Source of the DNA: Cucumis sativus
Taxonomy: Eukaryota > Streptophyta > Magnoliopsida > Cucurbitales > Cucurbitaceae
DNA: 64,000 nucleotides
Direction: 5' to 3'
Assembly: GCF_000004075.3 (NCBI RefSeq)
Contig: NC_026660.2
Coordinates: 18,433,837-18,497,836 of the forward strand
Position 1 is the first letter of the stretch. Each line of letters starts with the position of its first letter. The notes under the pieces were generated by a model. It was given only the letters and a program-made list of their open reading frames with translations. It made no database searches and had not been told where the DNA came from. Position numbers and translations under genes: made by a program. Of this stretch, positions 1 to 64,000 are shown one piece after another.

Positions 1-420
1 CCATTAATGGAAGAGGAAGGAAGAAGTGAGAGAGAGAGAGAGAGAGAGAAAGGAGAGGGGAATTAATGAATTAATTAAAGAGAGAATTAGGGTTTGAGAA
101 GAGAAAGGGGAAATGGAGTGTACGTTGAAGAAAGAAAAAGAAGAAGAAGAAGAAATGGAAAGGACGCGTAATTTTTTCTTTTTCTTTTTTCTTTTGGTTT
201 TGGGTTTTTGAACTTTTTGAAAGGTTTTGGAAAGCAATGTCCCGTCAATATACAGTTGCGATTGAGAGAAACGTAGAAGGAGGAAGGGAAAAATAAAAAG
301 TAAATTTTAAATTTAAAAAATAGAAAGAAAAAAAAAAGCCTCAACTTCTTAAGAAGAACTAAGTCATGGACGGAGGGTGGCTCCCCACGCGCCCATCTAT
401 TCAATTTTACAAATATTCAT
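1..420 (-). promoter_or_regulatory. CT-rich leader-like segment at the left edge
   Basis: Read on the minus strand this stretch is strongly pyrimidine-rich, with a (CT)n run of about ten units at 30-50 and further CT/CTT tracts up to about 350. Such tracts are common in plant 5' UTRs and core promoters. An ATG on the minus strand lies at the extreme edge (positions 4-2), so a gene could start here and run leftward out of the window. No coding sequence is visible, so this is only a suggestion. Confidence 0.25.
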
Positions 421-2099
421 TATTACGTTTATTTTTTGTTTTAATCCTTAACTCTTATTTCAACTCATTTTTCCTTTTTTTCAAAAAATAAAAAATATAT
501 ATTATGTTTCTTTATAAATTTTTTTAAACTAAATTTATAAATACACCTCGTTAATTGTTGATGATTAAACACTACAAATAAAATGATATTTGATTTTTAA
601 AATTTAATATTTTGTCTTATAATTTTAATTAAAAATTTGTGTGCTTATGTTCGTTGAAATTGGTGAAAGTATATCGTGATAGAAAATTTTAGAAGAAATT
701 ACGAAGATAAATTACAAACACATAAAACTAAAAACGAGATTGTTAATTAGTGAATAGAGTCCTAAGAGTTTATTTCTTTTATGAAAATTGGAATATCTAG
801 CACGTGTGACAATGACTCGGAAAGATATGACAATATTTTTGTTTCAATTTCAATCTTGGTCATTAGTTGTTGTAGCCTTCCAAATAATCTCTAACTTTTG
901 TAATAGTCCAATAGAACCAAACATTATATTACAGCCTTTACAAGAATTACAAGTATTTTTGTAGTTTGGACTCTATCTCTTAGTAAAACATTTAAATTCT
1001 CATCCAAATTTAAAAATACATAAAAAAGAAAAAGTTTATAAAAACTATATTTTTAGTTTTCAAACATTTAAATTACTAGATAGCAAAATAAACAAATTGA
1101 GGAGTGAAAGCAAAGTTTAATAATCTTTAACTTTTAAAAAATTAAAATTTATAAATCAAACAACAATTTATAATTGAAAAATAAGTTCAAATGTTTAATG
1201 TTAATTGTAACTGAAGGGTTATGAATTAAGTTTTGGTTTAATTTATGTTTTAAAACGTGGAGATTAAAAAAAATTAGAGGAAAAGTTTAGTATTAAAATT
1301 TGAAATTTAAGAAGGGAAAGAAAAGGAATGATAGTTAGAAAAATGACCGTAAAAAGGGTAAAATGAAGGCACTTTCCGACGAAAAGGAAGGCCATGTTTT
1401 TCTGTACCATCACCTAAATTCTCCTTTTCTTTTTCTTTTTATTTCTTTTTTGATCTCTAAGTTATTGTTTTTATTTTATTTATTTATTTTACACAAAACT
1501 TCCAATCTCTCTTCTTCTTTTTCTCTCTCATTGTATTTAATTTTACTGAATGCAATGTTTCCCTTTTTTTGTATTATCTATAAACCAATCATTTCATATC
1601 TAAAATGGAAAAAGAAATTAAAAACACTTTTCAAAAACAAATAATAATAATGAAAATGGAAAGATCAAATAAAATAAAATAAAATAAGAAAGCTACTTTT
1701 TTAAAATTTGTAAAAATATAAAAGAAAAAACAAAATGAAAGTTTGTTTGGTTTAACGGACGATCTTGTTTTTCTGTTTGTGATTTTTGAGCAATAATTTA
1801 GGTCAATTTGTATGTTTTAATTAGTTGAAATTAATGAGTTTAGGTATAGATTTAATTGATTAGTAATAATACTAATAATGATCTAATGAAGTAGTATGAT
1901 AGATATGCACATAAATGAAAATGGATCTCGAAAATCTCGAAAGTAGAATTTTAGTATAAGCGCATATTCCGATGGTAGTTCAAACGTACTGTTCAAGGGT
2001 TACTTAATTAATTAAACTTTCTTATCAAAGTAGCGATCTAACTCATTTGATAAGAAAATGCATCCAATGTATAGAATTGTGCAAACCAACTACGCAAGA

Positions 2100-2450
2100 T
2101 CTTGATTGAAACCCTAGTCGATGGCGACATGATGGCCCTATTGGATGGTGACCATCCGTGTGAGTGCTAGCACATCCCTCTTTTGAATGGCACGATGTTG
2201 ACACATTGCCGCCTCAAAGAAAAAGGCTATACATAACCCTATAAAAGCATCTAATGCAACCTTTATTCACATGTATTACACATACTAGCTATCGTTATGA
2301 TTGTACTCGTTTGTTATTCACTCTCCCCAAATTTCACTTTAAGTTGTTTACTCGCGTTAATTAGAATAGCTATAATGTTAAATTTTGTTGAGTTTTGATA
2401 TTTTCATTTACACGATCACATTTACTCCAATTACGTCTATTTTAGGGTTA
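2100..2450 (+). mobile_element. Possible LTR-type remnant
   Basis: This block is less AT-rich than its surroundings. It carries a TATAAAAG box near 2241 followed by a CT- and AC-rich leader-like tract, the order expected for the U3/R part of a plant LTR. I see no second LTR, primer-binding site, coding remnant or target-site duplication, so the assignment is weak. Confidence 0.25.
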
Positions 2451-3781
2451 GCTATACCGTATCTACATAATATACGTGTGAAGATTTATCATACTTATTC
2501 TCCTAAAACAAGAAACAAGGTATATGGAATATTATTATTATCATAAATATTGGAGAAGGAATTTAAGAATTTATACCCAAACTCACTTTGTTGTTTTAAT
2601 TATTTTAATTTTTTTTCCCCTTTCCCTATTAGAAGCTATATTGCATTTAGTATCTCTATTATTTATGGGATTATTATAATTTTAAGTTAAAGTAGCTATC
2701 TCAATACCACTATTAGTAAATAGCTCATTACTATTACACATACATTTATATATATTTATTATAATCTAGAAATGAAAGTGAAATACTAATTATTATAAAG
2801 TTTTAAAGGATTACATTTAGCATGCATCTATGTAATTACAAGTAGTTATGTAATGCATGCACATATTGAATATATTCTAAATTTGTACGTGGAGATCAAA
2901 TTCTAATTAATTATGTTCTTTTAATTTTATTTTAACAATATGCAGATGAAAACATTCGAATTTATAATCTCTCTTGATCGATAATTTTAGATTTTATAAT
3001 AGTTTAGCGTTTCAATGTCTGCACGAATTGAGATATATCCAGGTGCACTCAACTGACCTATCGTATATTTTTCGAAAAAAATATATGTATAAATTGAGAG
3101 GTTTGATTCTAAATGTTTTTAAATTCAAAATGATAAGAATCTAATTTGTAACTCGAACCATAGCTACATTTTGGCCTATGTACACACCTTATTTTATACG
3201 ATAATTTATTTTAGATTTCACTAATTATTACGTGAAAGAGATTATTTTTGCAAGATTTTTATAGCGTTTGTTTAGAAAAACGTAAGAATCTAAGTTATTG
3301 GATTGGTTTTTTATATTCTTCTATTTACTTACATTAGTGATATCAATTTGGAAGGAATTGGTGTCAGCAACAAAACATTATTTGTATGATATAATTGATT
3401 TTTGGGAGATTAATTTCCTTATATTCAACACATTCTTTTGTAGAAGCTTAGCGGAGAAATTGCATAGTTATGTAATTAATTATGATACAACTAATTAAAA
3501 CCTTACGCAAATTGCACATAATCTCTCAAATATATAAGAGAAGAATATTATTGAATCTTAGCACTTATGGAAAGGGATTTGATCAATACCAATTCCAACC
3601 CCAATTTCATGTCATCAATACTATAAAATTATGGACTTTAATGTCAGTTCAAAACTGACACTAAAATTTTCTTTATCAAAATTTAAACTATTATTCCAAC
3701 CCTAGAATGATTTCATGTCATCTACTTTTGTTTTTTTTTTTTTTTAATTAATTGATTACATAAAGAAAATGCAAAGTAATG

Positions 3782-3808
3782 TTTATTATTATTATTATTA
3801 TTATTATC
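3782..3808. repeat. (ATT)n microsatellite
   Basis: About nine uninterrupted TTA/ATT units in intergenic DNA. It is likely to vary in length between individuals. Confidence 0.9.
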
Positions 3809-6800
3809 ATTCATATAAGCAATTAATTAATTAGACGGTTACCAACTTGAAGTATTATTTTGGAAGTAGGTTTTTAATAATTTGATGGGCGTTGGGTGAT
3901 GAGGAGTACTATAGTATAGTGTGTCCTCCCAATTTTAATGCCCTAAACCTAAGCATATATTTAATTATGCTATTAAAATTTCTAATCACAATCCATTTTA
4001 TTTTATTTTTATGCTCTATGGGCCTATATATTTTCAATGATATATATAACAATATTCACTTTTCGCGGGTCACATCCTATCAACCTATCTTATGGTTGTG
4101 TGATTGTACGATAACTCATATTCATTGTATTAATTAAAAAGTTTAATTAACATAGTTTGATGTAGTACTTAGGGATATGAACGCATATGGTTAGACATAA
4201 TAGCTAATTTAAATCCTCAACTTTTCTTATTTTTTAGATATATATAACATTTAAAAAAAAATTAAAGGTCAAGTTTTTTAATCGTTTTGTTTCTAAAATG
4301 AAACCTATATAAACCTCTTTTATCTTTAGGGTGGATGAGTTTGGTAATAGAATTTAGGCTTTTAAAATAGTGTAATTCAAAACTCAGGTTTGGATTGAAC
4401 GTTTTGGGTCTGGTTTATAATACCCAAACCAATTTTGTTTTCACATTTCTGAACTCGCGCCCTCTTTTTCCACCATTTTCACGTTGCACGATCTCATTTT
4501 CTTTCCGCCCTCATTTATTCCTCATCCATTCTAACGCCCATCAAGTTCTTAGAATTCTTGATTAAATCTCATGCTTTGTTGTCTATTTTTTACCAAAATG
4601 GTGACGTGTAAAACTATTCATCTTAATTCACTTATTACTTAAAAAAATCCTAATTCACTTCCAATTATTTCTCCTTAGGATATATATTTTCAAATGTTTT
4701 AAAAATGGGAATTTATACATTGGAGTTTTACTTGAATGCCCCTTTTGTATGCATAAATTTAGGATGACAGGGAAAGGGTAAAAAGGTAATTTTGAAGCTA
4801 TTGATCTATAGATGTGGTTGCAAATGAAGAGGTTCTCTATTATTCCAAAACTCCTTTTTAGGGAAATTTAATTTAAGCTAATTTAGAGGGTCTTGTTTTA
4901 GTAATGAAGAAAGAGTACTAAACCTAACAAGTAGGTTTGGTATTATTTTTTTTTTTTGATATCCAACTTCCCATTTATAAAATTTTAGATTACACACAAC
5001 ATATATATATATATATACCTAAAAATATCAACAACATAAAGTGATTATAATTTAAAGTACTATAAAAAGCTTAACAAACATGACCCTCATCCGTGTTTTT
5101 GCATCCGCAATTTAAAACATAATCAATCAATAAAAATAGAATAATTTTATAATTCATCGTGTTTACCACACTTTAATTACAATGCATGGGAATCAAACAT
5201 TCGTACCTTCAATCTTCAATTATATATTTTTTATCGGAGTGAAAATGATAGACCGAACAAATATTAATCAAGTTGATTAATCAAAACCGATTTAACTAAG
5301 GGTAGTTGGTTGAAATTGATTTAAAGATTTACTAGATCAATCTTAGTAAATTCATTAGTGATTTCGTTAAAATCCAACTTGTACCAACAATGCTTACTCC
5401 AAAATTTACTAAATTTCGTTTACTATATTACAAAAATATAATTTCAAAATAAAAATAAATAAATTATTACATTATCTTATTTTGTCAATTAATTACAATA
5501 TTAGTTCATTTTGAATTTTTTTTTTGTCTATTTTAAAAGTATTCATAATAAAATTATGCTTTTTGTCAAAATTGAAAATTGAATTATTGAGTGAGTGTGT
5601 TTTATATTCTTAATTTTAAGTTAATTAAACATTATCCTTTTTTTTTCAAAGTATAAGATTTTGAATAAATAAAAATGAAAAAGTGACATTTTTAATTCTT
5701 AGAACTGAATATTATTTCTTAGATTCTCTTTTTTTTTAAATTAACTTTAAAATTAAAATATAAAAAATATTTCATACTACCTAAGCTTAAAAAAGAAAAG
5801 AAAAAGAAAAAGAAAAAGAGAAACAATATCAAACAATTATTAACAATTAAAACTAACTATCTAAAATTAATCAAATCAACTATTAATCACAAAATTATAG
5901 TCTCATACATGTGATGAAACATACATTCAACCAATTCATATTTGTTCTAAAATTTAGAGAATCGTTGAAACGAGAGATTATTTGATTATTCGATTCTTCG
6001 ACGTTTAAATAAAAAAATTAAATCAAATATATCAAAATAGATAAATTGGTTAATAATCTAATACTTGAAATGTCAATATATATGATTTAAAAAAAAGAAG
6101 AAGAAGAAGAAGAAATTGGTGAAAGAAAATAGAAAGGAAAGGAAGGGATTGTGATCACGTGGTTGATTGAAGGGAATATTTAGAAAAAGGAAAGAGAGAA
6201 AGGGGAACTAATCAGAATCTTTCTTCTTTCTTCTTTTCCTTTTAATTAATAAGCTAACTTGATTCTAAAGCAAAAATCTCATTTTCACCCCCACACCCCT
6301 ATACTATTTCCTTTTTACATTACCAACCCAACCAACCTTTTCTTTCTTTCTTTTTTCTTTTTTCTTTTTCTTCCATTATCACCTTTTTATATATAATTTA
6401 TCTTTTTTTTGTACGAAGTATATAAAATTAAAAAAATAGATCATTCTATATGCGGATTAACATCTTACTCTTACTCCTTTCTCTTCTGTTAAGTACTCTC
6501 TATTCTTTATCGCTCTTTGCTCAGTAGTGATGAGAATCGAGAGCCTTCCGCACACATGCATGATAAGGTGGTTTTGGAAAAAAAAATCTCAAAAGTGGGG
6601 TAAATTTCATTATCTGGATATGAAATGTGGATCAACGGTGATTATTTGCCTTTTCAAACTTACACAATCCTAAAACTTTTAAATAAAGTGTATGGGTTGT
6701 TTATTGAAGAAACTTTTTCTCTCATGACTTTACAATCTACACGATTGTTGGATTCCCTTGAAAAAAACATACCTAATTGGCTAATTTCAATATCAAGTTG

Positions 6801-8107
6801 TCCCCTCTTTACCTAAAAATCCACCGTATGATGTATGAACTAATTTCCTTTTTCCATTTTTACCCAAACAACGCCACATCCTTAAATCTCTTACAATCTT
6901 ATCAAAATAGAATCGTTAGCTTAGTTACGTTAATCAAAATTTCTCATCCTCAAAATTCACTTACCCACAATCAAACAACATAAAATTTAAAAAAGTTGCA
7001 ATAATAGAAAGAAAAAAAACCATAGAGATAAAAACGATAGACGACCAAAAAAACATAGCCGAGCAACATCGAAGTCGATTTGGGTTGAAAAACAAGAGGG
7101 TTTGGTTTCGGAAAGCTTTAAATCAAGAATTTTTCAAAAGTATTTTTAAGTGTTAAACCGATTAATAACCGACTTTTATCGACAGTGATCATCCCTAGTA
7201 ATTAATGTGATATCTATTATATACTCGATGGATGGATGGAGGAAGGTTAAGATGACGTATTAGTGTATATTAGAAATTGTTTTTCACTTTTTGGTGGGTC
7301 GTACGAGCATTTGAAGGACACGTGTTAGAAGATGAAGGAGTACCCCACATTGTCAATTCAAGAGATTTTTGGAGATTTCAACTTTTTGGTAAGTGGAGGG
7401 AAAGCCCATTGCCCACACACAAAATATCTTTACTTGCTTCCTTATCATCTTCATTACTTTCTTTCTTTTCTTTTCTCTTTTTAATTTAGCTAATCAAATC
7501 TTAAGATAACATATTTAGTTGGTTATATTGGTCATTATTAGTCCTAATTTTAATTAATTAACTTCTCATAAGTGTGAATAAATTAATTATACCTTTGTGT
7601 ATGGTTGAAAGGTCTGTCAATATTGGAAATGATATCTCAAGACTTCCTTTTTTTACTAAATAAAGTGAAGCCTTAGTTTTCATAATTCACTTAATTTTGG
7701 TTTCATTTGTGTGGTAATTTAATCATCTCTATCCCAAACAAACACACTCCATCATGTCATTAACAAAAAAAAAAAAAAATCTAAATTTAATACGAAATTT
7801 CACAAATATCCTAAATTAAAATTTATTATTTTAATTAGAATTTGGTATATTTTTAGAACAATTTTAACCTTATTTTCATTATTTATTATATATGATTTTC
7901 AAAGTTAATTTTAAATTATTTTCATATTCATGTTAAGCTAAATGATAACTTTTTTTATTTATGTTATTATTATGGAAATAGATAAATCCTTTTTCTAATA
8001 TGAAATAATATAATAATTAAATATAAATTTATATAACTATTTTCATTACCTTATAAAAAAATCTTAGAAATTTCTTTCCGAGCTGGCAATGAGTTCTTCA
8101 TCTTTTT

Positions 8108-8490
8108 TTTTTTGTGATTTGTCACGTATATGTTACTGTATATATTCAATAATACATACATATATTCTTTTTTATGTTTTGTGATTTTTTTGTGTGTATA
8201 TATACCAATATATACACATATTATATATCCATTCAATATCTTTTTTATTTATTAATAATTCATTTATGTTTTGTGATTTTTTACATATATACTATTACAT
8301 ATATTCAATAATACACATTTTCTTTTCATGTTTTGTGATTTTTTCTTGCTGCACTTATATACCTCTGTATATATAAATTATGTGTCCGATCAATTTCTTT
8401 TTTATTCTTACATATATATTTATGCATAATACATATATTTTTTGTGATTTGTTACATATACACTACTTCATATATTCAATAAAACATAAA
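8108..8490 (+). repeat. Degenerate repeat cluster with a TTTTGTGATTT core
   Basis: The phrase TTTTGTGATTT recurs about five times (near 8112, 8178, 8270, 8331 and 8449). It is usually followed by ACATATA-type steps and then TATATTCAATAATACA. Spacing is irregular, from about 60 to 120 bp, and the units are diverged, so this is an old, decayed local repeat rather than a clean satellite. No coding potential is seen. Confidence 0.5.
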
Positions 8491-10343
8491 TGATGTTATC
8501 TTTAGTATATTCAATATACCCTAATATATTTAGAATATGAAATATAAATTCTTATTAACCTTAATTTTTTGGTAAATTTTTTTCGAAAGATCACTATACC
8601 AGTTAGTAACTGATGTTCTTCTTCTTCATCGTTCATACTTTCACCACTTTTCTATTATTCTACGTCTTTTATAAAGAAAATGGAATTAATATTCAACATA
8701 TTCGAAGAATGAAACTTTTACTTTAAAAAAAAAAATATAAACCCTAACCCACATCCCTCATTGTTCTTCTTGTTGGTTCACCTTCTATAAACAAATTGAT
8801 ATAACATTTCATTTATAAAGTATACATTGTATTATTCAATATATACTATACTTAGGTGGAATATATGAAAAATAATGCAAAATGAATGAAAGAATGGAGG
8901 AAGTGAGAGATTGGACAGTGAGAGAAAGATCTAGAGAAGATTTTTTAACAAATTAAATAACCAAAACAAAAATAATTAAGAATTTTTTAATTATAATATT
9001 ACCATTACAGAATTATTGACTTACCATATTTACATAGAATATCTAATAAATACAAATATTAATCATAATCCACTTTCCTTTTTCTTTTTTCTATTTTTTT
9101 AATATATTAATAATAATAAATATGAATAAATTAGTCATTTCGATCTTATATTTGTGTAAAATATTAGTCAATTAAGAACATTTATAAAAAAAATTGAGAA
9201 ATTTATGTCAATCCTATAATATAGTATACAATTTTAGACTATATGAATTAAAAACTCAACAAATAAAAGTGGTAGATGGACCCTTCTATCTTGGGCTTTC
9301 TACACTTCGGGGTAGGCCCATTATCATAAATAACGAAGGAAAATATTGAGAAATACTAGCAATTAGATTTTAATTAATATAACAACGTATTAACAAAATC
9401 AAAATTTTTTGTAAATATAGTAAAATACGTCCAAGTCTATAACTAATAGAACATGTTGCAAATGTTCATTTTACTATATTTGCATTTTTTAGAAAAAATT
9501 ATATACGTCATTTTTAGTTTTTGCGTTGGTATGTATATATATATACTTGTGTGTTTTCTTTGAAATAAATTTTGTGGATGAATGAGATGGAAAAATTGGA
9601 GTGTGGTTCCCACAAGCTACAAAATCAAAATGAAAAACCTTCAACCTAAGTTTAATTTTTTTTAAATCTTATTGTAACAATTGACAATTGACACTACTTT
9701 TATCGATGAATACCAAAATTGTTATCAATGCATTGATATTGAGTATTGAGAGACATTGATAGGGAGTGTTATATGAGTGTAAGCTTGATTATGAGTCTCC
9801 ACCTGATTTTCCTACAGTGAGTATTGAATATATAGTTTAGATAGTCAGTAAATTCTACTACATGCATGTATTTAATATCAAACCATCTATTTGATAGGTA
9901 TGAATATATAAAAGTAGTAGCAGGAACATAAATGAAATAGAAAGAGTATCAAATTAATTATCTTAATTAATAACAATAATCTTTCCATCTATTTAACAAA
10001 CAATTTTTAATGCACAAAACCAATAGGAAAAACAAAGGATTTGATTTAACATGCCTGTGTGTGAGTAAATTGGAACAAGAAATTCATATATCTAACTAAT
10101 TACATTTTTATCAATTAATCTCATCACTAATCCATATAACATTTCAGTAATAATTACACAATAAGTTTCTCAAATCTAATCTTTTTTAGCACTTATAATC
10201 AAAGAGTGGCCCTTTGTTTCCATTTTTTCCCTCCAAATACTAATCTCTACACTCAACCATCAAATACCTAAAGATCTTAATAAGAATATGAACAAGAACA
10301 AAGGTTCTAGGAACTAACCTGCATTTTGATTTCACTCCATATT

Positions 10344-11783
10344 TCAAGCAACAGCGGGCAAGTCCTTCAGCCATGGATCCAATGGCTTCCCCACAGAGTA
10401 AACTATGAAACCAATGCGTCTCAACTTCACGGCATCGACAATGTTGCGACCGTCAAACACGAATGAAGGCCTTTGCATATCGTTGTAGATTCTTTGGAAA
10501 TCAAGTTTCTTAAACTCGTCCCATTCGGTTAGAAAGCAGAGTCCATGAGCATCTTTTGTTGCTTCATAAGCATCCCATTCGACGCGAACTTGTTTTATAG
10601 CAGTCGGCTCATTGGCTGAAGATGAGCCGGATGATCCCAATCGAACTTCTCCGTTGAAAGGTCTCTTTCGATGTGATCTGCAGAAACTTGTGGATCATAT
10701 ATGCTTAGATTTGCCTTTTCGCCTAACAAACCTTTGCACACATCAATGGCGGGTGTCTCTCTAGTGTCTCCTGTGTCTTTCTTGAATGCGAATCCGAGGA
10801 TGGCTATCTTTTTGCCTGAGGCAGTGTTGAACATGGATGAAACCACTCGATTGACAAATCGGGACTTTTGGTAGTCGTTTATTCTGATGATATGTTTCCA
10901 GTAGTTTGCTACCTCTGGAAGGCCATTACATTCACAAATATACACTAGGTTTAAAATGTCCTTCTGGAAACAAGAACCGCCGAAACCTACACTCGCATTC
11001 AAGAACTTCGGGCCAATTCTTGTATCCGTACCAACCGAATGCGATACTTCACTGATATCTGCACCAGTTGCCTCACAGAGGGCGGAAATGGCATTAACTG
11101 AAGAAATCCTTTGAGCTAAAAAGGCATTGGCAGCTAGTTTTGATAGTTCAGCAGACCATAGATTAGTACACAGAATGCTCTCAACAGGCACCCAGTTAGC
11201 ATACACATTTTTTAGTTTTTCTATCGCCTTAATTCCCTCGGGAGTTTCCGTCCACCTATAAGAACCCGGTTGGGAGTAAGAAGGTCTTGAATAGCAGTTC
11301 CCTCAGCAAGAAACTCAGGGTTTGAGAGTATTTGGAAGTTAATCCCGTCGCTGTTGTGAGTCAATATCTTTTCAATGGCCTCAGCTGTCTTCACAGGGAC
11401 AGTAGATTTTTCAACCACAATCTTGTCCGATTTCGAAACATCGGCGATCATCCGAGCAGCGCTTTCCCAATACGTAAGATCAGCTGCTTTACCAGCTCCA
11501 AGGCCTGAGTTTTAGTTGGTGTATTGACAGAAACAAAGACTATATCAGCCTCACCAACGTGTTTCTCAACATCACAGCTAAAAAACAAATTCTTCCCTCT
11601 ACATTGTTTCACCACATCTTCAAGGCCTGGCTCGTATATAGGAAGCTGTTCGCTATTCCAAGCATCGATCCTCGAAACCGAAATATCGACTACAGTTACC
11701 TCGATGAAGGGACACTTGAGAGCAATCACCGCCATTGTTGGGCCACCAACATAGCCAGCCCCAATGCAACAGATCTTCACCAT
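10344..11783 (-). CDS. UGD: UDP-glucose 6-dehydrogenase, three frame breaks
   Basis: The product oxidises UDP-glucose to UDP-glucuronate with two NAD+ in the cytosol, feeding synthesis of pectin and hemicellulose sugars. The coding region is a single exon, as in other plant UGD genes. The frame opens [14 protein letters not shown] (Rossmann NAD-binding, residues 1-14). It carries the substrate-lysine region [12 protein letters not shown], the catalytic-cysteine motif [10 protein letters not shown], the [15 protein letters not shown] segment, and a normal C-terminus ending [14 protein letters not shown]. Three one-base losses interrupt it, at about 11503-11506, 11247-11249 and 10605-10607, each in a short G/C run. 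Allowing for these, the span is 1443 nt, or 480 residues, exactly the family length. All catalytic motifs survive, so this is either a very young pseudogene or an intact gene with base-calling errors. The start at 11783 gives the canonical MVK N-terminus; an in-frame ATT-rich extension upstream is ignored. The retained leader intron argues against a processed copy. Confidence 0.9.
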
Positions 11784-11785
11784 TT

Positions 11786-12300
11786 CTATTTGATTCAAAC
11801 AACAATCAGAAGCAAATGAAAGCAGATGATTACCTAAACTAAATGCAACTAAACAAAATCTCTAATTTTCTCATCAATAACTCCACATAACACATCTCCA
11901 TTCCACAATCCAAATTCCAAACTACTAAAACCGTAAATCCTTCCAACTCTAATCGAGAACTAAATTTTGGTATAACAAAATAGTTAAGACCTAAAAATGC
12001 ATGCAAGTAATCAATTCAACAACCAGAAATCCCTCTAAAATCACAGTTTCCACAACAGCATTCAACACCCAGACCTAAAATAGATTCACCCACCTACAAA
12101 AGTTTTGTTACTGGGCAAAATCAAACTCAAAGAAGCAAGAAAAGAACAAAGTAAGCAAAACCCAGAACATAAAAACACAAGACAGCATTGTAAAATCCAG
12201 GAGAAGCAAGATGAATGTGTGGTGCAATCTTAGAACAGAGATTATCTTAGAGAAATAAGGGGAAATGAAATCTTGAGATGAAGAACAGAGAAAATATTAC
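11786..12300 (-). other. 5' UTR intron of the UGD gene
   Basis: On the minus strand a GAG/GTAATATT donor at 12301/12300 and an AAATAG acceptor at 11787-11786 would remove about 515 nt and place the ATG two bases after the junction. A leader intron with an intronless coding region is the usual structure of plant UGD genes. The splice sites are inferred from consensus only. Confidence 0.6.
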
Positions 12301-12360
12301 CTCGAATATTTGAAGACACTCAAAATTTACTTGCAAAGAATGATGAAATACATTCATTAC

Positions 12361-12368
12361 ATATATAG
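12361..12368 (-). promoter_or_regulatory. TATA box of the UGD gene
   Basis: CTATATAT on the minus strand lies about 60 bp upstream of the proposed leader-intron donor, so transcription would start near 12330. The position fits a short first exon. Confidence 0.5.
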
Positions 12369-12369
12369 G

Positions 12370-13832
12370 CCAAGAACAGTTTGCGATTCAATGCATTAAC
12401 ATTTTTGTCTTTTACTAAGAAAATGGCCCACTCTGTCCTCTGTCCATTTACTCAAAACCTATAAATTTGTCCAATTATCAACCGGTTTTGATTGCTCTAC
12501 CTTCCTCGTTCCTAACAATTGAAAAGATGATTAAATACACGATACGATATTATGTCTTCAATCATTAAACTAGTTTGAAATTATGTTTTTCATTTTAACA
12601 TGTGTTTCTGTGTTGGGTTCTGTTAGTTGAGTTAAACTCTTATTACACAATTTGATTTTAAATTATTAAAAGAACGAAATAGAAAAACATTTATACAAAT
12701 ATTCAATCTTGGATTTTTCACAAGATATATTCTTCTTCCTGGTTTAAAGTGTATTTATGTGATAAGCATTTAAAACACGATTTTAAATATCAAACTCGTC
12801 ACTCATGCCCTCTTACATATTTTTGTTTTGCAATGACCTAATGTGGTTTGTTAGACATAGAGTCACAATAAGAAAAGACAAGTGGTTAATTACTGACTTC
12901 TATGAAAAAATTGTTATTATAAAATTTGGTGGAGAGACGAATTTCTCATGAAAATGATTGAGAATGTTCCAAACATATAACATATAATGATATATATATC
13001 ATTGTAGATAGGACAATGATATGCCCAAAAACAAAGTGCAAATAATTTATTGTCTTCTTGTCTTGGTAACCGATGAGGTGGAAGCAAAATGTGATATGAT
13101 TTCACATGTGATGTGAAATAATTTGTTCAAATGAAGTCTTGGTCTATAGTTTATCAAATATCAAATTTGAACTTGAAAAGGTGTAGATATTAGAGTACGT
13201 ACAAGATCGGAATGGAATAAAGTTTGACTAGCATCAACCAATCCCTGGAAAAAAAATTTGAAAAAGTAACCTATAACTCCAATTTACCATCGTCCAAACA
13301 TTTGATTTTTGTTTTAATTTGATGCTTAAGTTTAAGATTCACACTTCTAATATTGATTTTTTCAACCCATACTCAATTTTCGATTTTTACATTTACGTCT
13401 ATTGAAACTTAGAGCACTAAATTGAAACCGAAATCTAAAAAGTGAGGATTAAAAGTGTCACCAAATAAAGAAAAACTAGACCAAATTATATTTTATAGAT
13501 ATCCATCCTTAATCATTGAGGAGTGCAATTCTACCAAGATTGCTTTTAAAAGAAAATGGAAGTAGTTATATAAAGGTAATTAACATATAGTCCTGTTGAC
13601 ATAAGTTCTTGTAGTAAAATTAATTATGAAAATAAAAACTAGTAAGTTCAAATCTATCACCGTATGTATATATGTATGTATGTATTGCTGAACTAAAAAA
13701 TTTCATGACATTTTCACATTTGCCAGAAGAAATTAAAGCGCACAATTAGGACAACTCAAACTGTAGCCAATGACAACAAAAGCAAAAGCATCAAACACTG
13801 TAGAATTACCCTTCTTTCATATTCTCAGATTT
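12370..13832. other. Intergenic, UGD promoter side and beta-glucosidase 3' side
   Basis: About 1.4 kb of AT-rich DNA between the UGD promoter and the stop codon of the beta-glucosidase. The right end (about 13.70-13.83 kb) probably includes the beta-glucosidase 3' UTR. No further exon or structured element was recognised. Confidence 0.6.
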
Positions 13833-19894
<6,062 letters not shown>

Positions 19895-20176
19895 CAAGCC
19901 AAGAGATGGAGAGAGAGAGAGAGAGAGAATTTAAAATTTTGGTTTAGGAATTGGATTTTGTCGGTATTGCGTCGGGCAAATTGAAGTGAATATGAAGAGA
20001 TGGAGAGAGAATAATGTGAACGGAGAGTGAGGGTGGCGAGGGTGGGGGAAAGAGCGTCAAAGAGAGAGGGAATTTCTGGCTGTCCTTTTTAAAATTGGCA
20101 GCGCAATTAGCTTTTGTGTGGAAATCCAACTAAAAAGAAAGTCCCTCAGTTCACACGCCTTCCATTCATTTATATA
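19895..20176 (-). promoter_or_regulatory. 5' UTR and TATA box of the beta-glucosidase
   Basis: TATATAAA on the minus strand (20176-20169) sits about 275 bp upstream of the ATG. The predicted leader starting near 20140 is pyrimidine-rich and contains a (CT)n run at 19911-19928 just before the start codon, a common plant leader feature. TATA and start assignments are inferred. Confidence 0.5.
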
Positions 20177-23100
20177 CTTTTTTTTATATATATATAAATC
20201 ACTTTTTTTTTATTATTATTTTTCCAATTATGCTTTTTTCTTAGGCCACAACGTATTGTTTTGTTGTCATCAATCCTAACTTAACAAATTTATCATTTTC
20301 ATTTAATCTTTTTTAAACTAAAGTATTATTTTTTATCTTCAATTTAAGTATAGTTTATGAATTAAGTATCAATCCATCCATTTTTGGAGGTTAAAACTTT
20401 CGTATTTCATCAATATAATAAATTTATATAATAAGAGTACACCAATACTTTTTATCATTTAAAGATTGAAAAAATGTGTTAATTAACATTATTGTAAAGG
20501 TACCATCATCGCTAATTGAACCAATTATTCATCGTTCTTAAGATGAGTCCAATGGAAATGATTGGACAAGGCATTCCCACTTCTATCCAATGTGAACATG
20601 AATTTAGTATTTATTGGTTGCATAGGAGAACACAACCCAGTTGATGAAAATATTAGTTTAGTTTCAAATACTATTTAAATTATCAACCTCCTTGTTAAGA
20701 AATTTGTACGTATTTACCATTACAAATTAAGCTCTTTTCTTTTTCTTTTCCTCAAATGAGTAAATAGTTTTTCTAATATATATGCGAATTACTGTTATCT
20801 TTGAAGACTAAAAGACCTAGAATAATACTTTTGTTAAATTGTCTTTTGTTTTTATTTCATAGCTGGTTTTTTTTTTAATTTTATTATTATTAATTGATAT
20901 GTTGAAATTAAATAGGCATAAATTTTAAAGTTAAATGACTAAAAATGTGTAGTTTTATTTAAACTTTATGCATAATCCCACGTCTATGTATTTAGACCAA
21001 AACGAAAAAGAAAATAGACACAAAATGGAAAGTTGTTTCCTTTTATAATTTAACTTATTTTTAAAGTTTTACATAATCATCATTTCAATATTAAACCTTT
21101 AAGAGAAGGAGAGGAAAATAACTGACAAAAGAAGAAGAAAAAGTATTAAATATTTGGCTCCGTTTAGTAATCAACTAATCATTTTATTTCCAATAATTTG
21201 TCCTATAGAATTCAAAATTTTAAGATTAGATGAGTGATATCGTTAATCTATGTCCACGTTAGCACATGTTTAACTCAAAAGTGTAAAAAGTAGTGTTAAT
21301 ATTTGGGAATATTAGGAAGATGTAGTTTGTACACGTCATTAGTCAAAGGTCCAGCTGGGCAATAACTCCTCCATTTCAATTGGATAGGAAAAGAAATTCT
21401 GACGATCCTATCACCTTTTGCCACGTTCACACTGCATGCATTGCGCGTGAGATTATCGTTTGTTATCAATTAATAAATTTGGAATCACAAATCATATATG
21501 ACAAGTTCCAGAATGTTCTACACGCAACACTATGCTAAGGATGACGTGGTACATTTTATTTCTTTTTTCTTTTTTTATAAACTCACATGATCACAATTTT
21601 TTTTAAAAATATTTATATTAAATGATAAATTTACAAGTTCATATCTTGTTAGTTTGAAATTTGGTAGGAAATAAGAATATTGAAGTTTAATTTTATATAG
21701 ATGTTGATGAAAATATATTCATGGCGTTTATCAAAATCTATCGTAATATATTTTATAAATATTTTTATTATTTTATCATTTATAATCACTTTTATATATT
21801 ATACTTTAAATTTCACATTTAATTATTGTTATTTCATATTGTGGTATTTTAAAAATGGAAAAATATATGTTCTATATAGTATAACATGTGAATGATGCAT
21901 GCATCAAATAGACCAAAAATGAAATATTAATTTTCTCCTAGCAAAGTGAAGAAAGAGTACAAGGAACAAGTTCTATATGTTGCATTCTCTCATACTCCAT
22001 TCTTCTTTATTTCTATTCATTAAATTTCCTAAAATTATACAAACTATTTTTTAGAAGGAACAAAACACATTTATATTATATAGACCATTTTTTCAACCTA
22101 AAAAAATAGACTTAATCGAATTTGTTCAAATCAAAGAAAAAATCAAGTGAAAAAGACTAAAAGAACAAAGTGTACGTTTCAAGGGCTCTTTGAGTGTGCA
22201 TGCGTTTAGTTCAAAAAACTTCAAAGGGTCCAACTCAACTGAGGTGGAAAATTGAAATTTTAGATAAATAAATAGTGCATAACGAGTCTTAATGAATTAA
22301 GGCAAGTTGTTAAGTCCCTATTTCTGAAACCCTAAACTTAAGCATGAAATCTAGTGTGGTTAAACAATACTCATCAAACTAATGTGTGTGCAAACGTCTT
22401 CTATTATATTCGTTTTGAAAAATTTGCTAACCATGTGTAAACAAGCATACACAGGTATGTTTTATAATGATTTGTGTATCATATATATATATTTTGTTAG
22501 AAAAGCATGTGGACCTTTAGCCTATTATAAAGTTACCTCTATTGTTGTCCCACATTGATAAAAATGGAAAAGATAAATAAGTATAAATAGTTAAGTGCCA
22601 CTAAAAATATATAAATTATGTTGATGTTAATAGTATGACCTAACGGTCACCATGCGTCTTGTCCCACGTCTACTTGAATATCACCTCATACATATATTCA
22701 AGTTTCATGTAGACGTGAAAATTCAATTTTTTTTAACATTGTAACAATTGGGCTCCTAAACTTATATAAAGGGTCGAGATACATTATTTCAAAATCCTCC
22801 ATCTACTATCGTCTTTACTATTTTACATTCATCATTTTCTTTTTTAATTTTTCGCTAATTAAAACGTTTACTATTTTCTTATCCAACTAAAATAGTTTAC
22901 ACACTTAACACATACTATATACTTTAAGTTTAATTTTTATCATTTTAGAGGCTTAAATTCTATTATTATAAGTTTTGAGAATTTACGTTTTACCATTGAA
23001 AATTTTACAATATGATCACAAATTATTACCATAAATTAGGGTATACTTATTGTTTTGTAATATCTATAATGAAATTTCAATGGTTGATGTGTTTGGTGAT

Positions 23101-24835
23101 TTATTTGATTCTTGATGGAATAAAACATGAGAGAAAAAAATTAATGAGGAATGTTGGTGTACCTAACTTATTTAGTTTGAATCAATTAGTTTTGTGTAAA
23201 GAAAAAAGGTTTGCAAATTAAATTACCAATAATGTAATAATACATTCAAAGAAGTCATCCATAGCCACATTGAAATATAATGTCTTTGTGAATTGTACCC
23301 ATATAATATTATCTCTAGCCACATGTTACAAACTTATATGCTTAAAATCATTATTTAGTCCGCCAATATGAATAAAATTACTTTAATGTAAATTTGCTAT
23401 ACGAGATATTTTCAATTCTAACAAAATAAATTAAATTATTTAAAAAATATATTAAAATTTTAGATTATATCATCCATTCATTGTTTACTATAATTATAAG
23501 ATTCAAATAAAAAATAAACTATCGACTTATTGTTGATAAAACGTTAATTCATATGATATATCTGATGTTGTAATAAAGGTCCTAAAAATGTCAAAAAGCA
23601 AAGAAAAAAAGAAGAAGAAAAGAACTACTTTTTAGAAAGTTGGAAACTCTTTTATAAATTTTGGTTTAAAATTCAAAGAAATAAAAGTAGAATGTAGTTT
23701 ACACTTTATGACAATGTAGACTTAAAGTTTATATTTGGTTTCGTGATAAATTTTATTGAAATCAAGTGTCAATTTTTATTACATAGTATTTAAATTTTAT
23801 GAATAAATTTATTTTTTAATAAGTTTACCAACCCTATACGTTTAAAATATTTGAGTATAAATATATATATTTTTAATTCACGCTCATAATTCACACCAAA
23901 ACGTGAAAAAGAAATCAAACCATGTTTTTATATTATATATATATATATTGATGCCTATTTTTTATATAGAAGTATGCCGGTATATATTTATTTCATTTAG
24001 AGGTTTCTATTTCATACACAACCGCCGACTTCAACATGTATATATGTCTATGCTATTTATGTTTAAATCATGTAATATTGATAATTTTTTTAATGTAAAC
24101 ACAAAAATCTTACCTATATTTTTCTCTCTCTCCTCTTTAATTTTTCTACTAAAATTATTTTATTAATAAAATGATTGAATGACTTGTACTTTAGTTATGT
24201 TAAAACAATGTAAATATTATTAAAATTTATTAAATATACATAAAAGGTAATAAAATGAAGCAAGAAATATTAAAGTCCTTCGTTTAATTCTTTATTTACA
24301 AAATCATTAAATGAAATTATGAATTCATGTTTATAATTTCATATTTTCAAAAGAAGTATGATTTGGGTGAATATTTTATCCTTTCATTGTAATTTTTTTA
24401 GTCTTACTTTAGCCACAATTTTGTCATTCACATAGATTGAATGTGTGTGGTCATTTTCACATTAAACAAAATAAAAATTACATTTCGTTAATTAATTTTT
24501 CATTTCCTCGTTAAAAGAAAAATGTTTTGATTCCATAACGGATATTAGTTAATGCTCTATGTTATTAGGGGCTTAGGGCTACAATGTAACTTTTCTATAT
24601 GTTATTTACACAACTAAATTTTTTTTTATCATACTTTATTCAGATATATATAGATTAGATGGTTAAGTTTGGATAGTATAAGCTTAAAATATTAAGAAAT
24701 AGAATTTAAATGGTGAAAAATGATACATTGGAAGGATGTAAATATAAAAAAGATATAAATATGTAAATGTTGAAATGATTGTTGTTAAATTAAAAATTTT
24801 ATTGTTTATTGCTATAACTAAATGGCTCATTTTCG
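20177..24835. other. Intergenic region between divergent genes
   Basis: About 4.7 kb separates the divergently transcribed beta-glucosidase and CobW-family gene. It is AT-rich and lacks exons. The only structured feature I could support is the candidate Pol III-type unit at 22547-22734, described separately. Confidence 0.65.
22547..22734 (+). ncRNA. Candidate USE/TATA-driven small RNA locus
   Basis: GTCCCACATTG at 22547-22557 matches the plant snRNA upstream sequence element (RTCCCACATCG) at 10 of 11 positions. TATAAATA follows at 22582-22589, a gap of 24 nt, the shorter spacing associated with plant Pol III snRNA-type promoters. About 75 nt downstream, 22665-22717 forms an inverted repeat (arms CACGTCTAC with GTAGACGTG, and TTGAATAT with ATATTCAA, with a 7-nt bulge). 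T8 at 22727-22734 could end a Pol III transcript. I do not recognise the RNA as U6, U3, MRP or 7SL. Similar USE-like boxes also occur in transposon LTRs, so it may be a promoter relic. Confidence 0.3.
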
Positions 24836-26024
24836 TAGCTTTCAAGTCTCACGTGCTCCACCCTCTCCTATTTCTTTCCGTTTAGCATCTCAGTTCCGCC
24901 GCTGCCGTTCTTCGGTTCGTGCTCGTACAGCATCCTATCTAACGGCTCTGCACTGATTGGTATTCTCCCAATCTCCATCTATCTCTGTCTCCTCACTCGA
25001 ATAACGAAAGAATGGAAGATTTGTATGTATTATCATGAATTTTCCAGCATCTCCCTTCTCAGTCGAAGTAATTCAATTATCTTTTAATCACAAGCACGTC
25101 CGGCGGCTATCTTTTAATTGACCGAACAACCTCAACAATATTTCTATTTTGTATATTTGTTTAACCAATGATGGTCTGAATTTACTGAATATAAAAGCCT
25201 TCCTAGTTCCTTATGCTTCATACTTGATACTCCACCCTCCATTTATTCTTCTTCTATTGCTATTATTATATTTCTATAGTTGATTGTGTCAAATTAGAGT
25301 CTGTGACTGTTTTGAATGATAGCTGGACGTGTTTCGATTGATTTTTTGTATTGAAAATGTTTATGTTTTGGTTTTGTTACTTCTGACTAATTGGAGAAGT
25401 TTTATAGCTCCATTGGTTTGGGCATGCTGTCTTTTTTCGTGTGTGTGTGTGTAAATTTCATACATCAATGAAATTTGTTTCTTATAAAAAAGATGAAAGG
25501 TTTGGATGATTTGATTTGATGATTTCTTCTGCTGAGATTGCAATTTGAAACTGTGTGTTTTGTTTGAAATGTTTATGAATGATTCGGATGCCAAATCGAT
25601 GGTGTAGTTGTCTTTCCGCTTGCTAATTAAAACAAAGTAATAAAGTGTAAGTGAACTTTCTTTTGGGCCTGAATATCGAACTCGATTGGGAAAACACCAG
25701 GACGGGCCAAAGAAACAGTTGGTTGGGATGAAATGTTAATTACTAATTCTGAGGAAGTTAATGAGGTTGGACCTTAATTATTGAAAGCCAAGGATTTTTT
25801 TTATTAAATACAACTTGCTTTTCATTTTATGGATGGAGTTCAACTCTTTGTTTTTGGTGCTGTTTTTAGGTCAGTTTTTGTTTAATCTCCCAGAAATTTT
25901 TTATGAGTGAGTGTCTAGATAGCTTATGCCTACCTTGATTAATTTCAGTCAGAAAGCAGATGTATTGAAGGTCAATTATCAAATTGAAACTACCAAACCC
26001 AAATCCACGGCTACGATTTGAAAA
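24836..26024 (+). promoter_or_regulatory. Promoter/leader of the CobW-family gene, with 5' UTR intron
   Basis: A G-box CACGTG at 24850-24855 precedes a GC-richer leader (about 24880-24958). A donor at 24960 (ATTG/GTATTC) and an acceptor TTTCAG ending at 25948 define a leader intron of about 990 nt. Exon 2 then carries the start codon at 26025. The blocks 24836-25230 and about 25759-25870 are clearly homologous to the leader of the KTI12 gene 5.5 kb downstream, including the G-box and the donor. Confidence 0.6.
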
Positions 26025-28988
26025 ATGGAAGATGAAGATCCACCACTCGCTGTTGAGATTGGCGAAACAATTACAGCTGTCCAACAACATGAAGATGATG
26101 GTGTTTCTGTTGGCGTTACAGTTATCACTGGATATCTTGGAGCTGGAAAATCCACCGTAACTTACACTCTGAAACTTTTCTCCTTACCCCCTCACTCGAT
26201 TTCTTTTTGCAACCATCAAATTTGAGCTATAGAATGATATTTCTTGTTTGGTGGAATTCAGTTGGTTAATTACGTATTGAACTCGCAACATGGCAAGAGA
26301 ATTGCTGTTATACTGAACGAATTTGGGGAGGAAATTGGAATTGAGAGGGCAATGATAAATGAAGGTGACGGTGGGGCGTTGGTTGAGGAATGGGTCGAAT
26401 TAGCAAATGGATGTATTTGTTGCACTGTTAAGCATAGCCTGGTTCAAGCCTTGGAGCAACTTGTGCAGAGAAAAGAAAGGTATTCTCTTGCTGTTATATT
26501 AGATTTCAATGGAGCTTCTGGAAAAATACGTTGATGATTTAGTCCATCTTACATGTCTCTAGGCTCGATCATATTTTGTTGGAAACTACGGGATTAGCCA
26601 ATCCTGCTCCACTTGCTTCTGTACTTTGGCTGGACGATCAATTGGAATCATCGATCAAGCTTGATTCAATTATTACAGTCAGTTCTTAGTTCTTGTTCCT
26701 TCACGGTTTGAGTTAGTTTCCCCAAGTTTACTTTGAAATACGTATTATAGTTTGGAAATGTTTGTGAATTACATGCTATAGTTCTTAAGTTTAAGAATGT
26801 GTCATATTTGATGTTTGATTGAAATTAAGATAGCCAATGAAGCTTAAGTTTCCCCTTGTTCTAAGGTTAAATTTATGTGTTGGCTTTCGTTTCTATGTTG
26901 TTATTTAATTCGATTTTGTCTGTCCATGAGTGGATGCATGGTGTAGTAAATACTTGAATACTTCAAACTTTGTTTTAAATTCTTTTTCTAGTGATCTAAA
27001 GGTTTCACCCAATAATAACTCCTTATGTTCATTTGGATGAATACATGCAAGTAGGTCGTGGATGCTAAAAATCTTCATTTTCAATTGAATGAGCACCGTA
27101 GTTCATCATCCTTTCCGGAAGCATTTCATCAAATTGTGTTTGCGGTAATATTCTTATTCTTAGTTCTTTTATGGTCTCTGCAAGTTTGCAATCTACCATT
27201 AATTATGTCAAGCAACTGCTGGGATCTTCATTATTTATCATTTTTCATTCCATTATTACTTAGTATTTTTGTTTGTTTTATTTCTGTCTCTCTTGCTATA
27301 TGGTTTGTTTTATTTCTCTCTTTTGCTATATGGTTTGATTTATTTCTCTCTTTTGCTATATGGTTTTCTCAATAATTGTCCAATGTGCACGCCTAAGAAG
27401 TTGTGAATCTGTTATCCATCATAGGATACTATTATTCTTAACAAGGTCGACCTGGTCTCTTCAGATCGTGGTGATGGTGCATTGGAGGACCTGGAGTATG
27501 AAATACGTAACATTAATTCTCTTGCCAAAATCATTCACTCTGTTCGGTGTCAAGTAGACCTGTCTCTCATACTAGACTGCAATTCCTATAATGCTGCTGT
27601 TAGTCATGAACTTAACTTTAACCCCTAGCTCATTTTCTATTTTCGTATCTGTCCTCTTTATCTGATACTATTCAGTTTTTCCCCATTTAGAATACAGCTC
27701 ATTTAGAAGCATTATTGAAAGAAAGTCGTTCTTTATCTACTCAAGATCTTCATGATACTGGTGTTCGAACCTTGTGCATTAGTGAAGACGACAAAGTTGA
27801 CCTTGATAAGGTAGTTTCATGTATTTCCGTTAAAGATTGTGTGGTTCCATCTTATTTTAAATTGCTTAGGCATTTAAGAATTTCACGACCTGGAGTGTAG
27901 CTACATCCATGCTGATTTATGTTTTAGCCAAAGATCCATTGAAGTAATAATATTCTGAACTACTAATATATCTTTCCATTGGCTTGCTGATCTATTTAAC
28001 GAAGTATTTAACTTTCGAAGTGATTATATAAATCGCTCATCTTCACTATGAGCATGATGATTGAAGTAGGCACAATTCGTACAAGCAATATAAGTTACTG
28101 CCTTGGAAATTCATGATATTTCTCATTAATCTGCATTTCATATCCGATCTTCGTGATGGTGCTATTCTCATGCCTACCTTATTTTCCAATAGGTTCATTC
28201 TTGGCTTGAGGAGATACTTTGGGAGAAAAAAGGTGGCATGGATGTGTATCGTTGCAAAGGAGTTTTAAGCATAAAAAATTCTGATCAGCTACATACTTTG
28301 CAGGTAGATCATGTGCTTAATCCTATAGTTTTTGCTGTTGGAAAATCACTCCAAACAGGCTTCTTCTTTAACCATCGTCCTAATTTCCCATCCTTTGTTA
28401 ATCCGATTTCCATGCATTCCTTTTGGGTTTTGAACCCAAATGAAAAGGTTGAGTTATTGCGACGATACTTCCTAACAAGAACACTCAAGAACAACACAGA
28501 AAACTCAAGAAGACTCAAATATAAAAACATATGGAAATATACTGTAATATATACTATAAGAGAAGTAGCAAGATAACCTTGCCTTCCAAGTGGGCTAGTC
28601 CAAAGGAAATCTCACAAAATTCCTCACTCTTTGCTCCTTATCTCATTCCCTTTATTTATAAGCCCTAACAATACCAACATTCTACTACTAATCCTACTAT
28701 ATCTCTAACTAGGGAGCTCTTTTTCATGTTAATGACTGATTTTGATTGGTGGCTGACAGGCAGTTCGGGAATTATACGAGATCGTTCCTACACGGCAATG
28801 GAACAATGGAGAAAGTCAGACGAACAAGATAGTGTTCATAGGTAAAAGACATACAAAAATATCCACGCCCACGAACTCTTACAATGTGTTTATTGTTGAA
28901 ACTTACACATTGTCCATAATATGCAGGTCGTAATCTGAACGAGGATGTTCTCAGCAAAACCTTTAGAGAATGTGCTTCTATCTCCTAA
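26025..28988 (+). CDS. CobW/G3E-family GTPase (COG0523), ZNG1-like
   Basis: A metal-chaperone-type P-loop GTPase; characterised relatives deliver zinc to client enzymes, but the plant client is not known from sequence. Exons are 26025-26156, 26262-26479, 26563-26677, 27055-27144, 27425-27598, 27691-27810, 28193-28303, 28760-28841 and 28927-28988, all GT-AG and in phase, for 1104 nt and 367 residues. Seen directly: Walker A GYLGAGKST (residues 36-44), the metal-binding CICC motif (95-98) in ELANGCICCTVK, LLETTGLANPAP (Walker B-type glutamate E124), the guanine-specificity motif NKVD (191-194), and a C-terminal CobW_C-like region RCKGVLSIKNSDQLHTLQ ending in CASIS. No organelle transit peptide is evident; the acidic N-terminus suggests a cytosolic protein. 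It is most like the Arabidopsis At1g26520 type, consistent with the neighbours. The reading frame is intact. Confidence 0.93.
27270..27366 (+). repeat. About 30-bp tandem repeat in intron 4 of the GTPase gene
   Basis: The phrase CTCTCTTTTGCTATATGG, followed by TTTGnTTTATTT, is repeated about three times with a period near 30 bp. The first copy is slightly diverged. It lies in the intron after the exon ending at 27144. Confidence 0.8.
28440..28740 (-). mobile_element. Possible LTR-like insertion in intron 7 of the GTPase gene
   Basis: On the minus strand this segment reads GGGCTTATAAATAAAGGG (TATA-like, near 28660) and then a moderately GC-richer, stop-filled leader, resembling the U3/R part of a plant LTR. 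It makes up most of the intron. No clear TG/CA ends or target-site duplication were found, so it could be another repeat class. Confidence 0.3.
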
Positions 28989-30309
28989 ATTTTGTTGCTT
29001 TACTATTTGTTCGACTACATAGGCAAACAAGGAAGAGCATATGCGTAGGTGAAATGGTTTTGTATGATTTCGAAGTCCTTTTTTTGTATGTTAACTTGGA
29101 TAAGTGTTTCCTAAATTAACTGTCTTTCGGTCTTGTTAGAGGTGTTCTAGAAAGGTTTTTGATGGAAAGATTTGTGAACGAAGGTACCATTGGATGTTTA
29201 TTTTTCTAAATGAAAGTTCTTTTGAAAGTTAACATTGCAATAAAAATATCAAAAATTAAATTAGTTAAATTAAAAAAAAAAAAACAAGAATAACCATTAA
29301 ATTATAAGATTCCCAAATTATAGTTTTAAAAATTGATTGTTCGTTCTCTTGCGATTCGTGCTTCTTCCATTTGTGAGGGTGGTCGCTATTGGCTTTCTTC
29401 TCTTCTTGTTAGGAATTAATGAAGTTTATTTTCTTCAAAAAAAAAAGAAAGAAAGAAAGTTAACTTACAACGTGTACATTGAAGACAAAGAAGCACATGT
29501 TTTGAATTTCCTAACTTAAATTATGAAAGATCAAAATAATATTGCAATAAAACAAAAGTTTAGATTATATATTGATACTCTATATTTTAAAATGCCTCAT
29601 ATTTAAATTATGAAATATATTTTAAAAAGTGCTGTTTTTTTAGGAGTTCTTATGGATTAAAAAAAAAAAAAAATTCTTATGGATTTAAAAAAATTTAAAA
29701 TTATTTGCAAAATATAGAGAAAAAAAGAAATTTTTTTTTGACAAAATATTTACCCATCCTGAAACAAAATTTACACTTGATTAAATATTTAAAATATTTT
29801 TTTAAAGGTTCTATTTTTATGATTTATAAAAAAGAAAAAAGTATAAAATTTATTAAAAAAAATCAGATAGATTTTGCTCTATTTTACAAAGGAAATTTTT
29901 AAAAATGGAAGAATTTGCAAATTATCTAGGTCTATAGCAAAATTTTAATCCAACTACAAAATGGATAACTAAAATTTTAACCCGAATTCAAACTATTCAT
30001 TTTTTTTTTCTACATGTAAATAGTTTTCATTTTCTTCTTTCATGTAAATTCTGGTTTTGTTTTATAAATAGTTTGGATTTTTTTGATACGTTTAAAAATG
30101 TCATTCTTTTAATAATTCATTTGTTTGTATTTACTCCTTAAAAAAATAAAAATATACTTTGAACGGCTAAAATATTGGTTATCATATTGATTAAAATTCT
30201 GTCATGAATTGTATATATTTTGTAAATTCTTCTTAGTTTTTTTTTGAGTCGTTCCATTTTTTAAAATAAAATGAAAATAAGTAAAATTGAGCCCTAAACA
30301 TATGTATGT
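28989..30309. other. 3' flank of the GTPase gene, then intergenic
   Basis: The first about 250 bases are probably 3' UTR. The rest is AT-rich with poly-A/T tracts and an AAAG-type microsatellite near 29440. No exon was recognised. Confidence 0.6.
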
Positions 30310-31268
30310 ATCTTCCTCTCACTTTCAAGTCTCACGTGCTTCACCTTCCGTCTTTAGCAGCTCAGCTCCGCCGCTGCCACTTTCCAGTTCGTTGTCGCCG
30401 CCGTTCTTCCGCTCGTGCCAGCGCCGCATCCCTCCTAACGGATCTTCACTGATTTTCCACTCGGTTGTTGCTACTGGTATTATCCCAATCTCCATCTATA
30501 TCTATCTCTTCACTTCAAAAACATAAATTAGGGCTTTTCTAATGAAAAAATGGAATATTTGTTTTTGTTTTTGTTTTTCTTAATAACCATACCCGAATAG
30601 CAACGAAAATAGAAGAAACCCACCTTTTGATTTGCTGCATATGTCTGTCAATTGAGGCGTCCATATATCTCTTTGGTCTCTGCTGAAAATTTCCTTGCTT
30701 CTGCACCAATGAATTTTCCAGCTTCTCCCTCGTCAGTTGAAGTAATCCAATTCTCTTTTAATTCCAATGAGTGTTTTATTTTAATTGACTTCCTCAACCG
30801 TATTTATTTTTGTATATTTGTTGAAGCAGTACGCTGACCAGCGGTACTTTAAATTTACTGAAAATAAGAGCCTTCTCTATTCTTTGTTCTTCATGTTCTT
30901 GATTTAAAATATGTATATTTGGGGTAAAATATACATATTTTTGGAAGTGGAGGGCTCAAGGGACCTAAAGATTCTGCTTTTATATATGGTATGGATTTTT
31001 TTAGGATTCTCTTAATGTTTTTGGAGAGAAAACAATATCAATGATTCTATGAAATTTACAAATTGAGTAATGGTATGTTGAAAATTATAATTGTTGTAAG
31101 CAGAGACGTGTGAAGTGTGTACAACAATATGAACCTAGAAAAGGTTTCTTGTGAATCAAAGCTTCAGGAGATCTACCATTAAATTTTTGTTGTTGTTCCT
31201 TTAATTGCATATAATCCGATAGAAAGAAAGAAAAAGTTGTTGATGTTGAGCCGGAGTGCCTGTTTTGC

Positions 31269-31600
31269 CTACTTGAATGAATGGTCCTTGAACAGGCTGA
31301 GCTGCCAGTATTTTATGTTGAATGAGAATGGGAGTGTCAAAATCCAACAATTAAAGGCTGTTTGAAAGTGAACCCAAATCCTGTTTGAAAATTGGCAGTG
31401 TATGAAAAGATGGTCTTGAGTCTCATGATCAGAGCTGCATAAACAGCAGCAATTTGGGGAGAGACTGATCCAGGGGTGCTTTATTTGAATTGTGTTCCTT
31501 GTGTGGTTTCATTTTAGAATTTTAGGCTGATTTCCCATAAAAAGAATTTTAAGTGTCTTTTGAAAGAACCCCTTTCTGAATCAGTTTGTATTGTCTGGAT
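31269..31600 (-). mobile_element. LINE remnant (zf-RVT region)
   Basis: Read on the minus strand, 31475-31269 translates as PWISLSPNCCCLCSSDHE and then a TQDHLFIHC-type stretch and FSNRIW. This is the cysteine/histidine zinc-binding module at the C-terminus of plant non-LTR retrotransposon reverse transcriptases (zf-RVT). A KFFLWEIS-like piece sits just upstream around 31540. The frame is broken between the two parts and no RT core remains, so this is a dead fragment within the KTI12 leader intron. Confidence 0.6.
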
Positions 31601-31894
31601 GATTGCTTTCTGACATAGTTGATAGGCCACTGACTTTTTTCCCAATTCCCAGTTGACGTACTTACAGGGTGTAATGATTTCTATTAACTATTATTTAGCT
31701 TACCGACTGTTTTCATGACGAGAAATGATTTGTTTCCCAGTGGGCACAGTAGGTGTCTAATTGAGAGAGAGAGTGCTGAGTGTGTAATTTTCTGCTATTG
31801 ATAAGGGAGATTGAGTTACTTGTTTCTGAATATGAGAAGTTTTGAGTTTATGGCCTTAACGCTTGACTTCTTGCTTTTAAAATCAAGATTTTGA

Positions 31895-32200
31895 TAGAAC
31901 ACTGATACAATGTTTCTATTTTATTGATACCTTCAACAGAATTACAATATAAAAGAAGTAAAATAATAAGTGAAAAAAGAACCCTAATCGTCTGCCCTTC
32001 CTCTCTTTCAAGGAATAGAGAAATTTTGCAGCCTTATTTCTTCACCAAATTCTTCATACCCTTCTTCCCTCCCCAACTTCCTATTTATAACCAACCAACT
32101 ACCAACAAATCTAATTACACTTTTACCCCTGTCCTATACTAATCTAGGTATCTAACAGATTTCCTCTATCCAAAACTTCTACCTCCATCCCTTATTTCGC
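31895..32200 (-). mobile_element. LTR fragment with primer-binding-site-like end
   Basis: On the minus strand the order is TTATAAATAGGAAG (TATA box, near 32085), a leader, AATAAAATAG (polyadenylation-like, near 31920), GAAACA, and then TTGTATCAGTG, which resembles a diverged initiator-Met primer-binding site. That is the order of a Copia-type LTR end. No internal region follows, so it is a truncated remnant. Confidence 0.4.
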
Positions 32201-32554
32201 CTGAAGTCTGTTCAATCAGCTGAACTTCAGATTACAAAAATTAGCCAAGGGCCACAAAGAATTTGTAGAATGGTGACAAATCCATTTAAATTCCGGTTTG
32301 GTGCAGCCACCACCCACACCAATCTTTTATACTGTTCTTTGGATCTGAAAGAGTAATCTGAACCTCTTTCTGTCATCTCTTGCCACTCTATATTCTGAAT
32401 CTAGGTAGCTTCTCTGGCTTTTGTGTATTTCTTCACTTTGAAATGTTCATAGTAAATAATTATTGTGAGGAAATGAACGTGGCCAGACCTTAATTATTGA
32501 AAGCCAAGAATTGTTTGACTAAATACAACTAGCTCTTCATTTAAAGGAGTTCAA

Positions 32555-32749
32555 TCATTAAGAGGTAAAAAGGAAGACATAGTTTCAATAACTAACTAAG
32601 AGGTCATGTATTCAATTCATAGTAGCCGCCTAGGAATTAATTTCCTACAAGTTTTCTTTCACCAAAATGTTGTTGGGTCAGACGAGTTGTCTCGTGAGAT
32701 TAGTCGAGTTGTGCGTAAGCTAGTCCAGACACTCACAGATGTAATGGAT
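32555..32749 (+). mobile_element. tRNA-derived SINE
   Basis: About 195 bp flanked by near-identical 9-bp repeats GGAGTTCAA (32546-32554) and GGAGTTCGA (32750-32758). It has a B-box-like GTATTCAATTCAT at 32609-32621. The body is typical of a widespread dicot SINE, with GCCGCCTAGGAATTAATTTCC, then TTGTCTCGTGAGATTAGTCG and a CCAGACACTCACAGAT end. The homologous leader of the upstream GTPase gene lacks it and has a single GGAGTTCAACTC site, so the insertion post-dates the leader duplication. Confidence 0.75.
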
Positions 32750-33037
32750 GGAGTTCGACTCTTTGCTTTTGGGTGCTGTTATTTTACTCATAGCTATGTT
32801 TCTGTCTTTCTTATTGCATTTGCATCTGTAAAAAGTTTTCTTGTAGTGTGTGATATTCAATCATAATTTATTTGTGTTATTTCTCTGATCATTTCTTTTA
32901 ATGGTTCTACTTATGTTATGGAATTACTTTTTTTTAATAAAAAAGACACATATTCTTACTCGAAAAGTTATTGATGTTTGTTGTTTTTTCTTTGACTATT
33001 AACAGTTGGAACTTCTCTGCTTGGAGTTCTCCATAAA

Positions 33038-33940
33038 ATGGCGTTGGTTGTGATCTGTGGCCAGCCATGCAGTGGGAAGTCCACTGCTGCACTCTGCTTA
33101 GCTGAAGCTCTCAAGGAATCAAATGTAAAAGAAGCCATTAAGATTATCGATGAAACTTCTCTTCATTTGGATCGGAATCAGAGCTATGCCAACATGCCTG
33201 CTGAAAAAAATCTAAGAGGAGTTCTCAGATCTGAAGTTGATAGATCTGTATCTAAAGATAGCATTGTCATTGTAGACTCTTTGAACAGTATAAAGGGTTA
33301 TCGATATGAACTGTGGTGTTTGGCTCGTGGAACAGGAATCAGGTATTGTGTGCTGTACTGCGACGTGGAAGAAACCAATTGTAGGAAGTGGAATGAAGAG
33401 CGTCGTGAGAAAGAAGAAGCGAGCTATGATGATAAGATATTCGAAGATCTTCTCAGAAGGTTTGAGAGGCCAAATAGTAGAAATAGATGGGACTCACCAT
33501 TGTTTGAGTTATTCCCACATAAAGATGGAATCGAGAAATCATCTCAGGTTATTCTAGATGCTGTATCATACCTGACTAAAACAGTGGACTCAAAGTCTCG
33601 TGATGTAAAAATTTTACAGCCAACAATTGCTACTCAGAGCTCTCGATTTTCGGAGGCTAACTCTCTATATGAGTTGGACAAAGCGACGCAAGAGGTGGTT
33701 AATGCTATTGTAGAAGCCCAATCTCTGGGAGGGCCTCTGAATAGTATCTCTCTGGGTCAGGAATTACCAACCATTGACATTTCAAGGTCGGTTGGACTAC
33801 CGGAGCTTCGAAGACTACGGAGAACTTTCATCAAACTAACAGGGCAAACTAGTTTAAGCGGACGACCACCACCCTCTGATGCCGAGAGTGCCAAGAGGAT
33901 GTTTGTTGACTACCTGAATAGGGAACTGGGGACTTCTTGA
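33038..33940 (+). CDS. KTI12: KTI12/DRL1, Elongator-associated P-loop protein
   Basis: KTI12 (DRL1/ELO4 in Arabidopsis) is a regulator of the Elongator complex, which makes wobble-uridine tRNA modifications; loss of the Arabidopsis gene alters leaf and root development. The coding region is one exon of 300 residues, the usual family length. The N-terminus MALVVICGQPCSGKST carries the Walker A motif (residues 8-16). SIVIVDSLNSIKGYRYELWC is the Walker B region, and RYCVLYCDVE follows. The family-typical DSPLFEL and C-terminal GLPELRRLRRTFIKL and AKRMFVDYLNREL segments are present. No signal or transit peptide is seen. The ATG at 33038 is the first after the leader-intron acceptor. Its upstream region is shared with the GTPase gene, which suggests similar expression. 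Confidence 0.95.
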   Translation: MALVVICGQPCSGKSTAALCLAEALKESNVKEAIKIIDETSLHLDRNQSYANMPAEKNLRGVLRSEVDRSVSKDSIVIVDSLNSIKGYRYELWCLARGTGIRYCVLYCDVEETNCRKWNEERREKEEASYDDKIFEDLLRRFERPNSRNRWDSPLFELFPHKDGIEKSSQVILDAVSYLTKTVDSKSRDVKILQPTIATQSSRFSEANSLYELDKATQEVVNAIVEAQSLGGPLNSISLGQELPTIDISRSVGLPELRRLRRTFIKLTGQTSLSGRPPPSDAESAKRMFVDYLNRELGTS

Positions 33941-34444
33941 AAGTTGAAACTAGATTAACCTGAATGATAAGCTGTATACTTGTAGCATATGAACTACCAA
34001 ACTTTACAAAGCAAGAGGTAACAGAGATATCACTCTTCTTTCTGGCAACTTTGCCATCAATTATTTAAGCTTTGTTGTTATCGATGTTTTTTCTCTTAGT
34101 AATCATAATATCTATGTCCTCGCTGTTACAGAACTATAGTCATATTCTGACATGAGATTTTCAGCTCATACGGTTCCTTGAGGGTCGTAAATAAATCTAA
34201 GGAGCACATCAGGATTATTTGTAGATTATGCTTTGGAAAATTACGGTCCTTATATATTCACACACACATGATATATACATATACATAGTTAATGAGTTAA
34301 TTCAAAGAGAAAATGAGTGAATCTTTGGTTTCTTCTTTAAAACGAGTTCCAAGATTGTGTAATTGTTCTATTAATGAGTTCATACTTTGTTCATGCTTTT
34401 GATGTGAATGAGTTTCTTTCTTTGATAATGCATTTCATGGGTCT
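33941..34444. other. KTI12 3' UTR and flank
   Basis: AT-rich 3' flank containing the likely UTR and polyadenylation region. No exon was seen. Confidence 0.6.
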
Positions 34445-35435
34445 TTTAATGAGTTAATTTTATGGTTCGACTGCTGCTCAGACAACTCTACAAGATAGGG
34501 TATCTATCGAGACACTGGATAGGATCGGGGAAGGGAGGTATTATAGAAGTGCATTTAGAGTCAGAAGTACTTTCTTTATATGAGTAGGAATAGGTACACT
34601 GAGAATAGAGGAAGGGTATCTATCAAGGTCTTTCTTGATTCCGGAATTCTTAGAATAAGATCTCGAATGAGACAAAGCAATCACTCTTCCAGAGTATCTT
34701 AGATTAGGAGTCTTGCTTCCCGTATCATAATAGGAGCTGCTTGACCAATAGAGAATAGAGCCGGAAGTCTCTCTTTTTGTTTCATAGTCAGAAGTACTCT
34801 CTTTCTTGAGTTGCAACAATAGGAAGAGCTCCTCTCATTGTGCACATTGAATAAACCCTTCTCAGTTGTTTCAGAGTCAGACCTGGACAAGTTCTAGAGT
34901 AAGAAGAAGGGAGGGAGACATGATCGATTGGAGGAGAAAGAGTTAGAGGTTAGAGAAGTTTCTCTTTCATGAGTCACTGAACTAAATAGGGTTCGAATCC
35001 GAATTGCAAAGAAACCTGTGGGGTATGCTGCAAGACAAATATCTTATTTCGGACTTCTTATCATATCTAGCCTCTTATCTTCTGCTGCTGCACGTCTTGG
35101 GTTGAGTCGAGCAACTTTTCCCTTCATTAACTTCTTCCACGGAGAATGACATTGCACTTCTGTAAGAGTGAAAGAATAGTGCGAGCTTCCCCCTGATGTA
35201 GTCGAAAGATCTAATCCCACCGACCACCCTACAACGGGGGACCCGGACTATGAAGAAAGATCTCCTGCTTCCGCAACTTATGAAAAGAGGTCAAGCTCTT
35301 GGCTCCTTTCCATGAGAGAGATCAGATGTGCTCCGGTGGGGAAAGCTGAGTAGTTCAGTTGCCTTTGATTGTGAGTTCATTGGGAATCTTTGAAATCACC
35401 TCAAGGCTCAACCTATAGAGGAGAGGAACTTGGTT
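34445..35435. other. Mitochondrial-like DNA insertion (NUMT)
   Basis: Base composition jumps from strongly AT-rich to near 43-45% GC with sharp edges. The texture is that of plant mitochondrial intergenic DNA: many GAAAG, GATAGG and CCGGAAG motifs, CTAATCCCACCGACCACC and AACGGGGGACCCGGACT near 35.21-35.25 kb, and no homopolymer runs. A tRNA T-arm-like GGGTTCGAATCC lies at 34989-35000 without a full cloverleaf. The frames are open only in short stretches and match nothing I recognise. Origin is inferred from texture; a plastid origin is less likely because no plastid gene is seen. Confidence 0.6.
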
Positions 35436-37426
35436 AGTTTATCTTTTCCAATACTCAAATAAATATTAGATAAATGTCTATTTTTATCTTGAATTTCAAT
35501 TCTCATCAAATTATTGAAGTTAAGTGCCTGGAAAATATTTTGTTTTTATAAAAGATTATGTTTTACAAATATATTTTAAAAAGTGATTTTAAAAAAATAA
35601 TAATAATAAAGAGCGCTTCATATACTCTTTATAGAAAAAACCACTAAAAACCAAATTTTATCACATTTATTTTTCTATGGAGTGTTTTAAGTTATAAAAT
35701 ATTAAGTATACAAAATTGGTAAATTTTCAAATAATGAAGACATTAGGGATTTTTCTTTTAATTAAAATTATATACTTTTTAATTGGAAAATTGTCAAAGA
35801 AAAAATTGAACAAAATACTTACCTTTCATAAAAAAAAATGAATTATTATTCTTTTAGTGGTTTTTTCTTTAGAAAAATGATTTTTTTTTTTTTTTTTTTG
35901 AAGTTTATAGTTTGTTTTTCTTTTTATTACTCTTGAAAGTAAACCTCTTTTTAATTTGAATATTAGTCAAAGTTGAATTTTTACAAAACTATTGTTGAAA
36001 TTATTGAATTTAGTTTTACATTACGTTTGGTCAGACTATTGGATAGAACTTAGAAGGTGGAAATCGCAACATTTAATTTACCAATTGATGGAACAATGAA
36101 ATTAATTTAAACGAATTGATATTCATATTAGATTACGGTATCTATCTCTCACAAATGTTAAAGAAAAAAAAATAACATATATACACACACATTGTAATTA
36201 TCAAGATTTCATACTGAATCTGATTATTTTCTCTCTCAATATTTAAAGAATTAAAATTTTTAATTTAAATTAGTTAAAAAAAAAAAATTCTCTTCTCCCA
36301 TTTAAGAATATCAATGTCGAGATTTCAATTTTAAAGATACATTGATGATAGAATATTAATACCAAATTTATTTAGATTAATAAGTAACTTATTCTTACTC
36401 AAAAATAAGATTAAAAAATACTGTTATTAGTAGTCATATTCTTAATCCATGATTAACAACAATCCACGGATTGTTCTAACCCTATAATGAGCATTCATGT
36501 CCATCACATTGCGAATCATATTAAATGGAGGCAATGGGTTTTCTTGAGTCAGTCTCCTTGGATGATCAGAGAAAATTAATGGCAATTTTTCACAATTGAG
36601 CTCCATTCATTCAGTCTTTACATCTTGCAAGTCTTCAGCCGTCAGTAAAGCAAAAAGGAATAATTAATTTGAACAACGATGAATGAATCTGTGAATGTTT
36701 TGCTAATCAAGCTACGCACGGACAAAACTTGAGGGAGGAAAACTCAATTGAACGAAAAAATCAATCGGTGATGAAAGAAAATATGCTGCATTCAACATAG
36801 AAGAATGTACTGATAATTAAAAGATAACTATTTATTACCAAGTTGGTTTGTTGTTTAATTACATTACATAACTAATTTTCATTAGTAGAGACGAAATACT
36901 AACCATGAACATCTTCCAAATAAGTTGAACCCAACTTACAAGTTATGTTCTGGACTGCAATCCACCTTTTTGTTTGTTGGTTCAATCAAACATGATGTGA
37001 GGGGCTTACAACAAGTTTGAATGTCTTCCTCCATTCCCCACATAGGTATGACCTCTCCCTTTCTGTAATCAGGCAGAATCAGCAAATCAGTTTAATAAGA
37101 TCTTTTTTAGGTGGTTTAGCCAACGAGTAAAGTTGTAAATTTTAGGATATTGTGAACTCATTAGAGCTGAGTTCACAGGGTAAAGAGGTAATAAAGCATA
37201 AAATTGATGTTTTTTAGTTTGGGACCCACAAACTCTTAGAGTCAATAAGGAGGTGAGTTCGCAAATTCCTCCCCTTCCAACTCGTCCTCCTCAAACCCCT
37301 TGAGCCAAACACCTTCATGACACTTCTAACTATAGTGTTCAGATAGAACAACAGAGACAACATAGAAAGCTTATCAAAGTAAATAATTTGCCTGAAATAA
37401 GTTACTGTTTTGAGAGCATTAACAAG

Positions 37427-37512
37427 TCATTTAGCCAAAGCAGTAATTGCTACGACCATCCTAGAGGTGAGAGGTCAGAATTCCCCAACATCCAATTTTT
37501 GTAAAAAGAAGA
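37427..37512 (+). mobile_element. Short tRNA-derived SINE-like element
   Basis: An A-box-like TTAGCCAAAGCAGTAATTGC is followed by CTACGACC, CTAGAGGTGAG and the B-box-like GGTCAGAATTCCCC, ending TTTTTGTAAAAAG. This is the layout of a tRNA-headed plant SINE. AACAAG repeats at 37421-37426 and 37513-37518 could be the target-site duplication. Confidence 0.45.
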
Positions 37513-37822
37513 AACAAGCAGTTAGTTCTGAGTATAGGATCCTTACTGTGACAGATAACAGTTAACAACCGCTGATTTTTGCCACACGAAAGGTTCTAAT
37601 AACCAACCTTCACTTTTCCAACAACATCCTAACATTTCAACCATTTTTGAGATGTATCTTCCTTTCCACCTAGTTACTGCTTGGCTGCTAAGTGAAGTCA
37701 CTCTCGAACTTCTTTCCAGTTTCTAAAGTTATTAAACAATTATACGTTTTATAATAGACATGCAAGAGAAAATATCCATTTTTTTTCCTCGTGTTGTTAA
37801 TTTCAGTATCTCAAAATGCCTA

Positions 37823-38113
37823 TCATGTTCCTACTGGAAGCACAATGACTGCAATGAATCCAGTCAATTGACAGTGATGGATATGGAAGCTGTCTTGTAC
37901 AATTTGATGTGTACAATTGCTATACTCGATAGATCCAGTTATGCAGTTACTATAGTCGTTAGATTCAGGCTCAGAAGCTACCAGTTCAAAGATCCTATCC
38001 GTAGAAGATCCTCCAAAGACTGTTTTGATCGAAGCTAAAGTAACGATGCACAAGAGTAACCAGTTTATAATCGATCTACGGCGAAAATACACAATGAACC
38101 AGGAGCTTTCCAT
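37823..38113 (-). other. Unrecognised ORF with signal-anchor-like start
   Basis: A 96-codon minus-strand frame starts MESSWFIVYFRRRSIINWLL. A basic patch followed by a hydrophobic stretch would suit a signal peptide or anchor. The rest has an imperfect internal duplication (YSNCITGSIE, then YSNCTHQIVQDS) and several cysteines. CTTCCA/GTAGGA near its end could be a splice donor, but I find no continuing exon. I do not recognise a family. It may be a gene remnant or a chance frame. Confidence 0.25.
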
Positions 38114-39335
38114 ATTCAATTGTGAAACTCAGTTATACATGGAGTCGATCAGCCTAAATTCATAATCCATGATTAACAATCCTCATGTTCTTGTATATTT
38201 ACTGCCTGTTAATGACAGGGGTAGGAATCAATTGACTTCAGGTTGAAGGTGATAAAGTTTTGAAGAACTGGGTTGAGGCAGATTTGATGTGTAGGGTTAG
38301 TTTTTTTTTCCTTTTTCCATGTCAGCAACGCCAAATTTTTTGTCCAATTTTGTGCAGTCATTCCTTGAGGTTCATGGATTCTCTCCTCAAAGGGGAAATT
38401 GTTTATTATGATTCTTTTTCTCTGTACAGACAGTACCTAATGTACAAATATTGAATAGGAAAAACAGGCACCAAAGCCATAGTGGATTTCTTTCCTTCTT
38501 CTTTGTGGCAGTGTTATACAGTTGCAATGTCAAACTCAAACTCACATCGTCCAAGGACTTTTTGGGACTTGGCACTGCCTCTACCTCTATTTTGGACCTG
38601 AAAAGTTCAACATAAGATTCTCCAGAATGGAACTGAATATCCTTGACAGATTTAGGGTGGTGTGTTTGTGAGTGATTTTGATATGGTTAATATCATTTTC
38701 TGTCATGTTTAAAGGATGCCTTTGTTGTGTCTAAATCCACCATAAAACATTATTAAATCAAGTTAATCAAATGCGTTGAAATTGATTTTGAATCATTAAA
38801 AGTAGTTTCAAATTGATTTTAAAAATGACAAAAGTGACTTTAACTATTTGAAAACCACTCCCAAAGATGCAAAAAAGAAAAAAAAATCACCCTGAAAAAT
38901 AGTTTTAAATTTAATCATTCAAAAGCATTCTTAAATTTTATTTGTTAAGAAACACAACTAAAAGTGTGAAACCAAATATTAATTTGATTTTGAATAATTA
39001 GACATGTTTTGAAGAGATTATGAACATGACAAAAGTGACTAACCATTTTGGAATCATTTCTGAAGATGCCTTTAGCAATATGTTACCATTGATGAAGAGT
39101 TAGGGTCAAGTTTGTTCTTTGCTTTGACATTCATAAATTAGGGCAGGCATTAAGAATAAGAAAAACATCCTTACCCACAAATAAATTTGCACTTTATCAA
39201 CTAATGTTGCCTTTTCAAATCAGCAAAACTTCTCAAGTTCAAGCATCTGCTAGAGAAATGTAAACAATGAAACAAACATATAACAGAACATCAGAAAAAC
39301 GTATTAAATAACTAATGAAACTAAAATAGTACCTC

Positions 39336-39724
39336 CAACACATTACCGAAGAAGTAGATGGAAATCACGCCTCAAACACTTAATCCTTTCAACTTAACAC
39401 AGTAGATAAGTTTGCTCATCAACGTCATGAAGCAATTCGTTATCCAGTAACGCATTTCATTTATCTACAACATATCACAGAAATAGATGGAAATCACCTG
39501 AATGCCTAATCCTTTCAACTCAACATAGTTGTTAAGTTTGCCCTCAACGGCATCGTGAATCGAATCATAATCCAGTAAGGCTTTTGATTTATCTTCAACA
39601 CATCAAAGAAGAAGGAGACGGAAATCACCTGAAACACCTAATCCTTTCAACTCAACACAGTCAATAAGTTTGCTCGATAACGTCATGAGGTGGTTCATAA
39701 TCCAATAAGGCATTTCATTTCAAA
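39336..39724 (-). repeat. Triplicated about 130-bp 3' UTR unit of the PPR gene
   Basis: Three tandem diverged units start with CAACA at 39336, 39467 and 39596 (periods 131 and 129 bp). Each contains GGAAATCACC-like and CCTAATCCTTTCAACTCAAC-like phrases and ends in CATTTCATTT. The unit nearest the gene includes the PPR stop codon, so the duplicated segment is the start of the 3' UTR. Confidence 0.85.
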
Positions 39725-41232
39725 TCTGTTACTGCTCGATTTCTCCTCCTATCTCTAGTGGTCATTTTCTCCCCATATCTCTGAAAAATATCAGCCAAAT
39801 CAACCAATCCAACTTCTCTCAACTTATTCCCCACCTCTCTAAACATTACCACCCCCTCCTCATTCGAATAGTAATGTAAAAATTTGTTGTAATCAAACCT
39901 TGGCACTTCAAGCCCTCTTTTCATAAGTCTCTCCACATACTTTGTAGCCTCCAATGACTTCCCATTCTTCACCAACCCTCCAACAAAAATACTATCAAAA
40001 TTCACAAGTGGATCCGATCCTTTCCTCCCCCTTTTCCCTAGATGTCCTTGCAACAACATTATATATGTATGCATTATAGGCTCACACCCTCTTTCTATCA
40101 TTTCCCTGAAAACTTGAGTTGCTTCATTTGCCCTTTTCAACTTCAAAAGTCCCTTGATAAATGCATGATACACATCCAAATCAGGATTCTCAATTCGTCT
40201 CATTATATTATAAGCTTCTCTCCTCCTCCCTCTTGCTAAAAGTCCATAAATAAGTGAAGAATGTACCGAATTATCAACTTCAAGTCCTCTCTTATGCATT
40301 TCGTCAAACACAATGAATGCTTGTCCCACCTTACCTTTATTACACAACCATCTTATCACAAGACTATAAGTTGAAGGAATCAAATCATTCATCCTATCTG
40401 ATCTAAGTGCCTGGAAAAGTTTCAAAGCTTCGTCCAATTTATTGGTCTTGAAAAGAACATTCATCATCTCCTCCACAGCTTCCATTTCAGGCTCAAACCC
40501 TTCATCCACCATTAAGTTCCACATCTTTGAAGCCTCAATCAAATCCCCCACATTGCAAAACCCCTTAATCAACAACTTATAAGTAACCCCATCAGCTTTG
40601 ATCCATTCATTCAATTTCATAACCAAAAACTTAGCCTCATCCACTAGTTTACAGCCACACAATTTCTCAACTACTCTATTCAAAGTTACTAAACTATAAC
40701 AAAACCCATACCCATTCATCAAATGGAAAAACTCTACACATTTCTTCAACTCTCTGGCCGTCGCCAGAGTTCTCAGAGCAACAACAAAGGTTTTATCATT
40801 AACCAACCGCCGCCGCCCCATTTCTTGAATCAAACCCCACAAGAGATCGATATTTCGTGACTTCCCAACAACATCAATCAACTTGTTGAAAGAGACAGCC
40901 GTGTGAGTGAAATTGGGGTGAGTTTCGGTGAATTGGAAGAATCGATAAACGGGACGCCATGAGAGAGGGAAAGTGTTGCATACCTGGAGGAAGAATTCGT
41001 GTGAGAGGTTGAAATTACAGGCGAGAAGTTTGGTGTGAAGCTTGAGATCGGGGGAGTTCTGTTGCTGATACAAAACGGTACAAACACGGCGGAGATGGGT
41101 CGAGTCGATTGGCTGAGGAATGTTGTCGGCAGCCGTGGAGGAGTCGGAAGTAAAGGGAGAAAAACGTTGATGAAAGATAAAGGAAAATGAGAAATTATTG
41201 ATGATGATACGTCGATAGGTAATGGCTGCCAT
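39715..41232 (-). CDS. P-class pentatricopeptide repeat protein, At1g26500-like
   Basis: PPR proteins bind organellar RNA through arrays of about 35-residue helical repeats and act in RNA stability, splicing or translation; the target here is unknown. This is one exon of 505 codons. The N-terminus MAAITYRRIIINNFSFSFIF followed by HQRFSPF is basic, hydroxylated and hydrophobic, consistent with a mitochondrial presequence. From about residue 115 onward P-type repeats follow each other, for example VSFNKLIDVVGKSRNIDLLW, VTYKLLIKGFCNVGDLIEAS and DVYHAFIKGLLKLKRANEAT. There is no E, E+, DYW or SMR domain at the C-terminus. The stop codon lies inside the first unit of a triplicated 3' UTR repeat. 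A tRNA-Ala gene begins 120 bp upstream. The gene resembles Arabidopsis At1g26500, matching the neighbours. Confidence 0.93.
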   Translation of the reverse strand: MAAITYRRIIINNFSFSFIFHQRFSPFTSDSSTAADNIPQPIDSTHLRRVCTVLYQQQNSPDLKLHTKLLACNFNLSHEFFLQVCNTFPLSWRPVYRFFQFTETHPNFTHTAVSFNKLIDVVGKSRNIDLLWGLIQEMGRRRLVNDKTFVVALRTLATARELKKCVEFFHLMNGYGFCYSLVTLNRVVEKLCGCKLVDEAKFLVMKLNEWIKADGVTYKLLIKGFCNVGDLIEASKMWNLMVDEGFEPEMEAVEEMMNVLFKTNKLDEALKLFQALRSDRMNDLIPSTYSLVIRWLCNKGKVGQAFIVFDEMHKRGLEVDNSVHSSLIYGLLARGRRREAYNIMRRIENPDLDVYHAFIKGLLKLKRANEATQVFREMIERGCEPIMHTYIMLLQGHLGKRGRKGSDPLVNFDSIFVGGLVKNGKSLEATKYVERLMKRGLEVPRFDYNKFLHYYSNEEGVVMFREVGNKLREVGLVDLADIFQRYGEKMTTRDRRRNRAVTDLK

Positions 41233-41351
41233 TTTGTTTCGCCATTAGAGAGGGAAATGGAGAAAAACATAGCAGCTCGAATTTATAGAGAAGGAGAGAA
41301 ACCAAATATTGAAGGGGAAAAGTATAAAAGTATAAAAGTATAAATAAAAAA

Positions 41352-41424
41352 TGGAGATGCAGGGGATCGAACCCTGTACCTCTCGCATGCAAAGCGAGCG
41401 CTCTACCATTTGAGCTACATCCCC
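41352..41424 (-). tRNA. tRNA-Ala (UGC)
   Basis: The minus strand folds into a full 73-nt cloverleaf. The acceptor is GGGGATG paired with CATCTCC and an A discriminator. The D arm is GCTC-AAATGGTA-GAGC. The anticodon arm is CTCGC-TTTGCAT-GCGAG with anticodon TGC. The T arm is CAGGG-TTCGATC-CCCTG. No intron is present. A-box and B-box promoters are internal. Confidence 0.96.
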
Positions 41425-42605
41425 ATGTTTTGATAACCAATTTATATCATTTTTAATTATTAAAATCTTAAAATTTTTTGATGGAATAGTTTCCTAAAAT
41501 TTATTAAAAATATATATATAATTAATAAAGTAAATTGATTATATATAATTATATATAATTATATATAATTATTAAAGTCATGTGTATTAGAGTACAATTT
41601 ATTATTCTTATTATTATTTGGTTATGTACTTGAAACGAACACTTGAATATGTGCTAATGATAGCAAACCTTAATTGTGATATTAAAAACAATGGTTTGAA
41701 AAGCATAATAGTAATCTGTTATATGTTTTAATAATAACTAAAAAAACAATATATATAAATTTAAAAAATATATTTGAAAAAAAAAGATAATTATATATAC
41801 TAACAACTACCCGAGCCTATTATCCAAATATAGCCCGAGGAAGTCATAGAATAGCTGAATTTTGAAAATAGTGAATTCAAATCATATCTAACCTATCGAA
41901 TAAATGGAGGAAACCGAATGTATCCCAAAACTTGAGTGGAGCCAACCATTAGATTTGAAACACTGTGACACTCCAAAACTAGCAAGTTATTTTAATTTTT
42001 TTAGTTGTTAGTTTTTGGAAATTGAAATTCTATTTTTTAGAATTTAGTTTTGGATTTATTGGTTCGTGAATTAAATATTTTTTTATTTTGATTCTATCTT
42101 AATTGCTTATTTATTTTTATTATTTAAAGCTTTTCTTCAAACTTTAAATTATTTTCTTATATATTTAAATAAAAAAAATCTATAATTATTTAAATAATAA
42201 TAACCTCAAAAGTTGGGTTGTTCATTATTGGTTATTGAGCTAACACAAAGGTTATTGACAAAAGTCATATTTTCATTTACATGAACGGTGAGTTAAAAAG
42301 CATATTATCCGTCTATGGAATCCAAAGGAGAGCTTCTAATTTCTAAATCCCAATTCCCACTCCTTCAAAAATCACCATAGTGATAATTTAATACAATATG
42401 TATCATACAGAATTAACATTCTCATTCCTCCATTATCCAACCAAACAAAAGAAGGAATTAAATACCAAAGCCTTTTTTTTCTCTCTCTCTCTTTCACAAT
42501 TTATTAAAATTTATTTATTCAATGCAAGTTCAAATCACATTTCTTGATAAGTACTTAAAATTTGTGAACCAGACTTGTGTGCTAAGGCAATTTCAACGGA
42601 GGTAT
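41425..42605. other. Intergenic AT-rich region
   Basis: About 1.2 kb of AT-rich DNA downstream of the erlin-like gene and upstream of the tRNA, with TA-rich tracts near 41.5 kb and a CT tract near 42.48 kb. No exon or structured element was seen. Confidence 0.65.
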
Positions 42606-42708
42606 TTACTTGAGTTTGTCAAATGATGCATCACCAAAATTGCTTCCCATTGGAATGTTATCTGGTGGAACATGAAAACGGAGATCACCATCCAAACGCC
42701 AATGTTTC
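42606..42708 (-). pseudogene. Orphan terminal-exon-like segment
   Basis: A minus-strand segment after a TTGACCAG acceptor-like site encodes 33 residues beginning KHWRLDGDLRFHVPPDNIPM, then GSNFGDASFDKLK and a stop. Its composition is strikingly protein-like for this AT-rich DNA. It lies 580 bp downstream of the erlin-like stop codon, on the same strand. I do not recognise the family and find no preceding exon other than the erlin-like gene. It could be the last exon of an alternative erlin transcript or a relic of another gene. Confidence 0.35.
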
Positions 42709-43289
42709 CTGGTCAATAAATTTGTGGATAAGTGAACATTGATGAAGCATGCACTAAGATTTAGTTATTCATTTACCATTCAACAAAAATTCCAAATATA
42801 ACAAAATTTATATTTTAACTTCCAAAGTTTGTCTATTAGTAAGACTATGTTGTAGAAGTCAATCACCAATAAATTTTGGTGTATTTATAAAAAAAAATTA
42901 AATATTGATATACACTTAACTATAGACCTAAAAGTGTTGCCATGGTTAATTACCCTGTTTTTCATGAGAATTGTTATTATTTAACCAATTTCAAAGAAGT
43001 AGAGGACCAAAATAACTTAACGAAATTCTATTAAGATGTCAAAATTGCCCTACGGAAAGTAAACAGATTTCCTTGAAAATTTAAAGAAAGAAGCTATTCT
43101 TGCTTCCGATACGTACCACAAAAAGAATTCTTCCTAAATCTTGACTTTGAACTTATTAGTCAACTTCCAAAAATAATGTTGAGAAAAAGAGGAGAGATTA
43201 CGTATGTACCTGACCATTAGAAGATAAATCTTGGATTACATTTCTAAATCTTCCTCTCCAGAGGCTTTTCTTGATTCATTTTCTGCCAC

Positions 43290-46200
43290 CTAATGCAGGA
43301 AGTTTCCAAGCAACCTCTGATCGAAAATCATGTTTGGAACCTAGAAGAAGAAGCAAAGCTACTGAGTTAGGTCCTAGGCATCAATGCATGTGATGTATGA
43401 CAGTATAAGCAAGAAAACAGAACGTGCCTTGTCCCCGAAGAAAATCTTTGTATTATCAGCAATGGCCTCGATAAATTTTAGCTCAAGAAACTGGGGTGTA
43501 AGCTTCAACTTGTTAGCTTCAGCTTCTTTTAGTACACTGAGAAGAAGGAAGATGAGAGAACATTTATGTCATTAGGTATTCGGTATCGGTGCAACAGGCA
43601 TTCATTCCTCACTTTGAAAGCAAAATGAGAAAGTACCGGTAATAATTGGCATCCGCGAGACTCTTTTCACGAGCAAGATAGATATGGTTATCAATTTCTT
43701 GTTGTCTCCTGGAACTCTCCTTCTCCATCAATTTCTGTTCCATGAGGATCCTGCTAACATTAGCATTCTTCTCGGCTTCGCTAATTGCCATTTTTTTTTT
43801 GGTCTCTGCTTCTTTCTCTACTACCCTTTGGCTCTCTACGGCAATTAGAACCTATCCAAGTATGCCAAGATTCATTAGAATAAATACAAGCAGAAATATG
43901 TATTTTATTGAAATAATAATAATAATTATAATAAAAGTCTTGAAAGGATGAACTTTAGGTTTCTAGCTGCATAAAGCACTAAATGGTGTAAATTTGGACG
44001 AAATTTGGTCCAAAACATTAAGAAGTAGCATGAAAATATGGGTTTCTAGGTTTCTAAAGCTCTAAGAATCGTCTAATGAACTTTGGTTCAAAACGTTATT
44101 CATATGAATATTGTGGACCTAAAATACACCTTCACAGGTATTCATGCTAATTTTTTTAATTAAAGAGGTAAACTCTATTTTGAATTATTATGACGTGTAA
44201 GACTAAAGAACCAACAATACACTTAATACAAGGCACATACTTTCAGCACTAGCCTTTGTGAGCCTCTGATTTATACCTTGTTTGAAACTCAAACAAAACG
44301 AGAATAAAGTTGGTTTCCCATGTTAGAGATGTACCTTTGTACGTTCCACTTCCATGTCTTCAAAGTTCTTTCTGATAGAATTTGGGATGGTAGGTTTGGT
44401 TACACGAACACTGACTATTTCAATACCAGGAGCATAACGTGTACAGTCACCTTGGAGGGCATCTTTCATTGTTTCATCGATCTAAACATGAAAACCAGTC
44501 ACGGATCATTCATACTAAAGAAACGCTTGATGCCAATCAAGAAAGAATATACGAGAAGTTTCATGGAAACATAAGCTTTTACAGCCTCAATCAGATTCCT
44601 TGAAAGAATGGAAAGCTGAAGAAAAGAAAAATATCTGGCACAAATGAATACAAATAAGGCAGTAAGTTGCCAAAATACTCAAGGTGGACAATTTCACTAG
44701 CTAGAGTTTACAATTCGCACGGTGCTCTTATCAGCTCTGCAAGCCGTTTGTGAAAATAAAAAGATGCAAGGCTTTAAAAGCACACACCTGATCAAAGACA
44801 TCAATATAAACTTGTTGAAGACTGTGGGAGCTACAAAACTGATTGATCTCATGATGAATTTTATCATATATCCATATGTTATCATAATTCACACCATAGT
44901 TGACCAGGGTGTCATACACATATTCTTTGCGGAGGCGATTGACAACCTGAAAGTAGCATCCTTATCAACTAAGATGAAAAACATGAAAATCTAACATCAA
45001 TAATTGTGAAGGAATTTCATAGTAATTGCACCTCTATTTTCTCGAAGTTGATCATCACACCCCCTTAGTACCACATGGAATGTCCCTTACCTGGATGTGG
45101 ACATCAATTAGAACATCTTCAAAATATTGAAATCCTAGAATCGACGTTAAATTCTAACTTACTTGATCGGTCTGGAGGGTCACTTGAACAGCCACAAACT
45201 GGGTTATCAGTGGCAACTTCAGATGGAAACCTGAAATTTTTAACATGAAAAAAATAAAAGGACATACGATATGCATAACAACAAAAAAAGGTAGGAAGGA
45301 GAGACTTAAACCTGGATCAGTTATTGTCTTCAGAAGGGCACCTCCTCTCCAATATACCCCCACGTGACCCTCCGGTACTTGATGTAAAATAGAAAGATTA
45401 TTTGACAAGTTTGATTGAGATGGAAAGAGCACCTACATGTATGTAATACAGTTATACAGCCAGTAGAATCAACCAGATAAGTTACAGTGATTTTGTAATT
45501 GTTCATTGTACACACTTAGGCACAAAAAATGGGAATGCCAAATAAACATTTATAAGGTGATACAACTTCTTGACCACGTTTTGTGTATGTTAATCAGTAT
45601 TTGGACAACTAGTACGGATCCAATTGTCAATTGTGCTTTCCCTCGGTTGATTGTCCTATGAAAACTAATACTGATCCAAAATCTACTTTATATATTAAAC
45701 TTAGCAGACCTGCCATGTGTGAAACGTAGAATTTATCAAGTTTACATAAACCGTCCGCTGTTTGCTTCAATTTGTTGAACCTTTTTTCTTATACGACAAA
45801 ATTTGGCCAAAATTTCTCAACTATGTCAGACTCCACATTTAAAAGCCATGGCCGAACTAGCTACAAGAAGATCAGAGATTCATAAGACTACTCTGTAATA
45901 GAAACTAGATAGAAACTTCTTTCTTCATTTTTTAATAGTACATCATTGGATTTTGCGAATCTCATACTCATACGCTTGATGTTTCCATCGATGGCACTAC
46001 TCCATGTGTATTTTAATCAATTGGGTAATCTCTCTGTAACTCCCACATACGGCACTGGATATGACTTAAAAACAAGTAAACAAACAAGTATGCAATCAAA
46101 CAGTAGTACTGATGAACTTATTGTAAATCGAAGAAACGCATTCTTTAATACATCAAACCAACAAACTAACTACCAAAACAAACAACGTAAAAATCGAACG

Positions 46201-46542
46201 TATTAGCATTCTAACTCCATTTCACAACGGAGAAAAACATAGACGAAGAATCAACGCATCTAGTTGAGACAAAATACTTTGACCTCAGATAGAATAGAAA
46301 CAAGACGGTGTATCAAAAATCAATTGTCGGAATCTATGGCGTAAGAAAATCAAAATGAAATTTCAGAAACAAAAACACGAAACCTAGCGTGTTTTGCAGT
46401 TGGATAAGGAATGAATAAGATATACCATGGAAAAGATGGCCAGGAAGGAGGCGAAAACTAGGAGTATGGATGAGGAACTCCCGGCGGATTCTGGAGGACG
46501 AGGCTGCGGAGATGGCGGTTGCAGCGGCTGATTACGATCCAT
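43290..46542 (-). CDS. Erlin-like SPFH/prohibitin-domain membrane protein
   Basis: Erlins are ER-membrane SPFH proteins that form large rings and, in animals, help degrade IP3 receptors; the plant role is not established. Exons on the minus strand are 46542-46426, 45432-45312, 45230-45163, 45090-45032, 44946-44788, 44481-44335, 43851-43637, 43536-43428 and 43340-43290. A proline-rich N-terminus precedes one membrane anchor ([18 protein letters not shown], about residues 22-39). Then come [18 protein letters not shown] and TDPGFHLKLP (start of the SPFH domain), the [20 protein letters not shown] region, [19 protein letters not shown], and a charged coiled coil ([20 protein letters not shown]). 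It ends [10 protein letters not shown]. Exon 4 has one base too few in a G run (G5 at 45059-45063), which breaks the frame; allowing for it, the product is 348 residues. The last intron uses a GC donor (AAG/GCACGT at 43428/43427). Confidence 0.88.
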
Positions 46543-47156
46543 GGCGCGGTCTCGGTGTAGAGAAGACTGAATCAAATTAGTGGAGTTTTGTGTAGACTCT
46601 GATTGGCGGATTGAATTTATACTGTTTTGCTAACGGAAGGTAAAAAGAAAACTGCTGCAAGAAAGGAATTTCTTACCTCCTAACCTTTCACGTTGGGCTG
46701 AAAATAAAATTAATGGAGAAATGTCTTTCTATTTCTTGTATTTTTAGATTTTTTTTAACATCACTTTTACGTTAAAGGTTGATTTAGTTCCTAAAATGGA
46801 CACTTACTCATCAATCAATAGACTTTATCAGCAATAATGGTATGATTTAGTTCCTAGAGTTTACAATAGGTATTGATATGATTTTGTTTGTGTGGGTGTT
46901 AATTTTAGGAGAGATAGATATGATGAGAATTTTTCAAAAACAAATTTTGATGATTGGAGGGACCATACCCTTCTCAAAAGGGCTTTCCACGTGAAATAAT
47001 TGTAAAGTTGAGTGAAGTTTGAATAGTAACAAACAAAAAGATAGAAACGAAGGAGTAGTTTGTAACTTCCACGTGAAAAATAAAACAGCCTCTCCATTTG
47101 GATTTGGATAGAGAGAGGAAGAAAAATTGCATTTGCCCGCGCTTCCATTAGCAAAG
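46543..47156. promoter_or_regulatory. Shared divergent promoter with two G-boxes
   Basis: Only 614 bp separate the start codons of the erlin-like gene (minus) and the alpha/beta hydrolase (plus). Two G-box cores, each in a TTCCACGTGAAA context, lie at 46988-46993 and 47070-47075, 82 bp apart and close to the hydrolase start. This context suits bZIP or bHLH factors. Function is inferred. Confidence 0.5.
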
Positions 47157-50100
47157 ATGCTGTCTCCAACAATGGCTTCGACTTGGGGCTCGGCTCCATT
47201 GCACATTCAATGGAAGAAACCGAAGCGTCCGGGTGTTATCCTTAACGAGTTACCTTCATTTCTTCCCAAAGAAGTCTACAACATCAAAGACCAATCTGCT
47301 CGAAACCTCGCTTCAAGGATTCAGAGGCTACCCGTAAGTTCACACCTGGAAAATCTCGTACCATTTCGTCGTTTGCTAGTTGTTTTAACAATCATTTAAT
47401 GATTATTTCACATGGGTTGGGGAAAACTGTAATAGAAACTCTCAATTCGAGGAAGTTCAAGCTATGTTTTTTGTGGAATTCTACCTGTTAATGTGACTTT
47501 TGAATCGAAGGGGTTTTAAGCTAAGAATTGTTCTTGCTCTGCATGTAGGTCAGCTTCTCGGATTTTTGTATTATGAGTAGTTGCGTTAAGCCGTCAATAC
47601 AGAACAAAGACTGTCCTGTGGTTCTTCTCCATGGCTTTGACAGGTTTCTTTCACTAGTTAGAAATAATATTCGTGTAAAATAAATACAACGCTGTTTGTT
47701 GGTTCTGTTATTATTGTTATTAGTTTATCTTTTCCTCGTTCATCACATCTTATTGTTCAGCTCCTGTTTAGAATGGAGATACACATATCCATTGCTTGAG
47801 GAAGCTGGTTTAGAAACTTGGGCTGTCGACATTCTTGGCTGGGGCTTCTCTGATTTAGGTTTGTCTAATTGCTTTGTGTTCCTCTATTCATTGATCGATA
47901 AACCATTTTTTCTCTCTAATTTTCGTAGTTGCATGTGATAGAAAGACTCCCACCATGTGATGTGACTTCTAAACGTGTTCATTTGTATCAGGTAATGAAA
48001 ACCCTCCTGTTTAGATTGTTTTCCTGTATGTATTTGGGGCAAATTTCTCTTCAATTCCAATTCTGTTTCCTTCCTGTATGATCTTAATATGCTGACACTT
48101 GCTTCATTGTTATAACTTATAGGCTTGTTTTATTTTTTCATCATTGCTATAAGCTTTTGCATTAATCATTATTTTCCTGTTCTCTTTAAGTTTTTTTTTT
48201 TTTTTCCTGAATAATTCTTTATTATCAGTCACACTTATATCTTGTCCAGTTATGTTGAAACTAATTAAGTTTTCCCTTATGCTGACTATAGCTTTGGAAA
48301 TCTTATATTAAAAAGCCAATGGTAATTGTTGGACCAAGCCTTGGTGCTGCTGTTGCTATTGATTTTGCTGTCAATTATCCAGAAGCTGTATGTATCTACC
48401 AGCTGGAATTTATGACTACAAATTTGAAGTTATATCCTCATGTAAAGTCATTCCAGAGAGTCTTCCGTCCAATATAACGAGATTATTTCAGGTCGATAGG
48501 CTTGTGTTGATTGATGCAAGTGTATATGCAGAAGGTACAGGAAACTTAGCTACCTTACCAAGATCGATTGCCTATGCTGGGGTGAGACTTTGCTTACTTC
48601 TGTGAACATTACATCAAGTGTGCCAATGCTAAGCACATTTGATGAGAGATTGATTTTATGCAATTACAATTTACAAAACCACAAAATTTACTTCATCTGT
48701 ACATCCTTTCCCATCCATTTTACCATACCATTATTGCATCACCACATGCTTTCATGATAATTCTTCTGCTAAAATCTTCTGGGAGAGAATCGTTCTACTA
48801 ATTTTTTATCTACAAATTTGATTTTTTGCAAAGAAATTGACAGTTTCTAGGGGGGAAGATTTTTACACTTGTTTCTTTTCTGAAAAATCGTCTTGGAGAC
48901 ACTTCTTATGTTTGCTGATTTCTATGTAAGTCATAAGTTTTTTAAACTTTTTTATCAGGTATTTTTATTGAAGAGCATTCCTTTGCGCGTATATGTGAAT
49001 GTTTTGACCTTCACTGGTATACCATTTAGTACCAGCCTGGATTGGGCCAATGTAAGTTTTCCCCGACATTAAGGTGCATGTTTATCATGTAGTTGTTGAC
49101 TTGATGTGTATTTTGTGATATTGGAAGTTTTGCTTGACATGAAGATAAAATGTCATGTCCATAACCAATTGACTTACATCCTGCTTCGACTGTTCTCCTT
49201 CTACTCTACTTATATTTTATTAGATTGGCCGCCTGCATTGTTTATTACCTTGGTGGGAGATGCGACTGTTAGTTTTATGTTAAGTGGGGGATATAAAGTC
49301 AGCAGCCAGATTGAAAAGGTTAGCACAACTCTTTTGCAATATGGTTGTTGGAAAATGCAAAATGTATCTTGTTTTTTGAATTAGAAAATTGCAAATATAT
49401 TGGTGATCATAAGGAAAAGTTTCCATTCCTCGTCAAGTTATGTAGGCGTTTTCATCAAGGGTTGTTGGAATGTTTTTTTGTTCTAAGGTCATTTTCATAT
49501 TGTTCATTCGACAATTATCATATCGACATTTGAGAATCATTAGGTACTTCTGAGAGTTACGTGCATTTTGGTTCAACAGGTGAAGCAGAAAACGCTTATT
49601 ATATGGGGTGAGGATGATCAAATCATCAGCTACAAGCTTGGAGTGGTTAGTGTTGTAATTTAGAATTCAGAAACGTATATGTCTTATTCTCATTGAGTCA
49701 AAGCAATGTTACATATTTATATAGAGAATAAACTAAACCCTAGAGACTAAGTAAAATTACAATAAAGGACATATGTATATATATATATATATCATAACAC
49801 TCCCCCTCAAGCTGGAGCAAATATGTCGATCATGCCCAGCTTGTTGCACAGATAGCTTATCCTTGTTCCATTTAAAGCTTTAGTTAGAATATCTCCCAAT
49901 TGTTCTCCGGTCTTCACATATCCTGTGGACACCAACCCATCTTGGATTTTCTCACGAATGAAGTGACAATCCACCTCAATATGTTTAGTTCTTTCATGAA
50001 ATACTGGATTAGATGCAATATGAAGTGCAGCTTGATTATCACACCATAATTTAGCTGGCACGGTAATACTGAAGCCTATCTCAGATAATAGTTGGTGAAT

Positions 50101-53100
50101 CCATACTATTTCACACACAGATTGTGCCATAGCTCTATATTCTGACTCAGCACTCGAACGAGAAACAACATTTTGTTTCTTACTCTTCCATGAAACTAAG
50201 TTTCCACCTACAAAGACACAATATCCAGAAGTCGATCTCCTATCCTCACGAGACCCCGCCCAATCAGCATCAGAAAAACATTCAACTCTCGTATGTCCAT
50301 GATCTTTGTATAGGATCCCACGTCCAGGAGCAGCTTTTAGATAACACAAAATCTGCTCTACTGCAGCCCAATGATCCACTGTAGGGGAAGACATGAATTG
50401 ACTTACAACACTTACAGAATATGCAATGTCTGGTCGAGTCACTGTTAAGTAGTTCAACTTCCCAACTAATCTCCTATATCTCTCAGGATCTTTACATAAT
50501 TCTCCTTCTTTAACAAGTTGCTGATTTGGCATCATTGGAGTGCCACTTGGTTTGGCGCCTAATTTTCCTGTTTCAGACAACAAATCAAGTACATATTTTC
50601 GTTGAGACAAATAAATACCTTTCTTGCTTCTCATCACTTCAATGCCCAAAAAATATTTCAATTGGCCCAAATCTTTTGTATAAAACTGACCCTGAAGAAA
50701 AGTTTTGAGAGACGAAATACCCAATACATCATTTCCAGTAATAACAATATCATCAACATATACAACTAGTAGAACTATACCCTTCTCAGATCGGCGATAG
50801 AAAACTGAATGATCAGATGTACTCTTCTTCATACCAAAGCATACAAGGGCTTGACTAAACTTACCAAACCACGCACGAGGACTCTGTTTCAAACCATACA
50901 GAGATTTTCGAAGGCGACATACTTTATCACTCTCCCCCTGAGCAACAAACCCTGGTGGTTGTTCCATATAAACTTCCTCTTGAAGATCACCGTGAAGAAA
51001 AGCATTCTTAATGTCAAGTTGATGCAACGACCATTTATTGGTAGCAGCCATGGAAAGAAATAGGCGAATGGAAGTTAACTTGGCAACCGGAGAGAATGTA
51101 TCTGAATAATCAGTGCCATAGATTTGAGCATAACCTTTGGCAACAAGGCGAGCCTTTAAACGAGCCACTGTTCCATCAGGATTCATCTTGACAGCAAACA
51201 CCCATTTACAACCAATGGCCTTCTTTCCTGCAGGACGAGATACCAAATCCCAAGTACCATTATCATCTAAAGCAGTCATCTCCTCAATCATTGCATTTTG
51301 CCAGCCAGGATGAGACAAAGCTTCATGAACAGAGTTAGGAATAGATGTGGACTCAAGAGACGTAATAAACGCATATGTGGAGGGAGATAACTGGTGATAG
51401 GAAATAAAGGAAGAAACGGGGTAAGTACACTTGCGTTTACCTTTGCGAAGAGCAATGGGAAGATCATCACTTGGCGCTGGATCACATGAAGAAGGAAGCA
51501 TTGATGGAGGACATGAGTCTGAAGGTTGTGGTGGAGGTCGTCGGGAGTAGACTTGAGAAATCAACGGGCGGGAAGGAGACACATCAGTAGACAAGGATGG
51601 TGTGGGAGAGGTAACCTCATATATAAAAAGATTGTCATCCTCCCCCTGACACAAACTCGATGGTGATGAAGTAAAGGGTGTATCTTCAAAAAAGACAACA
51701 TCAGGTGAAACCAGATACCTTTTAAGGGTAGGACAATAACAACGATAACCCTTTTGAACACGTGAATAACCCAAGAAGATACACTTCAAGGATTTGGGAT
51801 CTAACTTAGTATGATGAGGACGAACGTCACGAACAAAACAGACACAACCAAATATCTTAGGAGCAATAGGAAACAAATGCTTGGTAGGAAAAAGAACACG
51901 ACAGGGAATCTCACCATTAAGAACAGAGGAAGGCATTCTATTAATCAAAAAACAAGCTGTAGAGACAGCATCAACCCAAAAGATTTTTGAAACATGCATT
52001 TGAAACGATAAAGCACGGGCAGTTTCAAGTAAATGCCTATTTTTCCGCTCTGCAACACCATTTTGAGATGGAGTGTCAGCACAGGAAGATTGATGAATAA
52101 TGCCATTTTCACACAAGTAAGAGCCAAGAGAATGAGAAAAATATTCACCCGCATTATCAGTACGCAAAGTTTTGATAGAGACATTAAATTGGTTTTTTAT
52201 TTCAGTATGAAAGGCACAAAAATGAGATAATAACTCAGAACGATTTTTCATTAAATATAACCAAGTTAGACGAGAATGATCGTCAACAAAAGTAACAAAA
52301 TAACGAAAGCCTGTTTGAGATACAACTGGACACGGACCCCAAATATCAGAATGAACTAACTCAAATGGAGCAATTGCTCGTTTATCGACTCGAGGACTCG
52401 AACTAAGACGATGAAATTTCGCAAATTGACACGAATCACAATTTAAAGAGGACAAAGACCTAAATTCTGGATAAAGTTTCTTCAACACAAACAAAGATGG
52501 ATGACCTAAACGACAATGGACTTCAAAAGGAGAGGGAACGACAGGACACGCCACAGCTTGCGATACTTGATGATCAAAGAAATAAAGGCCTCCTGACTCA
52601 TATCCTCTACCAATAATCTTCTTCGTCACACGATCCTGAAACAAGCAATAACCAGAAAAGAACATGACAACACAATTTAGGTCATGAGTAAGTTGACTAG
52701 TAGAAATTAAATTAAAGGATAAGTTAGGCAAATGTAACACAGAAGAGAGAGAAAAGGATGGGGTAAGGTGAATAGTGCCAGAGCCAAGAACAGAAGATGT
52801 GGAGCCATCGGCCAATGTAACAGATGGGAAAGGGGCAGGGGACAACGGTCTAGAAAATAGGTGAGAATTACCTGTCATATGAGCTGTGGCACCAGAGTCT
52901 ATGACCCATTTGGTAGATGATGTAAGAAGACACTTTATATTACCTGGGGCAACAGTGGATGCAATCGGAGTAGAGGAAGATGACGCTTGTAATGACTCTT
53001 GGTAATTCTGAAACTTAGCAAACTCATCTGCAGAAATAGTAACTGACGCCTCTGGTATATCGCATGTGGAGGCTATCTGAGCATGTTGAGATCGTTGACT

Positions 53101-54865
53101 ATTCTTATATAGCAATTTCCGACAATCACGTTTCATATGGCCTGGCTTACGACAGTAGTTACAAACAATCTCTACAGACTCTGGTTTTCGATGATCAGTA
53201 CTATTCCTCTGAGGTGCCCGAGGGTTATTGTTCTTGCTAAAGAGAGCACTACTGGGTTGAGGAATAGACACACTAGTCGGAGAGCTTTCAATGCGAAGGA
53301 CTCGAGTGAAGGCATCATCTAATGATGGAATCTTGGAGTCAGAGAGAATCTGTGTCTTTGCCATTCCAAATTCAGGTAAGAGTCCATTCAGAAAAATCAT
53401 AACAGCCATCTTCTCTCGTTGAACTTGTTGAACTTTAACATCAGGACTAAAAGGTAACAACAAGCCAAGCTCGGCAATGATCTTCTTAAGCCGCATAAAG
53501 TAGCTGGTGACAGACTCAGCTTTCTGTTCCGCACGAAAAAATTGCATACAAACTTCAAACATTCTATGCACTTGCTCTTTACCTGAGTATAGAAAATCCA
53601 AAAATTCCAAAAGTTCTTTAACAGACTCACAGTGATCAACCAATCCAATTATCTCACTCTCAATTGAATTCTTGATCTGAAGATATAAACGGGCATCATC
53701 ACGAAGCCAATCCTTCTTCTGCTTTGCATCTTTTGGGGATCTTCAGTCATATGATCATCCATATCAGTACTTCTCAAATAAAATAAAATTGTCCGACGCC
53801 AATCGTAATAATTGGATCCATTTAACTTATGTTCTGTGATCTTAGAGGCCAAGGGAATAACGTTGGAGACTACCAAATTTTTTATGTCGGCCATATTGAA
53901 GTCACACGTTGATTGTAGTCCACTCGAACAAAGAGAAAATCAATCCAAACAGCTGCAAAATTGGAAAAAGAGACAAAACCAATCGTGTAACCTTCGGTTT
54001 TCGTCAAACCCGAATGTTATTTGATAGACCCAATGGTACAGACTGGTAGGAAACAATGGTTCGAGATAAGCCAGAAGACAGAAGACAAATCGGACTTCTC
54101 ACGCGCTCTCACGCGCCGGCGCGTGGGTGAAGGTGACGATGATTCCGGCGGCGCGTGAAGGTCACGCGCGGTGTTTTCCGGCGATCGGCGAAGACAGACT
54201 TGGGCGGACGGAGGTGGTGCTTCTTATGGTATGGGCGGTGTCGACAAATGGTCACCGGAAGGTAACCCAAACTCCAAACCTAATGGAGGTTGACAAATGG
54301 TCACCGGAAGGTAACCCAAACTCCAAACCTAATGGAGAGCTCTGATACCATGTAATTTAGAATTCAGAAACGTATATGTCTTATTCTCATTGAGTCAAAG
54401 CAATGTTACATATTTATATAGAGAATAAACTAAACCCTAGAGACTAAGTAAAATTACAATAAAGGACATATGTATATATATATATATATATCATAACAAG
54501 TGTTATTGTAATTCTGAAAAATGAGACTTGGATAGAAATTGAATTGGGTTGACAGAACAGACTGACAAACCCCTTGAAACTAAGTAATTGAAACAAAATA
54601 GAGATTGAATGTGAAATACTTTGTTGTCTTTTGTCTTTTGAATTGAAACATATATAATAATATTGTTACAAATAGAATAACTTCTCATTAGTTGAAATAT
54701 GCAATGCAGAGGTTGCACTGTGAGTTGCCAAATGCAGTTATTCGTCCAATAGCCGAATGCGGGCACCTTCCTCATGTTGAGAAGCCAAATCTTGTTGCCA
54801 AATTGATTACACAATTTGTTCATGAAGATTCCAGAAAAGAGGTTCAGTTTGTTAACAGTGAATAA
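47157..54865 (+). CDS. Alpha/beta-fold hydrolase, 10 exons, Copia in last intron
   Basis: A serine hydrolase of unknown substrate. Exons are 47157-47333, 47549-47643, 47761-47858, 47942-47991, 48292-48387, 48492-48581, 48959-49051, 49224-49318, 49580-49645 and 54710-54865, all GT-AG. The fold motifs are in order: PVVLLHGFDSS (oxyanion HG loop), DILGWGFSDL, VGPSLGAAVAIDF (nucleophile elbow, Ser156), LIIWGEDDQI (acid Asp) and CGHLPHVEKP (catalytic His), ending VQFVNSE. Exon 8 reads CLLPWWE and then shifts frame near 49255-49262 before DATVSFMLSGGYKVSSQIEK, one base short; with that base the product is 338 residues. The N-terminus (MLSPTMASTWGSAPLHIQWK) may be a weak plastid transit peptide. The last intron has grown to 5.06 kb through a Copia element inserted 8 bp from its donor. 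Confidence 0.88.
49654..49799 (-). repeat. 3' LTR of the Copia element
   Basis: 146 bp, TG...CA ends (as read on either strand). It matches the other LTR except for one fewer TA unit in the dinucleotide tract near 49772-49790. In element orientation this is the downstream LTR, next to the polypurine tract. Confidence 0.95.
49800..49810 (-). promoter_or_regulatory. Polypurine tract of the Copia element
   Basis: On the minus strand TTGAGGGGGAG immediately precedes the 3' LTR, the expected site of plus-strand DNA priming. Confidence 0.85.
49807..53894 (-). CDS. Copia gag-pol polyprotein, one frame break near the N-terminus
   Basis: The long frame (53643-49807, 1278 codons) carries, in order, the end of gag with the zinc knuckle CNYCRKPGHMKRDC, protease WVIDSGATAHMT, the gag_pre-integrase HCRLGHP motif, integrase core residues in HSDIWGP, LRTDNAGEY and GVAERKNRH, reverse transcriptase with LVVYVDDIVITG, and RNase H ending with TKHIEVDCHFIREK and LGDILTKAL. 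The Copia order (integrase before RT) is clear. The gag start MADIKNLVVSNVIPLASKIT lies in another frame from 53894; the switch occurs near 53732-53742 at a G4 run and looks like a one-base loss. Otherwise no stop codon interrupts pol, in line with a recent insertion. The broken gag means this copy is probably not autonomous as sequenced. Confidence 0.93.
54110..54125. other. Perfect GC-rich 16-bp palindrome in the Copia leader
   Basis: CACGCGCCGGCGCGTG lies between the primer-binding site and gag in a locally GC-rich leader. Retroelement leaders often hold self-complementary loops that dimerise genomic RNA. That role is inferred here. Confidence 0.5.
54243..54337. repeat. 49-bp tandem duplication in the Copia leader
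   Basis: Two adjacent, virtually identical units starting GACAAATGGTCACCGGAAGG with a period of 49 bp. It lies just downstream of the primer-binding site in element orientation. Confidence 0.9.
54339..54350 (-). promoter_or_regulatory. Primer-binding site (tRNA-iMet) of the Copia element
   Basis: On the minus strand TGGTATCAGAGC directly follows the end of the 5' LTR, the standard initiator-methionine primer site of plant Copia elements. Confidence 0.93.
54351..54498 (-). repeat. 5' LTR of the Copia element
   Basis: 148 bp, TG...CA ends. In element orientation it is the upstream LTR, with a TA-rich promoter tract just inside its start. Confidence 0.95.
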
Positions 54866-57848
54866 TTCTTCTTTGCACATGCTTACATTTTCTTCATTTT
54901 ATTAACGAATTTGCTTCACCCTGCTCATGGATTTTCAACCCTGACGTGTGTTCTTCTGAGGGCTGGAAGGTGCTCTACATGTTTGAAATCCAATAAAATA
55001 TGACGTCGTCAATATAAACCCAAACAAAAAATCTGCTCTTGCTTGTTTCCTTTTCCTTATGATGGTGGAAATAAACCCCTCCCTCGAAATCAAGACAAGT
55101 AATCCTAAGTTGATGGATACATATATCTTCGATCAAGAAGTTCTATCCGTCTATGTTATTAGGTAAATAATATTCTGTCCATTAGAATGGTGCACTGTAT
55201 TGGGGAAAGGAACCAGATGATCTCATTTTGATTCTCGGATTGTTGTGGTCTTGGTGGGGCCTTGGTCTTTCGAAATTGATGTTCCTTCTTCATTGGATCT
55301 TTTATCCTAAGTTTATGGTAAAGTTTTATGGACCAATTTTGAATTATGGGATTTTTTTCACTTTTTTTTAGAAAATAAGGGTCCGTTTGGTAACGTTCCA
55401 GTTTATGTTCACTTTTTAAGAAATAGAAGTGTTTGGTAACGTTTTCTGTTTCTTGTTCTAAAAAAAATATAAACGTTTATCATTTTATAAAGAATTATTG
55501 GGAACAAAAAAAGTAGTGTCACCCGTTTCCGTTTTTCAATTATTTCTATTGGTTTTTTTTTCTCAATTATTTCTATTGGTTTTCTTTTCTTTTTTTCAAT
55601 TCTTTTTATTGATTTTCTTTTCTTTTTTCTCAGGTTTCATTTTCCTTTCCAATTTTTTTTCTATTTCATTTCCATTTTCCATTTTTCTTTTGTGATTTCT
55701 TTTTTCTTACTCTTATTTTCATCTTCTTTCCCAAATAACCACTTGCCTTTTTCTTCATTTTATTTCCATTGTCTTTTTCAAATAATCATCATCTTCCTCT
55801 TCCTCTCATTGCCTTTGATGTCTTCCTCTTCCTCTCATCATCTTCCTCTACACGACGCATTCTTCTTCGTTGGATTTGGGTTTTTCTCTTCCTCTTTGGG
55901 TGAATTGTGTTTTCGTCGAATTTGTGGGTTTTTGTCAGATATGTGTCTTAATTGTGAGTTTTTGTCTTCCTCTTTGTCTTGGGTTTTAGTCCTCTTCATC
56001 GTGAGTTTTCGTCTTCCTCTCGTCGACTATGTTCTTCATATCTCAATCTTCATCTCATTCACCATAAGATTACAAGAAGACCTTCTCTAAGTTTGATAAT
56101 CTTATGTTTTATGTTTAATGGATGACATATATTAATCACACACATTTTCTATTTCTATTTCTTTTTTAAGGAAACCTAAACCTTAAACAGTTATCAAACA
56201 CATTCATGTTTCTTATTCTTAAAAAAGAAGGAACAGGGAACAAGAACGTTACCAAATGGGCTCTAAAATATTTCACATTTTAGCTTCGATGTTTAGATTG
56301 ATAAAGATGGTAGTTAATTGGTATTAGATAGTTCAATATCATTATTAACTTCTTAAAAATAAATGGACCAATTGGTTAACTTGAAAGAATAACATACCTA
56401 TACCTCTTCTAATAAAGTTGGAGATTTGGATGGCTGTAGAGGACTAAGTTTGTCAATGAATTCTATTATAAGTTTGTGTTAAATAATTTTAAGTATAATC
56501 GAGTTCATTCATAAAGTTATACATTTATTAAGAAATACATCTCTCTCCATTATTTTTTTTTTCTTTATAGAACCCTAAACATACCAACTCAATCATAGCA
56601 TAATAGCATTGACCAAAAGTCATAGGGAAAAAAAAATAGTGATTAGACTACACCTAATCTCAATATTCTTTTATCCAAAGTAAAAATGTAAGTAAAAAAG
56701 TTTTTACTTTTTCTATAACGAAAGGTGATGGTCGGCAAATTGTTGAGATGGAAACCTTACTAACCACACACAATTATATAATATATTAAAAATGATAAAT
56801 ATTACTAACACACAATTATGTAATATATTAAAAATGAATGATTTATTCCTTTGTAAATGATAAAATTATTAAAAAAATATTTATAAAATATAGGAAAGTT
56901 TCATATTTTATAAATGATAAAAATAAACTTTTATCACTGTTAATATCATATTGATGATATTGCTGATGTTTGTTCTAGTTTATTGTAAATAGAATGTTAA
57001 ATTTGCATTCCAACCAAAAATTAAGTCAAATGTGTTTTATTTTTCTCCAATGACTATTTTCTTTCTTTAGTTAAATAGATTAGTGAAATTGCTTTTTTTC
57101 CATCTTGTCAGATTGAATTAATTAAGATTCCAAAAACATTTTTCAAAATTAAAGTTTCACTGGCCAATATGAGTTTATAAAAAATTGTTGTCATACAACA
57201 TTTACTCATTAAATTCTGGGCATGAGTCTATATAGCAATCAAACAAATAGTTGGTAGGTAGTTCATTAGTCTATTCACCACACCAAATGTCAAGTGTTGT
57301 TTGGATGAGTTTAAAAAACTCAAAATTCTTTTAAAGATTTATATACATAACCTCATTATTAAAGTTGGGTATCATGTGTTTTCATTCCATTTCTTGTCCC
57401 ACCCATGTTGTCATCCATTCACCTCATAAATATGGACCTTATATAAATCTTAAAACTATATTTACCATAATCAAATTCCCATAAACTACTTACTTAGAGC
57501 ATATTGAGTAACACAACTCATACGACTTTATTATTAAATGAAGAAATTAATAATGAACAAAAGAGCAGAATAATTGATTAGTGGGTACAAAGTCCCATTA
57601 AATTAAGGAAAATACAGCCTCTATTAGATACACAAAAGTGAAAAATATCTAAGAGGATCAGGTTCCATTCTAGTAGAAAATCATACCACCACTCAATAAG
57701 GAATCAAATTCTCCACCCTTTTCTTCTTCTTTTCTTTTTCTTTTTTCCTTTCCACAGCAAAGGACATTAGAAAACAACCTTCCTAGCTTTTCCTTCCATC
57801 CATCCATTCATCCAAACAAATCAACTAATGGCCTCCATCATGGTTAAC
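54866..57848. other. Intergenic region between convergent genes
   Basis: 3' flanks of the hydrolase (plus) and X8 gene (minus). Apart from the MITE at 55379-56263 it is AT-rich with no exon recognised. The right end near 57.7 kb has CT/CTTT tracts, probably X8 3' UTR. Confidence 0.65.
55379..56263. mobile_element. PIF/Harbinger-like MITE, 885 bp
   Basis: The ends form inverted repeats: the left starts GGGTCCGTTTGGTAACGTTC and the right end, reverse-complemented, starts GAGCCCATTTGGTAACGTTC (17 of 20 match). The flanking 3-bp TAA (55376-55378 and 56264-56266) fits the TWA target preference of PIF/Harbinger elements. The interior is CT/T-rich with no transposase, so it is non-autonomous. Confidence 0.7.
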
Positions 57849-59754
57849 CTAACAGAACATTGACAACCAAAATGTCACAGTAGCTGTGAAGAAGAACAAG
57901 TTAGAGGCTGCTGCATTGAGACCTGCAGCAGCACTGCCATCCATACTGTTCCCGCCCAGACCGACACCGCCTGTTGGGCTTATCCCATTCCCGAACACTG
58001 AAGGGGAGGTTGTGCCAGGAGTTGTTGTCGACGGTGGTGTTGTTGATGGGTTTGTTGTGGTTCCTGGTGTCGTGCCGGGAATGGTGGTTGATGGAGTGGT
58101 TGATGGGGTGGTGCTAGTCGGGGTACCTGTAAAACTGAAAAGAAAGGGAAAGGAAAAAAGAAATGAGTGTTTGAAAATTATCGATTGACATGAAAGCTTA
58201 AGTTAACTGGTGACAATAAATTTAATATTATATCAACACTTTCAACACCTCTCTCACATGTTGAGCTTAGTGATTTGTAGAAGGTGATACAAGTGAAAAT
58301 ATCATTGTAGGGGTTTGAACACAAGACAAGTGTGTAACAATAGAGCTATTATCTTGGAGAAAGAAGAGGACAGAGATGACAAAGAAAAACCATATCAACA
58401 TCAGACAGCTTGTATTCTTAGTCTAGCAAGTTGCAACAGTTAGAAGAAGCGGTTTTAGACATTATCGATGATATTAATAGATCATATCTACGGTTTAGAA
58501 ACTGTGAGAGGGAGACTGCAAAACTAAAAGTTAATTTGTTAACAGATTCTACCCATAAGATAATTTTCATCCAAAGTAATATATTACAAAAACATTTTCA
58601 ACAATTGTAACTTTCCAAGGGGAAAAGATATTCAATAAAGCCAAGCTTGATCATTGAGAAAGAAGGGGAAGGGAATTGGATTCTTGATAGATTTTTTTTT
58701 TTTACTTTCTTTTCTTTTCTTACATCAAGCAGAAGATTCTCACCAACACCAACTCGAAAAGTAAAAAAAAAAAAAAAAAAAAAAAGACAACTTTGGGTTA
58801 AAAAAAGTCATTGGAATATGCCACTTTGAGAAACAAATTCTCAGTAAAAAAAAATGGAGATATTTGAGGATTGTTTAAGAGACCAGTGCTTTACTTTTCC
58901 TTAAACCTTTTCAAATTTCAACTCATCCAAAACATTGATTCTCAGGTAGTCTTTGTTTCTTATTAAACAAAATATTCAACTCAAGCCCACTTTCCATTTT
59001 GAACATTGTTGAACAGAAAAACACAATCTAAAAAGTTGAATGTGAGATCAATTCTTCAAAAACTGAAAGAGAGTGAAGAAATTGAAATGGGTACCTGGGA
59101 CTGGAAGGATAAACACACCCAGAAGCTACGGCTGTAAAAGAAAAAACACAAGAAAAACAAGAAAAGACCCAAAAGAAATGGTAAGTAACAAAAAAAAGAA
59201 CCAATTGATGAAGAAGATGAGTAAAAATGGAAAATAAAAATCTAATACCAGGAGGAGATTGGCTAGGCGAGGCAGTGCCTGAAAAATCACAACTCCCTTG
59301 AACCTGACCCTTTCTTTGAAAATAGCTATTAACAGCATAACTGCAATGATCTTTCACAGTATTGGGTTGATAACAAGGGCCATTTTGAAGGATTGGTGTA
59401 CAATCAGCTCCAGCTCCACAAGCATAATCCAAACTTTTCTGAAGGGCTTGATCACTCAGTCCATCTTTACAAATGCAATAAGTAGCACCTAAACAAGATT
59501 CCAGAAAAAGGGTTCATCAGATTTTTTTAAAAAAAAATTAACCCAACAGCTTATTTTCTAATTTCCACTGATTTCTTGAAAACCCTTCAGAGGGTTTCAA
59601 CGATTCTTGTGTAAAACCTCATTTTAAGCTGCAGAAAAACTTCAAATGGAAGCCAGTAAACAAAACCAAGAAATGAAAATGAAGATTCCAGAAGCTTACT
59701 TGAATGGGAAGTGAAGGCCAAGAATATCAGATAACAGAGCAAGAGAACCGCCAT
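57849..59754 (-). CDS. GPI-anchored X8 (CBM43) protein, PDCB-like
   Basis: X8/CBM43 proteins bind beta-1,3-glucan (callose), often at plasmodesmata, on the outer face of the plasma membrane. Exons on the minus strand are 59754-59700, 59488-59249, 59131-59095 and 58134-57849, GT-AG and in phase, for 618 nt and 205 residues. A signal peptide (MAVLLLCYLIFLAFTSHSS) is followed by the X8 domain: ATYCICKDGLSDQALQKSLD, YACGAGADCTPILQNGPCY, QPNTVKDHCSYAVNSYFQ and the SCDFSGTA end, with the six conserved cysteines. A Thr/Pro/Ser-rich linker (TPTSTTPSTTPSTTIPGTTP and on) follows. The C-terminal hydrophobic tail SNLFFFTATVTFWLSMFC fits a GPI-attachment signal. It resembles the Arabidopsis At1g26450-type protein, in line with the neighbours. 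Intact frame. Confidence 0.93.
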
Positions 59755-59987
59755 GGTTGAGGAAAGATTCTGAGAGAGTACAGATGAGAGAAGAGAAGAA
59801 TTGTGGATTTAAGAGAAGTGGCAAAACCGGAAAAAAGAGAGAGAAAGAAAAAGAGAATTATGGGACAATGGAGATTTCTAGTGAGGAAGAGAATGTAGAG
59901 GGCGGTGCCAGTGTGTCTCTATTCACCTTTTTTTTTCTCTCTTCTATCCTACTTTTTCAGTTATGATATTTCTAGATAATTTTATAC
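59755..59987 (-). promoter_or_regulatory. Leader and TATA box of the X8 gene
   Basis: GTATAAAAT on the minus strand (59987-59979) lies about 225 bp upstream of the ATG. The intervening leader is CT-rich with CTCTCTTTTT-type tracts. Assignment is by position and consensus only. Confidence 0.4.
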
Positions 59988-61631
59988 TTCCAAAAGTTAA
60001 AACATTATTTGTTTCAACAATGAACTATTTTGGGTTAAAAGAGTATAAAATTTTGCTTACTTTGGACTCTGAAGCCAAAAATTTTAGGATTTCAATTCAT
60101 GGGTATGAGATTTGAGAAAGTTATTGCTATTATTATTATGATATATGTTTTGGGTAATGATTGAACCAAAGAAAATGAGTCTTATAAAGTTGGGGTTTTG
60201 ATTATTTTGATTGATGATTAAGAGAGGAAGGTTTGGATTTGGATCATTATCACCCATTAGTGAAAGGGAAGAGAAGCTTAGGTATAAATAAGGATGCAGC
60301 CAAAATGATCAAGGTGGCAAAAATTGACAGCAAAAGTTTGAAATTTGGGGTTGCTTTGTAGTTACTTTACTTTTCTTGAGAGGTGGTTGAAGTGATGAAT
60401 GGAATGTGGAATTTGATATTCTCTAGGGATTGTGAACACACACATAACAACATAACTCTAAGATGCTTTGTAATTTGTACTTGTTATATGTACTAAAGTG
60501 AGTATATTGAATTACATATCTATATATAAATCTTCCTAACTCATTCCTATAAAATATTGTTTGAAACATATCTATATTTTGAAGGACGAATATTTATCAA
60601 TTTGATCTCTTACGATGGATTCAAATATAGTAACCATGCTAAATAATATAAAATACTCACACACTCTATAATGGATTTCAATAATGCCTCGAAATCTTGA
60701 AAAGATTTATTTTTTCCCATTGAACTTTGTGTTTAAAAAAGCTCTCGGTTCGTTAAAATAAAATCAAAATTAATACAACGATTACTATGTGAAAATTGAT
60801 TTTGTATGTGAATTTATGTTCCATTGTCACAAAGCATAGGACCATAAATTTAAATCCTTCATTCTTACCGATCTTATGATTACTAAGACATTTGCATGTC
60901 AATTAGAATATCATTATAGAGTATTGAGTTTAGGAAGATGTTTAATCAATAAATAATAGTATTTAGTATAAATGTATGTAACTCAACTGACATAAATCTT
61001 AGTATTTTAGTCGTAGATTCTCTCATCTTACCTATCGTAAAAATGAATAGTAGTATTTACAAGACACACAAAAGATATTTTTATAAGTTATCAAGATGAA
61101 CATGATTCAACTAGCATACGTAATATATTATAAATTTATTAACGAGTATATAATACTTTAATCGGTTCTTTGTTCAATAATGTACAAATATTTTAACTCT
61201 AGGTCAAGAGTTTATGTTCACAGTAGTTGAGTTGTATTTAGGTCGGATGATATTTTAAAAGTTAAATATATATTTTTTTAAAATATAATTAAGTTGTTTA
61301 TATTTATATCCAAATTGCAATTGTCTTAAAAGAATTAGACTAATTTAGATCTATTTGATGTCTTAGTAGGAGGATGAGAATGATTTTATTTTTTAAATAG
61401 TTCGAAATAATTTTGTAGTGTTTAAAATTTGTTTAAACAAAATTATGCTTTTAACTTATAAAAATTTAATTTTAATTATGGTTTGAAAATAATGTTGAGA
61501 GGTGTAAAATCAAATATTATATTGATTTTGAAAATTATTAAAACCGTATTTGAATTATGTTATATAATTATTGATTTGAACTATTTTCAATCAACAAACG
61601 ACTATTGCAATTTTTTTAATTTTAAAATTGA
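59988..61631. other. Intergenic AT-rich region up to the assembly gap
   Basis: Upstream DNA of the X8 gene, becoming increasingly AT-rich toward the gap. No exon, RNA gene or repeat was recognised. Confidence 0.65.
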
Positions 61632-62131
61632 NNNNNNNNNNNNNNNNNNNNNNNNNNNNNNNNNNNNNNNNNNNNNNNNNNNNNNNNNNNNNNNNNNNNN
61701 NNNNNNNNNNNNNNNNNNNNNNNNNNNNNNNNNNNNNNNNNNNNNNNNNNNNNNNNNNNNNNNNNNNNNNNNNNNNNNNNNNNNNNNNNNNNNNNNNNNN
61801 NNNNNNNNNNNNNNNNNNNNNNNNNNNNNNNNNNNNNNNNNNNNNNNNNNNNNNNNNNNNNNNNNNNNNNNNNNNNNNNNNNNNNNNNNNNNNNNNNNNN
61901 NNNNNNNNNNNNNNNNNNNNNNNNNNNNNNNNNNNNNNNNNNNNNNNNNNNNNNNNNNNNNNNNNNNNNNNNNNNNNNNNNNNNNNNNNNNNNNNNNNNN
62001 NNNNNNNNNNNNNNNNNNNNNNNNNNNNNNNNNNNNNNNNNNNNNNNNNNNNNNNNNNNNNNNNNNNNNNNNNNNNNNNNNNNNNNNNNNNNNNNNNNNN
62101 NNNNNNNNNNNNNNNNNNNNNNNNNNNNNNN
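61632..62131. other. Assembly gap of exactly 500 N
   Basis: A run of 500 unknown bases, most likely a placeholder of fixed size. Frames that appear to run through it are meaningless. Confidence 1.
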
Positions 62132-62524
62132 TTACTCAATTCGACATATCAAATTAATCAAACTATGAATTTAGTACGTGAGTTTGATTTAAATTTAAAA
62201 TAAGGGTTGGAATATGGCCAAACCTTAAAAAAAATTCAAAGTTTTATTTCCCACTTAATTTTATTTGAGGGAAAAAAAAAAAATTTAATATGATGATTTT
62301 TTTTTAAGTAAAATTTGGAATATAACCAAAATTTTAATTTTGAAATAAGGATAAGGTTTCTACCGTACCTTAATTTATCTTGGGGATGCATAAGAATTTG
62401 GAATGAACAAAAAAAAAATCAAGTCCTCAATCTTAGGTAAAGTTGGATTTATGGTTCCGATTTAAATTCATGATAAAAAGGAGATCATATATGCAAGTTA
62501 ATTTAACTTGAATTTTGGAATTGA

Positions 62525-62563
<39 letters not shown>

Positions 62564-62802
62564 AAATATTTAAAAATTTCAACATTTTTAAATATTTTAA
62601 ATATCTCAATAAAAGTAAACTTGAGATTTATCCAAAAAAAAAGAAATAATTTAAAATAAAAATAAGATAATTGGATTATCTTTTCTTTATATATATATAT
62701 ATTTTTAAAAATCATTCCTATTCCTTTTAGGAATTGGATTTGTTTTTTTTTTAAAAAAAATAATTAAATATCATTCCTAATCCTTTTAGGAACTGGATTT
62801 GT
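62132..62802. repeat. AT-rich segment with (AT)17 and a 59-bp-spaced direct repeat
   Basis: It contains an (AT)n run at 62527-62560. It also holds a direct repeat of about 32 bp starting TCATTCCT at 62712 and 62771, each with the self-complementary core ATTCCTTTTAGGAAT or a one-mismatch form. The repeat ends directly at the promoter-like motif that follows. Confidence 0.7.
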
Positions 62803-63036
62803 TGGGCCTATAAATAGACTCATACCCTACTCACTTATACCTCATCCAACGCTTATTCCTCATCCAATCGGCAGAAAGGTATAGAAAACTTTTCTTCTCC
62901 CTTTCTCTTTTTTTTTTTTTTCTTTTTTTTTGTGTGTGTGTTGTTTTTTTATTCTGTTTTGTTTTTTTTTTTTTTTGTTTGTTTTTTTTTGTGTTGTTTT
63001 GTTTTTGTTTTTGTTTTTTTTTTTTTTTTTTTGCAG
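62803..63036 (+). promoter_or_regulatory. Promoter and leader-intron-like segment
   Basis: TGGGCC (site II-type element) at 62803-62808 overlaps CTATAAATAG (TATA) at 62808-62817. A short leader with a repeated CCTCATCCAA follows, then a donor-like GCAGAAAG/GTATAG (GT at 62879). A long T-rich tract ends in an acceptor-like TTGCAG (to 63036), immediately before the tandem array. This is the order of a plant gene start with a leader intron. No coding sequence follows inside the window, so the gene, if any, lies to the right. Confidence 0.4.
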
Positions 63037-63817
63037 GAATGACTTTGTCGAGCTTCTTCTAGGGACGATCGGGCTTTTGCCGTCAGATCTATCGCCCTAG
63101 TTGGAGAGATCGACTCTGTCATCGTCGGGCTTCGATCTTCGTTTGCAGAAATGACTTTGTTGAGCTTCTTCTAGGGACGATCGGGCTTTTGCCGTCAGAT
63201 CTATTGCCCTAGTTGGAGAGATCGACTCTGTCATCGTCGGGCTTCAATTTTCGTTTGCAGAAATGACTTTGTTGAGCTTCTTCTAGGGACGATCGGGCTT
63301 TTGCCGTCAGATCTATTGCCCTAGTTGGAGAGATCGACTCTGTCATCGTCGGGCTTCAATTTTCGTTTGCAGAAATGACTTTGTTGAGCTTCTTCTAGGG
63401 ACGATCGGGCTTTTGCCGTCAGATCTATCGCCCTAGTTGGAGAGATCGACTCTGTCATCGTCGGGCTTCAATCTTCGTTTGCAGAAATGACTTTGTTGAG
63501 CTTCTTCTAGGGACGATCGGGCTTTTGCCGTCAGATCTATCGCCCTAGTTAGGAGAGATCGACTCTGTCATCGTCGGGCTTCGATCTTCGTTTGCAGAAA
63601 TGACTTTGTTGAGCTTCTTCTAGGGACGATCGGGCTTTTGCCGTCAGATCTATCGCCCTAGTAGGAGAGATCGACTCTGTCATCGTCGGGCTTCAATCTT
63701 CGTTTGCATAAATGACTTTGTTGAGCTTCTTCTAGGGACGATCGGGCTTTTGCCGTCAGATCTATCGCCCTAGTAGGAGAGATCGACTCTGTCATCGTCG
63801 GGCTTCGATCTTCGTTA
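63037..63817 (+). repeat. Seven-copy 112-bp tandem repeat
   Basis: Units begin at the ATGACTTTG phrase at 63039, 63151, 63263, 63375, 63487, 63600 and 63712. The period is 112 bp, once 113 because of an extra A. Each unit is GC-richer than its surroundings, contains GGGACGATCGGGC and GTCAGATCTATCGCCC, and ends in TTTGCAG before the next ATG (TTTGCAT in one). Only a 7-codon frame (MTLLSFF) follows each ATG, and 112 is not a multiple of three, so the array is not coding. Units 2 and 3 share private variants, showing recent local duplication. Confidence 0.95.
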
Positions 63818-64000
63818 TCACCAATTGAGCTTCTTCGTTTTTTTTTTTTTTTTTCTTCTTCTTCTTATTCTTCTTTCTTTTTGTTTTTTCTTCTTTTGCT
63901 TCTTTCTTTTTTGTTTTCTTCTTCTTCTTCTTTCTTTTGTTTTTTTTTCTTTTCTTCTTTCTTTTGCTTTTTGCTTTTTTTTTTTTTTTTTTTCCTTCTT
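63818..64000 (+). repeat. T-rich and CTT microsatellite tail
   Basis: Long T runs and CTT/CTTTT repeats continue to the window edge. It resembles the T-rich tract before the array and could be intronic. No gene is seen. Confidence 0.7.

Follow-up and report, generated by a model that had tools for sequence, protein, structure and literature searches.

The window analysed here is a stretch of 64,000 nucleotides from cucumber (Cucumis sativus, contig NC_026660.2, positions 18,433,837 to 18,497,836 of the forward strand), and all coordinates below are window positions. Two neighbouring genes lie on its plus strand: a CobW/COG0523-type GTPase gene (26025..28988, a hand-made model with 9 exons and 367 aa; Pfam cobW E 1e-54, CobW_C E 3.8e-19) and KTI12, the coding sequence of which (33038..33940) is a single exon of 300 aa (Pfam KTI12 E 3.5e-83). 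A protein search of the genome with KTI12 returned this ORF and its copy in a 75-kb assembly repeat only. Both genes are preceded by similar leaders, referred to as copy A (CobW) and copy B (KTI12).

Copy A consists of a promoter-proximal stretch and a putative noncoding exon 1 (24839..24959, plus strand, delimited by homology with copy B), followed by the part of intron 1 that resembles copy B (24960..25867, plus strand). No ATG occurs in the 130 nt preceding the predicted donor TTG/GTATTC that ends exon 1, and splicing at this donor is predicted from the sequence. The intron contains repeat pieces that recur in the genome (~25261-25586), and its likely acceptor, TTTCAG, was read by eye and ends at 25948. 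In copy B, the homology blocks delimit a G-box and a putative noncoding exon 1 of KTI12 (30322..30476, plus strand) that ends at the predicted donor CTG/GTATTA; the shared part of intron 1 follows (30477..32783, plus strand) and a likely acceptor, AACAG, also read by eye, ends at 33005. This intron holds a dispersed repeat (~31885-32166) and a SINE-like repeat (~32561-32745) that interrupts the 3' block, and these two partly account for the KTI12 leader being longer than that of CobW.

Homology of the two leaders

An earlier note on this DNA had proposed that the two upstream regions are homologous with order and orientation kept, that both contain a set of named sequence items, and that the coding regions are unrelated; all three proposals were borne out. 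Comparison of the window with itself and direct comparison of the two leaders revealed five colinear blocks on the plus strand, upstream of CobW (24839-25867) and KTI12 (30322-32783), with E-values of 3e-22 to 1e-9 in the direct comparison: 24839-24920 with 30322-30392 (74% identity), 24900-25005 with 30396-30522 (68%), 25035-25221 with 30709-30894 (71%), 25737-25833 with 32453-32548 (79%), and 25829-25867 with 32744-32783 (90%), beyond which the homology stops on the CobW side. The top block scored 93.3 bits, compared with a maximum best score of 34.6 when the KTI12 leader was shuffled 500 times with dinucleotides preserved. All the named items were located in both leaders, i.e., the G-box CACGTG within TTTCAAGTCTCACGTGCT (24850-24855 on the CobW side, 30333-30338 on the KTI12 side), the CTCCGCCGCTGCC-type leader, the donor preceding TCCCAATCTCC, and the words GAATTTTCCAGC, ACCTTAATTATTGAAAGCCA, and GGTGCTGTT. 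The regions downstream of the leaders had no DNA match to each other, the top protein match between them had an E-value of 0.63, and Pfam assigned them to CobW and KTI12, respectively. As a scan of positions 24000-34000 against Rfam (E up to 1) gave no match, the conserved blocks are not explained by any described RNA family.

The window lies inside a 75.2-kb repeat, 99.83% identical, which abuts a gap of 500 Ns and is probably a false assembly duplication, raising the question of whether the resemblance between the leaders stems from misassembly. This repeat copies the whole locus, so that both leaders are present 5.5 kb apart within each assembly copy, and their blocks differ by 10-32%; therefore, the artefact is not the source of the resemblance, an origin to which we give practically no credence.

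A dispersed family of leader cassettes

The leaders are not confined to this locus. The shared exon 1, the donor CTG/GTATTCTCCCAATCTCCATCT, and the words of the 5' intron were found at 22 loci, with each of the seven large contigs of the genome (~227 Mb) represented. Of these loci, 14 were read as sequence and 8 were left unread, some of the latter matching over just one of the two parts, exon or intron. Two further loci (L058 and L061, see below), six unread places matched by the 24-mer of the donor, and three short matches at the query start (positions 2-45, a CTTCTTC-type run) were kept out of this count. The family surfaced only once the query was cut down to the initial 591 bases of the leader of copy B. 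The whole B leader retrieved only itself, its assembly copy, and repeats (40 of 1021 candidates scored), since a repeat swamped the search, and copy A recovered copy B and repeats but none of the dispersed members. Single members used as DNA queries retrieved other members across chromosomes. The copies are mutually 42-66% identical and thus old.

Similar leaders could also arise by convergence, if the promoters and leaders of housekeeping genes came to resemble each other through shared constraints (telo-box, G-box, a pyrimidine-rich CCG leader, a leader intron). Leader composition is indeed alike among members: exon 1 is GC-richer as well as pyrimidine- and CCG-rich, a composition common among plant leaders, and seven of ten members carry a telo-box word (AAACCCT, 5/10) or a G-box (CACGTG, 4/10), the remaining three having neither. 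Against convergence, the alignments contain non-repetitive exon and intron words in a fixed order, from the exon deep into the intron. The donor 24-mer (≤ 3 mismatches) had 23 matches genome-wide, compared with none for a reversed control. For a 29-mer of the intron under the same tolerance, four matches at three loci were found (copy B with its assembly copy, C6a, and C5; control 0), which indicates that conservation is weaker for the words of the intron than at the donor.

A profile (R1) built from ten members, copies A and B included, matched all six loci outside the model (19-131 bits); dinucleotide-keeping shuffles reached at most 8.2 bits and the other genes of the window had no match. 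Across 39 other sources (294 kb, members included), only members and assembly copies scored above 6.5 bits. With the donor word masked, four of the six outside loci stayed clear (18.8-63.5 bits, with 500 shuffles each reaching ≤ 7.1). Under the same masking, L061 became marginal and was excluded from the count, and L058 lost its signal and was dropped; the latter, with the donor word present and nothing else shared, speaks for convergence. For the family as a whole, we consider convergence very improbable.

Two further features characterise the cassette. Within the 130 nt that precede the donor, none of the 14 sequences tested contains an ATG, compared with 12.8 occurrences expected (none of 2000 shuffles was as low); the intron side has 45, with 51.4 expected. 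Among the members read as sequence, all those with an alignment across the donor keep its GT, as judged by eye, apart from L062; C6b does not align there.

Downstream genes and the history of the window copies

Six copies precede unrelated genes on the same strand, identified by Pfam as CobW, KTI12, UTP14, COX17, a GYF-domain gene (GYF_2), and a WD40 gene, which begin 0.6-2.6 kb past the donor; the links between cassettes and genes are positional for all members. The gene behind C6a is presumably WDR43/UTP5, and a PDB sequence search with its protein had generic WD40 chains among the matches listed. No gene was recognised within the 2.8 kb read downstream of the C1a leader, neither Pfam nor NCBIfam offered a convincing family for the ORFs behind C1b and C1c, and the ORF behind C5 had no Pfam family (top E 0.29).

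The same note had attributed the shared leader to a tandem duplication that placed both window genes under one ancestral promoter. In its strict form, this means that promoter and leader were duplicated between neighbours and are special to CobW and KTI12, as the colinear blocks, their common orientation, and the adjacency of the genes would suggest. In a tree of 15 sequences, copies A and B group together as closest relatives (FastTree support 0.912), their summed HSP score (343 bits) is well above that of the next pair among ten sequences (173 bits), and their 3' block was absent from the eight other members checked. However, the same exon and intron words recur at 20 further loci on all seven large contigs, which refutes local duplication as a full account, and as such we judge it improbable. 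The part of the claim that survives is a last step at the window locus: given the sister relation and the shared 3' block, an old local duplication on top of an older dispersal is plausible. The part that does not stand is the restriction to two neighbours, as with a dispersed family of 22 loci either window copy could have come from elsewhere. A search for fragments of each gene next to its neighbour was negative in both directions, and the flanks of the two copies, up- and downstream, had no match beyond one 13-base word (E 0.07). The KTI12 copy is nearer to the family profile (156 bits at 30337-30563, the top score among the ten model sequences) than the CobW copy (94 bits at 24861-25020), both copies having contributed to the model. 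This hints that the CobW copy has moved further from the ancestral state, with the proviso that rates differ between copies. The single ancestral promoter proposed for CobW and KTI12 is the local tip of a larger dispersed family, and local promoter 'duplications' observed elsewhere may likewise be the visible part of such families.

Origin of the cassette and known systems

We consider it likely that copies A and B descend from an old dispersed promoter-leader cassette that was adopted by unrelated genes. Such a cassette would comprise a promoter-proximal stretch, an ATG-free untranslated exon 1, the conserved donor, and a 5' portion of the intron that is several hundred bases long, and would have been placed upstream of unrelated genes by DNA-level copying, either through a non-autonomous transposon or by recombination. 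Transcription would begin inside the cassette. Splicing would then remove an intron of mixed origin and join the cassette exon to an acceptor shortly before the start codon of the host gene, which could thereby acquire a promoter of the housekeeping type together with a clean leader and possibly an expression-enhancing first intron. At the window locus, one copy would later have been duplicated beside another gene, giving rise to the sister leaders of CobW and KTI12.

One form of this explanation, which we hold tentatively, is that a non-autonomous DNA transposon of the PIF/Harbinger or Mutator type spread the cassette. The dispersed copies, the conserved donor, and the promoter-to-intron homology resemble what is described for rice OsRpl6-1 (PMC2631504), and at L041 two members lie head-to-head, ~1.3 kb apart. 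On the other hand, few copies of the cassette were found, the only near-identical pair seen (95%) could belong to a duplication of greater extent, and exact inverted repeats around ten members were not above chance: in a search for terminal inverted repeats with exact arms, up to 450 bases before the donor and 1000 (2600 for copy B) after it, arms reached at most 10 bp and were no better than in 100 shuffles for all ten members. The copies are too old for clear ends, and age could have erased those of a transposon.

A wider reading of the promoter-leader cassette, possible but less secure than the adoption itself, is that of an ancient mobile housekeeping promoter, dispersed in the ancestral cucurbit genome and adopted by at least two dozen growth-related genes, which would have come under one shared transcriptional programme; as part of the same tentative reading, the adopters would act in ribosome biogenesis, tRNA modification, copper/metal chaperones, and perhaps RNA splicing. 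The wider question is how unrelated genes end up under common regulation. A cassette that occurs many times, in several instances ahead of unrelated genes of an essential type, would amount to a natural experiment, since the joint spread of a promoter with its leader exon and leader intron could be tested directly.

Among the papers listed in searches of the largely open literature, we found no description of a shared leader family in cucumber, and one paper alone (PMC2631504) came close. As in plant transposon-derived promoters and gene-transposon chimeric transcripts, mobile DNA would here supply first exons or promoters, with the difference that the cucumber copies are old and stand before housekeeping-type genes. 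Known cases in plants are mostly recent or condition-specific insertions. A second parallel is the mitochondrial rpl27 gene of rice, the report of which is said to carry the phrase 'promoter shuffling' in its title. There, too, a 5' region was gained from elsewhere through DNA rearrangement, the 5'-UTR being acquired by recombination according to PMC2631504, but this was a single acquisition, as opposed to the family of dispersed cassettes in cucumber.

The closest precedent is OsRpl6-1 of rice, a gene whose 5'-UTR came from a PIF/Harbinger-like element (Kubo et al. 2008, PMC2631504). In both systems the copies are dispersed and the homology runs from upstream of the cDNA (in rice) through the 5'-UTR exon and a GT donor into the intron. 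The rice element has 15-bp inverted repeats and putative 3-bp target-site duplications and its splicing was proven by cDNA (PMC2631504), whereas no inverted repeats were found in the cucumber family and its splicing is predicted. The rice copies are suggested to have provided an unrelated gene with its leader, and possibly with cis-elements, and a single user gene is reported as 'presently the only example' (PMC2631504). The cucumber copies, by comparison, precede six unrelated genes identified by Pfam, and a dispersed cassette of this kind would add a whole family to the single-gene case of rice.

Similar leaders before two unrelated genes

The upstream region of the CobW-type GTPase gene (24839-25867, leader A) and that of KTI12 (30322-32783, leader B), both on the forward strand, are alike, as the earlier note had proposed: the window self-comparison and a direct comparison gave five colinear + strand blocks with 68-90% identity (E-values 3e-22 to 1e-9), the best scoring 93.3 bits against a peak of 34.6 in 500 dinucleotide shuffles. 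The genes themselves were confirmed to be unrelated, as their Pfam assignments differ (CobW domains for the GTPase gene, KTI12 for its neighbour), and no match was obtained when their proteins and downstream DNA were compared. Remnants of the CobW gene beside KTI12, or of KTI12 beside the CobW gene, were sought and none were found. Two dispersed repeats account for part of the greater length of the KTI12 leader, and repeat pieces also lie inside the CobW leader. A SINE-like repeat with many genome copies, presumably similar to the Au SINE, interrupts leader B at 32561-32745, inside its conserved 3′ intron block. At the intron block starting from ATGAATTTTCCAGC (25035-25090 and 30709-30765), A and B share the opening of a short reading frame, which by eye reads MNFPASP.SVEVIQ.SFN; a similar ATG..TTTTCC word is also present in three other family copies (C7, C5, and C1b).

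The window is situated within a 75.2-kb repeat (G000:C6:18420288-18571198; 99.83% identity, 52 mismatches, 57 gaps), the first copy of which ends exactly at a 500-N gap (61632-62131), with the second starting right after it. The duplication is probably false, arising where two overlapping contig ends were left unmerged. The second copies of KTI12 and the CobW gene are therefore probably artefacts, and gene copy numbers in the region are suspect; the A/B resemblance does not depend on this. The window also contains a long copia-like retroelement ORF (by eye; 49810-53742, minus strand) and, near its end, a tandem array of ~112-bp units (63024-63816).

A dispersed family of promoter-leader-intron cassettes

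Leaders A and B belong to an old, dispersed cassette family, whose members comprise a promoter side, an ATG-free first exon, a splice donor, and a 5′ intron stretch; this putative promoter element likely serves as a shared promoter. Used as a genome query, leader A matched only B and repeats, and full-length leader B was drowned out by a repeat, but a query cut to the first 591 bases of B gave matches on other chromosomes. The seven matched places that were read (four plus three more) had an identical order of features: on the exon side a GC-richer stretch like CGTTTCAGCAGCTCAG..CGCCGCCGCC..GCTCGTGCCGCCGCAGCATCC, then CACTGATTTTC, the donor CTG/GTATTCTCCCAATCTCCATCTAT, and shared intron words. 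Of 10 members, 4 have CACGTG upstream, 5 have AAACCCT, and 3 have neither (one with just 83 bases examined). Single-member genome searches yielded further places. At one of the loci, L062, the donor has CTATTC in place of GTATTC, so this copy is either unused or spliced elsewhere. Two members are arranged head to head at L041 (1510-1724, minus strand; 3085-3238, plus strand), with ~1.3 kb between them and pointing outwards, one towards a WD40 gene.

A profile built from 10 members matched all six loci tested outside it (131, 114, 99, 63, 26, and 19 bits). As five of these had been picked for holding the donor word, the test was repeated with this word masked, and four loci remained clear (63.5, 51.4, 31.3, and 18.8 bits), with 500 shuffles per locus reaching at most 7.1 bits across the six. 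L061 was marginal (6.2 bits vs. its own shuffle maximum of 5.5), and L058 was rejected as a member, its profile signal vanishing under masking. Without masking, 200 shuffles per locus reached a maximum of 8.2 vs. real scores of at least 24.5. Among 39 sources (294 kb, the window's other genes included), only members and their assembly copies exceeded 6.5 bits.

A genome word search with the 24-base word at the conserved exon 1/intron border (≤ 3 mismatches) gave 23 matches (reversed word: 0), two of them assembly copies of A and B, leaving 21 places; the 15 that were read comprised 13 supported members, the marginal L061 and the unsupported L058. The family counts at least 22 loci, on all seven large contigs. 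Fourteen were read as sequence (A, B, C7, C4, C3, C6a, C6b, C5, C1a, C1b, C1c, L059, L060, and L062) and eight come from search rows only (C1:23127676, C6:243725, C3:21619342, C2:22179684, C3:33082442, C6:9587643, C6:5743408, and C2:6612495), some of these with the match limited to the exon or the intron part, and the last two with one row apiece (E 6e-9 and E 3e-7, respectively). More loci may exist, as the best candidates alone were scored in the searches. The C6b copy is short, with a weaker match (72.5 bits, to a profile that included it). In an alignment of exon and donor covering 15 sequences, with L058 and L061 among them, identity is 42-66%; C5:9595859 and C3:21619081 form a 95% identical pair.

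Probable spliced leaders and the genes behind them

In the 130 nt before the donor, 14 sequences (L058-L061 and 10 from the initial set, C6b and L062 excluded) contain no ATG vs. a shuffle mean of 12.8, zero being reached in 0 of 2000 shuffles, and their intron sides hold 45 ATG vs. 51.4 expected. The GC content shifts at the donor from 0.47-0.60 to 0.29-0.39, a plausible acceptor lies directly before the ATG in C1c and C4, and acceptors are readable by eye in the CobW and KTI12 genes. From the sequence we infer the transcription start and splicing of the leader.

Downstream sequence was read at 10 loci, with genes linked by position and exons spliced by eye. A same-strand, Pfam-recognised gene was found behind six: the CobW gene (ATG ~1.1 kb after the donor), KTI12 (~2.6 kb), UTP14 (~1.4 kb), a GYF-domain protein gene (~0.8 kb), COX17 (~2.4 kb), and a WD40 protein gene (~0.6 kb). 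We take the GYF gene to be HTATSF1-like and the WD40 gene to be WDR43/UTP5-like, the latter name not being confirmed by sequence search. Three loci (C5, C1b, and C1c) have a same-strand ORF without family identification, and no gene was recognised in 2.8 kb downstream of C1a. The UTP14 leader is preceded, ~130 bases upstream, by a tRNA-Lys (TTT) gene (L038:2033-2105).

Local history, spread and a precedent in rice

A and B are sisters (support 0.912) in a 15-sequence tree; among 10 compared by summed match, no other pair comes to more than about half of the 343 bits scored between A and B. A check of eight other members did not recover the 3′ intron block (25737-25867), the best match being 17 bases in C1c (E 0.003). 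B matches the profile with 156 bits, the highest among the ten sequences in the model, vs. 94 bits for A. The simplest history would be an old dispersal of the cassette, followed by a local duplication giving sister leaders at the neighbouring CobW and KTI12 genes, the CobW copy having diverged further than the KTI12 copy. The tandem duplication suggested earlier, bringing both unrelated genes under a common ancestral promoter, holds locally, as A and B are sisters, but is too narrow, as the leader occurs on other chromosomes too.

Exact inverted repeats flanking 10 members did not exceed chance and so do not point to transposon spread, although decay may have removed such ends. Among published cases, the nearest one found is rice OsRpl6-1 (PMC2631504): its dispersed copies span the promoter side, a 5′-UTR exon and a conserved intron GT, and belong to a PIF/Harbinger-like element with inverted repeats; the authors describe the case as, to their knowledge, the sole example of its kind. 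Compared with OsRpl6-1 as described there, the cucumber family is without such inverted-repeat ends and stands before several unrelated genes.
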